Assembly: GCF_027942865.1 (NCBI RefSeq)
Contig: NC_134524.1
Coordinates: 6,807,536-6,871,535 of the forward strand
Direction: 5' to 3'
DNA length: 64,000 bases
From: Odontesthes bonariensis
Taxonomy: Eukaryota; Chordata; Actinopteri; Atheriniformes; Atherinopsidae
Part shown: positions 1-64,000 of the stretch, in pieces
Position numbering within the stretch: the stretch's first letter is position 1
Layout: every line of letters starts with the position of its first letter
Translations under genes and position numbers: made by a program
The notes under the pieces: model-generated
What the model saw: only the letters and a program-made list of their open reading frames with translations
Told to the model about the DNA's origin: nothing
The model's database searches: none

Positions 1-318
1 AGAATACTCATTACTGCTGATGATATTTTATGTGTTAACCCTACAGTCACTGGAAGCCACTCCACAAGCAGGTCTGAATAGAGTGAATATATCAGTATTT
101 TAGTTGAATGATCTGAATGGACATCCTGGTATATTTGTCCACATATCCAAAACGTTGTGGTGTCACAATGCAGGGTTGGAAATCGTGACATTACCATAAG
201 GGCAACGTGTGAATATTAAATTCTGTAAGACCTAATGATGTTGTTTTTTTCCCCACACATGTGAACATCTTAACAGTGTCCAACAGTATGTTGTCCTGGT
301 GAACAACATTGTCATGAA

Positions 319-1252
319 TAGGGATGAGAATCGAGTAGTTCGATTCCGTGGAATTGTTAATCCGCCTGCTTAACGATCCCGTTTATAGGTTCTGCTAACG
401 TCTGACGCATTTGTGCGATGGCGTAATGTGCGCGCTTCGTATTTTGGCTCTGAATGTTTCCAACATGGCGGCGAGGCAGAAGCGCTCCAAAGTTTGGTTA
501 TATTTCACCAAAAAGGACAAAACTAGTGCCAGTTGCAACACTTGTAGAGCTGTGATCACATCAAAGGGGGAAATACCTCCAACATGCTGAAACATTTGAC
601 CACACAGCATGCAGCTATTTTGCACAGAGAACATCACAGCCACTGCACTTTGACCAGACATGGTATTAACATCAGAGTCTACAAAGCAAGTGGTGCTGGT
701 TGAACTTACTGTCCCCTGGGAAGACAGAATGGAGGAGGCAAATGAACGCAAGAGGGCCAAGTATGCTGAGCTGGTGGCTGAGTGTCGGAGTAAAGGCAGG
801 AAAGCCCGATGCGAACCAGTTGAGGTAGGGTGCCGAGGTTTTGCTGGCCAGTCACTAACCCGCACCCTAAAAGTCCTCGGAGTAAAAGGTCAGCTGTGCA
901 GGCGAGCCATCAGGAACATCACAGAGGCTGCGGAGAAAGCCTCAAGATGGCTATGGATCCGGAGGGGGGATCCGTGGAGTAGTGGCCCACTTGGACACAA
1001 GTCGGGGGCTGATCACCCCCGGCTGGGTTGCCCGAGCGAGGGTGTTTGATGATCAAAGACCCGAAACCCCATGACCTCGGGTTCATCACTGATGATGTGT
1101 CCAAGTAGCACCTAGAGGTGTATGTAAGAACTGCACGAATGTAAAGTCTTTGACTCGCTGCTTAGCGATTATTATATATAACTGGATGAGAATCGATAAA
1201 AGAGCCGATAGTGGAACCGGAATCGCTAAATTCTTAACAATTCCCATCCCTA
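319..1252 (+). mobile_element. hAT-type transposon carrying a broken BED finger and a LINE insertion
   Basis: Ends TAGGGATGAGAATCG and its inverted partner (CATCCCTA at 1245-1252), flanked by an imperfect 8-bp duplication (gtcatgaa / cacatgaa). An ORF from about 464 begins MAARQKRSKVWLYFTK and continues CNTC; a one-base frame change then gives SNMLKHLTTQHA. Together these form a BED zinc finger typical of hAT transposases. The middle is replaced by a fragment of an endonuclease-bearing LINE. It sits in intron 8 of the f13a1-like gene. Confidence 0.75.
660..1110 (+). mobile_element. 3' fragment of a LINE with a restriction-like endonuclease (RLE)
   Basis: The translation contains VELTVPWEDRMEEANERKRAKY, then CEPVEVGCRGFAGQSL and SRWLWIRR. 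This is the C-terminal tail found after the PD..E endonuclease motif of R2/R4/NeSL/Hero-type non-LTR retrotransposons. The reading frame ends in SGPLGHKSGADHPRLGC. It is diverged from the two other RLE LINE copies in this window, near 44 and 61 kb. It is truncated at its 5' end and nested inside a hAT element. Confidence 0.6.
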
Positions 1253-1384
1253 CACATGAACCAACATCATCACATAGAGACAACATGAGCAGATATCAAA
1301 CCTGTACGTCATCATTTTGTGTTGTGGCTCAACAAATACATTTTGTTCTCCCGTGAGACTGAATAGAAATGCAAGTTGTGATAC

Positions 1385-4300
1385 CAGATAGAGTCCTTGG
1401 TGCGTTGTCGGTTGATTCTGCCAGTCTCGTCCAGGATTATGTCGGTCTTCAGGTTCCCGTTGTTGTCGTGAGCCGAGTAGAAGTTGGTGACAACCCGGGA
1501 TGGGATGCCCAGACAGCGCAGGACTGGAACACGTTTAATAGACGTCTGTTACATGTCTTATGGTGTTTTAGTTTAGTTTAGTTTAGATGTTGATGAAACG
1601 TTTAAATCAGTAAACTACAGCTTATCACACTTACTCACAGTATCTGTTACATTGGAAATGAGTACGACATGAACCTCAAGATGAAAAAGGAATATGATTT
1701 ACATGTAGATATGTGCAAAGTGCAAAAATGTTGTTTTTTTCATCGTATTTAGATAATGGCTATTAATGACTGATAGTATGTACACAATCAAACAGTGTGG
1801 TGGGCTGCAGTATTTATGTTAAAAATAAGCAGGTTTTAACACAATTTTACTTGTTCTTTTAGAATACAGTTCGGTTTAAAACTGGGTTATATAAAAATCT
1901 GGTCTGAATGAACTGATCCAGAGTGTCTAAGTTTCCTATTTCCTTCAAACAAAGAATAATTCAAGTGTTTTAATTCAAGTGGCTGAGTTAGTTTTGACTT
2001 CTCGGTTTAATCTTTTCATCATTATATCGTATCATTTAGCCTTTTCCACTCGGCTCTGATGAAAAAAAAAACAACGTGAGAACTAAATCGAGATCTCACA
2101 GGAGTTGAAGACGGCGGCGTAGACCCAACACTGAGCGTAGCAGACGGGCATCTTGCTGGAGGCATAGCTGAGCAGAATGTCTGTGCTGCCGGTCCAGGAA
2201 GTGGGCGCCACGCCATACGTGTAGTCACCAGTCCAGTTCCCCACCAGCACGCCCTCATCGTCACGGGAGTTCAGCTGGAGAGAAAAACGCCAGATTTCAG
2301 GTATTTTTTGGGGTCTGATTACACACAGAAGTTCAGTTTTTTTTTTAAACTCACCATAGCTGAGGCCTTTCTGGTCACCTTGATGGGGTCTCCTCTGTTG
2401 GTGATGGGCATCTCAGACCTGTCCATGATGTACAGACAGGCATCCAGGACTCCATAGTTGAACTGGGGAAAAGAAAAACTGTTTAGTCACAAGACTTAAA
2501 GGGATAGTTCGCCTCTTTTGACATGAAGCTGTATGACATCCCATATCAGCAACATCATTTATGAACATTTTCTTACCCCCTGCTGCGTCCTGTGAGCCGA
2601 GTTCCAGCCTCGTTTTGGCGTTGACGAAGGTAGTCCGGCTAGTTGGCTGGGGTTTAAAAAATAAAGCGTTTTGCTTCTCAAAACAATATGCGTTCAACAG
2701 AGTAATACATTTGCATCATAAAATCGTTCTCCAGGAAGAAGTCAGACCTCACAATCACTTGGTGCTATTTTCTTTCTACCTTCGTATCACTGCGCGCTGC
2801 CGACGGCCGCGCCTGTTAATGCGGATTTACAGCCGACCCGTGACGCCAAAATGACGTTTCAGGCATGGCGCTTGCCTTGAAAAGACAGCGCAGCGCGTTG
2901 TCGTGCACCGGTCGTTTTTTGTAACTTGGCTGTGCCGAGAACGACGAACCGGATGGACCGATGTGAGACCAGGCTCAGTGAGGAGGTGCGTTTGTATGAA
3001 ACTGCAGGGAAACAGCACAGGGACCAACGTAAACTCCCAAAACTGGTGCACAGAGATTGGCAGAACTTTGGTGAAAGAGGGAGAGTTCTGTAAGAATGTG
3101 TGGAAGAAGCTACGGGACAGATACGTGAAGGCAAAGAAGAGGGCAGAGACTCTGTTGATGCCGGGGGCTTCAGACCTTCACCTCTATTAACTGAATTAAA
3201 AAAATAAAATTATCCAGATACTGCAGCAGCATCATTGATGACAGTGTTCCTACTTCCTGTTTTCTTCTCGACTTTCGTGGTTGTAGAGTAGCGGTAACCT
3301 TCACATAGCAGCGACACCTCTGTGACGGAGAAAATTGCAACTACTGGCGCATCGACTTGCGCCACCATATGTAGCCGGCACGAAATCGTGACGTCATCAA
3401 CACCGCTCGCGCTAGCAGACACGGCAACCATGCTAGAGCCTTTACGGTGTTTGCTGCTCGGTCTACACAGCAGGCAGTGATACGAAGGGAGAGAAAATAG
3501 TGCCAAGCGATTGTGAGGTCTGACTTTTTCCTGGAGAACGATTTTGTGATGCAAGTGTATTACTCTTTTGAACGCATATTGTTATGAGAAGCAAGACGCT
3601 TTATTTTTTAAACCCCAGCCAACTAGCCGGACTACCTTCTTCAACACCAAAACGAGGCTGGAACTCTGCTCACAGGAGGCAGCAGGGGGTAAGAATATGT
3701 TCATAAATGATGTTGATAATATGGGATGTCATTCAGCTTTAAAATACATCTGTGATATGTTCAGAGAATATAAAGCCAGCAGAGCTCTTAGATCCAAGGA
3801 CTCAGGTCAGCTGGTCCAGTCCAGAGTCCAGACTAAACATGGAGAAGCAGCATTTAGCTGTTATGCTGCAAACAAGTGGAACAAACTGCCAGTGGAGATT
3901 AAACTCTCACCAAATTGAGACATTTTTAAATCCAGGTTAAAAACATTTCTTTTCTCATGTGTCTATGCATGAAATCTGCACGATATCTTTGAACTTATCT
4001 AGACTGTTGCTTGTTTTTAAATTCATTTAAATGATTTTATTTGTTTCTCTTTATATTCTTTTATGTATTTTTAATGCTTCTTCCACTTCCTGCTGCAATG
4101 CTTTTATTTTATGTAAAGCACTTTGAATTGTTTATACATGAAATGTGCTATACAAATAAATTTGATTTGATTTTGATGTCAAAAGAGGCGAACTATCCCT
4201 TTAAGCCCTAATAAAGTCTTGAAAGAACTCAGTTTTTTCCTACCTGTCCATAGTTCCAGTTTCTCTCAGCGACGTCGTCGTAGGAGCCGTGATAGATAAT

Positions 4301-7300
4301 CCCCACCTCGTTCATCACACACTCCTCCCTCTCCGTCGCATCATCCAGAAACACAGCATCAGCTGGTTGGCAGAAAAAAAAGCCAAACTTAGCGTTCAAA
4401 AAAAAGGACAAACGAAACTCGTCCAAAAAGCTCTGAACGAACCTGCCGCCCAGGGATTGAAGAGGATGTAAAGATCTCGGTTCTTGTCCCGCTTGGTCCT
4501 GCGGATGCCGAAAGGCGTCAGCACGGCCACGTACATGTGATATTTCCCCACGATGCAGTCCGCCACGGGGGTGATGCCCATGGTGACCATGTTCTCAGAG
4601 GTCTCTGTGATGCGGCCTTCCCAGGTGCCCTGAGGCTCCTTTTGGGGGAAGACGGGAGCGTAGGTGCCCTTGCTGAACTGAGGGCTGGAGCCTGAGCAAA
4701 CAGGAAGCATCAGCTGGTTTATGTAAATGAAAACAATCAGTTAAATGGCAAAGTGAGGCGGGAAAGGTTACCGAATTAAAATATTATAGAATATATAACA
4801 CTGCTGTAGCATATGTATCACCAGTACACACTGTTTACACTACTGGACCAGTTCTAGGTTCTAATGGAGTGGGGGGTAACAAATAAAACTGAGCCAGAGA
4901 CCAGGTACTTTAAATGCAATAACCTCTCTAGTGGAAATAAACAACAGTGAAACACACATGCCATTTCGACAACCTGCAGGCATGAACAATAAATCTCTTT
5001 TTCCTCACCTCAGTTTTTTTCTAGGTTAGAGACAATTTAGTTCAGGTAAGCCACCGTAGTTAGATGGTTTATTTAGTTTAGATAGGTTAGTTATATTGGA
5101 CCGGTCTGTAACTATCCTATTTGAGAATAATCTATTTTAATTCAATATTCATCCTGAGTCAACTCTTTTCCTCTTCTCATTGACAAGAGAATAATCACAC
5201 CTTAATGAATCAAACTGAAGCATAACTCTTATACGAGTCTTAAATCGCTCTCTGGAAAAATATTCCTGCATTCATTTCTCTGCATACACGTTGTCAAAAC
5301 AGGGGTACAGCGCAAACGACCATGGATCTCTTAAAGGGACGGTATTTTATGTAGGCCTATTTTTAAACATTTCCATGAAATTATTATCACATCCTTTTTT
5401 AATTACTCTTATTTAATCATTTGTGACATTTTTAACCATTTTACCTTATTTATGCATCTAATTTAATTGTTTGTATTTATTCATATTTTATTGTGGGTTG
5501 CACTGATTAAATGCCACAGTTTATTGACCACCAAATGTAAGCGAGTCCATCTCACCAATGGCAAACTCCACAGCGAACTTGTCCTCATCGGGTTTGTAGG
5601 GACGGCTGAAGGTGATCTTGACCTGGAACTCCTGTCCTCTCCGTACGATAAGATAGTCAGATTGGTACAGCGTGGTGTGGTGCTCCAGCTTGTTGCTTTC
5701 GTCGGGGCCCTTCATCATGTCCACATCCCAGATGTCCAGATAATCTGAAGACAGAAACAGAGCGAAAAGTCTCCAAACCTGAAGACTGATTCCCATGAGA
5801 CAGCCTACAGTAAGCGAGAGGCAGATTTTTAGGGTGAGCTGGATTTTTCTCATATCTGTATCAGCTGTAGCTCGAGGTTGTCCTTTAATTGGAAAGTTGC
5901 TGGTTGGGTTGAAGAGTCGTTGGGGCAGGATATTGAACCCTCCCTTGTGAGATGTTTGGATGAAATGCAAACTGAATGCAGTAATATCATCACCAGATGT
6001 TCACTGGAAAAAAATCTAAATTACCAGGTATATTTGTCTCATTTCTAGTCAAATATCTCATTACACTTAATATAAGACACAACTGCCTAACAAGTACTAT
6101 TTCAGCCAGATATAGGGACCTGTTTGAAGACGATACATCTGGAATATCTTAAATGAAATTAAGTGAAAAAGTCTTGAAAACAAATTGTTTTGAGTCGGAT
6201 TTCATATGAAACAAGCTTTTTTTGACATTTGAAGAGGTTTTTAAGCTAATTTCAAGATCACTTTTAACTCAAAAGTCCTAAATATCACATTTTATTTCAA
6301 GAAATCTTGACAAGCCGATTTTCACTAGTTCCACTGGCAGATTTTTTTGCTTATTTCAAGCAAAAACGTCTTTTATTTGTTGTTTTTTTACTTATTTTTG
6401 TAGGGGCATTTTTTCCAGTGTTGTAGTTCTTTTTTTTTTTTTTACTTTTCCTGCTGCAGGAGGACGAGGCTCAGATGAGTTAGAAGCTTTAAAAATGTAC
6501 GATCCAGCCGATTATGTGATGAGCTCCATCCTCCAGAGAGAAAAAAATGTAATAAAGCTAATTTAAATCTAGATATATTTTCTGCTTTTTAAGTAATTCA
6601 ATCCTGAATCAAACCCCAGTTTTACTCTCCTACATTAAAACCTCCTCCTTTGTGCACTTATGCCCAAGAATTCCAGGTAAATTTCCCCTAAACAATTAAA
6701 TTAAGTGGAATATTTGAGGGATTCGGCCACATGTTTGGGAATTGTTCCACTCTTATCAAACGCATCAGTGGCGTGACAGATCACTCGAGCATGCGTCTGC
6801 GGTTGTTTGCAGATGAAATTCCAGTCAGCGTGTTCATGAATTCCCGTCACATCTGATTATCTCTCAGTGTGGCGACACGCTGCAGGAAGTCAGCAGAATT
6901 TATCCAGTTTGGCCGTCCTTCAAGTGTCAGTCAGGCGCAAAAAAAGCTCCTGAAAACGGTGTCACTGACAGGAAAAGGACTTTATCTTCTCTAAGCAACA
7001 CAAACGGCCGCTCTGTCCTCTGAAGAAAGCAACTTTTCCTGGTTTCTACGTTCAAACTTTGTTGCATGTCACCATTTTTTTCTCAATACAATGCAGTGAA
7101 TTCACAAACTGCCTCACCTGTCATGGGGGGATATCCTCTCGGTCCGGGGGCACCGAAGTACTCTATCTCAGGGATGTCCGTTGTTTCGGTGTTGGAGCTG
7201 TCCGTGGGGCCTGAGGCGCGGCCACGGTTGCTCACCTTGGGAGGACGTCCAATGGGAGGAGGGGGAGCGGGAGAAGGGGTCGCCATGGCTCCTTGGTCAG

Positions 7301-7304
7301 ACAT
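1385..7304 (-). CDS. f13a1: Coagulation factor XIII A chain-like transglutaminase, coding exons 2-8 (3' part off the left edge)
   Basis: Makes the transglutaminase that cross-links fibrin through Gln-Lys isopeptide bonds after thrombin and Ca2+ activation. Seven coding exons with AG/GT borders and consistent phases are visible on the minus strand: 7304-7118 (start ATG at 7304), 5744-5556, 4691-4443, 4362-4244, 2462-2355, 2274-2100 and 1523-1385, about 388 residues. Exon 2 holds an activation peptide ending in [10 protein letters not shown], comparable to the human VPR|G thrombin site. Next come the Transglut_N domain ([22 protein letters not shown]), then [40 protein letters not shown] and WNYGQ. 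The catalytic Cys lies in [10 protein letters not shown] (about residue 333; the human form is YGQCWVFAGV). [19 protein letters not shown] follows. The catalytic His and Asp exons are outside the window. [13 protein letters not shown] fits F13A1 better than TGM1 or TGM2, but a fish tgm1-like paralogue is the alternative. Confidence 0.88.
2500..4200. mobile_element. TTAA-target DNA transposon with long inverted repeats and a MADF-like ORF
   Basis: The element starts AGGGATAGTTCGCCTCTTTT and ends with the exact inverse, each end abutting TTAA (2496-2499, 4201-4204). The inverted repeats run about 290 bp inwards; the right arm (3475-3735 plus the last 25 bases) is split by an L2 LINE tail. The centre (2903-3190, plus strand) encodes [31 protein letters not shown], a MADF/Myb-like DNA-binding domain, with one frame change before it. 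The TTAA target suggests Kolobok or piggyBac type; MADF proteins are better known from Harbinger-like elements, so the superfamily is open. It lies in an intron of the f13a1-like gene. Confidence 0.7.
3736..4175 (+). mobile_element. L2-clade LINE 3' end
   Basis: The translation [20 protein letters not shown] then [17 protein letters not shown] is the C-terminal end of teleost L2-type reverse-transcriptase ORFs. It is followed by the usual 3' tail (GTAAAGCACTTTGAATTG, then AAATGTGCTATACAAATAAA). It is inserted in the right inverted repeat of the TTAA element. Confidence 0.75.
6001..6421. mobile_element. Short MITE with CACTGGAAAAAA ends
   Basis: A roughly 420-bp AT-rich element that begins TCACTGGAAAAAAATCTAA and ends with the inverse ATTTTTTCCAGTG. 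There is no ORF. Three related pieces lie at 7451-8262. It is in intron 2 of the f13a1-like gene. Confidence 0.65.
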
Positions 7305-7450
7305 GGTGGCGATGGTTCAGGTTGTTGTCAAACTAGGAGAGGAGAGAGGTCAGAGAGCAACATTACTGACTGACCGCTCAGTGAAAAGCAGCTGTTTGGA
7401 TTTCAATGTGTCTACAAAAACACATTAAGTCAGTAACAAAGTCAGCCTAC

Positions 7451-8262
7451 ACTGGAAAAAATGTCCCTCCAAAAATAAGTAAGAAAAAAAAACAAATACA
7501 AGACGTTTTTGCTTGAAATAAGCAATAAAATCTGCCAATGGAACTAGTGAAAATCGGCTTGTCAAGATTTCTTGAAATAAAATGTGATACACTGGAAAAA
7601 AATCTAAGTCTTACCAGTTATATTTGTCTCATTTCTCGTCAAAATATCTCATTGCACTTAATATAAGACACAACTGCCTAACAAGTACTATTTCAGCCAG
7701 ATATAGGGACTTGTTTTAATACAATACATCTTGAATATCTTGTTCAATGAAAACGTCTTGAAAACATCTTGTTTTGAGTCACAATTTCACTTTTTTTTTT
7801 TTATTTGAAGAGGTTTTTAAGCTAATTTCAAGATCACTTTTAACTCAAAAGTCCTGAATACACTGGAAAAAATGCCCCTCCAAAAAAAAGTTAAAAAAAC
7901 AACAAATACGAGATGTTTTTGCTTGAAATAAGCAAAATAAATCTGCCAATGGAACTAGTGAAAATTGGCTTGTCAAGATTTCTTGAAATAAGATGTGATA
8001 TTTAGGACTTTTGAGATAAAAGTGATCTTGAAATTAGCTTAAAAACCTCTTCAAATTAAAAAAAAGCTTGTTTCATGTGAAATATGACTCAAAACAAGAT
8101 GTTTTCAAGACTTTTTCACTTAACAAGATATTCAAGATGTATTGTATTAAAACAAGTCCCTATATCTGGCTGAAATGGTAGTTGTTAGGCAGCTGTGTCT
8201 GATATCAAGTGTAATGAGATACTCAATGAGACAAATATACTTTAGATTTTTTCTAGTGTACT
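7451..8262. mobile_element. Cluster of three CACTGGAAAAAA MITE copies
   Basis: Successive pieces of the 6001-6421 MITE. 7451-7589 is one half in reverse orientation, 7590-7860 is a half in forward orientation, and 7860-8262 is a nearly complete reverse copy. The order fits insertion of one copy into another followed by loss. It is in intron 1 of the f13a1-like gene. Confidence 0.6.
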
Positions 8263-8309
8263 ATCATCTTAAAGAATATATCGAGGTAAAAAGATCTGAT
8301 GTGTCAGCA

Positions 8310-10162
8310 GGACCTGGGAAAACTAGTCCATGCATTCATCTTCAGTCGGCTTGATTACTGTAACAGCATCTTTACAGGTCGACCTAAAAACTGCAGCTCA
8401 TTCAGAACTCTGCTGCTCGAGTCCTCACTGAGACCAAAGAACTGGACCACATCAGTCCAGCTCTGAGGTCTTTACACCGGCTGCCTGTCCATCAGAGGAT
8501 AGACTTTAAAGTTCTGATGCTGCTCTATAAAGCTCTGAATGGTCCAGGACCAGAATGCATCAGTGACCTCCTGACCCAGGATGAACCTTCCAGACCCCTC
8601 AGGTCATCTGGATCCGGTCTTCTATCAGTTCCCAGAGTCAGAACCAGACATGGAGAAGCTGCATTCAGCTTCTATGCTCCACATGTCTGGAACAAACTCC
8701 CAGAAAGCCTCAGATCAGCTGAAACACTCAGTGGCCCTCATTTATCAAGCCGTCGTAGAAAGCATCGTAGATATGAGCGGAGAACTCGTCGTATGCAGAG
8801 GCTCAAGTGAGATTTACAGAACATGCGTACCACACCAATCCCATCGTAAGACCGAGCGGCTGTTGATAAATCCGGTGGCTGAAATCCATCGTAATGATCC
8901 TAACCACGCCTTCTACAAAAGGGGGTTAAGAGGCCGCACCTCTAGAATTTGCGACATGGATAGACAAAAGGCGGCAGAGAAACGCTGTCAACGCTGTTGA
9001 CAGCTGGGACGGCTGTCAACAGCGTTGGCGATGTAAATCGCAGACCGGACAGGTATGTATTTTCCCCTACTGTGATGGTCAATAAAATGTGATAAACTCC
9101 AGATTAAATTAAATCTAAAATTGAGCGATGTTTTACTTTTTCTCCAGTAAGATCAGGAAGAAGTGGTCCGATATGAAATTGGCCAAAAAAGGAAGGTCGC
9201 AGCTCTCCGACGCAGCATGTCACAAACAGGGGGGGGGGGGCTCCGATCCAGGTTTGGATTTGAGTGCCTTGGAGGAGAGGGTGGCTGGCGTGATCGGAGC
9301 TACGTCCTCATCAGGCGTGCCAGGGAAACTTGACACTGATGCGCCCATGCTAGAGCTCGAGAATGGTAAGAATGACTGCACACCCAAGACGTTTAAATAA
9401 AACAGTTGCTTTAATTTTCAACACAAATGAGGTTCCTAATCAAACTAATATTTTTCATTCACAGATGAATCCGAAGTGGCATCCGGGCAACCTGACCCGC
9501 GCAACGAATATGCGGCCCGTCAACATCCGAAGCCTCTAAGCGCCTCTCTTGTTCGGTGTGAGGTTGAATAATGAGCCATCACTCTTCCAATTACGGAGTT
9601 GTACTTGTTTAATTTATTTAATTTGCGTTTATGTTTATATTTATGTTGAAGTCAAATAAAACATGGGCCTTCTTTAAAGTGATAAGTCTGTCATTTTAAC
9701 CTAGGGATTTGTTGCGACTCCTGAGCACGCACTAGTGACGCTGCTGTATTGCAGTCACCGCAATTCAAAATGGAAAAGTGCGTACACGGCCTCAGACCTG
9801 TCGTGGCGATTTCATCTTTCCTGTGTTCACGATGGATTTGATAAATGCCAACCTTTGCGCAGAAAAGAACGTACACACGACCTACGCACGTTTTTCGTCT
9901 TACGCAAGTTTGATAAATGAGGGCCATTGTGTTTAAGTCCAGGCTGAAGACACACCTACTTTCAGCTGAATAAAGCTCCAAATCTGAAGCTTGAGTTTCA
10001 AAACTCAATCACATTTTAACTCCTGATTTTATCTATTGTTCTTATTTCTTTCTTTTTTTGTTTAAAATCTAAATCATGCTTTTTATTTCTACTGTTTTAA
10101 TGTATCTGTAAAGCACTTTGAATCACCTTGTTGTTGAATTGTGCTGAACAGATAAACTTGCC
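8310..10162 (+). mobile_element. L2-clade LINE 3' end, split by a Harbinger element
   Basis: 8310-8730 encodes the L2-type C terminus (FSRLDYCNSIF-like start, LHRLPVHQRIDFKVLMLLYK, GEAAFSFYAPHVWNKLPESL). It resumes at 9928-10162 with the rest of the ORF and the tail GTAAAGCACTTTGAATCACC. The 1.2-kb gap is a separate TIR element. Confidence 0.75.
8731..9927 (+). mobile_element. PIF/Harbinger-type element with Myb-like accessory ORF
   Basis: Terminal inverted repeats GGCCCTCATTTATCAA and its inverse interrupt the L2 reading frame. Rejoining the LINE gives a 3-bp (agt/att) or 5-bp (cagtg/cattg) target duplication, depending on where the TIR is taken to start. Inside, IRKKWSDMKLAKKGR and LSALEERVAGVIG (9128-9400) resemble the Myb/SANT-like protein of Harbinger transposons. 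A broken upstream exon is near 8957-9050. No transposase core is seen, so the element is non-autonomous. Confidence 0.65.
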
Positions 10163-10724
10163 TTGCCTTACAATAAAGGCCCCACATTTCTTTACATATA
10201 CAACGGCAGTCTCAAGCGCTTTGGTGTCACAAGTGGTGACCATGTGTGTTTGTGGCTGCTGCTGGAGGCGAACTTACCGTCACTCCCCTTCCTGTAATAA
10301 AGACAGACCTTTTTAGAGTGTGGTGATTTGTTTTCACTCTTTAATTATTGTGCGTTTTGCAGTTACAGAGTGACGAGTAAGTTTCAACAGCAAGCATTAA
10401 TCATGACTAATCAATAACAGAGTTACACTATGTGCCACTGCAGAAACGTTGGGTCTGTTTAACAGATGCAAAGAGACAAACTGAACACCACGAAGGGGTC
10501 ACACAGACGCACTGATGCTAGCAGAGGTAGCAGTGGCAGTGCTTATGATAGTATTATCAGTCCTAATACACTGATACCAAAGGCAGTATTAGAGTAGTGG
10601 TAGATATCCATGTGTGTGGAAATAACTGGGAGCATTTCAGTCTTTTTTTTTTCTAAATTCTACTGAACTGCAGTCTAATGTTCTGCTTTTATTCGACATC
10701 ACTCTCATTTTTTTACGCACTTTA

Positions 10725-11257
10725 TGTCACGTCCATGGGGTTTCCCCATGTTTTTTGTTTTATGTTTTATCATGTTTTAGGTTTATGTCTTGGTTTTTGA
10801 TTTCATGTTTTGCCATTGTTTTCCCCCTCACTTCCCATGCCAGGTCATTAGTTGTCACTCACGTCACCTGTATTCATTGTCCCCAGCTGCACTCATTCAC
10901 CAATCACTCTCAGTTCACTATTTAGTTTCCATGCTCCCCTTTCAGTTTGTGATTTATTTCCCCAATCTCACCTTTCCCTTGCCACGCCACGACTTAAGCC
11001 TCGCTAAGCCTCGCTAAGCCTCGCTAAGCCTCGCTAAGCTAAGCTAAGCTAAGCTAAGCTAAGCTAAGCGCTTTTTTTGTCTGTCATGTCAAGTCTTTTG
11101 TTTTGTCAGTTATATTCATGTATTTATCCCACATTTTAGTCTAATTATCCGGCTCAGCCGTGCTTTTTATTTTGTCTTAAAGTTTAAAATAAACCAAGTT
11201 TGTTTTCTCATCTCTTGAGTCCGCATCCGTGTCCTGCCAACCTGCCAAAATCTGACA
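10725..11257 (+). mobile_element. Solo LTR of a retrovirus-like (LTR) element
   Basis: A 533-bp unit starts TGTCACG and ends TCTGACA, flanked by a perfect 5-bp duplication (cttta at 10720-10724 and 11258-11262). It has an AATAAA near 11188 and a short AAGCCTCGCT/AAGCT tandem tract at 10994-11070. There are no internal genes, so only the terminal repeat remains. Family not determined; Gypsy-like is a guess. It is in intron 1 of the f13a1-like gene. Confidence 0.65.
10994..11070. repeat. Short tandem repeat, AAGCCTCGCT then AAGCT units
   Basis: Four AAGCCTCGCT units are followed by about seven AAGCT units, inside the solo LTR. The pattern is simple local expansion. Confidence 0.85.
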
Positions 11258-12317
11258 CTTTACAGTTAAAGTTACTTCATAAGATGGTGTAGAGATGATC
11301 AGCACAGATTAAAAGTGATCAAAATCAGTCCAACAAGTGTACAGATATGAGATGCTCTCAGGTTTTTAAGCAGTGTGGTGACCCTTAATGTCTTAAAGGA
11401 TAATCACCCTGTCTTATAAACGGTGACATAGAGCAAGTTTTCCCTTATTTCGATTCAACCAAACCGTCTTCTGTTGCTTTACACCAGAGAACAAACATCA
11501 GCATGAAATTCATCACACAGGCAGGTCATGTCTTTGCCTTCCCAGCAGAATAAAAATGCACTTGTACTGGTTCATTTATATTCATGCGTCCGATATGAAG
11601 CCTGGAGTAGCAGCTCCTGGTGAGACAGAGGTGCAGTTTGGGCCTGGAAAGATCACAGCCCTGCAACTTTAAATTATCTGACATGTGATGCGTTTTAGTT
11701 GCTTAATTATGGCAGATTTTTGTAGTTAATTGCCTTAGTTTTTCCTATTTGTTATATTTTTGTCCTCCACAATGCAACTTTGCACAACGTGCCACTTGAA
11801 TAAAAGTCAAGCAGCCTCCATGTTACAGGTTTTGAGCCCAGATGGTGTAATTTTAGTAATTTCTACACCTTTTTTTGCCTTTTTTGTGAAGCTACAACAT
11901 CTTGCTGTGGAACAAACGCCTCCTATCTCAGGCCAGCCCCCCTAAAGCTTCAAATATAATGAAATATTTCAATTTGAGGCACAGGGAAAATGATGAATGC
12001 ATTTTGAAACGCTGCGGTTCTTGCAGCTTATTGTGTTTGGACCACACCCACCTCCACACTCAGATCACGAGTATGACTCTCAGGGACATTTGTTGTTAAT
12101 TAAAAGGTTGGTGGTTGGAGCCCACAGAGACGTTTTGCATTCTCAGTGATTACAATTGTAAATCTGCAAGATATTGGGCAAAGCAATATATGTGTGGTTA
12201 TTGAAACAAATTGAAGAATAACAACTTCAGTGTCATTTCTACACGTCTTCCAAACTAAACCACCATACGCTGGAAGACATTTGTCTTTTCCCGGCAATAC
12301 GGAGGATGTTTGAAGTG

Positions 12318-12530
12318 TGAAACCTTTGGGCAGGCGCCCCATGTACAGAGGCTATAGTCCTTGCTGCAGCTGGCCCCAGTTCAAGTCCCGCATGGGACGG
12401 CCCTGTGCTGCATGTTGTTCCCCCTCTCTCTGCCCCCTGCTTCCTGTCTCTCTGAACTTTCCTATCCATTAAAGTCACAAAAAAAAAAAAAGATTAAAAA
12501 ATAAATACATAAATAAATAAAACCTGCGTT
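12318..12530 (+). mobile_element. tRNA-derived SINE
   Basis: GGCGCCCCATGTACAGAGGC leads into a B-box-like GTTCAAGTCCC, a pyrimidine-rich body (CCCCCTCTCTCTGCCCC) and an A-rich tail after CCATTAAAGTCAC. This is a known style of fish tRNA-derived SINE. It abuts the end of a hAT element. Confidence 0.6.
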
Positions 12531-12610
12531 AATGCGCGATAAAAATATTGATCTGTGTTACATAATTAACGAGTTAATGCAACAATGACAAGTTAACTCG
12601 GCCAGCCCTA
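12520..12610 (-). mobile_element. Terminal piece of the TAGGGCTGGGCGAGTTAAC hAT family
   Basis: The inverse of TAGGGCTGGCCGAGTTAAC through AACGCAGGTTTTATT, ending at 12610 with CCAGCCCTA. It matches the ends of the fuller copies at 24326 and 57778. The rest of this copy is missing beyond the SINE. Confidence 0.65.
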
Positions 12611-13745
12611 TTAAATATAGTAACAAAATCGTGAAGAAAATAGACCCACTGTGGGATTCTTTTGTAGAAGGAAAGTCTGTTTAGTTTAAGTGAACAACAG
12701 GATCTCTGCTGATGAATTTAAGGACTTCACAAACGTGGAGAGTGTTGCTGCATTTGTTGTACGCTGCAGGAGTTTTAAACTAAAAGTCACACCAACCTCC
12801 TCTTCTTAACTGGTGTGCAGTTAAGGGGAAAAACAATGGCTGCATCCTGGGTTACTGACTACAAACGCTTCTGTCAGCACCTTTGTTTCAATCCAAAGTA
12901 ATTTCAGTCGAAGCCATTGAACAAATATTTGTTTACTAGTCTTGATGGAATTATGATTTTATTTACTATATAATGGCTAATGCACGTTATTCCCAGACTT
13001 CAGATGTTTGTCTGCCATTTCGAGTCGTCCCAAAGAGGCTTTCTGTGGTACTGGGAGCTGGGAAAACAGAGCTCCCACTGTGCTGGGTGATGACTCATAC
13101 AGCCAAACGCCACCCCAAACTTCTCTCCTCGTCACACCCGCATTATGCAACGGTCTTACTCTCAGCCAGGTGTTTGTGCCACCAGGTTGGCGCACTGCGC
13201 ACCCCCCCGAGCATCCAATGAAAACAGCTGCTGTGTGTTTAATGGTTAAGTCAGCCTTTTGGCACATGGCTCCATGCCTCTCTGGCCCGCTCTGCCTGCT
13301 GGAAACAGGTTTAAAATGGGGCCCCATGTGGGCTGTAGGGGCTGATGTAATTTTAGCTGTGTTTCATGTTGGTTGGATTTAATGAGTCACATGGAGCACA
13401 CTGATGGTCTTTGTTTACGTCCTTTGGGAGCCAGTTTGTTTGGTCACCACAGTGGGTTCTTTACACCTTTATGGACTCATTAACAATATCTATATTTATT
13501 TTGGTTCACCATGAATGGAAATAACCTTATAACTCTCTTTAATTTCCTGGACCGTGCAAACTAAAACTGGAGTGGATCGCTGATGTGTCGTTTATTTGTC
13601 CCTCAGACCGTTAGCAGCATCACTCAGACGATTGGGGTATGTTTGCTCGAACTTTTGAAGCGGTGAACTTCCTATAATGATCTGAATCCATTATTTTTCA
13701 TTCCAAGCAGAGATGCTCAGTCTCAGACAGCTGTGTTTTGTAATT

Positions 13746-13855
13746 AAAGGTATAGTTCGCCTCTTTTGACATGAAGCTGTATGACATCCCATAATAGCAA
13801 CATCATTTAGGAACATCTTCTTACCCCCTGCTGCGTCCTGTGAGCCGAGTTCCAC
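13746..13855 (+). mobile_element. Fragment of the TTAA transposon
   Basis: TTAA followed by AGGTATAGTTCGCCTCTTTT and about 100 bases nearly identical to the left arm of the 2500-4200 element. It stops abruptly at the GAGCCGAGTTCCA part. Confidence 0.7.
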
Positions 13856-14384
13856 AAGTTACTACAAATATTGATGTTCCTTTTAAACGTTATTTCTAAA
13901 AGACGCAACATCCTCAACACAGATTTTGGTTGTATTAAGTCAAAGTTAAACTAAGTAAAGCATCAAATTCCTACACAATCTTTTCAAGGTTTCTGTTCTT
14001 TCTTTTTTACCCCCCAGATATGCTTAAGTAGGAACATATGCACTCAAAAAAATCCCAAAATTTCTAACAAAACTGCTCAAAGTAGCGTTAGAAAGAAGAA
14101 TCCAAACAAAAAGAAATGCAGATATCTTAAAACCCTCGGAACCGTCCTGTCCCTCACTCACTAAAAACGCAGATTAAATGATTAATTATGTAAAATATGC
14201 ATTTAAGAGGGAAAATAAATGATGCTCTTCTACTTTAACTGTGCAGCTTATGCTGTAAATTAGGGATGAAGCACATTTTATGATATAAAAACTCCTCACA
14301 CAAGATGGGGAGTCTCCACATTTTGTAAATATGCTAATTACCCCTAAAGCATTTAGCCGTAACAACCTTTATAACAACCTTTTT

Positions 14385-14417
14385 AGGTTGTTATAACCTC
14401 TCAGGTTATAACAACCT
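14385..14417. repeat. Perfect 15-bp hairpin
   Basis: AGGTTGTTATAACCT, a three-base loop, then AGGTTATAACAACCT. A further partial copy of the arm lies just upstream (14361-14380). No gene or terminator context; an insertion relic is possible. Confidence 0.7.
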
Positions 14418-14659
14418 TCAAGAGTTATGACTTTAAATGTGATGCAAACATTTAACTGAAGCCTAAGTGTAAAAAATGCATCATAGAAGTCATTAAAGGG
14501 ACAATGCGGCGCATGTCGGTGTCACTCTGACTCTTTTCCAGAGGTCGTAAAAACAACCACAGAAGTTTCGAAAAGACACATTTGCAGCCCACATCTGGAA
14601 GTTGTAAACATATAAGTTACTAAGTTACCTCACTGCTGCACCAAAGAGCATTTACTCAC

Positions 14660-14750
14660 CTTTGTGTTTGTGAAGTAACTGAATGTTGGAGACACCTCGG
14701 CTGGAGTTGTGAAGAGAAGCTGCTGCTGGTTGGAGTTGGCCTGCTGCTGC
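14660..14750 (-). other. f13a1: Non-coding exon 1 of the f13a1-like gene
   Basis: On the minus strand a clean donor (CAAAG|GTGAGTAAAT) closes an exon at 14660. The exon begins about 30 bases downstream of a TATA box. The coding exon that carries the start codon has a pyrimidine-rich acceptor at 7333, so a 7.3-kb intron would separate them. Human F13A1 likewise has a non-coding exon 1 and a start codon in exon 2. The exact transcription start is inferred from TATA spacing only. Confidence 0.6.
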
Positions 14751-14778
14751 TGCTCCGTCCAGGAGTCTCCAGCCTCCA

Positions 14779-14788
14779 CTTATATACC
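14779..14788 (-). promoter_or_regulatory. TATA box of the f13a1-like gene
   Basis: The minus strand reads GGGTATATAAGTGG, a strong TATA box, about 30 bases before the predicted non-coding exon 1. No other minus-strand gene is near, so I assign it to the factor XIII A gene. Confidence 0.6.
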
Positions 14789-14799
14789 CGACAGGGGCA

Positions 14800-17489
14800 A
14801 GGAGGCTCTCCACACATGTGAAGAGTGGGTGTGTGTGTTACTGCTTTGCAGAGTTGCTGTGGGTGTCAGTAAAATTTGGGGGCAGGATGTGGAATGTACC
14901 ATCTCTGCACAACCCACAGCTGGACGAGGCTCAGACAGATTTAATCTTTGACTGAGTGTCTGTTTAAAGATGGTAAAAAGGTATTTTTGGACAGAATTGA
15001 GCACATCTGAAATCTTAACTCTCCCCACCATGAAGGCTTCTGTACCAGAACTTATTCAACATTATTTCAATCGTTTCAACAACAAAAAATAATTTAGATA
15101 TGCTCCCTTCATGAAATAGAAGTTCAAAACAACGTATTTGGTATAATAAAACATAGTTAAACGTTAGGAAATAGATCAATATTTTGACTCAATCCAAAGA
15201 CTAAAGTGAAAACAACTCTAGAAGAAGAAGAATGCCATTATATAGTTTTGATATCTGCCATCCACTTTAAGGCAAAGTGGATATAAATATTTACAACAAC
15301 AGTTTCCTGCAGCCTACAGGCTTAAAGATGAGAGGATCTGCCATTTTCTTTTGCTCTTTGGCGCCCCCTGCAGTTGTGGGATGTAACAACACTGTCATAA
15401 ACACACATTTCGGTGTGAGCCCTGCTCATAAATTGGTTGTCCTGTTGAAGAGGTCACAAAGATGCCATCGAAAGCTCACAACAGGAAACCAGAAAGTCAC
15501 AGTTTCAGGCCCACAAATATGAGTCAAACTGGGTCAGTTGCACATAGGATTAAAGGTTCACAACCCTCCTCAGGGAAAAGTGTTTGTGAACTTAACAAAT
15601 ATTTATCTAAAAAGGTTATGAAAAAATATCTTGCGTCTCTAGAATAAATGGGGTTGGACAATCTGGGCACCTGAGTTTGGACATTTCTTCTGAGCTGCTG
15701 GTGTTTTGAACCACTTGAATGATAGCGAGCGTGGTGTGGACTGACGCTGTGGGTGGGGTACACAGACGCATCTATTTATACGTCTTTTATTTTTACAGCT
15801 AGATCTTATTTCAGGTTCCACCAAAAAATGTTGTGAAATAGATTCACACATTAGTCCAGCGACGTACATTTATCTTATTCATCCTGTTCCCTGTTTTTCA
15901 GCAGTTTATTGTTAGTTCACACAGACACTGCAGTGGCTTTATTTATAGAGTCTATTTCAGCGTGTTTATCCGCTGATTCGAGTACTGCTCAGTTTAGGGC
16001 TTCGCTTCTCAGTCACAGGTGTGGTTGGTGTGCTGTGTGTTCATTTATTTTAGGTGGTGGTGTGGTTTATGATGGCATATCTACTGGTGCGGTGCTTATT
16101 TTGAACTGTTGGCTTATGTTTGTGTTATCATTTGCAAAGTATTTCTCTTCCCTTTTTGTCCTGTTCACTTCACTTCACTGTTTGTTTTGTTTTTTTAGGG
16201 GTTACAGCTTTTTGTTCATAATAAAGAGCAAATTGGTTAAATCAAATAACTTAAACCGTTAAAACGACACACAAACATCTGTTAAATTAGCCCAGAAAAA
16301 TACAGCTGTTATAATTGTGATTGAGGCACAAAAACAACTCGGTAAGGTTTGTAAGAAGGCTGAAAAACATCTGGAAAGTCCCAACAGGAACAGTTTGGAA
16401 AATGGCAAGAACTTTAAAAACCAAGCAATCAAACCAGCCAAATGGACAGTGAACCAGTCACAGTAAAAAAAAAAAAGAGCTGCCAGTGTTAATCGCTGTC
16501 ACACCTAATCCCACCTGAACGGTGCAGCACAGGACGCCGAGTGTTCCAACACTAACGGATACCTTTCAGCCTTTGAAAATGGGAATCCGTCTGCTTCACA
16601 AGAGACCGTTTGTGTGAAAGATGCTCATTACTTTTGTGGCTTTTGTTGTACAAAACACAAACATAACTTTCAGCATTTACTGGTCTTAATATGGGGTACC
16701 ATGGTAATTCCCTTTTCAGATGCTAAAAGCCACAGAAACAGGAGTTTCACTTCTTTACTTTATAATGAATGTTGGAACACCAAAAAGCAGCTTTTTCAAT
16801 TTTTTTTTCTGGCATCTTTATGTTGAATGACAAATATAAAAAAGTTGCTAGACTTTAAAAGTAACTAATCGGATTTTAGTGAATGTAATTATGAATGATT
16901 AACACTGATACAGCACCTTTCCAGTGTCAAGAGATTTATGCAACCATTTTACTCCCCGATTCTGTATCATAAGCACATTCCTCAGCATAAAGATCCTGCA
17001 GAGGCACAGGAAGTAAAGTGGTCATCCTTCAGTTGTAAGGTCACCGGATGATAGCCAGTCTACATTTCAAAGCATCTCATCAGGCACAACAAAGAGCCCC
17101 ACATTGCCCTCCAATGTGCTCCTTTCTTGTGTGTCCGCTAAATAAATGTAACCTAAATTGAGAGATATCCTTTTTAAGCTACTGCCAACCCTCCTACCCC
17201 TGAATAAGTTCTTGTTTTATGCTGAGTAACTCTCAAAAGTACACTGTTTGTCCAAAAACAAAGCGTAGCATACTCTCCAGTGACCAAACTTAACCTTATC
17301 ATACAATCATCACGTTTTTCTTCACACAAACATTCAAACATTTATTTAAGTGCACTCTCTATATAAAGCTCTATATAAAGGAAATAAAGCAAAATTTGTT
17401 TGTCTAAATGTTCAAAATCTAAGATAGTGGCCACAAAAATATGTCAAGTTGTGTGAGCCTGAACTAAGCTAGCAGTTTTGCTAACTGGT
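14800..17489. other. Upstream intergenic DNA, no gene recognised
   Basis: No ORF with recognisable protein similarity or a splice pattern. AT-rich sequence with short chance ORFs only. Confidence 0.6.
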
Positions 17490-17499
17490 ATTTCTCAGG

Positions 17500-18110
17500 G
17501 GTACATGCTGCCATTCCGACATACCGACATTCCGACATTGACGTTCAATTGTTGGAATGGTGACATTTTTTAAGAAATGAAACGTCCCGTCATTCCGAAT
17601 TTCATTTTTTCTATTGTGAATGGCGGTATGATTTTTTCTTTTCAACATACCACCATTCCGACACGCGATTTCAGCACCACACGCGTGGACAGCTCGCCAT
17701 GCAATAATAGGGCTGCACCAGCTACAAATGCCCGAGAGCGATCTAGTCTACATTTGCTAGCAGCCCGTTAATGGCCATGTGGCTCGTAATGTATTGTATA
17801 CATTTTTTTTTTGGGGGGGGGTGCACAGACCTTGCCTCTTCAGGACAAGTTCAGAAGCAGGTGCGTGTTACGATTGCGCCCCCTGCCCCCATCCCTCAAG
17901 TGGATCTGTCTATACCGCCATTACAGGATTTATCCTTAAAAAGTATTAAAAAGTCTTAAATAAAAAATACGTTCTTTAAGGTCTTAAAATTGCCAGGGCC
18001 GATTTCTTTTTAAAAAGTGTCGGAATGGTGGTATCAAAGTGTCGGAATGGCGGGATGTCGCAGTGGCGTCATGTCTGAGTGACGGGATGTTGGAATGCCG
18101 GTTGCATACC
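17500..18110. mobile_element. TIR element with perfect 10-bp target duplication (Mutator-like?)
   Basis: A 611-bp segment is flanked by identical 10-bp copies of atttctcagg (17490-17499, 18111-18120). It begins GGTACATGCTGCCATTCCGA and its inverse end begins GGTATGCAACCGGCATTCCA. Both subterminal regions carry several CATTCCGACAT modules. There is no transposase ORF. Target duplications of 9-10 bp are typical of Mutator-like elements, so a MULE-type MITE is the best guess. Confidence 0.65.
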
Positions 18111-18120
18111 ATTTCTCAGG

Positions 18121-19560
18121 ACTTTATTTTCCTCTTAAATCACCTTTTAGTGAACAATATGGTTTAAAATGGTAACCAAAATGCCAAAGTTTAAGTTTAA
18201 GCAGGATTGAGACAAAATGGAGGGGCTTTAGGAGATGATGTGACTAGCTAATAGTTAGCTTGTAGGCTACAGTTACGTAACCTTGCAAATTATTACAAAA
18301 TATGGATGTACAAATGTGATCATATTAAGATCTGTATTAACCACCCAATCTTCAAACATCTTTTATGATATTATATTGTTGTTAGTATTACCACATTACT
18401 CTATTTGCTATTGCTTGAATGTTGCTCTTAGTACTCCAACGCTAATCAATCCAGTGCTACTACTTAACTATGAGGCCTGCTGTCAGCATTCACTCTTTAC
18501 AGTCATTTTATTCTTTTCCACATTGAATATACCTGGAGGCTAATAAAGTGCAAGTAATGAGTCCAAACACATTAAGAGTGACAACTCAGTGACGAGCCTC
18601 CATTACTTACAAACAATTTTCTCTTTCATTTGCTTCTACGATGTTTTATTTCCATCGGTTGTGCTCTGAACGTGATCATAAAATAAAGTTTAATTTCCCT
18701 CAGAGAATCTGAATCTGATTCAAAATGTGAGTCCAGGCAGTGAATTGACTAAACTACCGTCCCAACTCACTGCAGCTGTAATATTGCACTCTATTTTCCC
18801 CCATTTCCACTCTTGACTGACTGGTTAATTTCAGGGGGCAAACTAATCTGCAAAGGCCAATGGAAATTTAGATGGTGGTTTCAAAGGAGCAGTTGAGTTT
18901 TTAATTCAACATATGGAGTCTTTTAGGTGGACAGCCTCTTGTTTGTATTTGCTGCTGCTGCTGCAGGGAGTTCAGCAAAAGTAACTCAGCTGACATTTAC
19001 CTCAGACCTCAGGACGCTCTGCTCGGGTTAATGATGCCAAATCAATACGACCGATTCAGTCCTTTCCATAAACAGAGTTTGTTTTTATCCCTTCTGACTG
19101 CTGCTGCTGGAGGAAAGGGTGAATCATAAGGAGCATGATCTAATGTGTGTGTGTGTGTTTTCATGGTAGTCGCTGGACACCAGAACATGTTGTACCATGC
19201 ATGTAGCCAGGGACGCACCGCGGCCAAGGTGCAGCGACATGAGGCAGCTCTGAGTCCAGGGTTAATGAAAACTTACTGGCTCTGCGCACAATCCGCAATT
19301 ATTAAGGAATAAATGTTTCTTTCATTATCCTTTTTTTGCAACTGTGTTGATTTAGTTTCTGTTTTCGCTCTCCACAGAAAAGTTGAGGAGTGTGTCAAAG
19401 TAAACGATGTGTTAAAAGACTAATGAACCATTCGGGTCTCACAGTTCTGTCCGTTTAGTAGCCTTCTGGACGTTTTGATCATATCACAAGGCCTTGATCA
19501 GAAGATGTTGTCTTAGACTACTGGGATTATCTAATATATTCACATGTTAAATTGTTTTTA
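18121..19560. other. Intergenic DNA, nothing recognised
   Basis: No supported gene or repeat family. It contains a short TG run near 19145. Confidence 0.55.
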
Positions 19561-19564
19561 TTTC

Positions 19565-19636
19565 AAGCATAACGAACATAACGGGTCTCCATTTACCCAG
19601 AGTTTTAGGTTCTGGGGAGTTGGCAATACATCAAAA
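19565..19636 (-). mobile_element. 70-bp scrap of the RLE LINE
   Basis: Minus strand encodes PTPQNLKLWVNGDP, identical to the segment just before the zinc knuckle in the copies near 44.6 and 61.4 kb. Only about 70 bases are present. Confidence 0.65.
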
Positions 19637-19974
19637 TGGAAAGTCTAACAATGAAAAATACTGAGGAACATGCAGTTTATTTAGATGCTTCTGTAAACCT
19701 GATAAAAGATGATCTTCCTCATTTGACAGTGTTTCTTTAACCCACAGCGCTTAGTGTACGTTCAGTGGCATGCACAGACATTTTGAAGGACAGGGGCGGA
19801 ATGAAAAAAAACAGGCACATATAGAGCGTCCTCACCACTGTAGAGGGCACTTTAGACATGTTTTATATGTTATACAAATGACACATTATATAGCCTTAAA
19901 ACAGACTAACTAGACAGATTACTCGGGTTAGTTTGATGTTAGCATCAGCATCCATGAGAACTGTGTGGATTTCA

Positions 19975-20925
19975 ACGTTGGAGGGCACTTTAGCACGCAT
20001 TTTTGCCTCCCAATAGGACATTTTAGCGAGTTTTGGCTCCCATGAGGACACTTGAGGGCACTTTAGCACATGTTTTGGCTCAGAGAGGGCACTTTAGCAC
20101 ACGTTTTGGTTCAGAGAGGGCACTTTAGCACAAGTTTTAGCTCAGAGAGGGCACTTTAGAACACGTTTTGGTTCAGAGAGGGCACTTTAGCACACGTTTT
20201 GGCTCAGAGAGGGCACTTTAGCACACGTTTTGGCTCAGAGAGGGCACTTTAGCACACGTTTTGGTTCAGAGAGGGCACTTTAGCACACGTTTTGGCTCAG
20301 AGAGGGCACTTTAGCACACGTTTTGGCTCAGAGAGGGCACTTTAGCACAAGTTTTAGCTCAGAGAGGGCACTTTAGAACACGTTTTGGCTCCCAATAGGA
20401 CATTTTAGCGAGTTTTGGCTCCCAAGAGGGCACTTGAGGGCACTTTAGCACATGTTTTGGTTCAGAGAGGGCACTTTAGCACAAGTCTTAGCTCAGAGAG
20501 GGCACTTTAGAACACGTTTTGGCTCCCAATAGGACATTTTAGCGAGTTTTGGCTCCCAAGAGGGCACTTGAGGGCACTTTAGCACATGTTTTGGCTCAGA
20601 GAGGGCACTTTAACACACATTTTGGTTCAGAGAGGGCACTTTAGCACAAGTCTTAGCTCAGAGAGGGCACTTTAGCACACGTTTTGGCTCCCAATAGGAC
20701 ATTTTAGCGAGTTTTGGCTCCCATAAGGACACTTTAACACAGGTTTTGGTTCAGAGAGGACACTTTAGCACACATTTTGGCTCAGAGAGGGCACTTTAAC
20801 ACAGGTTTTGGTTCAGAGAGGGCACTTTAACACAGGTTTTGGCTCAGAGAGGGCACTTTAGCAAACGTTTTGGCTCAGAGAGGGCACTTTAGCACACATT
20901 TTTGCTCAGACAGGGCTAAAGTGTA
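19975..20925. repeat. 31-bp minisatellite, array 1
   Basis: About 30 tandem copies of a unit close to TTTAGCACACGTTTTGGCTC + AGAGAGGGCAC, with variant units (CCCAATAGGACATTTTAGCG) recurring at intervals, which shows a higher-order repeat. ORFs through it are chance readings. Confidence 0.9.
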
Positions 20926-22010
20926 CATTTATCTTCTATCTGCCAGTTTTTTGTCTGTTTGCATGTTTTCTTAAACAGCAGTACCGTGGGCTCCTGAGCG
21001 TGTCAGTAAGGCGAAGTTGTCTCACGCTTGTGAGTGGAGGAAGCAGAAGTTCCACACATTAACCACAGGGCAGCATTCGTCAGTAAGGAACTACTCAGCT
21101 TTTATAAAAAAGATATGCACATGTATGTGCAACAAGACGTGCATGTGTCTGTGCAGCACGCACATGTTTGATGTTAGGATCAGCATCCATGAGAACTGTG
21201 TGGATTTCAACGTTGGAGGGCACTTTAGCACGCATTGTTGCCTCCCAATAGGAGATTTTAGCAAGTTTTGGCTCAGAGAGGGCACTTTAACACAGGTTTT
21301 GGCTCAGAGAGGGCACTTTAGCACACGTTTTGGCTCCCAAGAGGGCACTTGAGGGCACTTTTAACACACGTTTTGGCTCAGAGAGGGCACTTTAACACAC
21401 GTTTGGGCTCAGAGAGGGCATTTTAGGGCACTTTTAACACATGTTTTGGCTCAGAGAGGGCACTTTAGCACACGTTTTGGCTCCCAAGAGGGCACTTGAG
21501 GGCACTTTTAACACACGTTTTGGCTCAGAGAGGGCACTTTAACACACGTTTGGGCTCAGAGAGGGCATTTTAGGGCACTTTTAACACATGTTTTGGCTCA
21601 GAGAGGGCACTTTAGCACACGTTTTGGCTCAGAGAGGGCACTACCTAAAGTGCCCTCTCTAAAGTGTACATTTATCTTCTATCTGCCAGTTTTTTGTCTG
21701 TTTGCATGTTTTCTTAAACAGCAGTACCGTGGGCTCCTGAACGTGTCAGTAAGGCGAAGTTGTCTCACGCTTGTGAGTGGAGGAAGCATAAGTTCCACAC
21801 ATTAACCACAGGGCAGCATCCGTCAGTAAGGAACTACTCAGCTTTTATAAAAAGATATGCACATGTATGTGCAACAGGATGTGCATGTGTCTGTGCAGCA
21901 CGTACACACATGAATGAATCTTTGCACGAGTGATGCATGCATGTGTGCAGCAGGTTGTTTCTTCTTGTTGTGCTCGCAGGCATGTTTGACAGTTTCATGA
22001 GAGCTCGTTG
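20926..22010. repeat. Duplicated spacer plus minisatellite array 2
   Basis: A roughly 250-300-bp spacer (starting TAAAGTGTACATTTATCTTC) occurs at 20926 and again near 21656. Between them lies array 2 of the same 31-bp unit (about 21215-21655). The lead-in to arrays 1 and 2 (GTTTGATGTTAG..CATCAGCATCCATGAG) is also shared, so array plus spacer was duplicated as a block. Confidence 0.8.
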
Positions 22011-22214
22011 TGCCACCCTCTAACTTCCTGTCATCTTGAACGAGAGCGTGTTAGAAAACCACACGCGGGTCACGTGACAGAGCCAGTCAGCGCCTTTCTA
22101 CGTTCAGTTTGAGCCGCGCAAAGCAACATTTCGGATCAATTGATCACTGCTTATGTGTCACAATGACCATGAAGAAATACTTCCTGTAAAAGATACACAG
22201 GAACTGTAAAAGGG

Positions 22215-22224
22215 GGAAGTGAAA
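22215..22224 (+). promoter_or_regulatory. ETS-IRF composite element upstream of the first GIMAP gene
   Basis: GGAAGTGAAA matches the EICE consensus GGAANNGAAA bound by PU.1 with IRF4/IRF8 in blood cells. It lies 29 bases before the proposed start codon, in purine-rich DNA with a second GGAAG. Function is inferred from the motif only. Confidence 0.4.
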
Positions 22225-22252
22225 TAGGAGGAAGTAGGTGGACGTAGGGGTG

Positions 22253-24260
22253 ATGGAGGCGACAGATGAGAACTGCAGTCCAGCCACAGAGGCAGATGGT
22301 GGTGAGTTCAATGCAGATTTTTCCTGTTTAAATGCTGCAACTTGACTAAATGTTTGTACAGAGTTACATTAGTGTAGGTAATGTTTAAGTCTTAACTCCT
22401 GGTTGGAGTTTAATTGAAAAGTATTTTAAGATAAATGTATAATTTACCAACAAAGTCTAACTATACTCTCAAGAGGGAACTTTAGCACACGTTTTGGCTC
22501 CCAAGAGGGCACTTTAGCACACGTTTTGGCTCAGAAAGGGCACTTTAGCACACGTTTTGGCTCAGAGAGGGCACTTTAGCACACGTTTTGGTTCAGAGGG
22601 CACTTTAGCACACATTTTGGCTCCCAAGAGGGCACTTTAGCACACGTTTTGGCTCAGAGAGGGCACTTTAGCACACGTTTTGGCTCAGAGAGGGCACTTT
22701 AGCACACGTTTTGGCTCCAGAGAGGACATTTTAGCACGTATTTTGGCTCCCGAGAGGGCACTTTAGCACACGTTTTGGCTCAGAGAGGGCACTTTAGCAC
22801 ACGTTTTGGCTCAGAGAGGGCACTTTAGCACACGTTTTGGTTCAGAGGGCACTTTAGCACACATTTTGGCTCCCAAGAGGGCACTTTAGCACACGTTTTG
22901 GCTCAGAGAGGGCACTTTAGCACACGTTTTGGCTCCAGAGAGGACATTTTAGCACGTATTTTGGCTCCCGAGAGGGCACTTTAGCACACGTTTTGGCTCA
23001 GAGAGGACACTTTAGCACGTATTTTGGCTCCTGAGAGGGCACTTTAGCACACGTTTTGGCTCCAGAGAGGGCACTTTAGCACACGTTTTGGCTCAGAGAG
23101 GACACTTTAGCACACGTTTTGGCTCCCAAGAGGGCACTTTAGCACACGTTTTGGCTCCAGAGAGGGCACTTTAGCACACGTTTTGGCTCCCATGGAGGCA
23201 CTTTAGCATGCATTTTTGCCTCCCAATAGGACATTTTAGCGAGTTTTGGCTCCCAAGAGGGCACTTTAACACACGTTTAACAAAGTCTAACTATACTGTT
23301 GAAGATGTTAAACAACGGAAGAGAGCGTTTCAGCTGGAAACTGATGGCTTGATTTCTGACTGCTGTCACATTTCTGTGTTTCTGTGTCATGCAGCTTATC
23401 CGGTGCGATGTACTGAGGAAGTACTTCTCCCTTTCTTCACAGATGAGAGTCTGCAGGCCGCCATGGACTCACAGCGCCCCCCCATCTCCCCCAGCATCCC
23501 TCCTGCTGTCTCAGAACTCAGACTGGTCCTCCTGGGCAGGAAAGGAACTGGCAAGAGCGCGGCAGGCAACACGATACTGGGAGGAGCGGGAGGGTTCGAG
23601 AGCGGGAAGCCCACGGAGGAATGTGTGAAAAGGCGAGCTGACGTCTCAGGGAGAAAAGTCACGGTGGTGGACACACCTGGGTGGGAGTGGTACTACCCGC
23701 TGAACAGCACCCCCAACTGGGTGAGGAGAGAAACTCTGAGGAGCGTGTCGCTTTGTCCTCCTGGGCCTCACGCTGTGCTGCTGGTGGTGAGGTCCTGCGC
23801 TTCTGTGACGGACGACTACATCACAGAGATGGAGGAGCACCTGGAGCCTCTGGGAAAAGACGTGTGGGAGCACACCTTGGTGCTGTTCACCAGGGGGGAC
23901 GAACTGGGCCTGGGAACCATGGAGCAGCGAATCCTGACCAGCGGCTCGGGACTCCAGAGTCTCCTCCAGAAGTGTGGCAACCGATACCATGTTGTGAACA
24001 ACCGCAGCAAAGGAGACGGAGTACAGGTTAAAGCACTGATGAGGAAACTGGAGGAGATGGTGGAGGGAAAGGGCAACGGAAACAGTCATTTAGGGTTGGA
24101 CGGCGCTGTTCTGTCGGGTTTGGAGGCGGATGGAAAGAGGAGAGCCAGGGAGAGGAGGAAGAAGCAGAGGCAGATGGAGGCGCAGATGCAGAGAGGGACG
24201 CTGAGAGCTGCTCTCATGAGTGAGTACATGAAAACTTTTCAGTTCACGAGAAGGCTCTGA
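22253..24260 (+). CDS. GIMAP/AIG1-family GTPase (two coding exons, 288 aa)
   Basis: GIMAP proteins are septin-related GTPases of lymphocyte membranes that act in lymphocyte survival. Exon 1 (22253-22301) encodes MEATDENCSPATEADG with a GTGAGT donor. Exon 2 (23443-24260) follows a TTTCTTCACAG acceptor, and both borders are phase 1. The AIG1 domain starts near residue 41: P-loop GRKGTGKS (48-55), G3 DTPGW (93-97), the family's conserved box with LCPPGPHAVLLVV (120-132), and G4 TRGD (166-169). A basic, Arg/Lys-rich tail follows (near 255-270); no transmembrane helix is seen. The in-frame ATG at 23208 lies in minisatellite and is not used in this model. Intron 1 carries minisatellite array 3. The small exon 1 is supported by splice phase only. 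Confidence 0.85.
22470..23275. repeat. 31-bp minisatellite, array 3, in intron 1 of the first GIMAP gene
   Basis: About 26 copies of the same unit. The array is bracketed by direct copies of AACAAAGTCTAACTATACT (about 22449-22467 and 23278-23296), as if the array was captured into a single-copy site. Confidence 0.85.
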
Positions 24261-24325
24261 GGAAAAACGTGTTAAACTCCAAGAGCAGCACATCACATAA
24301 TCAATATTTTATAATGTCGTAAAAC

Positions 24326-25136
24326 TAGGGCTTGGCGAGTTAACTCGTTATTATCGCGTTAACTCGTTAATTATTTAATGTCGATAAATATTTTATCGCG
24401 CATTAACGCAGGTTTTATTTTATTCATTTATTTATTTTTTAAATTTTGGGGGGCTTTTGTGCCTTTAATGGATAGGAAAGTTCAGAGAGACAGGAAGCAG
24501 GGGGCAGAGAGAGGGGGAACTACACGCAGCACAGCGAGGACTATAGCCTCTTGTACATGGGGCGCCTGCTCAACCCACTAAGCCACGGACCACCCCTGTT
24601 TTATTATTTATTTTATTATTGTAAAAGTCTGTTGCTCACAGGCTTTTATTCTGTAAAAGTCTGTTGCTGTCTGCTGCGGAACAGGAAAAGAAAGTAATCG
24701 GCGGATCCACCAAACATGGAGAAGGGTACGGAACTTTTACTCGGCCATTTTCATTTCAAAGTTCTTCCAGACGGCGGAGTCGACAGAACCAAAGTCATCT
24801 GTAAACACTGCCAAGTTGAATTGTCTTCTCAGCGTAGTAGTTCCAGTCTAAAATATCACTTAAAGGCAAAACACACAACTGATAGCAGCAAGTCATTCAA
24901 GGAAACAGACAGTGGAGCGAGGCTTCTACATAAAAACTACAGAAAGATGCTGATGTTAAAAGTGTGTTTGCACAACAAATGTTATGGCACTTTCATTCAT
25001 ATGGCAGCACATTTAAAATAAAACTAAATGCTAAAAGCTATACACTACTTTTGGATTCATTTTTGGATTCTGCGTACAAATGTGATTAATCGTGATTAAT
25101 CAGGAAAATCATGTGATTAATTGTTGCCCAGCGCTA
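24326..25136 (+). mobile_element. hAT element with BED-finger ORF and nested SINE
   Basis: Starts TAGGGCTTGGCGAG and ends GTTGCCCAGCGCTA, flanked by an 8-bp duplication (cgtaaaac / cttaaaac). An ORF at 24716-25021 encodes a BED zinc finger (VICKHCQVELSSQ..SSLKYHLKAKH). No transposase core is present, so it needs help to move. A tRNA-derived SINE in minus orientation occupies about 24426-24596 and is flanked by GTTTTATT copies. A copy lacking the SINE is at 57778-58452. Confidence 0.8.
24426..24596 (-). mobile_element. tRNA-derived SINE nested in the hAT element
   Basis: The inverse of the 12318-12530 SINE (GGGGCGCCTGCTCAACCCAC head, GGGGGCAGAGAGAGGGGGAA body, CCTTTAATGG near the tail). It is inserted at the same hAT position as in the 12.3-kb copy. 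Confidence 0.65.
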
Positions 25137-25144
25137 CTTAAAAC

Positions 25145-25796
25145 TGAAATAATCCTGAATGTCACTTAAAGATCTTGTGTGCTGTTGGGTTTCTCCTTGT
25201 TCATTAGCAGCGCCTCAACTGTGAAGCCAAACTCGGTAACGTTGGGCTCTATAGGTGAGAAACACAAATACAATGAGCTTCCTCATCTGGGATAGGAAAA
25301 ACTTAAATCAATAACCACATAAAAATGACTAATAATGAGTCAGTACAACAGTTAATTCAACAGCTGGCCTCTTCAATCCGACTGTGACAGGCTTGGAAAC
25401 CTTTGGAAAATCTGTCGACCTGTTGTCGTGTTATTCATTCACAACCAGCACATGGAGTTTCACTCAGCTGTGCACTGCTTGTTGTATGCATGGTCTGATT
25501 TACAGTAAAGTTCACTTTGACTTTGAATGCGTATTGAAAGCACTTGTGCAAACTAAAGGTGCAACACAGAGTGTCTTCAATGCTTTTTCAATTGTTCGGC
25601 CTGCTCCTATTATTCCTGTAGTGTTGTCTGGCTTAAGGGTGGAGAAAGGTGGTGAGTAGGCAGCCTCAGCGGTCCTTTGAGGTGAGCATTTTGTTAAAAG
25701 TTGGTAATAATGTGGAGAAGTCAACTCTTAAGCACCCAGAGCCAGAAATCCAACAGCCTTTGTACAAAATGCTAAACTAAATACCACCTGGTTTCA
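25145..25796. other. Between the GIMAP genes; weak exon candidate at 25384-25650
   Basis: An ORF from ATG 25384 ends at a donor-like AAAGGTG|GTGAGT in phase 1, the same junction context as GIMAP exon 1. Its protein is not recognised. It could be an upstream exon of the giant GIMAP gene, but nothing else supports that. Confidence 0.2.
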
Positions 25797-25804
25797 CCCT
25801 ATGA

Positions 25805-26916
25805 GAGGGCTTGAAAACTATTATTTTTCAATCGTTCCGTTCCGAACAGTTCAGGCATGTTTAACGTTTTCGTTCTTGCGTTCCGCCACCAATATATCGT
25901 TCCTGAACCGGTTCGGAACGTAAAATATCGTTCGTTCTCATCGTTCCGGCAGTGTTTGGCGGGCCTATCAAGTCTACGTGTGTGGACTTTACCTTAGAAT
26001 AGACGTACTCATTAGTATTTGCCCTCGATTTACACCGTAGCTCTATGTTCAAAAATAATAAATCACCGGCAGCATCCAAAAACATTCAGATGGGCTAAAG
26101 CTGCGTCGACGTCACTTCCTTGATCTGGGAGCTTCAATGTAAGATGAGGGTTGATCTACTACTGTAGACAACAAAGTAAATGCTATATTCTACATGTTTT
26201 TTTTATGAATTTTTATGTTGTAGAGATGTGAAGTTATTTTATCAATGGAGAAATTGAGCAGCCTTGCTTTGTTGTCTACAGTAGTAGATCAACCCTCATC
26301 TTACTTTGAAGCTCCCAGATCAAGGAAGTAACGTCGACGCAGCTTTAGCAGCAGAGAAGCTATCAGGCTTGTGTTGATAATAATAAACTCCTGGACTATG
26401 TATAAACTTCAAAATGCATTGGTTTGTGAGTACAGACCATATTTGTACTACTGTAGAAGTTTGGTGTCATGGCATGTGATTTTAGTGTGGTAATTTTGGA
26501 GATACTGCCAGGGTCCGTTAGCGCTTGTACTAAGCTATTCGGGATAACTCAGTAACTCAGCTGATGTTCAGTCAATATCGAAAAAACTGCGGGTGGGCTA
26601 CTTGGCTGGTTCAAATGACCCTTGGGTGAATCTACTCCGAACCATCACTTTAACTAGTGAATAACTAGTGGATAACTAGTGGATAACTAGACTAAGTAGT
26701 GGATAAAGGAAGTGATTCGTGACAGTTGCCTGCATTGAGCCTAGTGGGCAGCGAAGTGAACGCACAACCGGAAGTAGTCTTTTTTTTTTTCCCCTGATAA
26801 AGGCTACGCTTTTGTGAAATTTTATAAAATATATAGAGAACAAAAAAAAAAAAACGTTATTAACCGGTTTTGTGGATTTCAGAATAACGTTTCTGTTCCA
26901 GAACAGTTGAAGACCA

Positions 26917-26966
<50 letters not shown>

Positions 26967-27041
26967 CCGTTTCCGTTCCTCGTAAAAATTCTGTTCGTTT
27001 TCGGTTTTCGTTTTCGTTCCTTGAACCGGTTCGGAGCCCTG
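25805..27041. mobile_element. hAT-type element with perfect 8-bp duplication
   Basis: Flanked by identical ccctatga (25797-25804, 27042-27049). Its ends read gAGGGCTTGAAAAC and, inverted, cAGGGCTCCGAACC. The subterminal regions are rich in GTTCCG/GAACGG modules. There is a CGTTTT microsatellite at 26920-26965. No transposase ORF. A fold-back element is nested inside at 26094-26349. Confidence 0.75.
26094..26349. mobile_element. Fold-back MITE with about 88-bp arms
   Basis: GCTAAAGCTGCGTCGACGTC through GTAGACAACAAAG is repeated inverted at 26263-26349 with few mismatches, around an AT-rich centre of about 80 bp. It lies inside the hAT element. Confidence 0.8.
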
Positions 27042-27049
27042 CCCTATGA

Positions 27050-28172
27050 TGACATCAGCTCCCCCAAACACTAACCCTGTGTCGTGGGTCTGAACAAAGG
27101 AACAAACAACATAAACTTTGACGAAAGAAACAACGTTTAAACATGCTCAAAACTCAATAAAGGAAACTTGGTAAACCCGTGAATGTAATCCCACTGAATA
27201 GCTTTGATGGTTACTGGAACGTCATGCCAACACAAACAAACCCGAGACAGTAAGTGGAGCGGTGTCGCAATAGCAATGGGAAACGACAGCTAAATAGCAA
27301 ATTTAACATAAAGATTGAATGTAAGGGTGAAGAGATGAGTTCTCACCTGCTTTGTCCCAAACTCGTTGCATAATGTGTGAAGACAGCAACACAAATAAGC
27401 ACAAATAACTTGTTTTAGTGTTGAAAGGACTTACAATCAGGAGCTGCTCGTGTTTTATTTGACCTATTCTTTTGTATAGCTAAGACTAGTTTAAATAAAT
27501 TAGCCATTTTTAAGGCCTAAGCCTGACAAATCATGAGTGACAACAAGGAAAAAAAAAAAAAAAAAAAAAGGAAAGTGTCGGGTTGGATGGGGCTCAAACT
27601 GAATTAAGGAATTAAATTCCAGGTGCCAACCTGGATGGGTCACATGCAGAAGAGTAATTTCGTGTTCTTCTTCATTCCAATAAAGTCTTAAATTAACTTA
27701 AAGATTATACCTTAACATGGTAAAAGTCAACACATTCTCACACCAGGATGATAAGAGTCGTATGCTGAGCAAATTTTAAAGGCATGACTTTCTTTTCTTT
27801 GGCAAAAAGTCCACATTTAGAGGTTGGAGGGGATGAAGGAAGGTTCTAAACAGCTAAATACTAAGTTGGAGAGTCAAGACCAGGTCCCATTCTGACAACC
27901 CGTGCCTTCAAATATATTTACGTTATGATGTGATCATAATATTCTCTGTAAGTCTGTTTCTTTATTCTTTCGCTGGCTTTATAAATCTTACAAACTACTT
28001 GGTTGAGATTGGTTTTGAAACGAGGAGATTTAGGTTTGAAAAGCATTGAAAATGTATTAAAATTGAACCTCAAAAAATATTTCATTTTCAGTTGCGTAAC
28101 CATTGAGGCTGGGTCAGACTTTATTACCACTGATGTCACGATGATTAAAAGCTGTGACCTTCTCCTTGCCAG
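27050..28172. other. Upstream region of the giant GIMAP gene
   Basis: No clear first exon was found here, although one must exist or be shared from upstream, because the large exon starts at a phase-1 acceptor. It contains a poly-A run at 27549-27570. Confidence 0.5.
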
Positions 28173-31100
28173 GTGATGGACCCCAGGGTTCGGACTTAGA
28201 CGCGCACCATTCCTTCTCCAAGGCTCCCCGGCGGCTTCCCGAGGTCAGACTGGTTCTTCTGGGCGAGCGAGAAACTGGAAAGAGCTCTGCTGGGAACGCC
28301 ATCCTTGGAAAAAAAATGGGCCTCTTCCAATCGGGGACGGTAACCGAGGAGTGCGTCCGTCAACAGGCCGAGGTGGCCATGCGGCTCGTGACCCTGGTGG
28401 ACACACCGGGCTGGGAGGGAGCAGGGACCGGGGCCACACCGGAGAGAGTGAAGAGGGAGATGGTCTGTAGTGTCACCCTGTGCCCCCCTGGGCCTCACGC
28501 CCTCCTGCTGACGCTGAGGGTGGACACTCTGGTGAGGGTCGGACACATCAGGGAGCATCTGGAGCTCCTGGGAGAGGGCGTCTGGAGATACACCATCTTG
28601 CTGTTCACCCACAGCGATCAGCTTCGAGAGGGGGTGGACATTGAGCAGCACATCCAGAGCGGAGGCAGGGAGCTGCAGTGGCTGCTGGAGAAGTGCAGGG
28701 GCAGGTACCACGTCATCAGCGGTGGAGATGGAAGAGGCGGAGGCGCCACCAAGGTCACGGAACTCCTGGAGAAAGTGGAAAAGATGGCGACGATGAACCG
28801 GTGCGAAGCTTTCTCCAGTTTGGTTCAAGAGGTCAGGGACCTGAGCCGACAAAGGAACGAAAAGTTCAGCCAGCGCCTGAAGGAGATCGGAGATAAGATG
28901 CTCCGTCAGGAGGCGGAGCTGAAGAAAATGAGAGACCGGGAGATGAAGAGCATCAGGTGGTTCTTCGACAGGAAGAAGAAGGTGAAATCGCCGGGGAAGG
29001 CCGACATTCAAAGGGAGGAAGAGGAGGATGAGGACAGGAGGGTCGGCGAAACGAAGAACGACATCGGCGAGCTGGAAGAGAGGATACGGTGGCTGACGGA
29101 GGAGAGAGAGAAAGAGATTCAGGATCTGAGTCTGGAAAATCAGAGAATCCGTGTGGCGTTGAACCAAAATCAGCAAGAACGGCACGAGGCGACGCTGAAC
29201 CTGGAGCTCAAAGAGAGAGAAATCGAGGAGCTGAAAGAGAGAACCGACGAGCAACAGCTGAAGCTTCTGGATCTCGAGCACGTTTGCGTGGAATCTGAAC
29301 GCGAGAGGAGACAGAGGGAGGATGTGTTCAGGCTGCAGACACAAGAATGGAGGAAAAAACTGCTGATGTTGGAGGAAACTGTAGAGCTGCTGAAGAGGGA
29401 GAAAGCAGAGCGCATCCGAGAGCTCGAACGTCTAAAAGTGGAGCTGGAGCAGACGAAAATGCACAATGAGAGATCTCTCGAGAGAAAAGAAGAAGAAAAA
29501 AACAGGGAGATGGAAGAGAGGGAGGAAAAACTGAAAAGAGAGATGGAAATCAGCCTGCTGGAAAGAGACGAACAGCGGGAGGAGCTTCTCCGTGATGCGA
29601 AACAACGGGAAAAGGACATGGAGAATAGATCTGAAGAGATCAAACAGCAGCATGAAAAAGAGATGGAGAGAAAAGTGCAGGAGAAAGAAACCCAAATAAA
29701 AGAGCATCAAGAGGAGATGGTGAGAAAAATCTCACAACAAAAGCAAGAAAGCGATAAGTTGCTGAAAGAAAAAGCCAACGAGTTGGAAAGACTCAAAGAA
29801 AAGCACGAGGACGATAAAAAGAAGACGCAGAGGCAGATTACTGAGCTGAAGGAGCAGTTTGCAAAAGAAAGGAAGGAACACCTTCAAGAGAAGAAGAGAG
29901 AGATGGCAGAGCTGGAGCACAGGTTTATTACGCAAATGGAAGCTAAAGAGCTGGAACAGGAAAAAGACAAAGAGACGATTCGACTGAATAACAAAAAAGA
30001 GGCTGAGAAACTAATTCAAGACAAAGAAAAAGAGACGGAGGCTTTAAAAGTGAAGCATGGGGTGGAGATGACAGCAAAACTAGATGAAATGGTGAAACTG
30101 ATGGAGGCAAAGGAAGCTGAACACCAGGAGGAAGTTGATAAGATCGTCAAACGAGACAAAGAGGACGCTGAAAAGGTCAGGCGACAGTTCACCGAAGAAG
30201 TGAGAAACTTGGAGAAAGAAAGACAAAGAGAGGCGGAAGAGCTGAAACAGCGGCTCGCCACCGAAAAGGACGAGCAACTGCAGGAAAAACTCCAACAGAT
30301 AAGAGAGTTGGAGCAAAAGTACTCTGCCCTCAGGGAGGAGATAAGACTGGAAGAGGCGGACATGTCGGAGAGACTGCAACAGAGAGACAGAGAGACAGAA
30401 GAGCTGAGGTGTCAGCTGAAGAATGAGAGAGACCACAGAGACAAAGATCGAGTGAGACACAAGGAGGAGATCAAAGAAAAGGTGGAGGAAAAGGACGGAG
30501 AGATGGAGGAGATGAGGCTGAGTGTCAAAGATATGAAGGAGAAAATGAAACGAAAGGAAGAAAAAGAGAAAGATTATTTAAATAAGATGAAAGCAATGGA
30601 GCAACAGCTGGAAGAGAAGGAAAAGAAAATTAAGGAGATGAAGGAAGAGCTGAAGAGAAAGGAGGAGAAAGAAACTCTTTATCTGGATAATAAAACAGAT
30701 GTGGAGCAACAGCTGGAAGAAAAAGAGAAAGAAATCAAGGAAATGAAGGAAGAGCTGCAGAGAAAGGAGGAAAAGGAAAAAGATTATTTAAATAAGAAGA
30801 AAGCAATGGAGCAACAGCTGGAGGAAAAAGAGAAAGAAATCAAAGAAAAGAAGGAAGAGCTGCAGAGAAAGGAGGAGAAAGAGAAAGATTATTTAAATAA
30901 GAAGAAAGCAATGGAGCAACAGCTGGAAGAAAAAGAGAAAGAAATTGAGGAGATGAAATCAAATATAAAGGAGATGAAGGAAGATCTGCAGAGAAAGGAG
31001 GAGAAAGAAAAAGATTATTTAAATAAGAAGAAAGCAATGGAGCAACAGCTGGAGGAAAAAGAGAAAGAAATCAAGGAAACGAAGGAAGAGCTGCAGAGAA

Positions 31101-34100
31101 AGGAGGAGAAAGAAACTCTTTATCTGGATAATAAAACAGATGTGGAGCAACAGCTGGAAGAGAAGGAAAAGACAATTAAGGAGATGAAGGAAGAGCTGCA
31201 GAGAAAGGAGGAGAAAGAAAAAGATTATTTAAATAAGATGAAAGCAATGGAGCAACAGCTGGAGGAAAAAGAGAAAGAAATCAAGGAAACGAAGGAAGAG
31301 CTGCAGAGAAAGGAGGAGAAAGAAACTTTTTATCAGGATTATAAAACAGATGTGGAGCAACAGCTGGAGGAAAAAGAGAAAGAAATCAAAGAAAAGAAGG
31401 AAGAGCTGCAGAGAAAGGAGGAGAAAGAGAAAGATTATTTAAATAAGAAGAAAGCAATGGAGCAACAGCTGGAAGAGAAGGAAAAGAAAATGAAGGAGAT
31501 GAAGGAAGAGCTACAGAGAAAGGAGGAGAAAGAAACTCTTTATCTGGATTATAAAACAGATGTGGAGCAACAGCTGGAAGAGAAGGAAAAGAAAATGAAG
31601 GAGATGAAGGAAGAGCTGCAGAGAAAGGAGGAGAAAGAAACTCTTTATCTGGATTATAAAACAGATGTGGAGCAACAGCTGGAGGAAAAAGAAAGGGAAA
31701 CAGAAGCAGCGAATGAACGATTAAAAGAGCTCGAGCAACAACTGCGGCAGACAAAAGAGGAAAAAGAAAAGGACAACTTAGACTGCAAGAAGAAGATGCA
31801 GCAAATTCTGGAGGAAAAGGGCAGAGAAGTGGAAAAGTTAAAGACGCACATCAGGGACGTGGATGAAATCCTGCAGAGGAAAGAAGAAGAGCGAGGGGAA
31901 ATCATCCTGAACCAAAAGAAAGAGGCAGAGCAGCGACTCCGGGACGCAGAGAGAGAGATGGAGGAGATGGAGAAAAAAGTGAGGGAAAAGGAGGCCGAGG
32001 TCGAAAGTGTGAAACAGCAGGTCGAGTCCAGGGAGAAAAAATGGAGGGAAGAGCTGAAGAAGAAAGAGGAGAGAGGAGCGAGCGAGATGAACAAGCTGAT
32101 AGAAATCATTGACAAGAAAAGCAAAGAAATAACACGAGCGCAGAGTCTACTCGCACAGAGAGACGGCGAGATTCAGGAGGCGAAAAGGCTCCTAAAGGAA
32201 GTGGAGGAGCTGAGAGAAAGCAACGAAAACAGGAGCATCAGTTTGGCTGAGCTGCAGAAGGAAAGAGAGGCCGAAATGATGGGAAAACTGCAGCAGAGAG
32301 ACGGAGAACTCCAGCACCTGCAGCAAAGAGAGCGAGAACGCGAGAAGGAGGTCGTCCTGCTGAGACTCACCATCGAGCAAACGAAGTCGGAGCTGAAGGA
32401 GCTCGCAGGCAAAATGGAAAAGGAGACGACCAGCATGATCCGGGAGTACGAGACGGAGATCGCCAGAAAAAACCAGGAGATGGAGACGATCGTTGGGGAG
32501 AAGGACGAAAGCCGGCGGGAGATTTCAGTCCTCGCGGAGAAATACGAGGAAAGTCAAAAGAGAGTAAAAGACCTGCGGGAGCAAAACGACAAGATGAGGA
32601 AAGAGACGGAAAGAGTCAGGATGGAGCGGGAAGAAGAAGTGAGGGAACATCTGCAGAGCATGGAGGCCGCTGTTAGAGAGAGAGGAGAGGAGGTGAGGGC
32701 GTTAAAGGAAGCCAATGATGAACTGAAAGTGAGGATGGAAAGGATGGAAGTGAGAGAAGGAGAAGGAGAGAGGAAGATAAACGAGCTGAGAATGAAGACT
32801 GATGAGGAGTCCCTGCAGAGGGAAGAAGAGCTGAGTAGAAAGGAAGAAGAGCTGAGCAAAAGAGGACACGACCTCCAGGGAAAGGAGGAGGAACTTGTTG
32901 AAAAGGAGGTAAAGTTGGGATTTAAGGAACGAGAGCTTCAAAAACTCCAAGCTGCTCTGGAGACGAGACAAAAAGAGAAAGAGAAGCAGGAGCAGGACGT
33001 GGAGCTGCGAGCGCAGAACCTCCGGAAAATGGAGACGGAGCTGGAGGCCTTACTGAGAGCTCTGGAGGGCAAACAGGAGGAGCTGAGCTCCCACGGCCAG
33101 GACCTCCAGAGGAAGGTGAGAGGCCTGAAGGATCAGGGCCAGGAGCTGAAGGACAGGGAGTGCTGCCTAAAGGAGGAGGAGCGGGAGCTGCTCAGCTGGA
33201 AGTCTGAGCTGCAGATGCAGAACCAGCACGTCAGCTGCACCACGCAGCAGCTGGAGGAGATGCGCCGAGGCATGGCCCTGCTGAAGGAGGAGCTCCAGGC
33301 CAAGGAGGGGAGTCTGAGGGAGTCTCTGAGGAGCATGAACACATGGGAGCAGAAGCTCAGAGAGCGAGAGGAGGAGCTCCAGGCCCAGGAGGGGAGTCTG
33401 AGGGAGTCTCTGAGGAGCATGAACACATGGGAGCAGAAGCTCAGAGAGCGAGAGGAGGAGCTCCAGGCCCAGGAGGGGAGTCTGAGGGAGCCTCTGAGGA
33501 GCATGAACACAGGGGAGCAGAAGCTCAGAGAGCGAGAGGAGGAGCTCCAGGCCCAGGAGGGGAGTCTGAGGGAGCCTCTGAGGAGCATGAACACAGGGGA
33601 GCAGAAGCACAGAGAGCGAGAGGAGGAGCTCCACAGGAGAGAGCGAAGAGATGAGAGGGTTTCCGTCCGTCTGCCGGCCGAAATCTCAGCAGATAACTCG
33701 CCTTTGATGTACCAGGAGGTCAGCGAGAGCAGGGGAAAGGGAAGAGGGGAAGAGCTAAGGGAGTCAGCTGCAGTGAGCGATAACTGCAGCGTCGAAACGC
33801 TGAAAGAAGCAGAAACAGAAACAGAGCAGCCTGAAGGAAACGAGGGCCCCACGGGGAGAGAAATCAGAGCGCTGCTACGTCAGAGTCCTGGAAGATCAAA
33901 CAGCGTCTCCCCCGGGCTGGATCTGAGGGTGATTGTCCTGGGAGAGACGTGGTCCTCCCGCTCCCCAGCCGGAGTCACCATCCTGGGTGGAGAAGCGTCC
34001 GAGGTCGGCGGCTCCAGCTTCAGGCCCTGGAGGGGTCAGATAGCCGGGAGGCGCCTCGCCGTGGCCGAGCCGCTCGGCCTGAGGTGGCGAGACGGAGCCG

Positions 34101-34474
34101 GTCCGGCTGAGCCGTCGCAGAGGCGGAGCATCGAGGACAGCGCGTCCTGGTGCCGCCCGGGCGCCCACGTGGTGCTCCTGCTCATGCCCGCCTTCCTGAC
34201 CTGCACGCAGAAGCGCAGGAGGGCCGTGGAGGAGCACGTGGGCCTGCTCGGGGAAGAGATCTGGAGGCGCACGCTGGTGCTTCTCACGTGGGGGGAAACT
34301 TTAGGAGAGAGCGCCGAGCAGCACATCCTGAGGAACGGGGAGCTGATGGCGCTCATCCAGAGGTGTGGGGGCAGGTACCACGTGCTGACCAGCAAAAGAA
34401 ACAACGCCGTGACCGAAGGCTTGTTTGAGAAGATGGAGGACATAGCTGCTGTGAACAGCAGGATGTCGGTGTAG
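28173..34474 (+). CDS. Giant GIMAP coiled-coil protein with a second, degenerate AIG1 domain at its C terminus
   Basis: One 6,302-base exon (acceptor CTTGCCAG at 28172, phase 1) encodes about 2,100 residues; ordinary GIMAPs have about 200-350 and GIMAP8-type proteins about 650. Numbered from 28154, the N-terminal AIG1 domain has P-loop GERETGKS (37-44), DTPGW (83-87), LCPPGPHALLLTL (109-121) and G4 HSDQ (153-156). From about 230 to 1,860 it is almost unbroken Glu/Lys/Arg coiled coil, with about eleven 35-residue repeats (nt 30570-31720) and four 28-residue repeats (33289-33630). From about 1,920 a second AIG1 fold begins LDLRVIVLGETWSSRSPAGV and includes CRPGAHVVLLLM and RCGGRYHVLTSK. Its P-loop Lys is Arg, the DTPG is EPLG, and the G4 Asp is Glu, so it should not bind GTP normally. 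It likely forms a long dimeric rod. The first exon is not identified; the exon 1 of the GIMAP gene upstream has a compatible phase. Confidence 0.85.
30570..31720 (+). repeat. In-frame 105-bp tandem repeats within the giant GIMAP gene
   Basis: About eleven units of 35 residues in two alternating types (KDYLNKKKAMEQQLEEKEKE and TLYLDNKTDVEQQLEEKEKE, both followed by IKEMKEELQRKEEKE). One unit carries seven extra residues (EMKSNIK). All lengths are multiples of seven, so the coiled-coil register is kept. Confidence 0.85.
33289..33630 (+). repeat. In-frame 84-bp tandem repeats within the giant GIMAP gene
   Basis: Four near-identical units of 28 residues (EEELQAQEGSLRESLRSMNT, then WEQKLRER), again a multiple of seven. 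Near-identical DNA shows recent expansion or homogenisation. Confidence 0.85.
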
Positions 34475-34594
34475 AGACTGAATGCAACGTGTAAAAACTG
34501 TGCATTTCCTTTGTTTATGTGAATATATTTGAGTAAATGAGGCAGATGTCTCCATGTCTACAACACATATCAGAGTTTATCTTGTTTTTCCTCT

Positions 34595-35320
34595 TCTTTG
34601 GGCGTCATGTGTAAAACAGGAAGGGCACTGAGTAGTAAACCGGTGCAAAATACACAAACTTTAAAGTATTTAAAGTACTTATAAGTACTAATAAAAAAAG
34701 TGTAATAGCTACAGATACTTGAGAATCATGCTTTGAGCTTTTTTTTCATTAAAAATCTTTTAATCTTTTCAATATTGGAATTTATTAAAAGAAAATAGAT
34801 TTTAAGTTAAAGTTATTTATTTAAAATGTTGTTGAATATATTTTTGTACATTTAAAAACTGTGTTTTCATAATTATCATCGTAACAGTGCACCAAAAGCT
34901 TATTTTTTAAATATATCCTAAAGGTTTTGCATATTCAAATTGGATTTTAACGTAATTTTAAGTGCATTTTTTACACTTTAGCACGTAAACTAATAACAAA
35001 GTAAAGTGTTAAGTTGCATTTAATACTCATTTTTTTTTAATAGAAATGTGCAAAAGTGATTGAGCGTGCTCAATTCTTTGGGCGTCATGTGTAAAACAGG
35101 AAGGGCACTGAGTATCATCCAGGGCATTAACCTGCTTTTTAAACCGGTGCAAAACACGAATAAGTATTTAAAGTACTAATAAATAAAAGTGTAATATCTA
35201 CAGATACTTGAGAATCATGCTCATGTCACACTTTGAGCTTTTTTTTTTCATTAATACTCTTTTAATCTTTGCAATATTACAACTTATTTGGAATTTATTA
35301 AAAGAAAATAGATTTTAAGT
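34595..35320. repeat. Tandem duplication with about 480-bp spacing downstream of the giant GIMAP gene
   Basis: TCTTTGGGCGTCATGTGTAA and about 200 following bases (through AGAAAATAGATTTTAAGT) occur at 34597 and again at 35076, diverged by small indels. The first copy overlaps the likely 3' UTR or flank of the gene. Confidence 0.75.
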
Positions 35321-35334
35321 GAAAATTATTTATT

Positions 35335-36765
35335 CAACCCTATGATAGGGGACATTTTTGTCCACTTGGGCTGTACTTTCTCCTGTAATTTCACACTGTA
35401 GATAGTGATACTCATCATATTTGGTCCAGTTGTGCATTTTTTACTATTTTCTTTTATTTCAAAGACACATCATATACAATGCAATCTTTCATTGTGTAGA
35501 AAAAAAACTCCTTAATTTCTGAAAAGGGACATGTTTGTCCCCTTTTAAAACGTGTGCGTGTGTGTGCGCGTGTGTTTGCGTGTGTGTGCGTGCGTGCGTG
35601 TGTGTGTTTGCGTGTGTGTGCGTGCGTGCGTGTGCGTGTGTGTGTGTTTGTGTGTGTGTTTGCGTGTGTGTGCGTGCGTGCGTGCATGTGTGTGTGCGCG
35701 TGTGTGTGTTTGTGTGTGTGTTTGTGTGTGTTTGCGTGTGTGTGCGTGCGTGCGTGCATGTGTGTGTGCGCGTGTGTGTGTTTGTGTGTGTGTTTGTGTG
35801 TGTTTGCGTGTGTGTGTGCGTGTTTGTGTGCGTGCGTGTGTGTGTGTGTGCGTGCGCGTGCGTGTGTGCGTGTTTGTGTGCGTGCGTGTGTGTGTGTGTG
35901 CGTGCGTGTGTGTGTGCGTGCGTGTGTGTGTGTTTGTGTGTGTTTGCGTGTGTGTGTGTGTGTTTGCGTGTGTGTGCGTGCGTGTGTGTGTGTGTGCGTG
36001 CGTGTGTGTGTGTTTGTGTGTGTTTGCGTGTTTGCGTGCGTGTGTGTGTGTTTGTGTGTGTTTGCGTGTTTGCGTGTGTGTGTGTGTGTTTGCGTGTGTG
36101 TGCGTGCGTGTGTGTTTGTGTGTGTGTGCGTGCGTATGTGTTTGCGTGTGTGTGTGTTTGCGTGTGTGTGCGTACGTGTGTATGTGTTTGTGTGTGTGTG
36201 TGTGCGTGCACGTGTGTGTGTGTGTGTTTGCGTGTGTGTGCGTGCGTATGTATGTGTTTGTGTGTGTGTGCGTGCGCGTGTGTGTGTTTGCGTGTGTTTG
36301 CGTGTGTGTGTGCGTGCGTGTGTGTGTGCGTGCGTGTGTGTTTGCGTGCGTGCCATAGTCTAATGCTGTATTCATTATAATGGATGTCTATGGGAGCCGT
36401 TTCTGTAATCTGCCATTGCAGAAAAACTAAAAAGCTGTAAAAACTGATGTTGTTGCTCATCAATGACATATCCCAGACCTAATAATCCCCCATAGAATAT
36501 TTCACTTTGCATTGCATATATTGAAAATACAGCAGTTTTTGTGTGAGTTTTTAAACAGAAATTGGTGTTTACCTCATATACACTGGTATTTAAAGGGTTA
36601 ATTTTTTGAAAATAATTGAAAACTTGGTGGTTATGATCAGAACTGAAGTGAAAGAAAAGATTAATGAAAAAAAAAGTGGAAAAAAATATTAACATATGGT
36701 GTTTTGGGGATCATTTTAGAAGGGGACAAAAATGTCCCTTTTCAGAAATTAAGGAGTTTTTTTTT
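35335..36765. repeat. Inverted-repeat element around a long TG/TGCG microsatellite
   Basis: CTCCTTAATTTCTGAAAAGG (near 35510) has its inverse at about 36738-36760, and GGGACATTTTTGTCC-like palindromes occur near 35349 and 36725. Between them, 35552-36350 is about 800 bp of TGTGTGCG, TGTTTGCG and TGCGTGCG units, so all its long ORFs are artefacts. Alternating purine-pyrimidine DNA of this length may form Z-DNA. Confidence 0.8.
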
Positions 36766-36769
36766 TTTT

Positions 36770-37310
36770 TTTAAATCAGGCATAACAAAAAAATTAAAAA
36801 TCCCTAAAAATCAATGTTTTTGCTAATCATTGACATATCCCAGACCAGAATTATTCCTTCTCCCTACACACACACGACCCTTCTGTAACACATATACATA
36901 CAAGCTCCCATATAGGATTCAAGGATTTTATTTGTATTCCTACAGCAAAATTTTGTTGGCACTCAAGAACAACAGACAAAACAACAACAATGAAGAAAAT
37001 AAAGTATTGTGAATAAAAAATAAAAATAAAGTGTTGAGCAGTAAAAACAGTTAGAAATAAATTAGAAAAAGATATATACAGTTCTAAAAATGGTGGAATT
37101 ATAAATATGGTGGAAGTAAACATTGAATAAAATAGAATAGAAAAATATTTTATTCATTATTCATCTACATGATTTATTACTCATATTGACACAGTATATG
37201 TAATATAATATTGCACATATATAATGTACAAGCTCAGTACAGTTTTTTTTTTTAAAGGCCCAGAAAAGTAAGAGTTATAATTCCAGGTCATTCCAGCGTT
37301 ATACTACCCT
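36770..37310. other. AT-rich repeat debris
   Basis: 36780-36850 resembles 36430-36480 (CATTGACATATCCCAGACC), so part was duplicated. 36915-37140 looks like an AT-rich retroelement tail. No gene. Confidence 0.4.
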
Positions 37311-37379
37311 GTTAGGCTTGCAACTGGGGCTGGGGAGCTAAAACCCTTGAAAAATAACTGTTTGCACAGCTTCTCACGT

Positions 37380-37720
37380 ACGCTGCCTCTCTGTAACTTC
37401 AGGGTAGTTAATTTTGCGATGTGGTGCAGCCTTACTTTGTGAAATACAGACACCACAAATGACACAAGCATCATCTCTAAGCCTGACAATCTCACCCGTC
37501 TTGTCAAAATCACCAGATTTGAAGTGCTTACAGAGCTTTGACGACTCAGTCGCAACAAAACCCTCCCGTCTTATAGCAACTTCCCAATGCCTCCTCAAGC
37601 TAATTCTAACAATTAACCATAAATTAAAGTGAAGGCACATACATAGAACCACATCATCAGCTGTACACTCACTATACTCACTAGAACTAAAGTTCATTTG
37701 TTTTTTAACTGTAACAAAAA
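37380..37720 (-). pseudogene. THAP-domain fragment
   Basis: Minus strand reads LRRHWEVAIRREGFVATESSKLC..HFKSGDF...VRLRDDA, the second half of a THAP zinc finger (W, C..HF and the following D/R/L residues). The first Cys pair is not seen. The source could be a THAP-bearing transposon or a host THAP gene. A 75-bp direct repeat (TAACAATTAACCAT..GTGAAGGCACATACATAGAA) lies at 37604 and 37812. Confidence 0.5.
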
Positions 37721-37939
37721 ACAAAGCCAGACCTCCATAAAACTGACCTGTGGTGAAAAAACGTAAGAAACAAACAAAACCTGACTAAAATTAACTAAAA
37801 TTCCACAGATTCTAACAATTAACCATTAATTAAAGTGAAGGCACATACATAGAACTACATCATAAGCTGTATACTCACCACAAACGCCCTGTGTACATTT
37901 CTGATTCTGATTAATATTCAATCAGTGGATTTAGTAAAA

Positions 37940-38984
37940 TCAAAGTCTTAAGATGTTTCTGATAGTCAGAACCGCTGCTATTAATGTTGCTAATACTAAT
38001 TCTCCTATTATCAGTACCAGTGTAGTGTTGAAGCCGATCCATCCTGGACTGTCTGGTTGTGGACTGTCAGGTTGTGGACTGTCTGGTTGTGGACTGTCTG
38101 GTTGTGGACTGTCTGGTTGTGGACTGTCTGGTTGTGGACTCTCAGTCGGTCTCTGAGGTTGGGAGAGATCAGCAGCTGCTGTAAAGGACACAAAATGAAG
38201 GTGATTTATGGAAATAGAAAACATTTATTTAGTAATTCTTCAGCTGCTGTCAGAGAAGCTGTTGTTTGAGATGTTTCCCTGCTTCTGATTCAGATAAATG
38301 CATCATTAGCAGGCTTTTGCAAAGCTCAACAATCTTTTAAAGAGATATATTTAATCTGAATCGGGTGTATTGAAGCAGGGAAACATCTAAAACCTGAAGG
38401 ATAGCAGCCTTCGAGGACCTGATGTGGACATGTGAACTCACCAGTGACGTTGAGTCGACATCTTCCAGAGCCGGAGCCATAATCAGTCTTCACTTCACAC
38501 AGATACAGACCAGAGTCCTCAGTCCTGAGTCTGGACACATTAAGTCTGATTCGTCCTTCTCTGAGGGCGTCTTTGTCACTCTGGACTCGTCCTGCAAACT
38601 CTTCATCCTGAGACTCTGACACCTCAGCACCTCCATGAACACGATACAGGAGTAAAACTCTGTGATCAGTTCTCAGTTCACAGAAGATATACAGGGAGCT
38701 CCAGGAGCTGTCAGGTTTGGTTGTGAACGTCCACTCCAGAGTGATGCTGTGCTTCTCCTCTGCCTGATAGGAGCTCTGTGGCACATTCACTACAAATGTT
38801 GCTGCTGAGGAGACAGAGAGGGACAGAGAGGAGCAGACACTCTGTAACATGTGGCAGCAATGATCTGCACTATCTAAGCAAACACAGAAGATGATCAAAG
38901 TGTTTGGACTTGATAAAGTGAAGATGGAAACTGACCACAGACACATGAAGTGAGGATGATGAGCAGCAGGATCCTGCAGATCAT
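37940..38984 (-). CDS. Ig receptor A: single V-domain, B7-like type I membrane protein (216 aa)
   Basis: Three coding exons with phase-1 borders: signal peptide 38984-38936 (MICRILLLIILTSCVC), V domain 38804-38442, and stalk/TM/tail 38178-37940; joined length is 651 nt. The V domain (FVVNVPQSSYQAEEKHSITL...EDSGLYLCEV) resembles B7/PD-L1-type V sets. The B-strand Cys is Trp (ITLEWTF), the C-strand Trp is Cys (LYIFCEL), and the F-strand Cys is kept. The stalk has six SPQPD repeats. The TM region (VLIIGELVLATLIAAVLTI) contains a Glu and the tail is very short (RNILRL). Two non-coding exons lie upstream. It is probably a cell-surface immune recognition protein; the ligand is unknown. Alternatives: a butyrophilin-like or CD276-like fish family. 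Confidence 0.8.
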
Positions 38985-39079
38985 CTTCTCCCTGTGAGAG
39001 GAGACAGAGGTGAAGAGTCGCCTCATTTTACAAACACAAACACACAATCATCAACAGCTAGAAGCAGAGAAACACATAC

Positions 39080-40981
39080 CCTCTCTTCTGCCTCTGATCC
39101 ACCACAAGACAGGAGCTGACTGCAGGCTCAATGAGATCAACTGCTGCTCAGCAGGAAAGGTAGCAGCATGAGGGGGCGGAGCCAAACAGCTGGAATAAAG
39201 CAGGACAGCTTTCAGTAAGGCAGCCTTCAGTCTGTGCAGGAAGACACACAAGCATTCACATTCACTTACAATTCTCCCTTTAATCAGATATCTCCCAGCC
39301 CATAGGCCACATCAGGCACCTTCAGCTCTACTTTCACATTTTCCTTCAAACTAGTTGAAAAGCAGAATGAAAATGAGGTTCATTAGTTTTCTTCTCAATA
39401 AGACACCGAAACACCCTATTTGATCTGCACTGAGTTTAAAGTATTGCACACCACTACCCTGAACCTGAGACCTCAGAGGAAATGCAACAGAACCAAGGCT
39501 GAAATAATCTCTGACTGTAACTCCTGGGTAAAAAACGAAAAAAAGACTTTTAAAGACTTTTAAAGACTAACTCCTGACACCCTCTTACATCTAAAGACAA
39601 TGTCGCTGAGTTTGAAGTCACAGACCAAAGATTTTACAAAAACTCCAGATCGAAGCAGCTTTGAAGTATTTTTTAGTAGAATAAGCAACTTATATCAACC
39701 TTTTATATCTGCACACTGGGAAAAAGGTATGAGGGGCCGTTTAGGACTTAACTTTTGAGACACTCTCACACTCACTATTGAAACACTCACACATACATAC
39801 ATACTCTGTAAACCTATGCACGCTCATATATAAAACACTATACACACTCGTCTGAAACACTTACACATACATATGAGAAACACACACACATACATATATA
39901 CTTCTGTGTCATATACACATACATATGAAATGCTTGCATGCATACAAGTGAAACATTTATACGTATCTATCTGAAACACTCATGCATTCACATATGAAAA
40001 TGTTATATATACATATGTTGTTGAACACTTATACCTTCATAAGTGAATCTCTTGCATATGATTACAAATGTATAAAAAGTTTAGACATTACAAAAAATAA
40101 TCAATAAATATTCAATAACTTCACTAGGATACAGTGTAGTGTCACCAAACTCACTACACACTTCACTGGTCTCCTACAGATTACACTACAACTTGGTTTG
40201 AAAGAAATTTTTTGTTTGATTATTTTTTGTAATGTCTCTCTTGGGTTGCACTTTGTAGACGGTCCCTGCTCGCTGCTCTCACAGCCGGCTGCACAGAAAC
40301 ACTAATGTTATTGGTGTGGCTCCGAGGATGGCTCGTTTTGATGAAAGTTAGGTTGTAGCTCCTTGTCTGTCTTACTACGGTTGAAAATATGCGTGTTTTG
40401 TGTTTTAACAACGTCTCACTTCTGAGTTATTGATCCCGGAAGTCCGAATCTGCCAATATCTTTCCAACTTTTAATTATCAAATTAAAGAAAATATCTAAA
40501 CATTCAACATAAGAATTGTCTCAGAACTGATGTGAATAAGTGTTAAAATGTTAAAAATATTTGATTTCATCTTAAATTCAAAATGTAACAAAGACTTTGT
40601 GATTATCTGTGCAGAACATTTTCCATTTTAACTGCTTCTTATCCTGAACATGTTCCAGTAAAACTGATTCTATTCAGATCACACAGTAAAAGTAACAACT
40701 TTACTTTTCCAAACACAGAATTATTGTCAGAACAGCAGCAACAAAGACTTTCTGTGTCAAACATCTGGACACATTACCTTCTCTCCTCTCCTTCTTCCTC
40801 TAGAACATGAAGCTGTTATTCAGGCAGCTCAGAAGTTTGGTTTGTCCGCAGCTTGCTGAATAAATAGTGGATATGACCCATCAGAGAAGATTTAGATCCA
40901 TTAAGTTCTGCTGGAGCTGTGATGCTGTCTGTTGGACTAACTGATGCTCTGCTTGGTAGGAAATGATAATGAGTATTTATA
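39080..40981 (-). promoter_or_regulatory. Promoter and two 5' UTR exons of Ig gene A
   Basis: TATAAATA at 40981-40974, a leader exon from about 40947 to the donor at 40778 (GAAG|GTAATG), then a 152-bp second leader exon 39231-39080 (CTGCACAG acceptor, GTATGTG donor). The same layout recurs in genes B and D. A 66-aa ORF over exon 2 starts outside the exon and is not thought to be translated. The intron (39232-40777) holds segments shared with the upstream regions of C and D. Confidence 0.6.
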
Positions 40982-41049
40982 CTCAAAGTGGAGTCATGTG
41001 ACTCACCCTGAGAAATAGAATCATCCAATCAGAGTTCAGATTCATTTCC

Positions 41050-41865
41050 TCCCTGTTTGTTGAAAGTTGTTGTTCTTTCTCATTTCCCTTCTGTTGTGTA
41101 GCTTCCAACTTCGACACAGTCAATTCAATCTTCAATTCGTGGGTCTTCGGCACCAAAATGTTGTGTAGTTTTCAGCTTCGAATGATGGTCAAACGGTTGC
41201 ACAGTATTACAAAGATGTAGTATATATTTAAACTAAGGCAGGTTTGCGACTTGCAACTTCATCTCATGGAATCCTTCATTCAACTAACGTATAAGCATTA
41301 ATCATTACTTCCTGTTCATCAAAATAAAAGTATCTTCAGTCATCACATTCAAACTAATATTTCTACCATCAGGAAGTAACATATTCTCCAATATTCCCTG
41401 TAAATAATGTAAATACTTTCTCTTAATTCTTTTTAAACTAAACAATATCAATCATGTCAATTTACTATTAGATTCAAATAATAATTCACAACACCTTCAT
41501 CTAGCCACTCAGACAGTTGTTTCTGCTACAGTTAAAAGTTAAAGGGATGTTTGTTTTTCTCCTCCTTCACCATGTTCTGACAGCTATGGTTTCTGTCTTT
41601 CTAAGGAACCTTAAATGACTAATTTTGAACTGACTGAGGCTGAATGGTTCAGTCAAGCTGATGTGATAAGACCACAGACTGTACTGAGCAGCTCAGTTTA
41701 CTTTCAGTTTTACACATAAACAGTCACGTACTCTGGTCACGTGGTTTACAGGAATCCGCAGAAGTGTTTCCATAAACTTTTGAGACATTTCATCCGTTGT
41801 GTGGTGAGGCTGTTTTTAGCTTATAATCAGATATTTAGTACAAGTGGAATATCTCGCTGCTCGGT
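41050..41865. other. Upstream flank of Ig gene A, nothing recognised
   Basis: No supported gene. The stretch around 41530-41660 (CACCATGTTCTGACAGCTAT) matches inverted sequence near 55560-55610 in front of gene D, so it belongs to the duplicated Ig unit. Confidence 0.45.
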
Positions 41866-41867
41866 CA

Positions 41868-42850
41868 TGAAGGCAAGGCATCTTTATTTATATAGCACAT
41901 TTCATACCACAGGCAACTCAATGTGCTTAACATAAAGACAAGGCATTTAAAAGAACAGCATAAAGCAGCATAAAAACAAGCAATTTAAAGAGAAAAAGAA
42001 ATAGAATAAAAAATTAAAACACAGTTAAAAGCAATCAAAGAAGAGGGGAAAAATAAAGATATAAACTCAACCATAAGCACACCGAAAGAGAAATGTTTTT
42101 AACCTGGATTTAAAAGTGCTTACAGTTGGGGCTGATTTCAGTTCTGCTGGTAGTTTGTTCCACTTGTGTGCAGCATAACAGCTAAAAGCTGCTTCACCGG
42201 GTCCAGTTTGAACTCTGGGCTCCACTATCTGACCTCAGTCAGCAGATCTCAGAGCTCTGCTGGGTTTATACTCTGCCAGCATGTCATTCATGTGTTCTAG
42301 ACCTGAACCGTTCTGTGATTTGTAGACGAGCAGCAGAACTTTAAAATCTATTCTGTATCTGACCGGGAGCCAATGTAAAGACCTGAGAACTGGGGTGATG
42401 TGATGTGATCTCTTTGTTCTGGTTAAAACTCGGGCTGCAGCGTTCTGAATGAGCTGCAGCTGTTTGAGACTCTTTTGGGGGAGTCCAGTCAGAAGACCGT
42501 TACAGTAGTCAAGTCTGCTGGAGATGAAAGCATGAATCAGCTTCTCCTGATCTGTTTGGGACATGAAACCCTTCATCCTGGAGATGTTCTTAAGTTGATA
42601 AAAGGCTGATTTGGTGACTGATTTGATATGATAGTTGAAGGACGGGTCTGAGTCTATCCGAGGTTCCGGACTTGGTCTTTAGTTTCTAGAGACAGTGACT
42701 CAAGATGTTTACTGACAGCAAACCTCTTCTCTTTGTTGCCAAACACAATGACCTCAGTTTTTTCTTGATTTAACTGAAGGAAATTTTGGTTCATCCACTT
42801 TTTGACTTGCTCTAAGCAATGATGATTGTTTTTGAAAGAACACCTGGTCA
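41868..42850 (-). mobile_element. 5'-truncated L2-clade LINE
   Basis: Minus strand encodes the end of a reverse transcriptase (WMNQNFLQLNQEKTEVIVFG) and the C-terminal segment (SSRLDYCNGLLTGLP, then HHITPVLRSLHWLPVRYRID), broken into two frames. The 3' tail is at 41868-41930 (inverse of GCTATATAAATAAAGATGCC). The 5' truncation joins duplicated block X1 at about 42860. Confidence 0.75.
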
Positions 42851-43894
42851 AAGTCCATGAAATCTGAAACATCCTCTCTGTGTGTGAAGTATTCAGGTTC
42901 CTGAAGATCCTGATGATGTTCTGACGTGTTCACTGACATCAAACTGTGCAGGTTCACAGGAAGTGAAGTTTTTCTTTCTAATGACACAAACAGTGTTGCA
43001 GTTCTGCATCGATCCACAGTGATTCTGCAGCATTGGAGCACTTTGTTGTCTGAAAACTGTCCAATTTCTGACCTTCAGTCCAGAGTTCATTTTCAGCTTT
43101 AAGCTTCTTTTATTTCTCCACATAAAGCTTTGATGTTTGTTCTGGTGAAGCTGAAACAGGCAGCCTTCTGCTGGTCCTCCTGTCTGATGATACAGCCAGC
43201 TGATATTCAGCGTCTGTTCTCGTCTTTCTATCATCGTGTGTAAGCTTGAAAGAAAAAAAAAGCCAAAATACATGTTAAAATGAACCTTTCCAGCATTAAA
43301 AAGCTCCAAATAAACCTGCTGACTGGCAGATGTGCAGAGTTCCTGCAGCAAAGCATCAAATCTGCTCCCAGAACGCAGCGACTGTAACATGAACTCACTG
43401 AAGATTGTATTTGAAAGTGTTTGTTTCTGTTTAACTTTTTAAAATAACTCATCACATTTTCTCTGTTTTGTTTTGTTTGTGTGAAAATCAGAATAAAAGA
43501 AAATGTTTTGTTGTGAGCAGCGTCTCACATGAACTCTGAGATCTGAATCTGTGTTGAGTTTTAGGTCAGTGAGTAAATTTGATTTAAATGGCACTTTTCA
43601 AAGGTCACAAAGTGCTTTACAATGAAAATAAAACAATTAAAACATAATAACTGAAGCTCATTAGCATGTTAAATAAGGATAAAGCATACCATACAGTATC
43701 CAATACTTTTCAGAAAGCCAATTTAAATAGATGTGTTTGAAGAAGCTTTTTAAAAATGTCCACTTTTGCCAGCAAAAACAAAACCATACAACTCACCCAA
43801 AATGGCCGCCTGGTTTCAAAAGGCTCACATGGGCCACACCCTCCACTTAAATATCCTGAACTTCTTCTTTGCTTCTTCAAAGAGTCTGTTTACC

Positions 43895-44640
43895 CTAAGT
43901 GCTCCCCCTGCTGGACCCCCAGCTGCTATTGCTTCTTCTAATCCAAATCCACTGACTGGACTTTACTGCTTTATCTGACACTTCTTTCACTATTTTCCTC
44001 ACACTCTGTCCACTTACACCCAGCTCCCTCATCAATGAGACAACAGACTTTGCAACAAATCCTCTACAGCCTACTTCCACTGGACAGATTCTAACCTTCC
44101 ATCCTCGCTGCTCTGCTTCTGCCCCCAACTCCACATATCTAAGCTTTTTCCTTTCATATGCTTCTGCTACTAATTCCTCCCAAGGAACAGTCAGCTCCAT
44201 GAAATAGACTCTCATTCTACTCCTAGACCACAAGACTATATCAGGCCTTAGATTTGTAGAGGCTATCTCCTGGGCAACAACAAGCTTATTTCCTAAATCT
44301 ACCTGCATCTCCCAATCACAAGCATCCTCCAAGCTGCCGTGCCTCCTTATCGTCTTTTTAACTTTCTCCCCCTCTTGAACAAACTGAATTGCAACTCTCT
44401 TCACCTTAGACTCTCCTAAGTTTACCTGCCTTCGTTTATCTTCAATACCTGCAGCTAAGCTTCTTAATACTTGGTCATGTCGCCATGTATACCGGCCTTG
44501 TGACAGACTAACCTTACAACCTGACAAAATATGCCTTAGAGTTGCAGTAGCTGAACATAACGAACATAACGGGTCTCCATTTACCCAGAGTTTTAGGTTC
44601 TGGGGAGTTGGCAATACATCATATGTTGCTGATATATAAC
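43895..44640 (-). mobile_element. RLE-type LINE, C-terminal domain (copy in X1)
   Basis: The 239-aa frame has the zinc knuckle CSLCSATATLRHILSGC (CX2CX7HX4C), then YTWRHDQVL (the RHD motif), then RPDIVLWS..MELTVPWE (the PD..E endonuclease core) and CPVEVGCRGF. This order of knuckle, RHD and endonuclease is that of R2/R4/NeSL/Hero-type non-LTR retrotransposons. It is truncated upstream of the knuckle. The frame is open, but the copy arrived by segmental duplication or did so in its sister at 61 kb. Confidence 0.7.
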
Positions 44641-44827
44641 ACTGATATATTCACTCATATATTATTGTGTTTGTGTCGTGCTGTGTGTTTAATAAAGCTT
44701 TAACAAAACTGAAACCAGAGAAGGAAATTAAATAACATGTTTTCATGTTTTAAAAGACTTTATTTCTTATTTTAATAAAATATTTGACAGATGTTTACAC
44801 TGTAAAATCCTGACTGTGGGAACATAG

Positions 44828-45091
44828 ATGGGTGTGTTTTACAGATGTGTTACAGATGTCTTTGCTTTCATCTCAACAGAATGTATTGATCATTCAATCA
44901 GTGACTCAGTGAATGTTTTCAGTCCACTGGAGACTTTAATTGGTTTACATGTTGAAGATGCAACAATTATACTGTGTGATATCGTTGCACCGATCAGGCT
45001 TCAGCTGAGTCGTCCTCGGTCAGAAGGAAAGGCCCACTCCAGGTACATAGTCCGAACAAGTTTAATGAACAAGTGGCAGATAGAGGAATAA
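44828..45091 (+). other. Unrecognised 87-aa ORF, conserved in two duplicated blocks
   Basis: IGLHVEDATIILCDIVAPIR and SEGKAHSRYIVRTSLMNKWQ are encoded; a plausible acceptor (TTTCATCTCAACAG) precedes ECIDHSIS. The copy at 61654-61917 differs by one residue (FSPLE/FRPLE) and some silent changes. No family recognised. It may be the last exon of a lost gene. Confidence 0.35.
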
Positions 45092-45810
45092 CAGCATTAA
45101 AGGCTTTACAAGATACAGGTCTGCAGTATTTGATGAAGTGCGTGTGTATGTGAGTGGTCATCTGAAATAAAGGTGTAAAAATGTGTATTAATTACTGTGT
45201 AACACCCTATACAGCCTACACTATATAATGAATTAACAGCTGAGTCTAATCCAGCTGGCAGTAACATTAAATGATCAGTAGATGGCACCCTTAGACAGTA
45301 TATAGAGTTAACCTCAACATGTATAAATTCACAAATAGACTTACAACAGGTTACTACTAAACAGGAAATGGACTACAAAGACAGTGAAGCTAACATCCAC
45401 TTTAGAAAACAGTTTTTCAGGACAGGTCAACGAGCATCTTTACAAAATAAAGCAAACCTGAGTATTGTGAACAGAAACTGAGTATTTTGACTGAGCTGGG
45501 ATTTAGTTCAAGACTCTTTTTTTATTCTAATTCATCAAATGTTTCAGGCGTTCATCATTTCCTGTTCACTGTTCATGTATCTGCATATAACATGCTAACT
45601 TATTCTTCTCTTTATTTATTACCTGCTGTAAAGCACTTTGGTACATCGTAAGGATTGTCTGTAAAGGGCTGTATAAATAAAGAACATTTACATTTAACTG
45701 TGTGTGTCTCAACCTTATTGCTGCTGATGTCTAGATTGGAGTCACATTAAAGAATCAACATTTCCAAAGAGAATAAACTGAAGGACCATGCATCTGGGAA
45801 ACCGCTCCAA

Positions 45811-46074
45811 GTGAAGATGGATGTTAGTGATTCTGAGCGGGACAGAGAACGGGCACTTCTCTCATTCTATGAACAGACTGAAGGTCAGAAATTGGACAGT
45901 TTTCAGACAACAAAGTGCCTCCAATGCTGCAGAATCACTGTGGATCGATGCAGAAGTGCAACACTGTTTGTGTCATTAGAAAGAAAAACATCACTTCCTG
46001 TGAACCTGCACAGTTTGATGTCAGTGAACATCAGCTGTGTGAGGAGCATTACTGCCCCCTGCTGGACTGATTAG
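45811..46074 (+). other. Unrecognised ORF (MKMDVSDSERDRERALLSFY), five related copies in the window
   Basis: Related ORFs lie at 50651-50418 (minus), 62638-62871 (plus), and partially at 43041-42754 and 59889-59683 (minus). They share EGQKLDSFQTTKSLQCC and CRTATLFVSLERKTSLPVNL. They face the 3' ends of the Ig genes. No family recognised; the product and translation are unknown. Confidence 0.35.
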
Positions 46075-46269
46075 AAGCTGCAGCAGCCACTGATAATGGA
46101 GCCTTTTTTTCTTCTTCTGTGATAATATTCATAGAATCAGAGAAGAAGAATCCACAGAGTCCTCTTAGTCTCTACTCAGATGTTGGTCCTCTCTGTCTTT
46201 CATCCAGTTTGTTTGTCTCAGTTCATGAAGACAGTCTGAGAGGTGAAAAGGTCAGAGGTCTGTCTGGAT

Positions 46270-47432
46270 TAGGGTTGCCAACCGTCCCTTGAAAAATGGA
46301 ATCGTCCCGTATTTAGAAACAACAGCACCTGTCCCGTATTGAGCTGAAAGGGGACGCACTTTGTCCCGTATTACTGTCAGAATCAGAAAAATAGTCAGTA
46401 TCATGCCAATGGAAATGAATAACGGGGCTTTATATGAAAATGTACGGTAAACTTGTTCCCAGGCCCTGTCCTGCTCTGTGACCAATGAGCTGACAGCATA
46501 TTCACACCCAAGAATACGCTGTCAGCTCATTGGTCGAGGAGGTACTGTTGCTCGCGGAGAAGATAGCAGCAGACAACAAGGCAGCAGCATGGGTGACAGT
46601 AAGCAGACTCTGCTTTAAGCAGTGGTGGACAAAGTACTCAACTCCAGTACTTGAGTTAAAGTATTGATACTCATGGTCAAATCTTACTCAACTACAAGTT
46701 CAAAATTTTACTCAAGTTAAAATACTGAAGAACTTACTTTTAAAGATACTTAAGTATTCAAAAGTACAAAGTACGTTTTCTAATATCAGTACATTGCTGT
46801 ATTGATTTATGAATGCTTTTACAGAACCATGTAACTCTCTGAAACCACTTAATGTAGACTTTTTGCACCACTCTGCTACAAAATAACAACAACACGGCAG
46901 CTCTGAGCTAACAGTGCAATAGTACGCGTTCATTCATTCATTGGTCTTAAAGTATTGGTGAAATAAAGACAGATAATGCCTTATTTAGAGGCTGTATTGT
47001 CTCTGTTCTCTCCCGTTATATGGATATACGCTGATCTCCAGTGATCTAAATATCTTCCGAAGGACGCCGACTTTCACCAAACTGTTATCGGTGAGTAGAT
47101 GAACGTATTTTATGCCAGAAATAAGGTCCAGGTTTAAAAAAAAAAAAAAAGTACTTCTCCTTTAAGACAGACACTTATTTTATTCAGTTAATTTTGGTAT
47201 TTTGTATTAAAGTGAATTCCTGAACAATAATTTGTTTTCCATGTGTTCATGTCACTCAAAAAAATATGCATCTAATTCAATTCAGGTTCGAGTTAAATCG
47301 TTAAAAAATCATTTCACTCACAATAAAAGGGGCTAAAAAAGTCACCAGGCTAGGAAGAGGGAAGGCAATCGGGTCGGCCGGCCCTTCTAATGAGGTATCC
47401 CTTATTTATTTTTCAGGGAGTTGGCAACCCTA
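46270..47432. mobile_element. hAT element with perfect 8-bp duplication in the 3' flank of Ig gene B
   Basis: TAGGGTTGCCAAC and its exact inverse end at 47432, flanked by gtctggat on both sides (46262-46269, 47433-47440). The empty site survives beside gene D (rc of CACATCCAGACAGACC at about 59040). A partial second element (CAGTGGTGGACAAAGTACTC, 46618 on), a common fish hAT MITE, is nested inside. No transposase is visible. Confidence 0.8.
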
Positions 47433-47462
47433 GTCTGGATGTGCAGGAAAAGCAGCCTCATT

Positions 47463-48450
47463 TTAGTTTGGATTAGTGAAAAAAACATGTCTCGAGACGA
47501 ATATAATCAGCAGAGCTACTACAACTGCTACTAATCCTCCTGTTAGTCCCAGTTTAGAGAAGAAGTTGACCCAGTGGAGTTCGATCCCTCCTGAACTGCG
47601 TGGTTGTGGACTGTCTGGTTGTGGACTGTCTGGTTGTGGACTCTCAGTCGGTCTCTGAGGTTGGGAGAGATCAGCAGCTGCTGTAAAGGACACAAAATGA
47701 AGGTGAGTTATGGGAATAGAAAACATTTATTTAGTAATTCTTCAGCTGCTGTCAGAGAAGCTGTTGTTTGAGATGTTTCCCTCCTTCTGATTCAGATCAA
47801 TGCATCATTAGCAGGCTTTTGCAAAGCTCAACAATCTTTTGAAGAGATATATTTGGCCCTCGAGGACTAGATGTGGACATCCCTGTACTGTGTGAACTCA
47901 CCAGTGACGTTGAGTCGACATCTTCCAGAGCCGAAGCCATATTCATTCTTCACTTCACACAGATACAGACCAGAGTCCTCAGTCCTGAGTCTGGACACAT
48001 GAAGTCTGATTCGTCCTTCTCTGAGGGCGTCTTTGTCACTCTGGACTCGTCCTGCAAACTCTTCATCCTGAGACTCTGACACCTTAACACCATCATACTT
48101 GAGTTCATACACTGAATGTATATCTCCCTCATCAGTTCTCAGTTCACAGGAGATATATGGGAAACTCCAGGAGCTGTCAGGTTTGGTTGTGAACGTCCAC
48201 TCCAGAGTGATGCTGTGCTTCTCCTCTGCCTGATAGGAGCTCTGTGGCACATTCACTACAAATGTTGCTGCTGAGGAGACAGAGAGGGACAGAGAGGAGC
48301 AGACACTCTGTAACATGTGGCAGCAATGATCTGCACTATCTAAGCAAACACAGAAGATGATCAAAGTGTTTGGACTTGATCAAGTGAAGATGGAAACTGA
48401 CCACAGACACATGAAGTGAGGATGATGAGCAGCAGGATCCTGCAGATCAT
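47463..48450 (-). CDS. Ig receptor B: single V-domain membrane protein (211 aa)
   Basis: Exons 48450-48402 (signal), 48270-47902 (V domain, 369 nt) and 47680-47463 (stalk/TM/tail); the joined frame of 636 nt is open. Same Cys/Trp exchange as A (ITLEWTF; YISCEL) and F-strand Cys kept. The C'-C'' region (TDEGDIHSVYELKYDGVK) is of the B/C type and two residues longer than in A and D. Stalk with two SPQPD units plus SPQPR. The TM region (LTGGLVAVVVALLIIFV) is followed by SRHVFFTNPN. The stop lies just inside the end of the gene, 22 bases from the hAT insertion. Leader exon 2 is at 48697-48546. Confidence 0.8.
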
Positions 48451-48545
48451 CTTCTCCCTGTGAGAGGAGACAGAGGTGAAGAGTCGCCTCATTTTACAAA
48501 CACAAACACACAATCATCAACAGCTAGAAGCAGAGAAACACATAC

Positions 48546-49508
48546 CCTCTCTTCTGTCTCTGATCCACCACAAGACAGGAGCTGACTGCAGGCTCAATGA
48601 GATCAACTGCTGCTCAGCAGGAAAGGTAGCAGCATGAGGGGACGGAGCCAAACAGCTGGAATAAAGCAGGACAGCTTTCAGTAAGGCAGCCTTCAGTCTG
48701 TGCAGGAAGACACACAAGACTAAAGATTTTAAAGACTCCAGATCTTAGTCACTATTTGTAAGAACACATCTGGATTGTTCTGACATTATTTCCCATCACG
48801 CCTGGTGATTAACATCAATGCAGTCGACCAATAAGCAGCTTTTAGCCCCAGCTGCATATTTAAGAGCTGTTGTGTGTTGAGAAAACAGGAAGAAAGAAAA
48901 AAACATGAATGTCCACTGAATGTAGCCGAGTAACCTCATATGATGCTTTGACTACAGTACGACAACTCGAGCTTTGTGCTGTTTTATGTGAAAACACACG
49001 AAGAAAGTATAAAGTCGCTTCAGAAACACATTAAAGACGAAGAAACATCGAAGACATACGGTCATAATAAACATATTTAATAAATCTTCGTGAGTCCTGA
49101 CTCCTGAATGTGAGAAAGACTTATTTCTCTTCTCTCGCCTGTTTGAGGCCCTCCATAAACTTTCCTCCCTGTTCTCCTCTCTCTCCTTATCCTGAACATG
49201 TTCCAGTATAACTGATTCTATGCAAATCACACAGTAAAAGCAACAACTTTACTTTTCCAAACACAGAATTATTGTCAGAACAGCAGCAACAAAGACTTTC
49301 TGTGTCAAACATCTGAACACATTACCTTCTCTCCTCTCCTTCTTCCTCTAGAACATGAAGCTGTTATTCAGGCAGCTCAGAAGTTTGGTTTGTCCGCAGC
49401 TTGCTGAATAAATAGTGGATATGACCCATCAGAGAAGATTTAGATCCATTAAGTTCTGCTGGAGCTGTGATGCTGTCTGTTGGACTAACTGAGGCTCTGA
49501 TTTATATA
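48546..49508 (-). promoter_or_regulatory. Promoter and 5' UTR exons of Ig gene B
   Basis: TATATAAA at 49508-49501, leader exon 1 from about 49476 to the donor at 49326, leader exon 2 48697-48546. The exon 1 sequence is nearly identical to those of A and D, but the sequence upstream of the TATA box differs. The intron (48698-49325) shows nothing further. Confidence 0.6.
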
Positions 49509-50118
49509 CAGAGAAACTGTCATTGTTCTCGGCGGAGGCGGATCAGTCAACCCCGCCCCCTGGCTACTGAGTTATAACTGGTCTCTGAGTTAACCCAACA
49601 GAATTATGTGGAGACTCCAAAAAAACAGCATTACAGTTCCAGCAGAGCTACAAGTTGTTGCTGACTCCACATGATCAGCAGCTCGTGCTACAACAAGCAG
49701 TTTAATCAAGTTTCGTTGTCTGTAGTTCTGCTGTTTCGTGGTTTTGTCTCTGTTACAGATGAGGAACATGAAGCAAATGCTGCTAAAGGAAGAGGAACTG
49801 ATTTTTTCTAACCATCAGTTATTATTGTGTTATTATTCACATGATGATGTTAAATCTCCTTTGTGCCGCATACAGTGCTGCTTTTTCTTTATTGATTATT
49901 TTCCATCTCAAGGTCTCTGTTTGAGCTGTTTTGTTGCTCATACAGACTCGTACATATGAACAGTATCCACAACATTTTATTCTGTCAGCTGTGAACACAA
50001 AATCCAAAACTCAAAGCAAATGAAGAGAAAACAGACAAAATGCAGCAGAACAACAGTTTGATGATGAGGGAAATGTTTTCTATTCCCATAAATCACCTTC
50101 ATTTTGTGTCCTTTACAG

Positions 50119-50315
50119 CAGCTGCTGATCTCTCCCAACCTCAGAGACCGACTGAGAGTCCACAACCAGACAGTCCAGGAGGGATCATCCTCTATGCTGT
50201 AATGGGACTGATAGCAGCAGTAGTTCTGCTGATCGTACTTTTATGTTATCGCTTCATTAAATCCACCCAAAAAACAGAAAGTAAAGTAGAGACTAAGAGG
50301 ACTCTTCTTCTCTGA
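50119..50315 (+). pseudogene. Ig gene F: orphan stalk/TM exon
   Basis: After a good acceptor (CCTTTACAG) an open exon encodes AAADLSQPQRPTESPQPD, a TM segment (IAAVVLLIVLLCYRFI) and a tail ending in TKRTLLL. Its intron side (49900-50118) matches the intron of gene D and its 3' flank matches D's 3' flank. No V or signal exon precedes it; gene B's divergent promoter lies there instead. It is most likely the 3' remnant of a duplicated gene. Confidence 0.7.
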
Positions 50316-50399
50316 TTCTATAAATAGAATCAGAGAAGAAGAAGAAAAGGCTCCATTATCAGTGGCTGCTGCAGCTTAATAACTTCTAATCAGTCCAGC

Positions 50400-51540
50400 A
50401 GGGGGCAGTAATGCTCCTCACACAGCTGATGTGTTCACTGACATCAAACTGTGCAGGTTCACAGGAAGTGAAGTTTTTCTTTCTAATGACACAAACAGTG
50501 TTGCAGTTCTGCATCGATCCACAGTGATTCTGCAGCATTGGAGGCTCTTTGTTGTCTGAAAACTGTCCAATTTCTGACCTTCAGTCTGTTCATAGAATGA
50601 GAGAAGTGCCCGTTCTCTGTCCCGCTCAGAATCACTAACATCCATCTTCACTTGGAGCGGTTTCCCAGATGCATGGTCCTTCAGTTTATTCTCTTTGGAA
50701 ATGTTGATTCTTTAATGTGACTCCAATCTAGACATCAGCAGCAATAAGGCTGAGACACACACAGTTAAATGTAAATGTTCTTTATTTATACAGCCCTTTA
50801 CAGACAATCCTTACGATGTACCAAAGTGCTTTACAGCAGGTAAAAAATAAAGAGAAGAATAAGTTAGCATGCTATATGCAGATACATGAATAGTGAACAG
50901 GAAATGATGAACGCCTGAAACATTTGATGAATTAAAATAAAAAAGAGTCTTGAACTAAATCCCAGCTCAGTCAAAATATTCAGTTTCTGTTCAAAATACT
51001 GAGGTTTGTTTCCCACTTCACTGAGAGGCTTTATTTTGTAAAGATGCTCGTTGACCTGTACTGAAAAACTGTTTTCTAGAGTTCTGTGTGTGCTGTTAAC
51101 AAACAATAGTACCAACAGCAAATGGACAATCTTAAGGCAGCTAGATATCGGACTACGTTACCCATGATGCACCTCGGTAGTAGTTCCGGTGTTGCGCAGA
51201 TTAACAGGTGTGTCGGAGGTGAAACTCATATCTGTATTCCTGTGTGTCTGAACACTGTGTTTACAGCAGTGATGTATGTTTAAGCGTCCCTTTGCTTTCC
51301 AAGAATGTCATTTGTATTATTAAGTTAGCTCGTTGCTAATGCTAACAGTGTAAACATCTGTCAAATCTTTTCTTAATCTTTTATTAAGAAATAAAATGAA
51401 GAACGTGTTTTACAACATGAAAACATGTTATTTAATTTCCTTCTCTGGTTTCAGTTTTGTTAAAGCTTTATTAAACACACAGCATGACACAAACACAATA
51501 AAATATGTATGAATATATCAGTGTGTAGGTGGAAATTCAG
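50400..51540. repeat. Segmental block X3 (inverted partial copy of X1)
   Basis: Reads as the inverse of about 44640-46080: the MKMDVSDSERD ORF, the L2-like tail (GTAAAGCACTTTGGTACATC inverted) and the CAGTTTTGTTAAAGCTTTAT part. The LINE portion is absent, and 51130-51400 holds sequence not in X1. Confidence 0.65.
51150..51175 (+). promoter_or_regulatory. ZNF143/THAP11-type promoter motif
   Basis: GACTACGTTACCCATGATGC fits the ACTACAnnTCCCAnnATGC motif found in many vertebrate promoters. No associated gene is identified; the neighbouring 51130-51400 has no long ORF. Confidence 0.35.
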
Positions 51541-52266
51541 CTAAAAGTGAGAGATTCATGTCACAGAAACAAATGATGTTTTTCAGTTATTGATCAGTTA
51601 TCAGAGGAAACAGCAGAACTATAACATCAGACAGATTTATTAAACAATTTACCTCTGTTATGTTCTTCCTTGAACTCAGATCATTTGTTTCTGTGACATG
51701 ATTCTGACACTTTTAACAGAATTTCCAAAAATCACACTTTCTTTAAGCTGTAAACGAAGCTCCTTCATCGGTGATTTGGAAGAGCCGGCTTTCATCCCGG
51801 CCTCTTTACACTGACAGCTCTGAGTGAACCACTTTGTGTCAACATGGGATTGTTAATAACACAGAAACCATGTCCACATGTGTTCCAGCTGTGCAGGTGC
51901 AGCTCAATTTAAAGAGCTTCAATTTTCCCTGAGTGACAATTTAGAACAGATAGAGCAGGTGTACACATTGTGCAGAATATACACACTGACACATTTATAC
52001 TTAAACGTATAAAATTATCAAATAAATATATGAAAACATATTTAATCTATAAATATAAAGCAAATGGGTGAAAAACAGTATTTATATGGTGTAAAGATTG
52101 CTGTGATATGAAGATATCAGAAAACAGAAGTGATGTCGGTGCAATTAGCAAAGACAAAGATGGAAAAACAATCAGAATAAAATGTGCAGACAGCAGGAAA
52201 CAAACAGAAGGTCAAAGTTTGGGGGGTATCCTGCATGCTGCATCAGTAGGTTGCGTCAGCTGCGAC
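51540..52266. other. Spacer before Ig gene C
   Basis: AT-rich. It contains an inverted pair (AGATTCATGTCACAGAAACA at 51545 and its near-inverse at 51685). No gene recognised. Confidence 0.4.
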
Positions 52267-53209
52267 TCACACACGAATGTAAAGGTTCTGATGAGGCTGA
52301 CGGCAAAAGTAAATGAGCATGATATGCAGAATTACTGCTGCTACTGCTATCAGAACCATAACAGAACTGAAGCCGATCCCTGGTCTGTCTGGTTGTGGAC
52401 TCTCAGTCGGTCTCTGAGGTTGGGAGAGATCAGCAGCTGCTGTAAAGGACACAAAATGAAGGTGATTCATGGAAATAGAAAACATTTATTTAGTAATTCT
52501 TCAGCTGCTGTCAGAGAAGCTGTTGTTTGAGATGTTTCCCTGCTTCGGAATCAGATCAATGCATCATTAGCAGGCTTTTGCAAAGCTCAACAATCTTTTG
52601 AAGAGATATATTTGGCCCTCGAGGACCAGATGTGGACATCCCTGTACTGTGTGAACTCACCAGTGACGTTGAGTCGACATCTTCCAGAGCCGGAGCCATA
52701 ATCAGTCTTCACTTTACACACATACAGACCAGAGTCCTCAGTCCTGAGTCTGGACACATTAAGTCTGATTCGTCCTTCTCTGAGGGCGTCTTTGTCACTC
52801 TGGACTCGTCCTGCAAACTCTTCATCCTGAGACTCTGACACCTCAGCACCTTCATACCAAAGTTCATACACTGTATGTATATCTCCCTCATCAGTTCTCA
52901 GTTCACAGGAGATATATGGGAAACTCCAGGAGCTGTCAGGTTTGGTTGGGAACGTCCACTCCAGAGTGATGCTGTGCTTCTCCTCTGCCTGATAGGAGCT
53001 CTGTGGCACATTCACTACAAATGTTGCTGCTGAGGAGACAGAGAGGGACAGAGAGGAGCAGACACTCTGTAACATGTGGCAGCAATGATCTGCACTATCT
53101 AAGCAAACACAGAAGATGATCAAAGTGTTTGGACTTGATAAAGTGAAGATGGAAACTGACCACAGACACATGAAGTGAGGATGATGAGCAGCAGGATCCT
53201 GCAGATCAT
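52267..53209 (-). CDS. Ig receptor C: single V-domain membrane protein (196 aa)
   Basis: Exons 53209-53161 (signal), 53029-52661 (V, 369 nt) and 52439-52267 (stalk/TM/tail) join to 591 nt with no stop inside. V domain of the B/C type (TDEGDIHTVYELWYEGAE) with the same Cys/Trp exchange. The F strand reads DSGLYVCKV. The shortest stalk: one SPQPD, then RPG. TM region VMVLIAVAAVILHIMLIYF with a His inside, tail CRQPHQNLYIRV. Leader exon 2 is at 53456-53305; a leader exon 1 with TATA box was not found upstream, so its promoter is uncertain. Confidence 0.78.
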
Positions 53210-53456
53210 CTTCTCCCTGTGAGAGGAGACAGAGGTGAAGAGTCGCCTCATTTTACAAACACAAACACACAATCATCAACAGCTAGAAGCAGAGAAACAC
53301 ATACCCTCTCTTCTGTCTCTGATCCACCACAAGACAGGAGCTGACTGCAGGCTCAATGAGATCAACTGCTGCTCAGCAGGAAAGGTAGCAGCATGAGGGG
53401 GCGGAGCCAAACAGCTGGAATAAAGCAGGACAGCTTTCAGTAAGGCAGCCTTCAGT

Positions 53457-54566
53457 CTGTGCAGGAAGACACACAAGCATTCACATTCACTTACAATTCT
53501 CCCTTTAATCAGATATCTCCCAGCCCATAGGCCACATCAGGCACCTTCAGCTCTACTTTCACAGTTTCCTTCAAACTAGTTGAAAAGCAGAATGAAAATG
53601 AGGTTCATTAGTTTTAGTTTTCTTCCAACCCCAAAACAATTTACTTGGTATTTGAAGTTGAAAGTATAGCACACCACTTTGAAGCATGTTTAAGTAGAAT
53701 AAGCAGCTTTTAGCCCCAGCTGCATTTTTAAGAGCTGAAAAAGCAGCAGTGTCCTGGGTACAAAGGGAAGTGACTGTCTGTGGAACTGTGCCACCTCATT
53801 GATGCAAATAACTCCCGTTTTGAATATTGTGCAACAAAGTCATCGTTTCACTTTCACGTTTCTCAATAAGACACCCGAACACCCTATTTGATCTGCACTG
53901 AGTTTAAAGTATTGCACACCACTACCCTGAACCTGAGACCTCAGAGGAAATGCAACAGAACCAAGGCTGAAATAATCTGAAGAAAAAAAGCCCCGGTCCG
54001 TTTCAGTTCTGGATGCTGTTGGTCAAAATGCACCTTGGAAAGTTCACCAGATGACATTGAAAAACCTTGAGAAAGACTTTTAAAGACTAACTCCTGACAC
54101 CCTCTCACATCTAAAGACAATGTCGCTGAGTTTGAGGTCACAGACTAAAGATTTGAAAGACTCCAGATCTCACAGAGTCACTGTTAGTAAGAACACATCT
54201 GGATTGTTCTGACATCATTTCCCATCATGCACCTGGTGGGACTTCTTAAAATCAATGAAGTCGACCGATAAGCAGCTTTTAGCCCCAGCTGCATTTTAAG
54301 TGCTGAAAAAGCAGCAGTGTCCTGGGTACAAAGGGAAGTGACTGTCTGTGGAACTGTGCCACCTCATTGATGCAAATTACTCCTGTTTTGAATATTGTGC
54401 AACAAAGTCATCGTTTCACTTTTATACTTCAACATGATGGAAGACGTAAATGCCGAGTAACTCAACCCGACTGATACAATTGTCATAAAATTGTATCAGT
54501 CCATTTGTACCATTGTACCATTCATTTGTTGAAACAATTCAACCAGTTAATTATATTGATAACAGA
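53457..54566. repeat. Arm of the C/D inverted duplication
   Basis: 53480-54480 is the inverse of about 56150-56920 (CATTTACGTCTTCCATCATG, CAGTGTCCTGGGTACAAAGG), placing genes C and D head to head. A block containing CAAAGGGAAGTGACTGTCTG occurs twice within this arm (53758 and 54329), a further local duplication. Confidence 0.7.
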
Positions 54567-54612
54567 GTCTCTGTGGCGCGTTCGGGTTAACCGAAAGGTC
54601 GGTGGTTCGAGC
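54567..54612 (+). pseudogene. tRNA-Asn pseudogene or tRNA-Asn-derived fragment
   Basis: GTCTCTGTGGCG, GTTAACCGAAAGGTCGGTGG and TTCGAGC match acceptor, anticodon and T-arm parts of vertebrate tRNA-Asn(GTT). Most of the D arm, two anticodon-loop bases and the 3' acceptor strand are missing. No SINE tail is evident. Confidence 0.55.
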
Positions 54613-54616
54613 TGGT

Positions 54617-55640
54617 GATTAGAAGTTCGGCTCTTTATTTAGGATCTTTTGTAGCCTTCACTTTGCAAAAAAAAAATCATGGTTTATGTGTTGAAAACCA
54701 TTTTGCTTTCAGTGTTTTTTATGAGAGACCTTTTAATTGCCTAATTCTGCGCATTTATTCTGTGACAAAACCACTCTGACATTTGTTTATTTCAATCAGA
54801 AGCTATTTTAGCCAACTCATCACCAATATTGTGCTGTTTGGCCGGGGTCATCGGTTTGAGTAAAAACTGACTCATTTAGCTCTGAGTTGCAGGAGGAGGG
54901 GTTATACTTGCAGCAGCTGTTGTTTTGGTATGAGACCCCCCAGGATCAGTAGATGGTGAGCTGGCTTGCCCTCTCTCCTCTAACTGCACCGTGGGATGGA
55001 CAGTTCTGCTGTGTCTATGCAGGTTTGTGGTGGAACCTGCTCTTATTGTGACTTTTGTTTTGCAGTGAAGGCACTCTGCTTTGTTGTTCCCAATATCTTT
55101 AAGCTGCAGCCAGATGCTGCTTAACTATGCTTTAACTCATAGTTAAACTGCACGAAAAATGCAAGACGCGCACACGCTCCTGTCCTCACCGCTCTGTCTC
55201 TCTCTTCATGAGACTGTGTATCTTACAGCAGTGACTTACAGTGAAAGAAAGTTTACCTGGTTTGACAATAATTAAAACCAGATTCATTCTGCATGTATCA
55301 TATTATGCTTAAAAGTGGAAGAAGAATTTTGTGTATATGCATGACCAATAAATCTGATCTTAATCTTAATCTGAATGATCTTTGAAAAATGTTGATGAGG
55401 GACATATTTGTTTTGTCTGAATAAACTTTTCCTAATATCAGGTTTTAGGTGGTCATTTAACTTTCTGTTGAATATTTAGTTTAACCCAAAACAGTTTTAA
55501 TCTTTATAACATGTCAGCTTGACTCAGTTCTGTTAAAAAATTAGTAATTCAAGGTTCTTTAAAAAGACAGAAACCATAGCTGTCAGAACATGTTGAGGGA
55601 GGAGAAAAACAAATATGTTCATTTGCTAAAGGTGAATGGA
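54617..55640. other. Spacer between Ig genes C and D
   Basis: No gene recognised. CCAATAAATCTGATCTTAAT near 55345 looks like a retroelement tail. Confidence 0.45.
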
Positions 55641-55650
55641 TCAGTGCCAA

Positions 55651-57099
55651 GCCCCGCCCGGCTGATAAAAAAGGAGCGCTCCTTCCTCTCTGTATCAGTG
55701 CAGCTCCAACAGAAAGCAGCAGAGCCTCAGTTAGTCCAACAGACAGCATCACAGCTCCAGCAGAACTTAATGGATCTACATCTTCTCTGATGGGTCATAT
55801 CCACTATTTATTCAGCAAGCTGCGGACAAACCAAACTTCTGAGCTGCCTGAATAACAGCTTCATGTTCTAGAGGAAGAAGGAGAGGAGAGAAGGTAATGT
55901 GTTCAGATGTTTGACACAGAAAGTCTTTGTTGCTGCTGTTCTGACAATAATTCTGTGTTTGGAAAAGTAAAGTTGTTACTTTTACTGTGTGATCTGAATA
56001 GAATCAGTTATACTGGAACATGTTCAGGATAAGGAGAGAGAGGAGAACAGGGAGAAAAGTTTAGAACAGGTGTGTCTGCTTACCTACGGGGAGACAAAGA
56101 AGTCTTTGAATCAAACGTTTAATTTTATCCTAAGTTTTATTTTATTTTATGACAATTGTATCAGTCAGGTTGAGTTACTCGGCATTTACGTCTTCCATCA
56201 TGTTGAAGTATAAAAGTGAAACGATGACTTTGTTGCACAATATTCAAAACAGGAGTTATTTGCATCAATGAGGTGGCACAGTTCCACAGACAGTCACTTC
56301 CCTTTGTACCCAGGACACTGCTGCTTTTTCAGCTCTTAAAAATGCAGCTGGGGCTAAAAGCTGCTTATCGGTCGACTTCATTGATGTTAAGAAGTCCCAC
56401 CAGGTGCATGATGGGAAATAATGTCAGAACAATCCAGATGTGTTCTTACTAACAGTGACTCTGTGAGATCTGGAGTCTTTCAAATCTTTAGTCTGTGACT
56501 TCAAACTCAGCGACATTGTCTTTAGATGTAAGAGGGTGTCAGGAGTTAGTCTTTAAAAGTCTTTAAAAGTCTTTCTCAAGGTTTTTCAATGTCATCTGGT
56601 GAACTTTCCAAGGTGCATTTTGACCAACAGCATCCAGAACTGAAACGGACCGGGGCTTTTTTTCTTCAGATTATTTCAGCCTTGGTTCTGTTGCATTTCC
56701 TCTGAGGTCTCAGGTTCAGGGTAGTGGTGTGCAATACTTTAAACTCAGTGCAGATCAAATAGGGTGTTCGGGTGTCTTGAGAAAAACTAAAACTAATGAA
56801 CCTCATTTTCATTCTGCTTTTCAACTAGTTTGAAGGAAAATGTGAAAGTAGAGCTGAAGGTGCCTGATGTGGCCTATGGGCTGGGAGATATCTGATTAAA
56901 GGGAGAATTGTAAGTGAATGTGAATGCTTGTGTGTCTTCCTGCACAGACTGAAGGCTGCCTTACTGAAAGCTGTCCTGCTTTATTCCAGCTGTTTGGCTC
57001 CGCCCCCTCATGCTGCTACCTTTCCTGCTGAGCAGCAGTTGATCTCATTGAGCCTGCAGTCAGCTCCTGTCTTGTGGTGGATCAGAGGCAGAAGAGAGG
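55651..57099 (+). promoter_or_regulatory. Promoter and 5' UTR exons of Ig gene D
   Basis: GC box CCCCGCCCGG (55651), TATA-like GATAAAAAAG (55664), leader exon 1 about 55695-55893 (donor AAG|GTAATG), leader exon 2 56948-57099. Exon 1 has two short upstream ORFs, 55770-55790 and 55790-55855, which overlap as TGATG. Both are also present in genes A and B. Confidence 0.6.
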
Positions 57100-57194
57100 G
57101 TATGTGTTTCTCTGCTTCTAGCTGTTGATGATTGTGTGTTTGTGTTTGTAAAATGAGGCGACTCTTCACCTCTGTCTCCTCTCACAGGGAGAAG

Positions 57195-59025
57195 ATGATC
57201 TGCAGGATCCTGCTGCTCATCATCCTCACTTCATGTGTCTGTGGTCAGTTTCCATCTTCACTTTATCAAGTCCAAACACTTTGATCATCTTCTGTGTTTG
57301 CTTAGATAGTGCAGATCATTGCTGCCACATGTTACAGAGTGTCTGCTCCTCTCTGTCCCTCTCTGTCTCCTCAGCAGCAACATTTGTAGTGAATGTGCCA
57401 CAGAGCTCCTATCAGGCAGAGGAGAAGCACAGCATCACTCTGGAGTGGACGTTCACAACCAAACCTGACAGCTCCTGGAGCTCCTTGTATATCATCTGTG
57501 AACTGATAACTAATCACACAGTTTCATTCCTGTATCATGTTCATGAAGGTGCTGAGGTGTCAGAGTCTCAGGATGAAGAGTTTGCAGGACGAGTCCAGAG
57601 TGACAAAGACGCCCTCAGAGAAGGACGAATCAGACTTAATGTGTCCAGACTCAGGACTGAGGACTCTGGTCTGTATCTGTGTGAAGTGAAGACTGATTAT
57701 GGCTCCGGCTCTGGAAGATGTCGACTCAACGTCACTGGTGAGTTCACACAGTAGATTTAATCTTCTAAATATTTTACTAGAGCTGGGCAACGATTAAAAT
57801 ATTTAATCTAATTAATCACATGATTTCCCTGATTAATCACGATTAATCACATTTGTACACACAATCCAAAAATGAATCCAAAAGTAGTGTATAGCTTTTA
57901 GCATTTAGTTTTATTTTAAATGTGCTGCCACATGAATGAAAGTGCCATAACATTTGTTGTGCAAACACACTTTTAACATCAGCATCTTTCTGTAGTTTTT
58001 ATGTAGAAGCCTCGCTCCACTGTCTGTTTCCTTGAATGACTTGCTGCTATCAGTTGTGTGTTTTGCCTTTAAGTGATATTTTAGACTGGAACTACTACGC
58101 TGAGAAGACAATTCAACTTGGCAGTGTTTACAGATGACTTTGGTTCTGTCGACTCCGCCGTCTGGAAGAACTTTAAAATGAAAATGGCCGAGTAAAAGTT
58201 CCGTACCCTTCTCCATGTTTGGTGGATCCGCCGATTACTTTCTTTTCCTGTTCCACAGCAGACAGCAACAGACTTTTACAAAGTAAAAGCCTGTGAGCAA
58301 CAGACTTTTACAAAATAAAAGCCTGTCAGCAACAGACTTTTACAATAATAAGATAAATAATAAAACCTGCGTTAATGCGCAATAAAATATTTATCGGCGT
58401 TAAATAATTAACAAGTTAACGCGATAATAACGAGTTAACTCGCCCAGCCCTAATTTTTACTTCTGGTTCTTGTTCATTTAGAGTTTTTCCTGCTGAGAGT
58501 TAACATGAGATTTAAAGCTCAGATGTTCCAGTAGTTAGCCATGAAGAACCACTACAGAACTAACACAGTTTATCCAGCTCAGAGTTTAAAGCAGCTGAGA
58601 ACCAACTGTCTCTGTTTGTGCTGTTTTGTTGCTCATACAGACTCGTACATATGAACAGTATCCACAACATTTTATTCTGTCAGCTGTGAACACAAAATCC
58701 AAAACTCAAAGCAAATGAAGAGAAAACAGACAAAATGCAGCAGAACAACAGTTTGATGATGAGGGAAATGTTTTCTATTCCCATAAATCACCTTCATTTT
58801 GTGTCCTTTACAGCAGCTGCTGATCTCTCCCAACCTCAGAGACCGACTGAGAGTCCACAACCAGACAGCAGAGGAAGGATCGGCCTCTATGCAGCACTGG
58901 GACTGACAGGAGGAGCAGCAGTAGCTCTGCTGATTATACTCCTCTCATGTCGTTGTTTCCCTAAATCCACCCATAAGACAGCAAACTTCAGTGCACTTAT
59001 TATACAGAACCCTGAAGGTCCATGA
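57195..59025 (+). CDS. Ig receptor D: single V-domain membrane protein (207 aa)
   Basis: Exons 57195-57243 (signal), 57375-57737 (V, 363 nt) and 58814-59025 (stalk/TM/tail); joined 624 nt, open. V domain of the A/D type (ICELITNHTVSFLYHVHEGA) with Trp for Cys in the B strand and Cys for Trp in the C strand. Stalk with one SPQPD. TM region LTGGAAVALLIILLSC, then a longer tail CRCFPKSTHKTANFSALI..PEGP. The V-to-TM intron holds a hAT element. The 3' flank keeps the empty site of the hAT found beside gene B. It is the only complete copy on the plus strand, head to head with C. Confidence 0.8.
57778..58452 (-). mobile_element. hAT element with BED-finger ORF, no SINE, in the intron of Ig gene D
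   Basis: TAGAGCTGGGCAAC to GCCCAGCCCTA, flanked by near-matching 8 bp (tattttac / atttttac). The minus-strand ORF 58216-57911 encodes the same 101-aa BED protein as 24716-25021 with one change (FIHM/FIHV). The site of the SINE in the sister copy is uninterrupted here. Confidence 0.8.
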
Positions 59026-59689
59026 AGCATCTTTTCCTGCACATCCAGACAGACCTCTGACCTTTTCACCTCTCAGACTGTCTTCATGAACTGAGACAAA
59101 CAAACTGGATGAAAGACAGAGAGGACCAACATCTGAGTAGAGACTAAGAGGACTCTGTGGATTCTTCTTCTCTTATTCTATCAATACAATCACAGAAGAA
59201 GAAAAAAAGGCTCCATTATCAGTGGATGCTGCAGCTTAATAACTTCTAATCAGTCCAGCAGGGGGCAGTAATGCTCCTCACACAGCTGGAAGTCATGAGT
59301 GGAAATAGTCTCTGAGTTAATAACAATCCCATGTTGACACAAAGTTTTCACTCAGAGAAACGTGCTGCTCATCAGGAAGATCATTTATCTGACTTATAAG
59401 GACCTTGAGTCCTTCACTCTGTTGTTTCAACCTGCTGTTTTACATCATTATTTAAAAAAATGTCTGGAATCATCCCAAAGATATGAACTGTTATCATGTC
59501 TTCATCCTGTGACAGCTGATGGGGATTGTTACTATGCCCAAAGCACTTTATCTGCAGCCTTTACTCTGGTTATAATGTGGACATGTTGTCAAGGAATCCC
59601 TGTTTATACAGACATGTTGTCATGAGCCTTATTCACTGCAGAGGTTATTCACACTCAGACAGAAACAGTGATTTTCACATATTTAATCT
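59026..59689 (+). other. 3' UTR/flank of Ig gene D
   Basis: 59026-59290 matches the 3' flanks of B and F (CAGACTGTCTTCATGAACTG, then CAGTCCAGCAGGGGGCAGTA). 59290-59689 has no recognised gene. Confidence 0.5.
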
Positions 59690-62600
59690 GAAACATCCTC
59701 TCTGTGTGTGAAGTATTCAGGTTCCTGAAGATCCTGATGATGTTCTGACGTGTTCACTGACATCAAACTGTGCAGGTTCACAGGAAGTGAAGTTTTTCTT
59801 TCTAATGACACAAACAGTGTTGCAGTTCTGCATCGATCCACAGTGATTCTGCAGCATTGGAGGCTCTTTGTTGTCTGAAAACTGTCCAATTTCTGACCTT
59901 CAGTCCAGAGTTCATTTTCAGCTTTAAGCTTCTTTTATTTCTCCACATAAAGCTTTGATGTTTGTTCTGGTGAAGCTGAAACAGGCAGCCTTCTGCTGGT
60001 CCTCCTGTCTGATGATACAGCCAGCTGATATTCAGCGTCTGTTCTCGTCTTTCTATCATCGTGTGTAAGCTTGAAATAAAAAAGAAGCCAAAATACATGT
60101 TAAAATGAACCTGATTTCCAGCATTAAAAAGCTCCAAATAAACCTGCTGACTGGCAGATGTGCAGAGTTCCTGCAGCAAAGCATTAAATCTGCTCCCAGA
60201 ACGCAGCGACTGTAACATGAACTCACTGAAGATTGTATTTGAAAGTGTTTGTTTCTGTTTAACTTTTTAAAATAACTCATCACATTTTCTCTGTTTAGTT
60301 TTGTTTGTGTGAAAATCAGAATAAAAGAAAACGTTTTGTTGTGAGCAGCGTCTCACATGAACTCTGAGATCTGAATCTGTGTTGAGTTTTAGGTCAGTGA
60401 GTAAGTTGGATTTAAATGGCACTTTTCAAAGGTCACAAAGTGCTTTACAATGAAAATAAAACAATTAAAAGATAATAACTGAAGCTCATTAGCATGTTAA
60501 ATAAGGATAAAGCATACCATACAGTATCCAATACTTTTCAGAAAGCCAATTTAAATAGATGTGTTTGAAGAAGCTTTTTTAAAATGTCCACTTTTGCCAG
60601 CAAAAACAAAACCATACAATTCACCCAAAATGGCCGCCTGGTTTCAAAAGGCTCACATGGGCCCCACCCTCCACTTAAATATCCTGAACTTCTTCTTTGC
60701 TTCTTCAAAGAGTCTGTTTACCCTAAGTGCTCCCCCTGCTGGGCCCCCAGCTGCTATTGCTTCTTCTAATCCAAATCCACTGACTGGACTTTACTGCCAC
60801 ATCTGACACTTCCTTCACTATCTTCCTCACACTTTGTCCACTTACACCCAGCTCCCTCAACAATGATACAACAGACTCAACAAATCCTCTACATCCTACT
60901 TCCACTGGACAGATTCTAACTTTCCATCCTCGCTGCTCTGCTTCTGCCCCCAACTCCACATATCTAAGCTTTTTCCTTTCATATGCTTCTGCTACTAATT
61001 CCTCCCAAGGAACAGTCAGCTCTATGAAATATACTCTCATTCTACTCCTAGACCACAAAACTATATCAGGCCTTAGATTTGTAGAGGCTATCTCCTGGGG
61101 AACAACAAGCTTATTTCCTAAATCTACCTGCATCTCCCAATCACAAGCATCCTCCAAGCTGCCGTGCCTCCTTATCGTCTTTTTAACTTTCTCCCCCTCT
61201 TGAACAAACTGAATTGCAACTCTCTTCACCTTGGACCCTCGTAAGTTTACCTGCCTTCGTTTATCTTCAATACCTGCAGCTAAGCTTCTTAATACTTGGT
61301 CATGTCGCCATGTATACCGGCCTTGTGACAGACTAACCTTACAACCTGACAAAATATGCCTTAAGAGTTGCAGTACCTGAACATAATGAACATAACGGGT
61401 CTCCATTTACCCAGAGTTTTAGGTTCTGGGGAGTTGGCAATACATCATATGTTGCTGATATATAACACTGATATATTCACTCATATATTATTGTGTTTGT
61501 GTCGTGCTGTGTGTTTAATAAAGCTTTAACAAAACTGAAACCAGAGAAGGAAATTAAATAACATGTTTTCATGTTTTAAAAGACTTTATTTCTTATTTTA
61601 ATAAAATATTTGACAGATGTTTACACTGTAAAATCCTGACTGTGGGAACATAGATGGGTGTGTTTTACAGATGTGTTACAGATGTCTTTGCTTTCATCTC
61701 AACAGAATGTATTGATCATTCAATCAGTGACTCAGTGAATGTTTTCCGTCCCCTGGAGACTTTAATTGGTTTACATGTTGAAGATGCAACAATTATACTG
61801 TGTGATATTGTTGCACCGATCAGGCTTCAGCTGAGTCGTCCTCGGTCAGAAGGAAAGGCCCACTCCAGGTACATAGTCCGAACAAGTTTAATGAACAAGT
61901 GGCAGATAGAGGAATAACAGCATTAAAGGCTTTACAAGATACAGGTCTGCATTATGTGCTTAAGTGCGTGTGTATGTGTGTGGTCATCTGAAATAAAGGT
62001 ATAAAAATGTTTATTAATTACTGTGTAACACCCTATACAGCCTACACTATATAATGAATTAATAGCTGAGTCTAATCCAGCTGGAAGTAACATTAAATGA
62101 TCAGTAGATGGCACCCGAAGACAATATATAGAGTTAACCTCAACATGTATAAATTCACAAATAGACTTACAACAGGTTACTACTAAACAGGAAATGGACT
62201 ACAAAGACAGTGAAGCTAACATCCACCTTAGAAAACAGTTTTTCAGGACAGGTCAACGAGCATCTTTACAAAATAAAGCAAACCTGAGTATTTTGAACAG
62301 AAACTGAGTATTTTGACTGAGCTGGGATTTAGTTCAAGACTCTTTTTTTTATTCTAATTCATCAAATGTTTCAGGCGTTCATCATTTCCTGTTCACTGTT
62401 CATGTATCTGCATATAACATGCTAACTTATTCTTCTCTTTATTTATTACCCGCTGTAAAGCACTTTGGTACATCGTAAGGATTGTCTGTAAAGGGCTGTA
62501 TAAATAAAGTACATTTACATTTAACTGTGTGTGTCTCAGCCTTATTGCTGCTGATGTCTAGATTGGAGTCACATTAAAGAACCAACATTTCCAAAGAGAA

Positions 62601-62930
62601 TAAACTGAAGGACCATGCATCTGGGAAACCGCTCCAAGTGAAGATGGATGTTAGTGATTCTGAGCGGGACAGAGAACGGGCACTTCTCGCATTCTATGAA
62701 CAGACTGAAGGTCAGAAATTGGACAGTTTTCAGACAACAAAGAGCCTCCAATGCTGCAGAATCACTGTGGATCGATGCAGAACTGCAACACTGTTTGTGT
62801 CATTAGAAAGAAAAACTTCACTTCCTGTGAACCTGCACAGTTTGATGTCAGTGAACACATCAGCTGTGTGAGGAGCATTACTGCCCCCTGCTGGACTCAT
62901 TAGAAGTCATTAAGCTGCAGCAGCCACTGA
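59690..62930. repeat. Segmental duplication block X2
   Basis: Sister of X1 (42861-46080), same order and orientation: exon-like ORF (60218-59802, minus), RLE LINE (61450-60723, minus), 87-aa ORF (61654-61917), MKMDVSDSERD ORF (62638-62871). A few percent divergence or less by eye. Confidence 0.8.
60723..61450 (-). mobile_element. RLE-type LINE, C-terminal domain (copy in X2)
   Basis: Same endonuclease tail as the X1 copy (YTWRHDQVL, RPDIVLWS, IELTVPWEE, CPVEVGCRGF). The frame is shifted by one base just upstream of LRHILSGC, so the zinc knuckle is split between frames, and two residues are missing at GCRGFVESV. Confidence 0.7.
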
Positions 62931-62954
62931 TAATGGAGCCTTTTCTTCTTCTGT

Positions 62955-63296
62955 GTTTATATTCATGAATGTATTTTATGCCAGAAATAATGTCCAGGTT
63001 TTAAAAAAAAAAATGAACTTGTCCTTCAAGAAAGATACTTATTTTATTCAGTTAATTTTGTTATTTTGTATAAAAGTAAATTCCTGAATAATAATTTGTT
63101 TTCCATGTGTTCATGTCACTCAAAAAATATGCATCTAATTCAATTCAGGTTCGAGTTAAATAGTTAAAAAATTGTTTCACTCACAATGAAAGGGGCTAAA
63201 AAAGTCACCAGGCCAGGAAGGGGAAGGCAATCAGGTCGGCCGGCCCTTCTAATAAGGTGTCCCTTATTTATTTTTCAGGGAGTTGGCAACCCTAGT
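62955..63296. mobile_element. Right end of the TAGGGTTGCCAAC hAT element
   Basis: Matches the last 340 bp of 46270-47432 and ends GTTGGCAACCCTA followed by gtgtggat. The left 0.8 kb and neighbouring flank are missing, so this copy was deleted after the duplication. Confidence 0.75.
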
Positions 63297-64000
63297 GTGG
63301 ATGTGCAGGAAAAGCAGCCTCATTTTAGTTTGGATTAGTGAAAAAACATGTCTCGAGACGAATATAATCAGCAGAGCTACTACAACTGCTATTAATCCTC
63401 CTGTTAGTCCCAGTTTAGAGAAGAAGCTGACCCAGTGGAGTCCGATCCCTCCTGAACTGCGTGGTTGTGGACTGTCTGGTTGTGGACTGTCTGGTTGTGG
63501 ACTGTCTGGTTGTGGACTGTCTGGTTGTGGACTGTCTGGTTGTGGACTGTCTGGTTGTGGACCGTCTGGTTGTAGACTGAGTGGTTGTGGACTGTCTGGT
63601 TCTGAACTGTCTGGTTGTGGACTCTCAGTCGGTCTCTGAGGTTGGGGGTGATCAGCAGCTGCTGTAAAGGACACAAAATGAAGGTGATTTATGGGAATAG
63701 AAAACATTTATTTAGTAAATCTTCAGCTGCTGTCAGAGAAGCTGTTGTTTGAGATGTTTCCCTGCTTCTGATTCAGATCAATGCATCATTAGCAGGCTTT
63801 TGCAAAGCTCAACAATCTTTTGAAGAGATATATTTGGCCCTTGAGGACCAGATGTGGACATCCCTGTACTATGTGAACTCACCAGTGACGCTGAGTCGAC
63901 ATCTTCCAGAGCCGGAGCCATATTCATTCTTCACTTCACACAGATACAGACCAGAGTCCTCAGTCCTGAGTCTGGACACATGAAGTCTGAGTCGTCCTTC
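63264..64000 (-). CDS. Ig receptor E, 3' part (V domain cut by the right edge)
   Basis: V exon from beyond 64000 to 63883 (DSGLYLCEVKNEYGSGSGRC region) and stalk/TM/tail exon 63661-63264. The stalk is the longest here, about eleven variants of the 5-residue unit. The TM region (LTGGLIAVVVALLIIFV) is like that of B. One base fewer in an A-run removes B's stop, and the frame runs on into the end of the hAT element, giving a tail that finishes TRVANSLKNK. Signal exon and most of the V domain are outside the window. Confidence 0.7.

Follow-up and report, generated by a model that had tools for sequence, protein, structure and literature searches.

A predicted giant GIMAP-family gene with AIG1 domains joined through a long helical rod to a degenerate AIG1 domain

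In this report we describe a predicted gene which, judged by its sequence, is GIMAP by family and unusual in both size and layout. The reading that we prefer, and to which we assign a probability of about 0.45, is a GIMAP-family gene of at least two coding exons, encoding a giant protein of approximately 2,352 amino acids with the order AIG1, AIG1, rod, linker and dead AIG1, which might serve as a GTP-controlled scaffold or tether. The many GIMAP loci and V-set genes of the genome suggest that it belongs to a fish. All parts of the putative gene are located on the forward strand of the window, i.e. the whole analysed stretch of 64,000 nucleotides, and are given below with the evidence used for their assignment.

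23443..24219, +, candidate first coding exon (exon A) with a canonical AIG1 GTPase; Pfam, splice sites, phase
23517..24077, +, AIG1 domain of exon A; GRKGTGKS, DTPG and TRGD intact
24220..28172, +, predicted phase-1 intron from exon A to exon B; phase match, in-frame join
28173..34474, +, giant terminal exon (exon B) with AIG1, helical rod, linker, degenerate AIG1 and stop
28247..28834, +, second canonical AIG1 domain (exon B head); GERETGKS, DTPG, THSD; Pfam
28889..33640, +, charged helical rod, coiled coil in part; heptad test, no Pfam match
30552..31692, +, 105-bp tandem repeat, 10.7 copies (TRF); nine 35-aa units of 5 heptads each, plus a 42-aa unit of 6
33285..33633, +, 84-bp tandem repeat, 4.2 copies, 98% matches (TRF); units of 28 aa (4 heptads)
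33642..33916, +, Ser/Gly/Glu-rich linker with Pro; sequence
33920..34459, +, C-terminal degenerate AIG1 domain (the tail), pseudo-GTPase by motif
33941..33964, +, lost G1, GETWSSRS instead of GxxxxGKS
34067..34078, +, lost G3, EPLG instead of DTPG
34286..34297, +, lost G4 Asp, TWGE instead of TxxD

Open frame and domain layout of exon B

The frame of exon B is uninterrupted from 28145 to 34471 (+), which gives 2,109 codons from stop to stop, and its stop codon ends at 34474. In 300 sequences simulated by a first-order Markov model of matching composition, open stretches in the three + frames reached 291 codons at most. The trinucleotide cag at 28170-28172 forms a phase-1 acceptor and thereby supports the exon start at 28173 proposed in the preliminary description. 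The Pfam AIG1 model (cut-off 27 bits) matched both ends of the exon, with 109.3 bits (E 2.2e-31) for the head and 43.7 bits (E 2.6e-11) for the tail. Among the PDB sequences matching the head at E up to 0.001, eight of nine were GIMAPs, the ninth being a marginal small GTP-binding protein. For the tail, phmmer returned seven PDB sequences at E up to 10, every one of them a GIMAP, with GIMAP2 (2xtm) as the best (E 2.5e-7), and the nine best VIA entries were GIMAP1, 2, 4, 5 or 7. All GIMAP structures matching the domains of exon B are small human members. Taken by these matches, exon B appears as a two-ended unit with an AIG1 domain at one end, a rod, and a dead AIG1 domain at the far end.

The earlier view that a single exon encodes both AIG1 folds and the coil was right as to the one open frame and the two-ended layout, but the first ATG of exon B falls 3' of the P-loop, so this exon cannot be the whole coding region. 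No phase-1 donor scoring at least 5 was present within 400 bases past its first domain, and the frame continues into the rod. An internal splice detaching the tail was considered as well. Among the stronger splice sites of exon B, the donor at 33116 (phase 0) was the sole one scoring at least 8 and the acceptor at 33969 (phase 1) the sole pyrimidine-rich one passing; on these sites such a splice was rejected, since the two are out of phase and the acceptor falls where the P-loop ends.

Exon A and its predicted join to exon B

The AIG1 frame holding exon A (23175-24257, +) is situated about 4 kb 5' of exon B and its Pfam AIG1 match reaches 117.5 bits (E 6.6e-34). The acceptor of exon A reads ...ttcacag/ATGAG (the slash marks the exon border), with two more phase-1 acceptor candidates upstream of it at 23230 and 23395, and the ATG at 23463 lies in the context GCCGCCATGG, which we call Kozak-like by comparison with the Kozak consensus. 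The donor, ATGA/GTGAGT at 24220, is of phase 1, as is the acceptor of exon B on the same strand, and the predicted splice between the two exons yields one uninterrupted frame of 2,352 aa. Against the join, the donor has A instead of G as the last exon base and scores 5/9 in a simple score. The best match of the exon B head in the genome is exon A (51% identity), and both group with one domain from contig C26 (support 98/88) in a tree built from 36 of 41 domains, five duplicates or fragments having been dropped.

A different reading would be that exon A and exon B are separate genes, namely a single-domain GIMAP and a giant with its own short first exon, as pictured in the preliminary description. 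It agrees with the in-frame stop of exon A at 24258-24260, only 38 bases past the donor, and with two alternative ATG exons with phase-1 donors, of 55 and 14 aa, found inside the predicted intron. By eye, however, the ATG contexts of these two exons are weak and no likeness to known sequence was recognised in either. Moreover, the donor of exon A stands 28 aa past its domain, a position similar to that in 8 of 11 AIG1 exons of other loci (20-30 aa past). In the same 11 exons, scanned with a loose consensus and without shuffle control, a phase-1 acceptor candidate was present at the domain start in nine and a phase-1 donor candidate after the domain in all, while seven of the nine donors scoring at least 7 were of phase 1. 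We regard two separate genes as rather unlikely.

Under the preferred reading of one gene, the polypeptide would probably carry two live AIG1 domains at its N-terminal end. The normal AIG1 domain described there before is therefore retained, as the exon B head is canonical, whereas the number of such domains is probably two instead of one. Two of the three AIG1 domains recognised by sequence share the frame of exon B, and the presence of the third in the same polypeptide depends on the predicted splice to exon A. The giant gene suggests that such genes are assembled from phase-1 exon modules.

Several other elements were noticed in the window. A BED zinc-finger fragment, which we take to be of hAT type, is located in the predicted intron (24698-25018, +; Pfam E 4e-8), and a second one at 57914-58234 (-) is near-identical to it by eye; both are probably transposon-derived. 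The 3' flank of exon B contains a diverged direct duplication (34594-34824 and 35074-35337, 77%) and, about 1 kb past the stop codon, a long CA-rich microsatellite (35450-36480). Closely alike V-set immunoglobulin exons are present at 38329-39027 (-), 47870-48379 (-), 52590-53252 (-) and 57152-57751 (+), the first with a Pfam V-set match (E 4e-7) and the other three assigned by eye. An exon for a transglutaminase N-terminal domain is found at 5524-6000 (-; Pfam E 3.5e-18).

The rod, the degenerate domain and their relatives in the genome

The rod comprises about 1,625 residues, of which 25% are Glu, 15% Lys, 10% Arg, 10% Leu and 0.3% Pro, and the Pfam scan matched no family in it. In an in-house periodicity test against shuffles, run without a coil predictor, 61% of 42-residue windows lay above the 95% level of shuffles. 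The 1,700 residues of coiled coil reported previously are thus to be read as a long helical rod of approximately 1,625 charged residues, heptad-positive in this share of windows only. The heptad signal is strong over two stretches, residues ~771-1166 and ~1629-1760, where nearly all windows pass, and weak over most of residues 243-640, the stretch directly after the head; at 309 to 440 the number of windows above the 95% shuffle level is zero, so a part of the rod may be a single helix. Coiled coil does accompany an AIG1 domain here, though it is weak just after the head, and in the second AF2 model the last helix of the GTPase domain extends into the rod, interrupted once over a short stretch. 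The probably flexible Ser/Gly/Glu-rich linker follows, and the heptad signal is absent from the last 126-residue window (from residue 1818).

The repeat units of 35, 42 and 28 aa are all multiples of seven, as expected if the heptad register is kept; TRF also reports weaker periods of 42, 51 and 54 bp with 55-67% matches, not all of which correspond to whole heptads, and in two of the three full 28-aa units Pro and Gly replace Ser and Trp. The nine 35-aa units differ by few amino-acid changes, with a pN/pS of 0.21, and none of 500 neutral simulations gave a value as low (minimum 0.41, median 0.70). The rod repeats look constrained, though conversion between units could lower pN/pS.

At the far end, motif alignment bore out all three replacements noted earlier, GKS by SRS, DTPG by EPLG and the G4 Asp by Glu, and the landmarks ILGG, CRPGAHVVLLL and RCGGRYHV were found in the tail sequence. 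The structural match of the C-terminal ~190 residues to AIG1, on which the preliminary description had staked its proposal, was found too, with GIMAP entries as the top matches. The tail is accordingly classed with the GIMAP fold; it reads as an AIG1 fold with nucleotide-binding motifs lost, and the term pseudo-GTPase refers to this motif loss only. Its AF2 model is weak (best pLDDT 64.8, the other four 57.7 to 41.7), and the alignment used included two live AIG1 rows. Outside the motifs 31 of 51 common columns are kept versus 7 of 17 inside, a modest contrast. A recent origin of the tail by copying of the exon B head was rejected, as the two share 38% identity, other AIG1 domains score higher, and they do not group in the tree.

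Nine other places in the assembly join the coil to the second half of the tail, eight of them on C13 (21.4-29.6 Mb) and one at C24:6943034, 100 kb away. In each, the coil extends from window position 31458 or 31555 up to 31797 and is followed by the tail from 34218, the jump being identical in all, and over 225-257 bases they are 96.9-99.6% identical to the tail in the window, with 1 to 8 coding differences each. A coil-tail fragment with a shared internal deletion has thus multiplied, mostly on one chromosome. In L041, the one copy that was translated, coil and tail are in different frames. The eight C13 copies, from which two shorter matches on C13 at 72% were omitted, have a pooled pN/pS of 0.51, which does not look fully neutral and has no power for selection on the tail. 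The nine copies support the adjoining of coil and tail in the genome and have little bearing on selection.

This recurrence also argues against an assembly or collapse artefact in which unrelated pieces were joined in a repeat-rich region. Exon B does contain 84-bp repeats at 98% and the 105-bp array, which could favour such an error, but its 6.3-kb frame is unbroken, the window is without N, and nine further places carry coil and tail together; we consider an artefact very improbable.

Another possibility is that the tail is in decay: loss of intervening DNA would have fused an AIG1 exon to the rod, leaving a relic that is translated and functionless. The loss of all three motifs fits this proposal, and so do the end branch of the tail, which is the longest (1.38) of the three window domains, its unsupported placement in the tree, the absence of the extension seen after the domain in exon A and in the exon B head, and the scattered partial copies of the region with their common deletion. 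On the other hand, the frame is still open, the Pfam match is clear at the E value of 2.6e-11, GC3 is 0.84 in the tail versus 0.31 and 0.38 in the flanks, and the domain is complete to its last helix. A functionless relic seems unlikely to us, and the preferred reading keeps the tail as a working part of the protein.

The 945-Mb genome was searched for AIG1 frames, with at least 152 matches and 150 of 226 candidates scored. Three of the matches listed had frames of at least 1,000 codons, namely exon B, a tandem of 1,001 codons on C7 and one mere run of N. Seven further loci had frames of 543-926 codons, in some cases truncated as fetched; six of them had no further AIG1 after the first and one had three tandem domains. 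In a non-random survey of 39 domains (41 from the fetched loci, two without the G1 stretch being dropped and near-identical copies kept), all three motifs were present in 25 and at least one was missing in 14, the tail included; all three were missing in six, namely the tail, one C17 domain and four domains from two tandem frames on C7. On C25, at ~3.9-4.5 Mb, 28 AIG1 frames of 240 codons, similar to one another, form an array on a single strand.

Degenerate and live AIG1 domains share one frame in three C7 loci, and on C17 a degenerate domain has an adjoining live AIG1 exon, so live-dead neighbours recur in this genome. The three-AIG1 frames of C7 (L004, L005, L053) resemble the giant GIMAP in that their degenerate domains share the frame with a canonical one, but these domains come first, no rod lies between, and the frames have 917-1,001 codons. 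In the C17 locus (L045), an exon with a degenerate AIG1 domain precedes one with a live domain, whose frame continues into charged sequence of helix-like character; candidate splice sites of phase 1 are present. Unlike in the giant GIMAP, the dead domain stands upstream of the live one, the sequence past the live domain is limited to ~295 residues, and no later AIG1 occurs in the 10 kb fetched. Among the loci fetched, only exon B has a dead AIG1 domain at the far end after a long rod. The preliminary description knew of no described GIMAP of such design; dead AIG1 domains as such are not unique.

Proposed function and comparison with known systems

In the mechanism that we propose, the heptad regions would pair two chains, possibly as a parallel dimer, and the live heads would bind GTP and associate via the GIMAP G interface. 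The dead domain, for which no nucleotide would be needed, could provide, at the far end, a constant surface for docking or assembly. The whole molecule might then act as a GTP-controlled scaffold or tether with a span of up to roughly 200 nm. At a helix rise of 0.15 nm per residue the rod would measure ~240 nm if fully helical, and the value of 200 nm is a guess at the upper end of the range. A hydropathy scan detected no membrane segment (top 19-residue value 1.34), so a role as membrane tether would require a partner; a pathogen coat is likewise conceivable. Going further, one may imagine a new class of immune GTPases in vertebrates, in which GIMAP dimers take the shape of a rod. Their heads would be switched by GTP, and the nucleotide-free pseudo-AIG1 domains at the other end would assemble septin-fashion with live GIMAPs, linking membranes or coating an intracellular target; at present we regard this as a speculative and quite unlikely extension.

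In titles and abstract starts, among the matches listed, no rod-shaped or two-ended vertebrate GIMAP was found, and titles and abstract starts likewise gave no GIMAP with a pseudo-GTPase; the title of a 2021 review calls the GIMAP family an incomplete puzzle. Such genes may well be already annotated in fish databases. Two known proteins invite comparison, GIMAP8, whose domains stand together in tandem, and GVIN1, which belongs to another GTPase family than GIMAPs.

Mammalian GIMAP8 has three G-domains in one polypeptide, like the predicted giant GIMAP, but unlike it no long inter-domain rod is mentioned in the relevant passages of the two sources (PMC4201521; PMC8201404). For the family in general, GIMAP2 is described as dimerising on GTP, and scaffolds have been proposed for membrane GIMAPs (excerpts of PMC8201404). 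GVIN1, a giant interferon-inducible GTPase reported to form a coat on bacteria, is alike in being giant, in connecting two domains of GTPase fold through a helical linker and in its intronless gene, whereas its longest ORF has 1,808 aa (excerpts of PMC11974893), and the only Pfam families in the exon B ORF are AIG1 and MMR_HSR1, in a library not confirmed to include a GVIN / VLIG-type model. Typical GIMAPs have 30-80 kDa, while AIG proteins of Biomphalaria glabrata reach 1,286 aa and five of their architectures have two separated AIG1 domains (excerpts of PMC7053062). The dual-AIG1 and AIG1 plus coiled-coil proteins of this snail share with the giant GIMAP separated AIG1 domains and coiled coils on either side, but a long rod ending in a dead AIG1 is not described in the text portion of that source, where the largest protein has 1,286 aa (PMC7053062).

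GIMAPs have been termed septin-like (excerpt of PMC9881219), and in septin pseudoGTPases the nucleotide function is lost while the assembly interface is kept, in changed form, and its assembly role is argued to persist (excerpts of PMC10731463). Septin pseudoGTPases are separate filament subunits with no giant rod, in which they differ from the giant GIMAP. Combining live heads with a dead copy on a single rod, the predicted protein would allow a direct test of the AIG1 fold as a GTP-independent assembly surface, as has been argued for septins.
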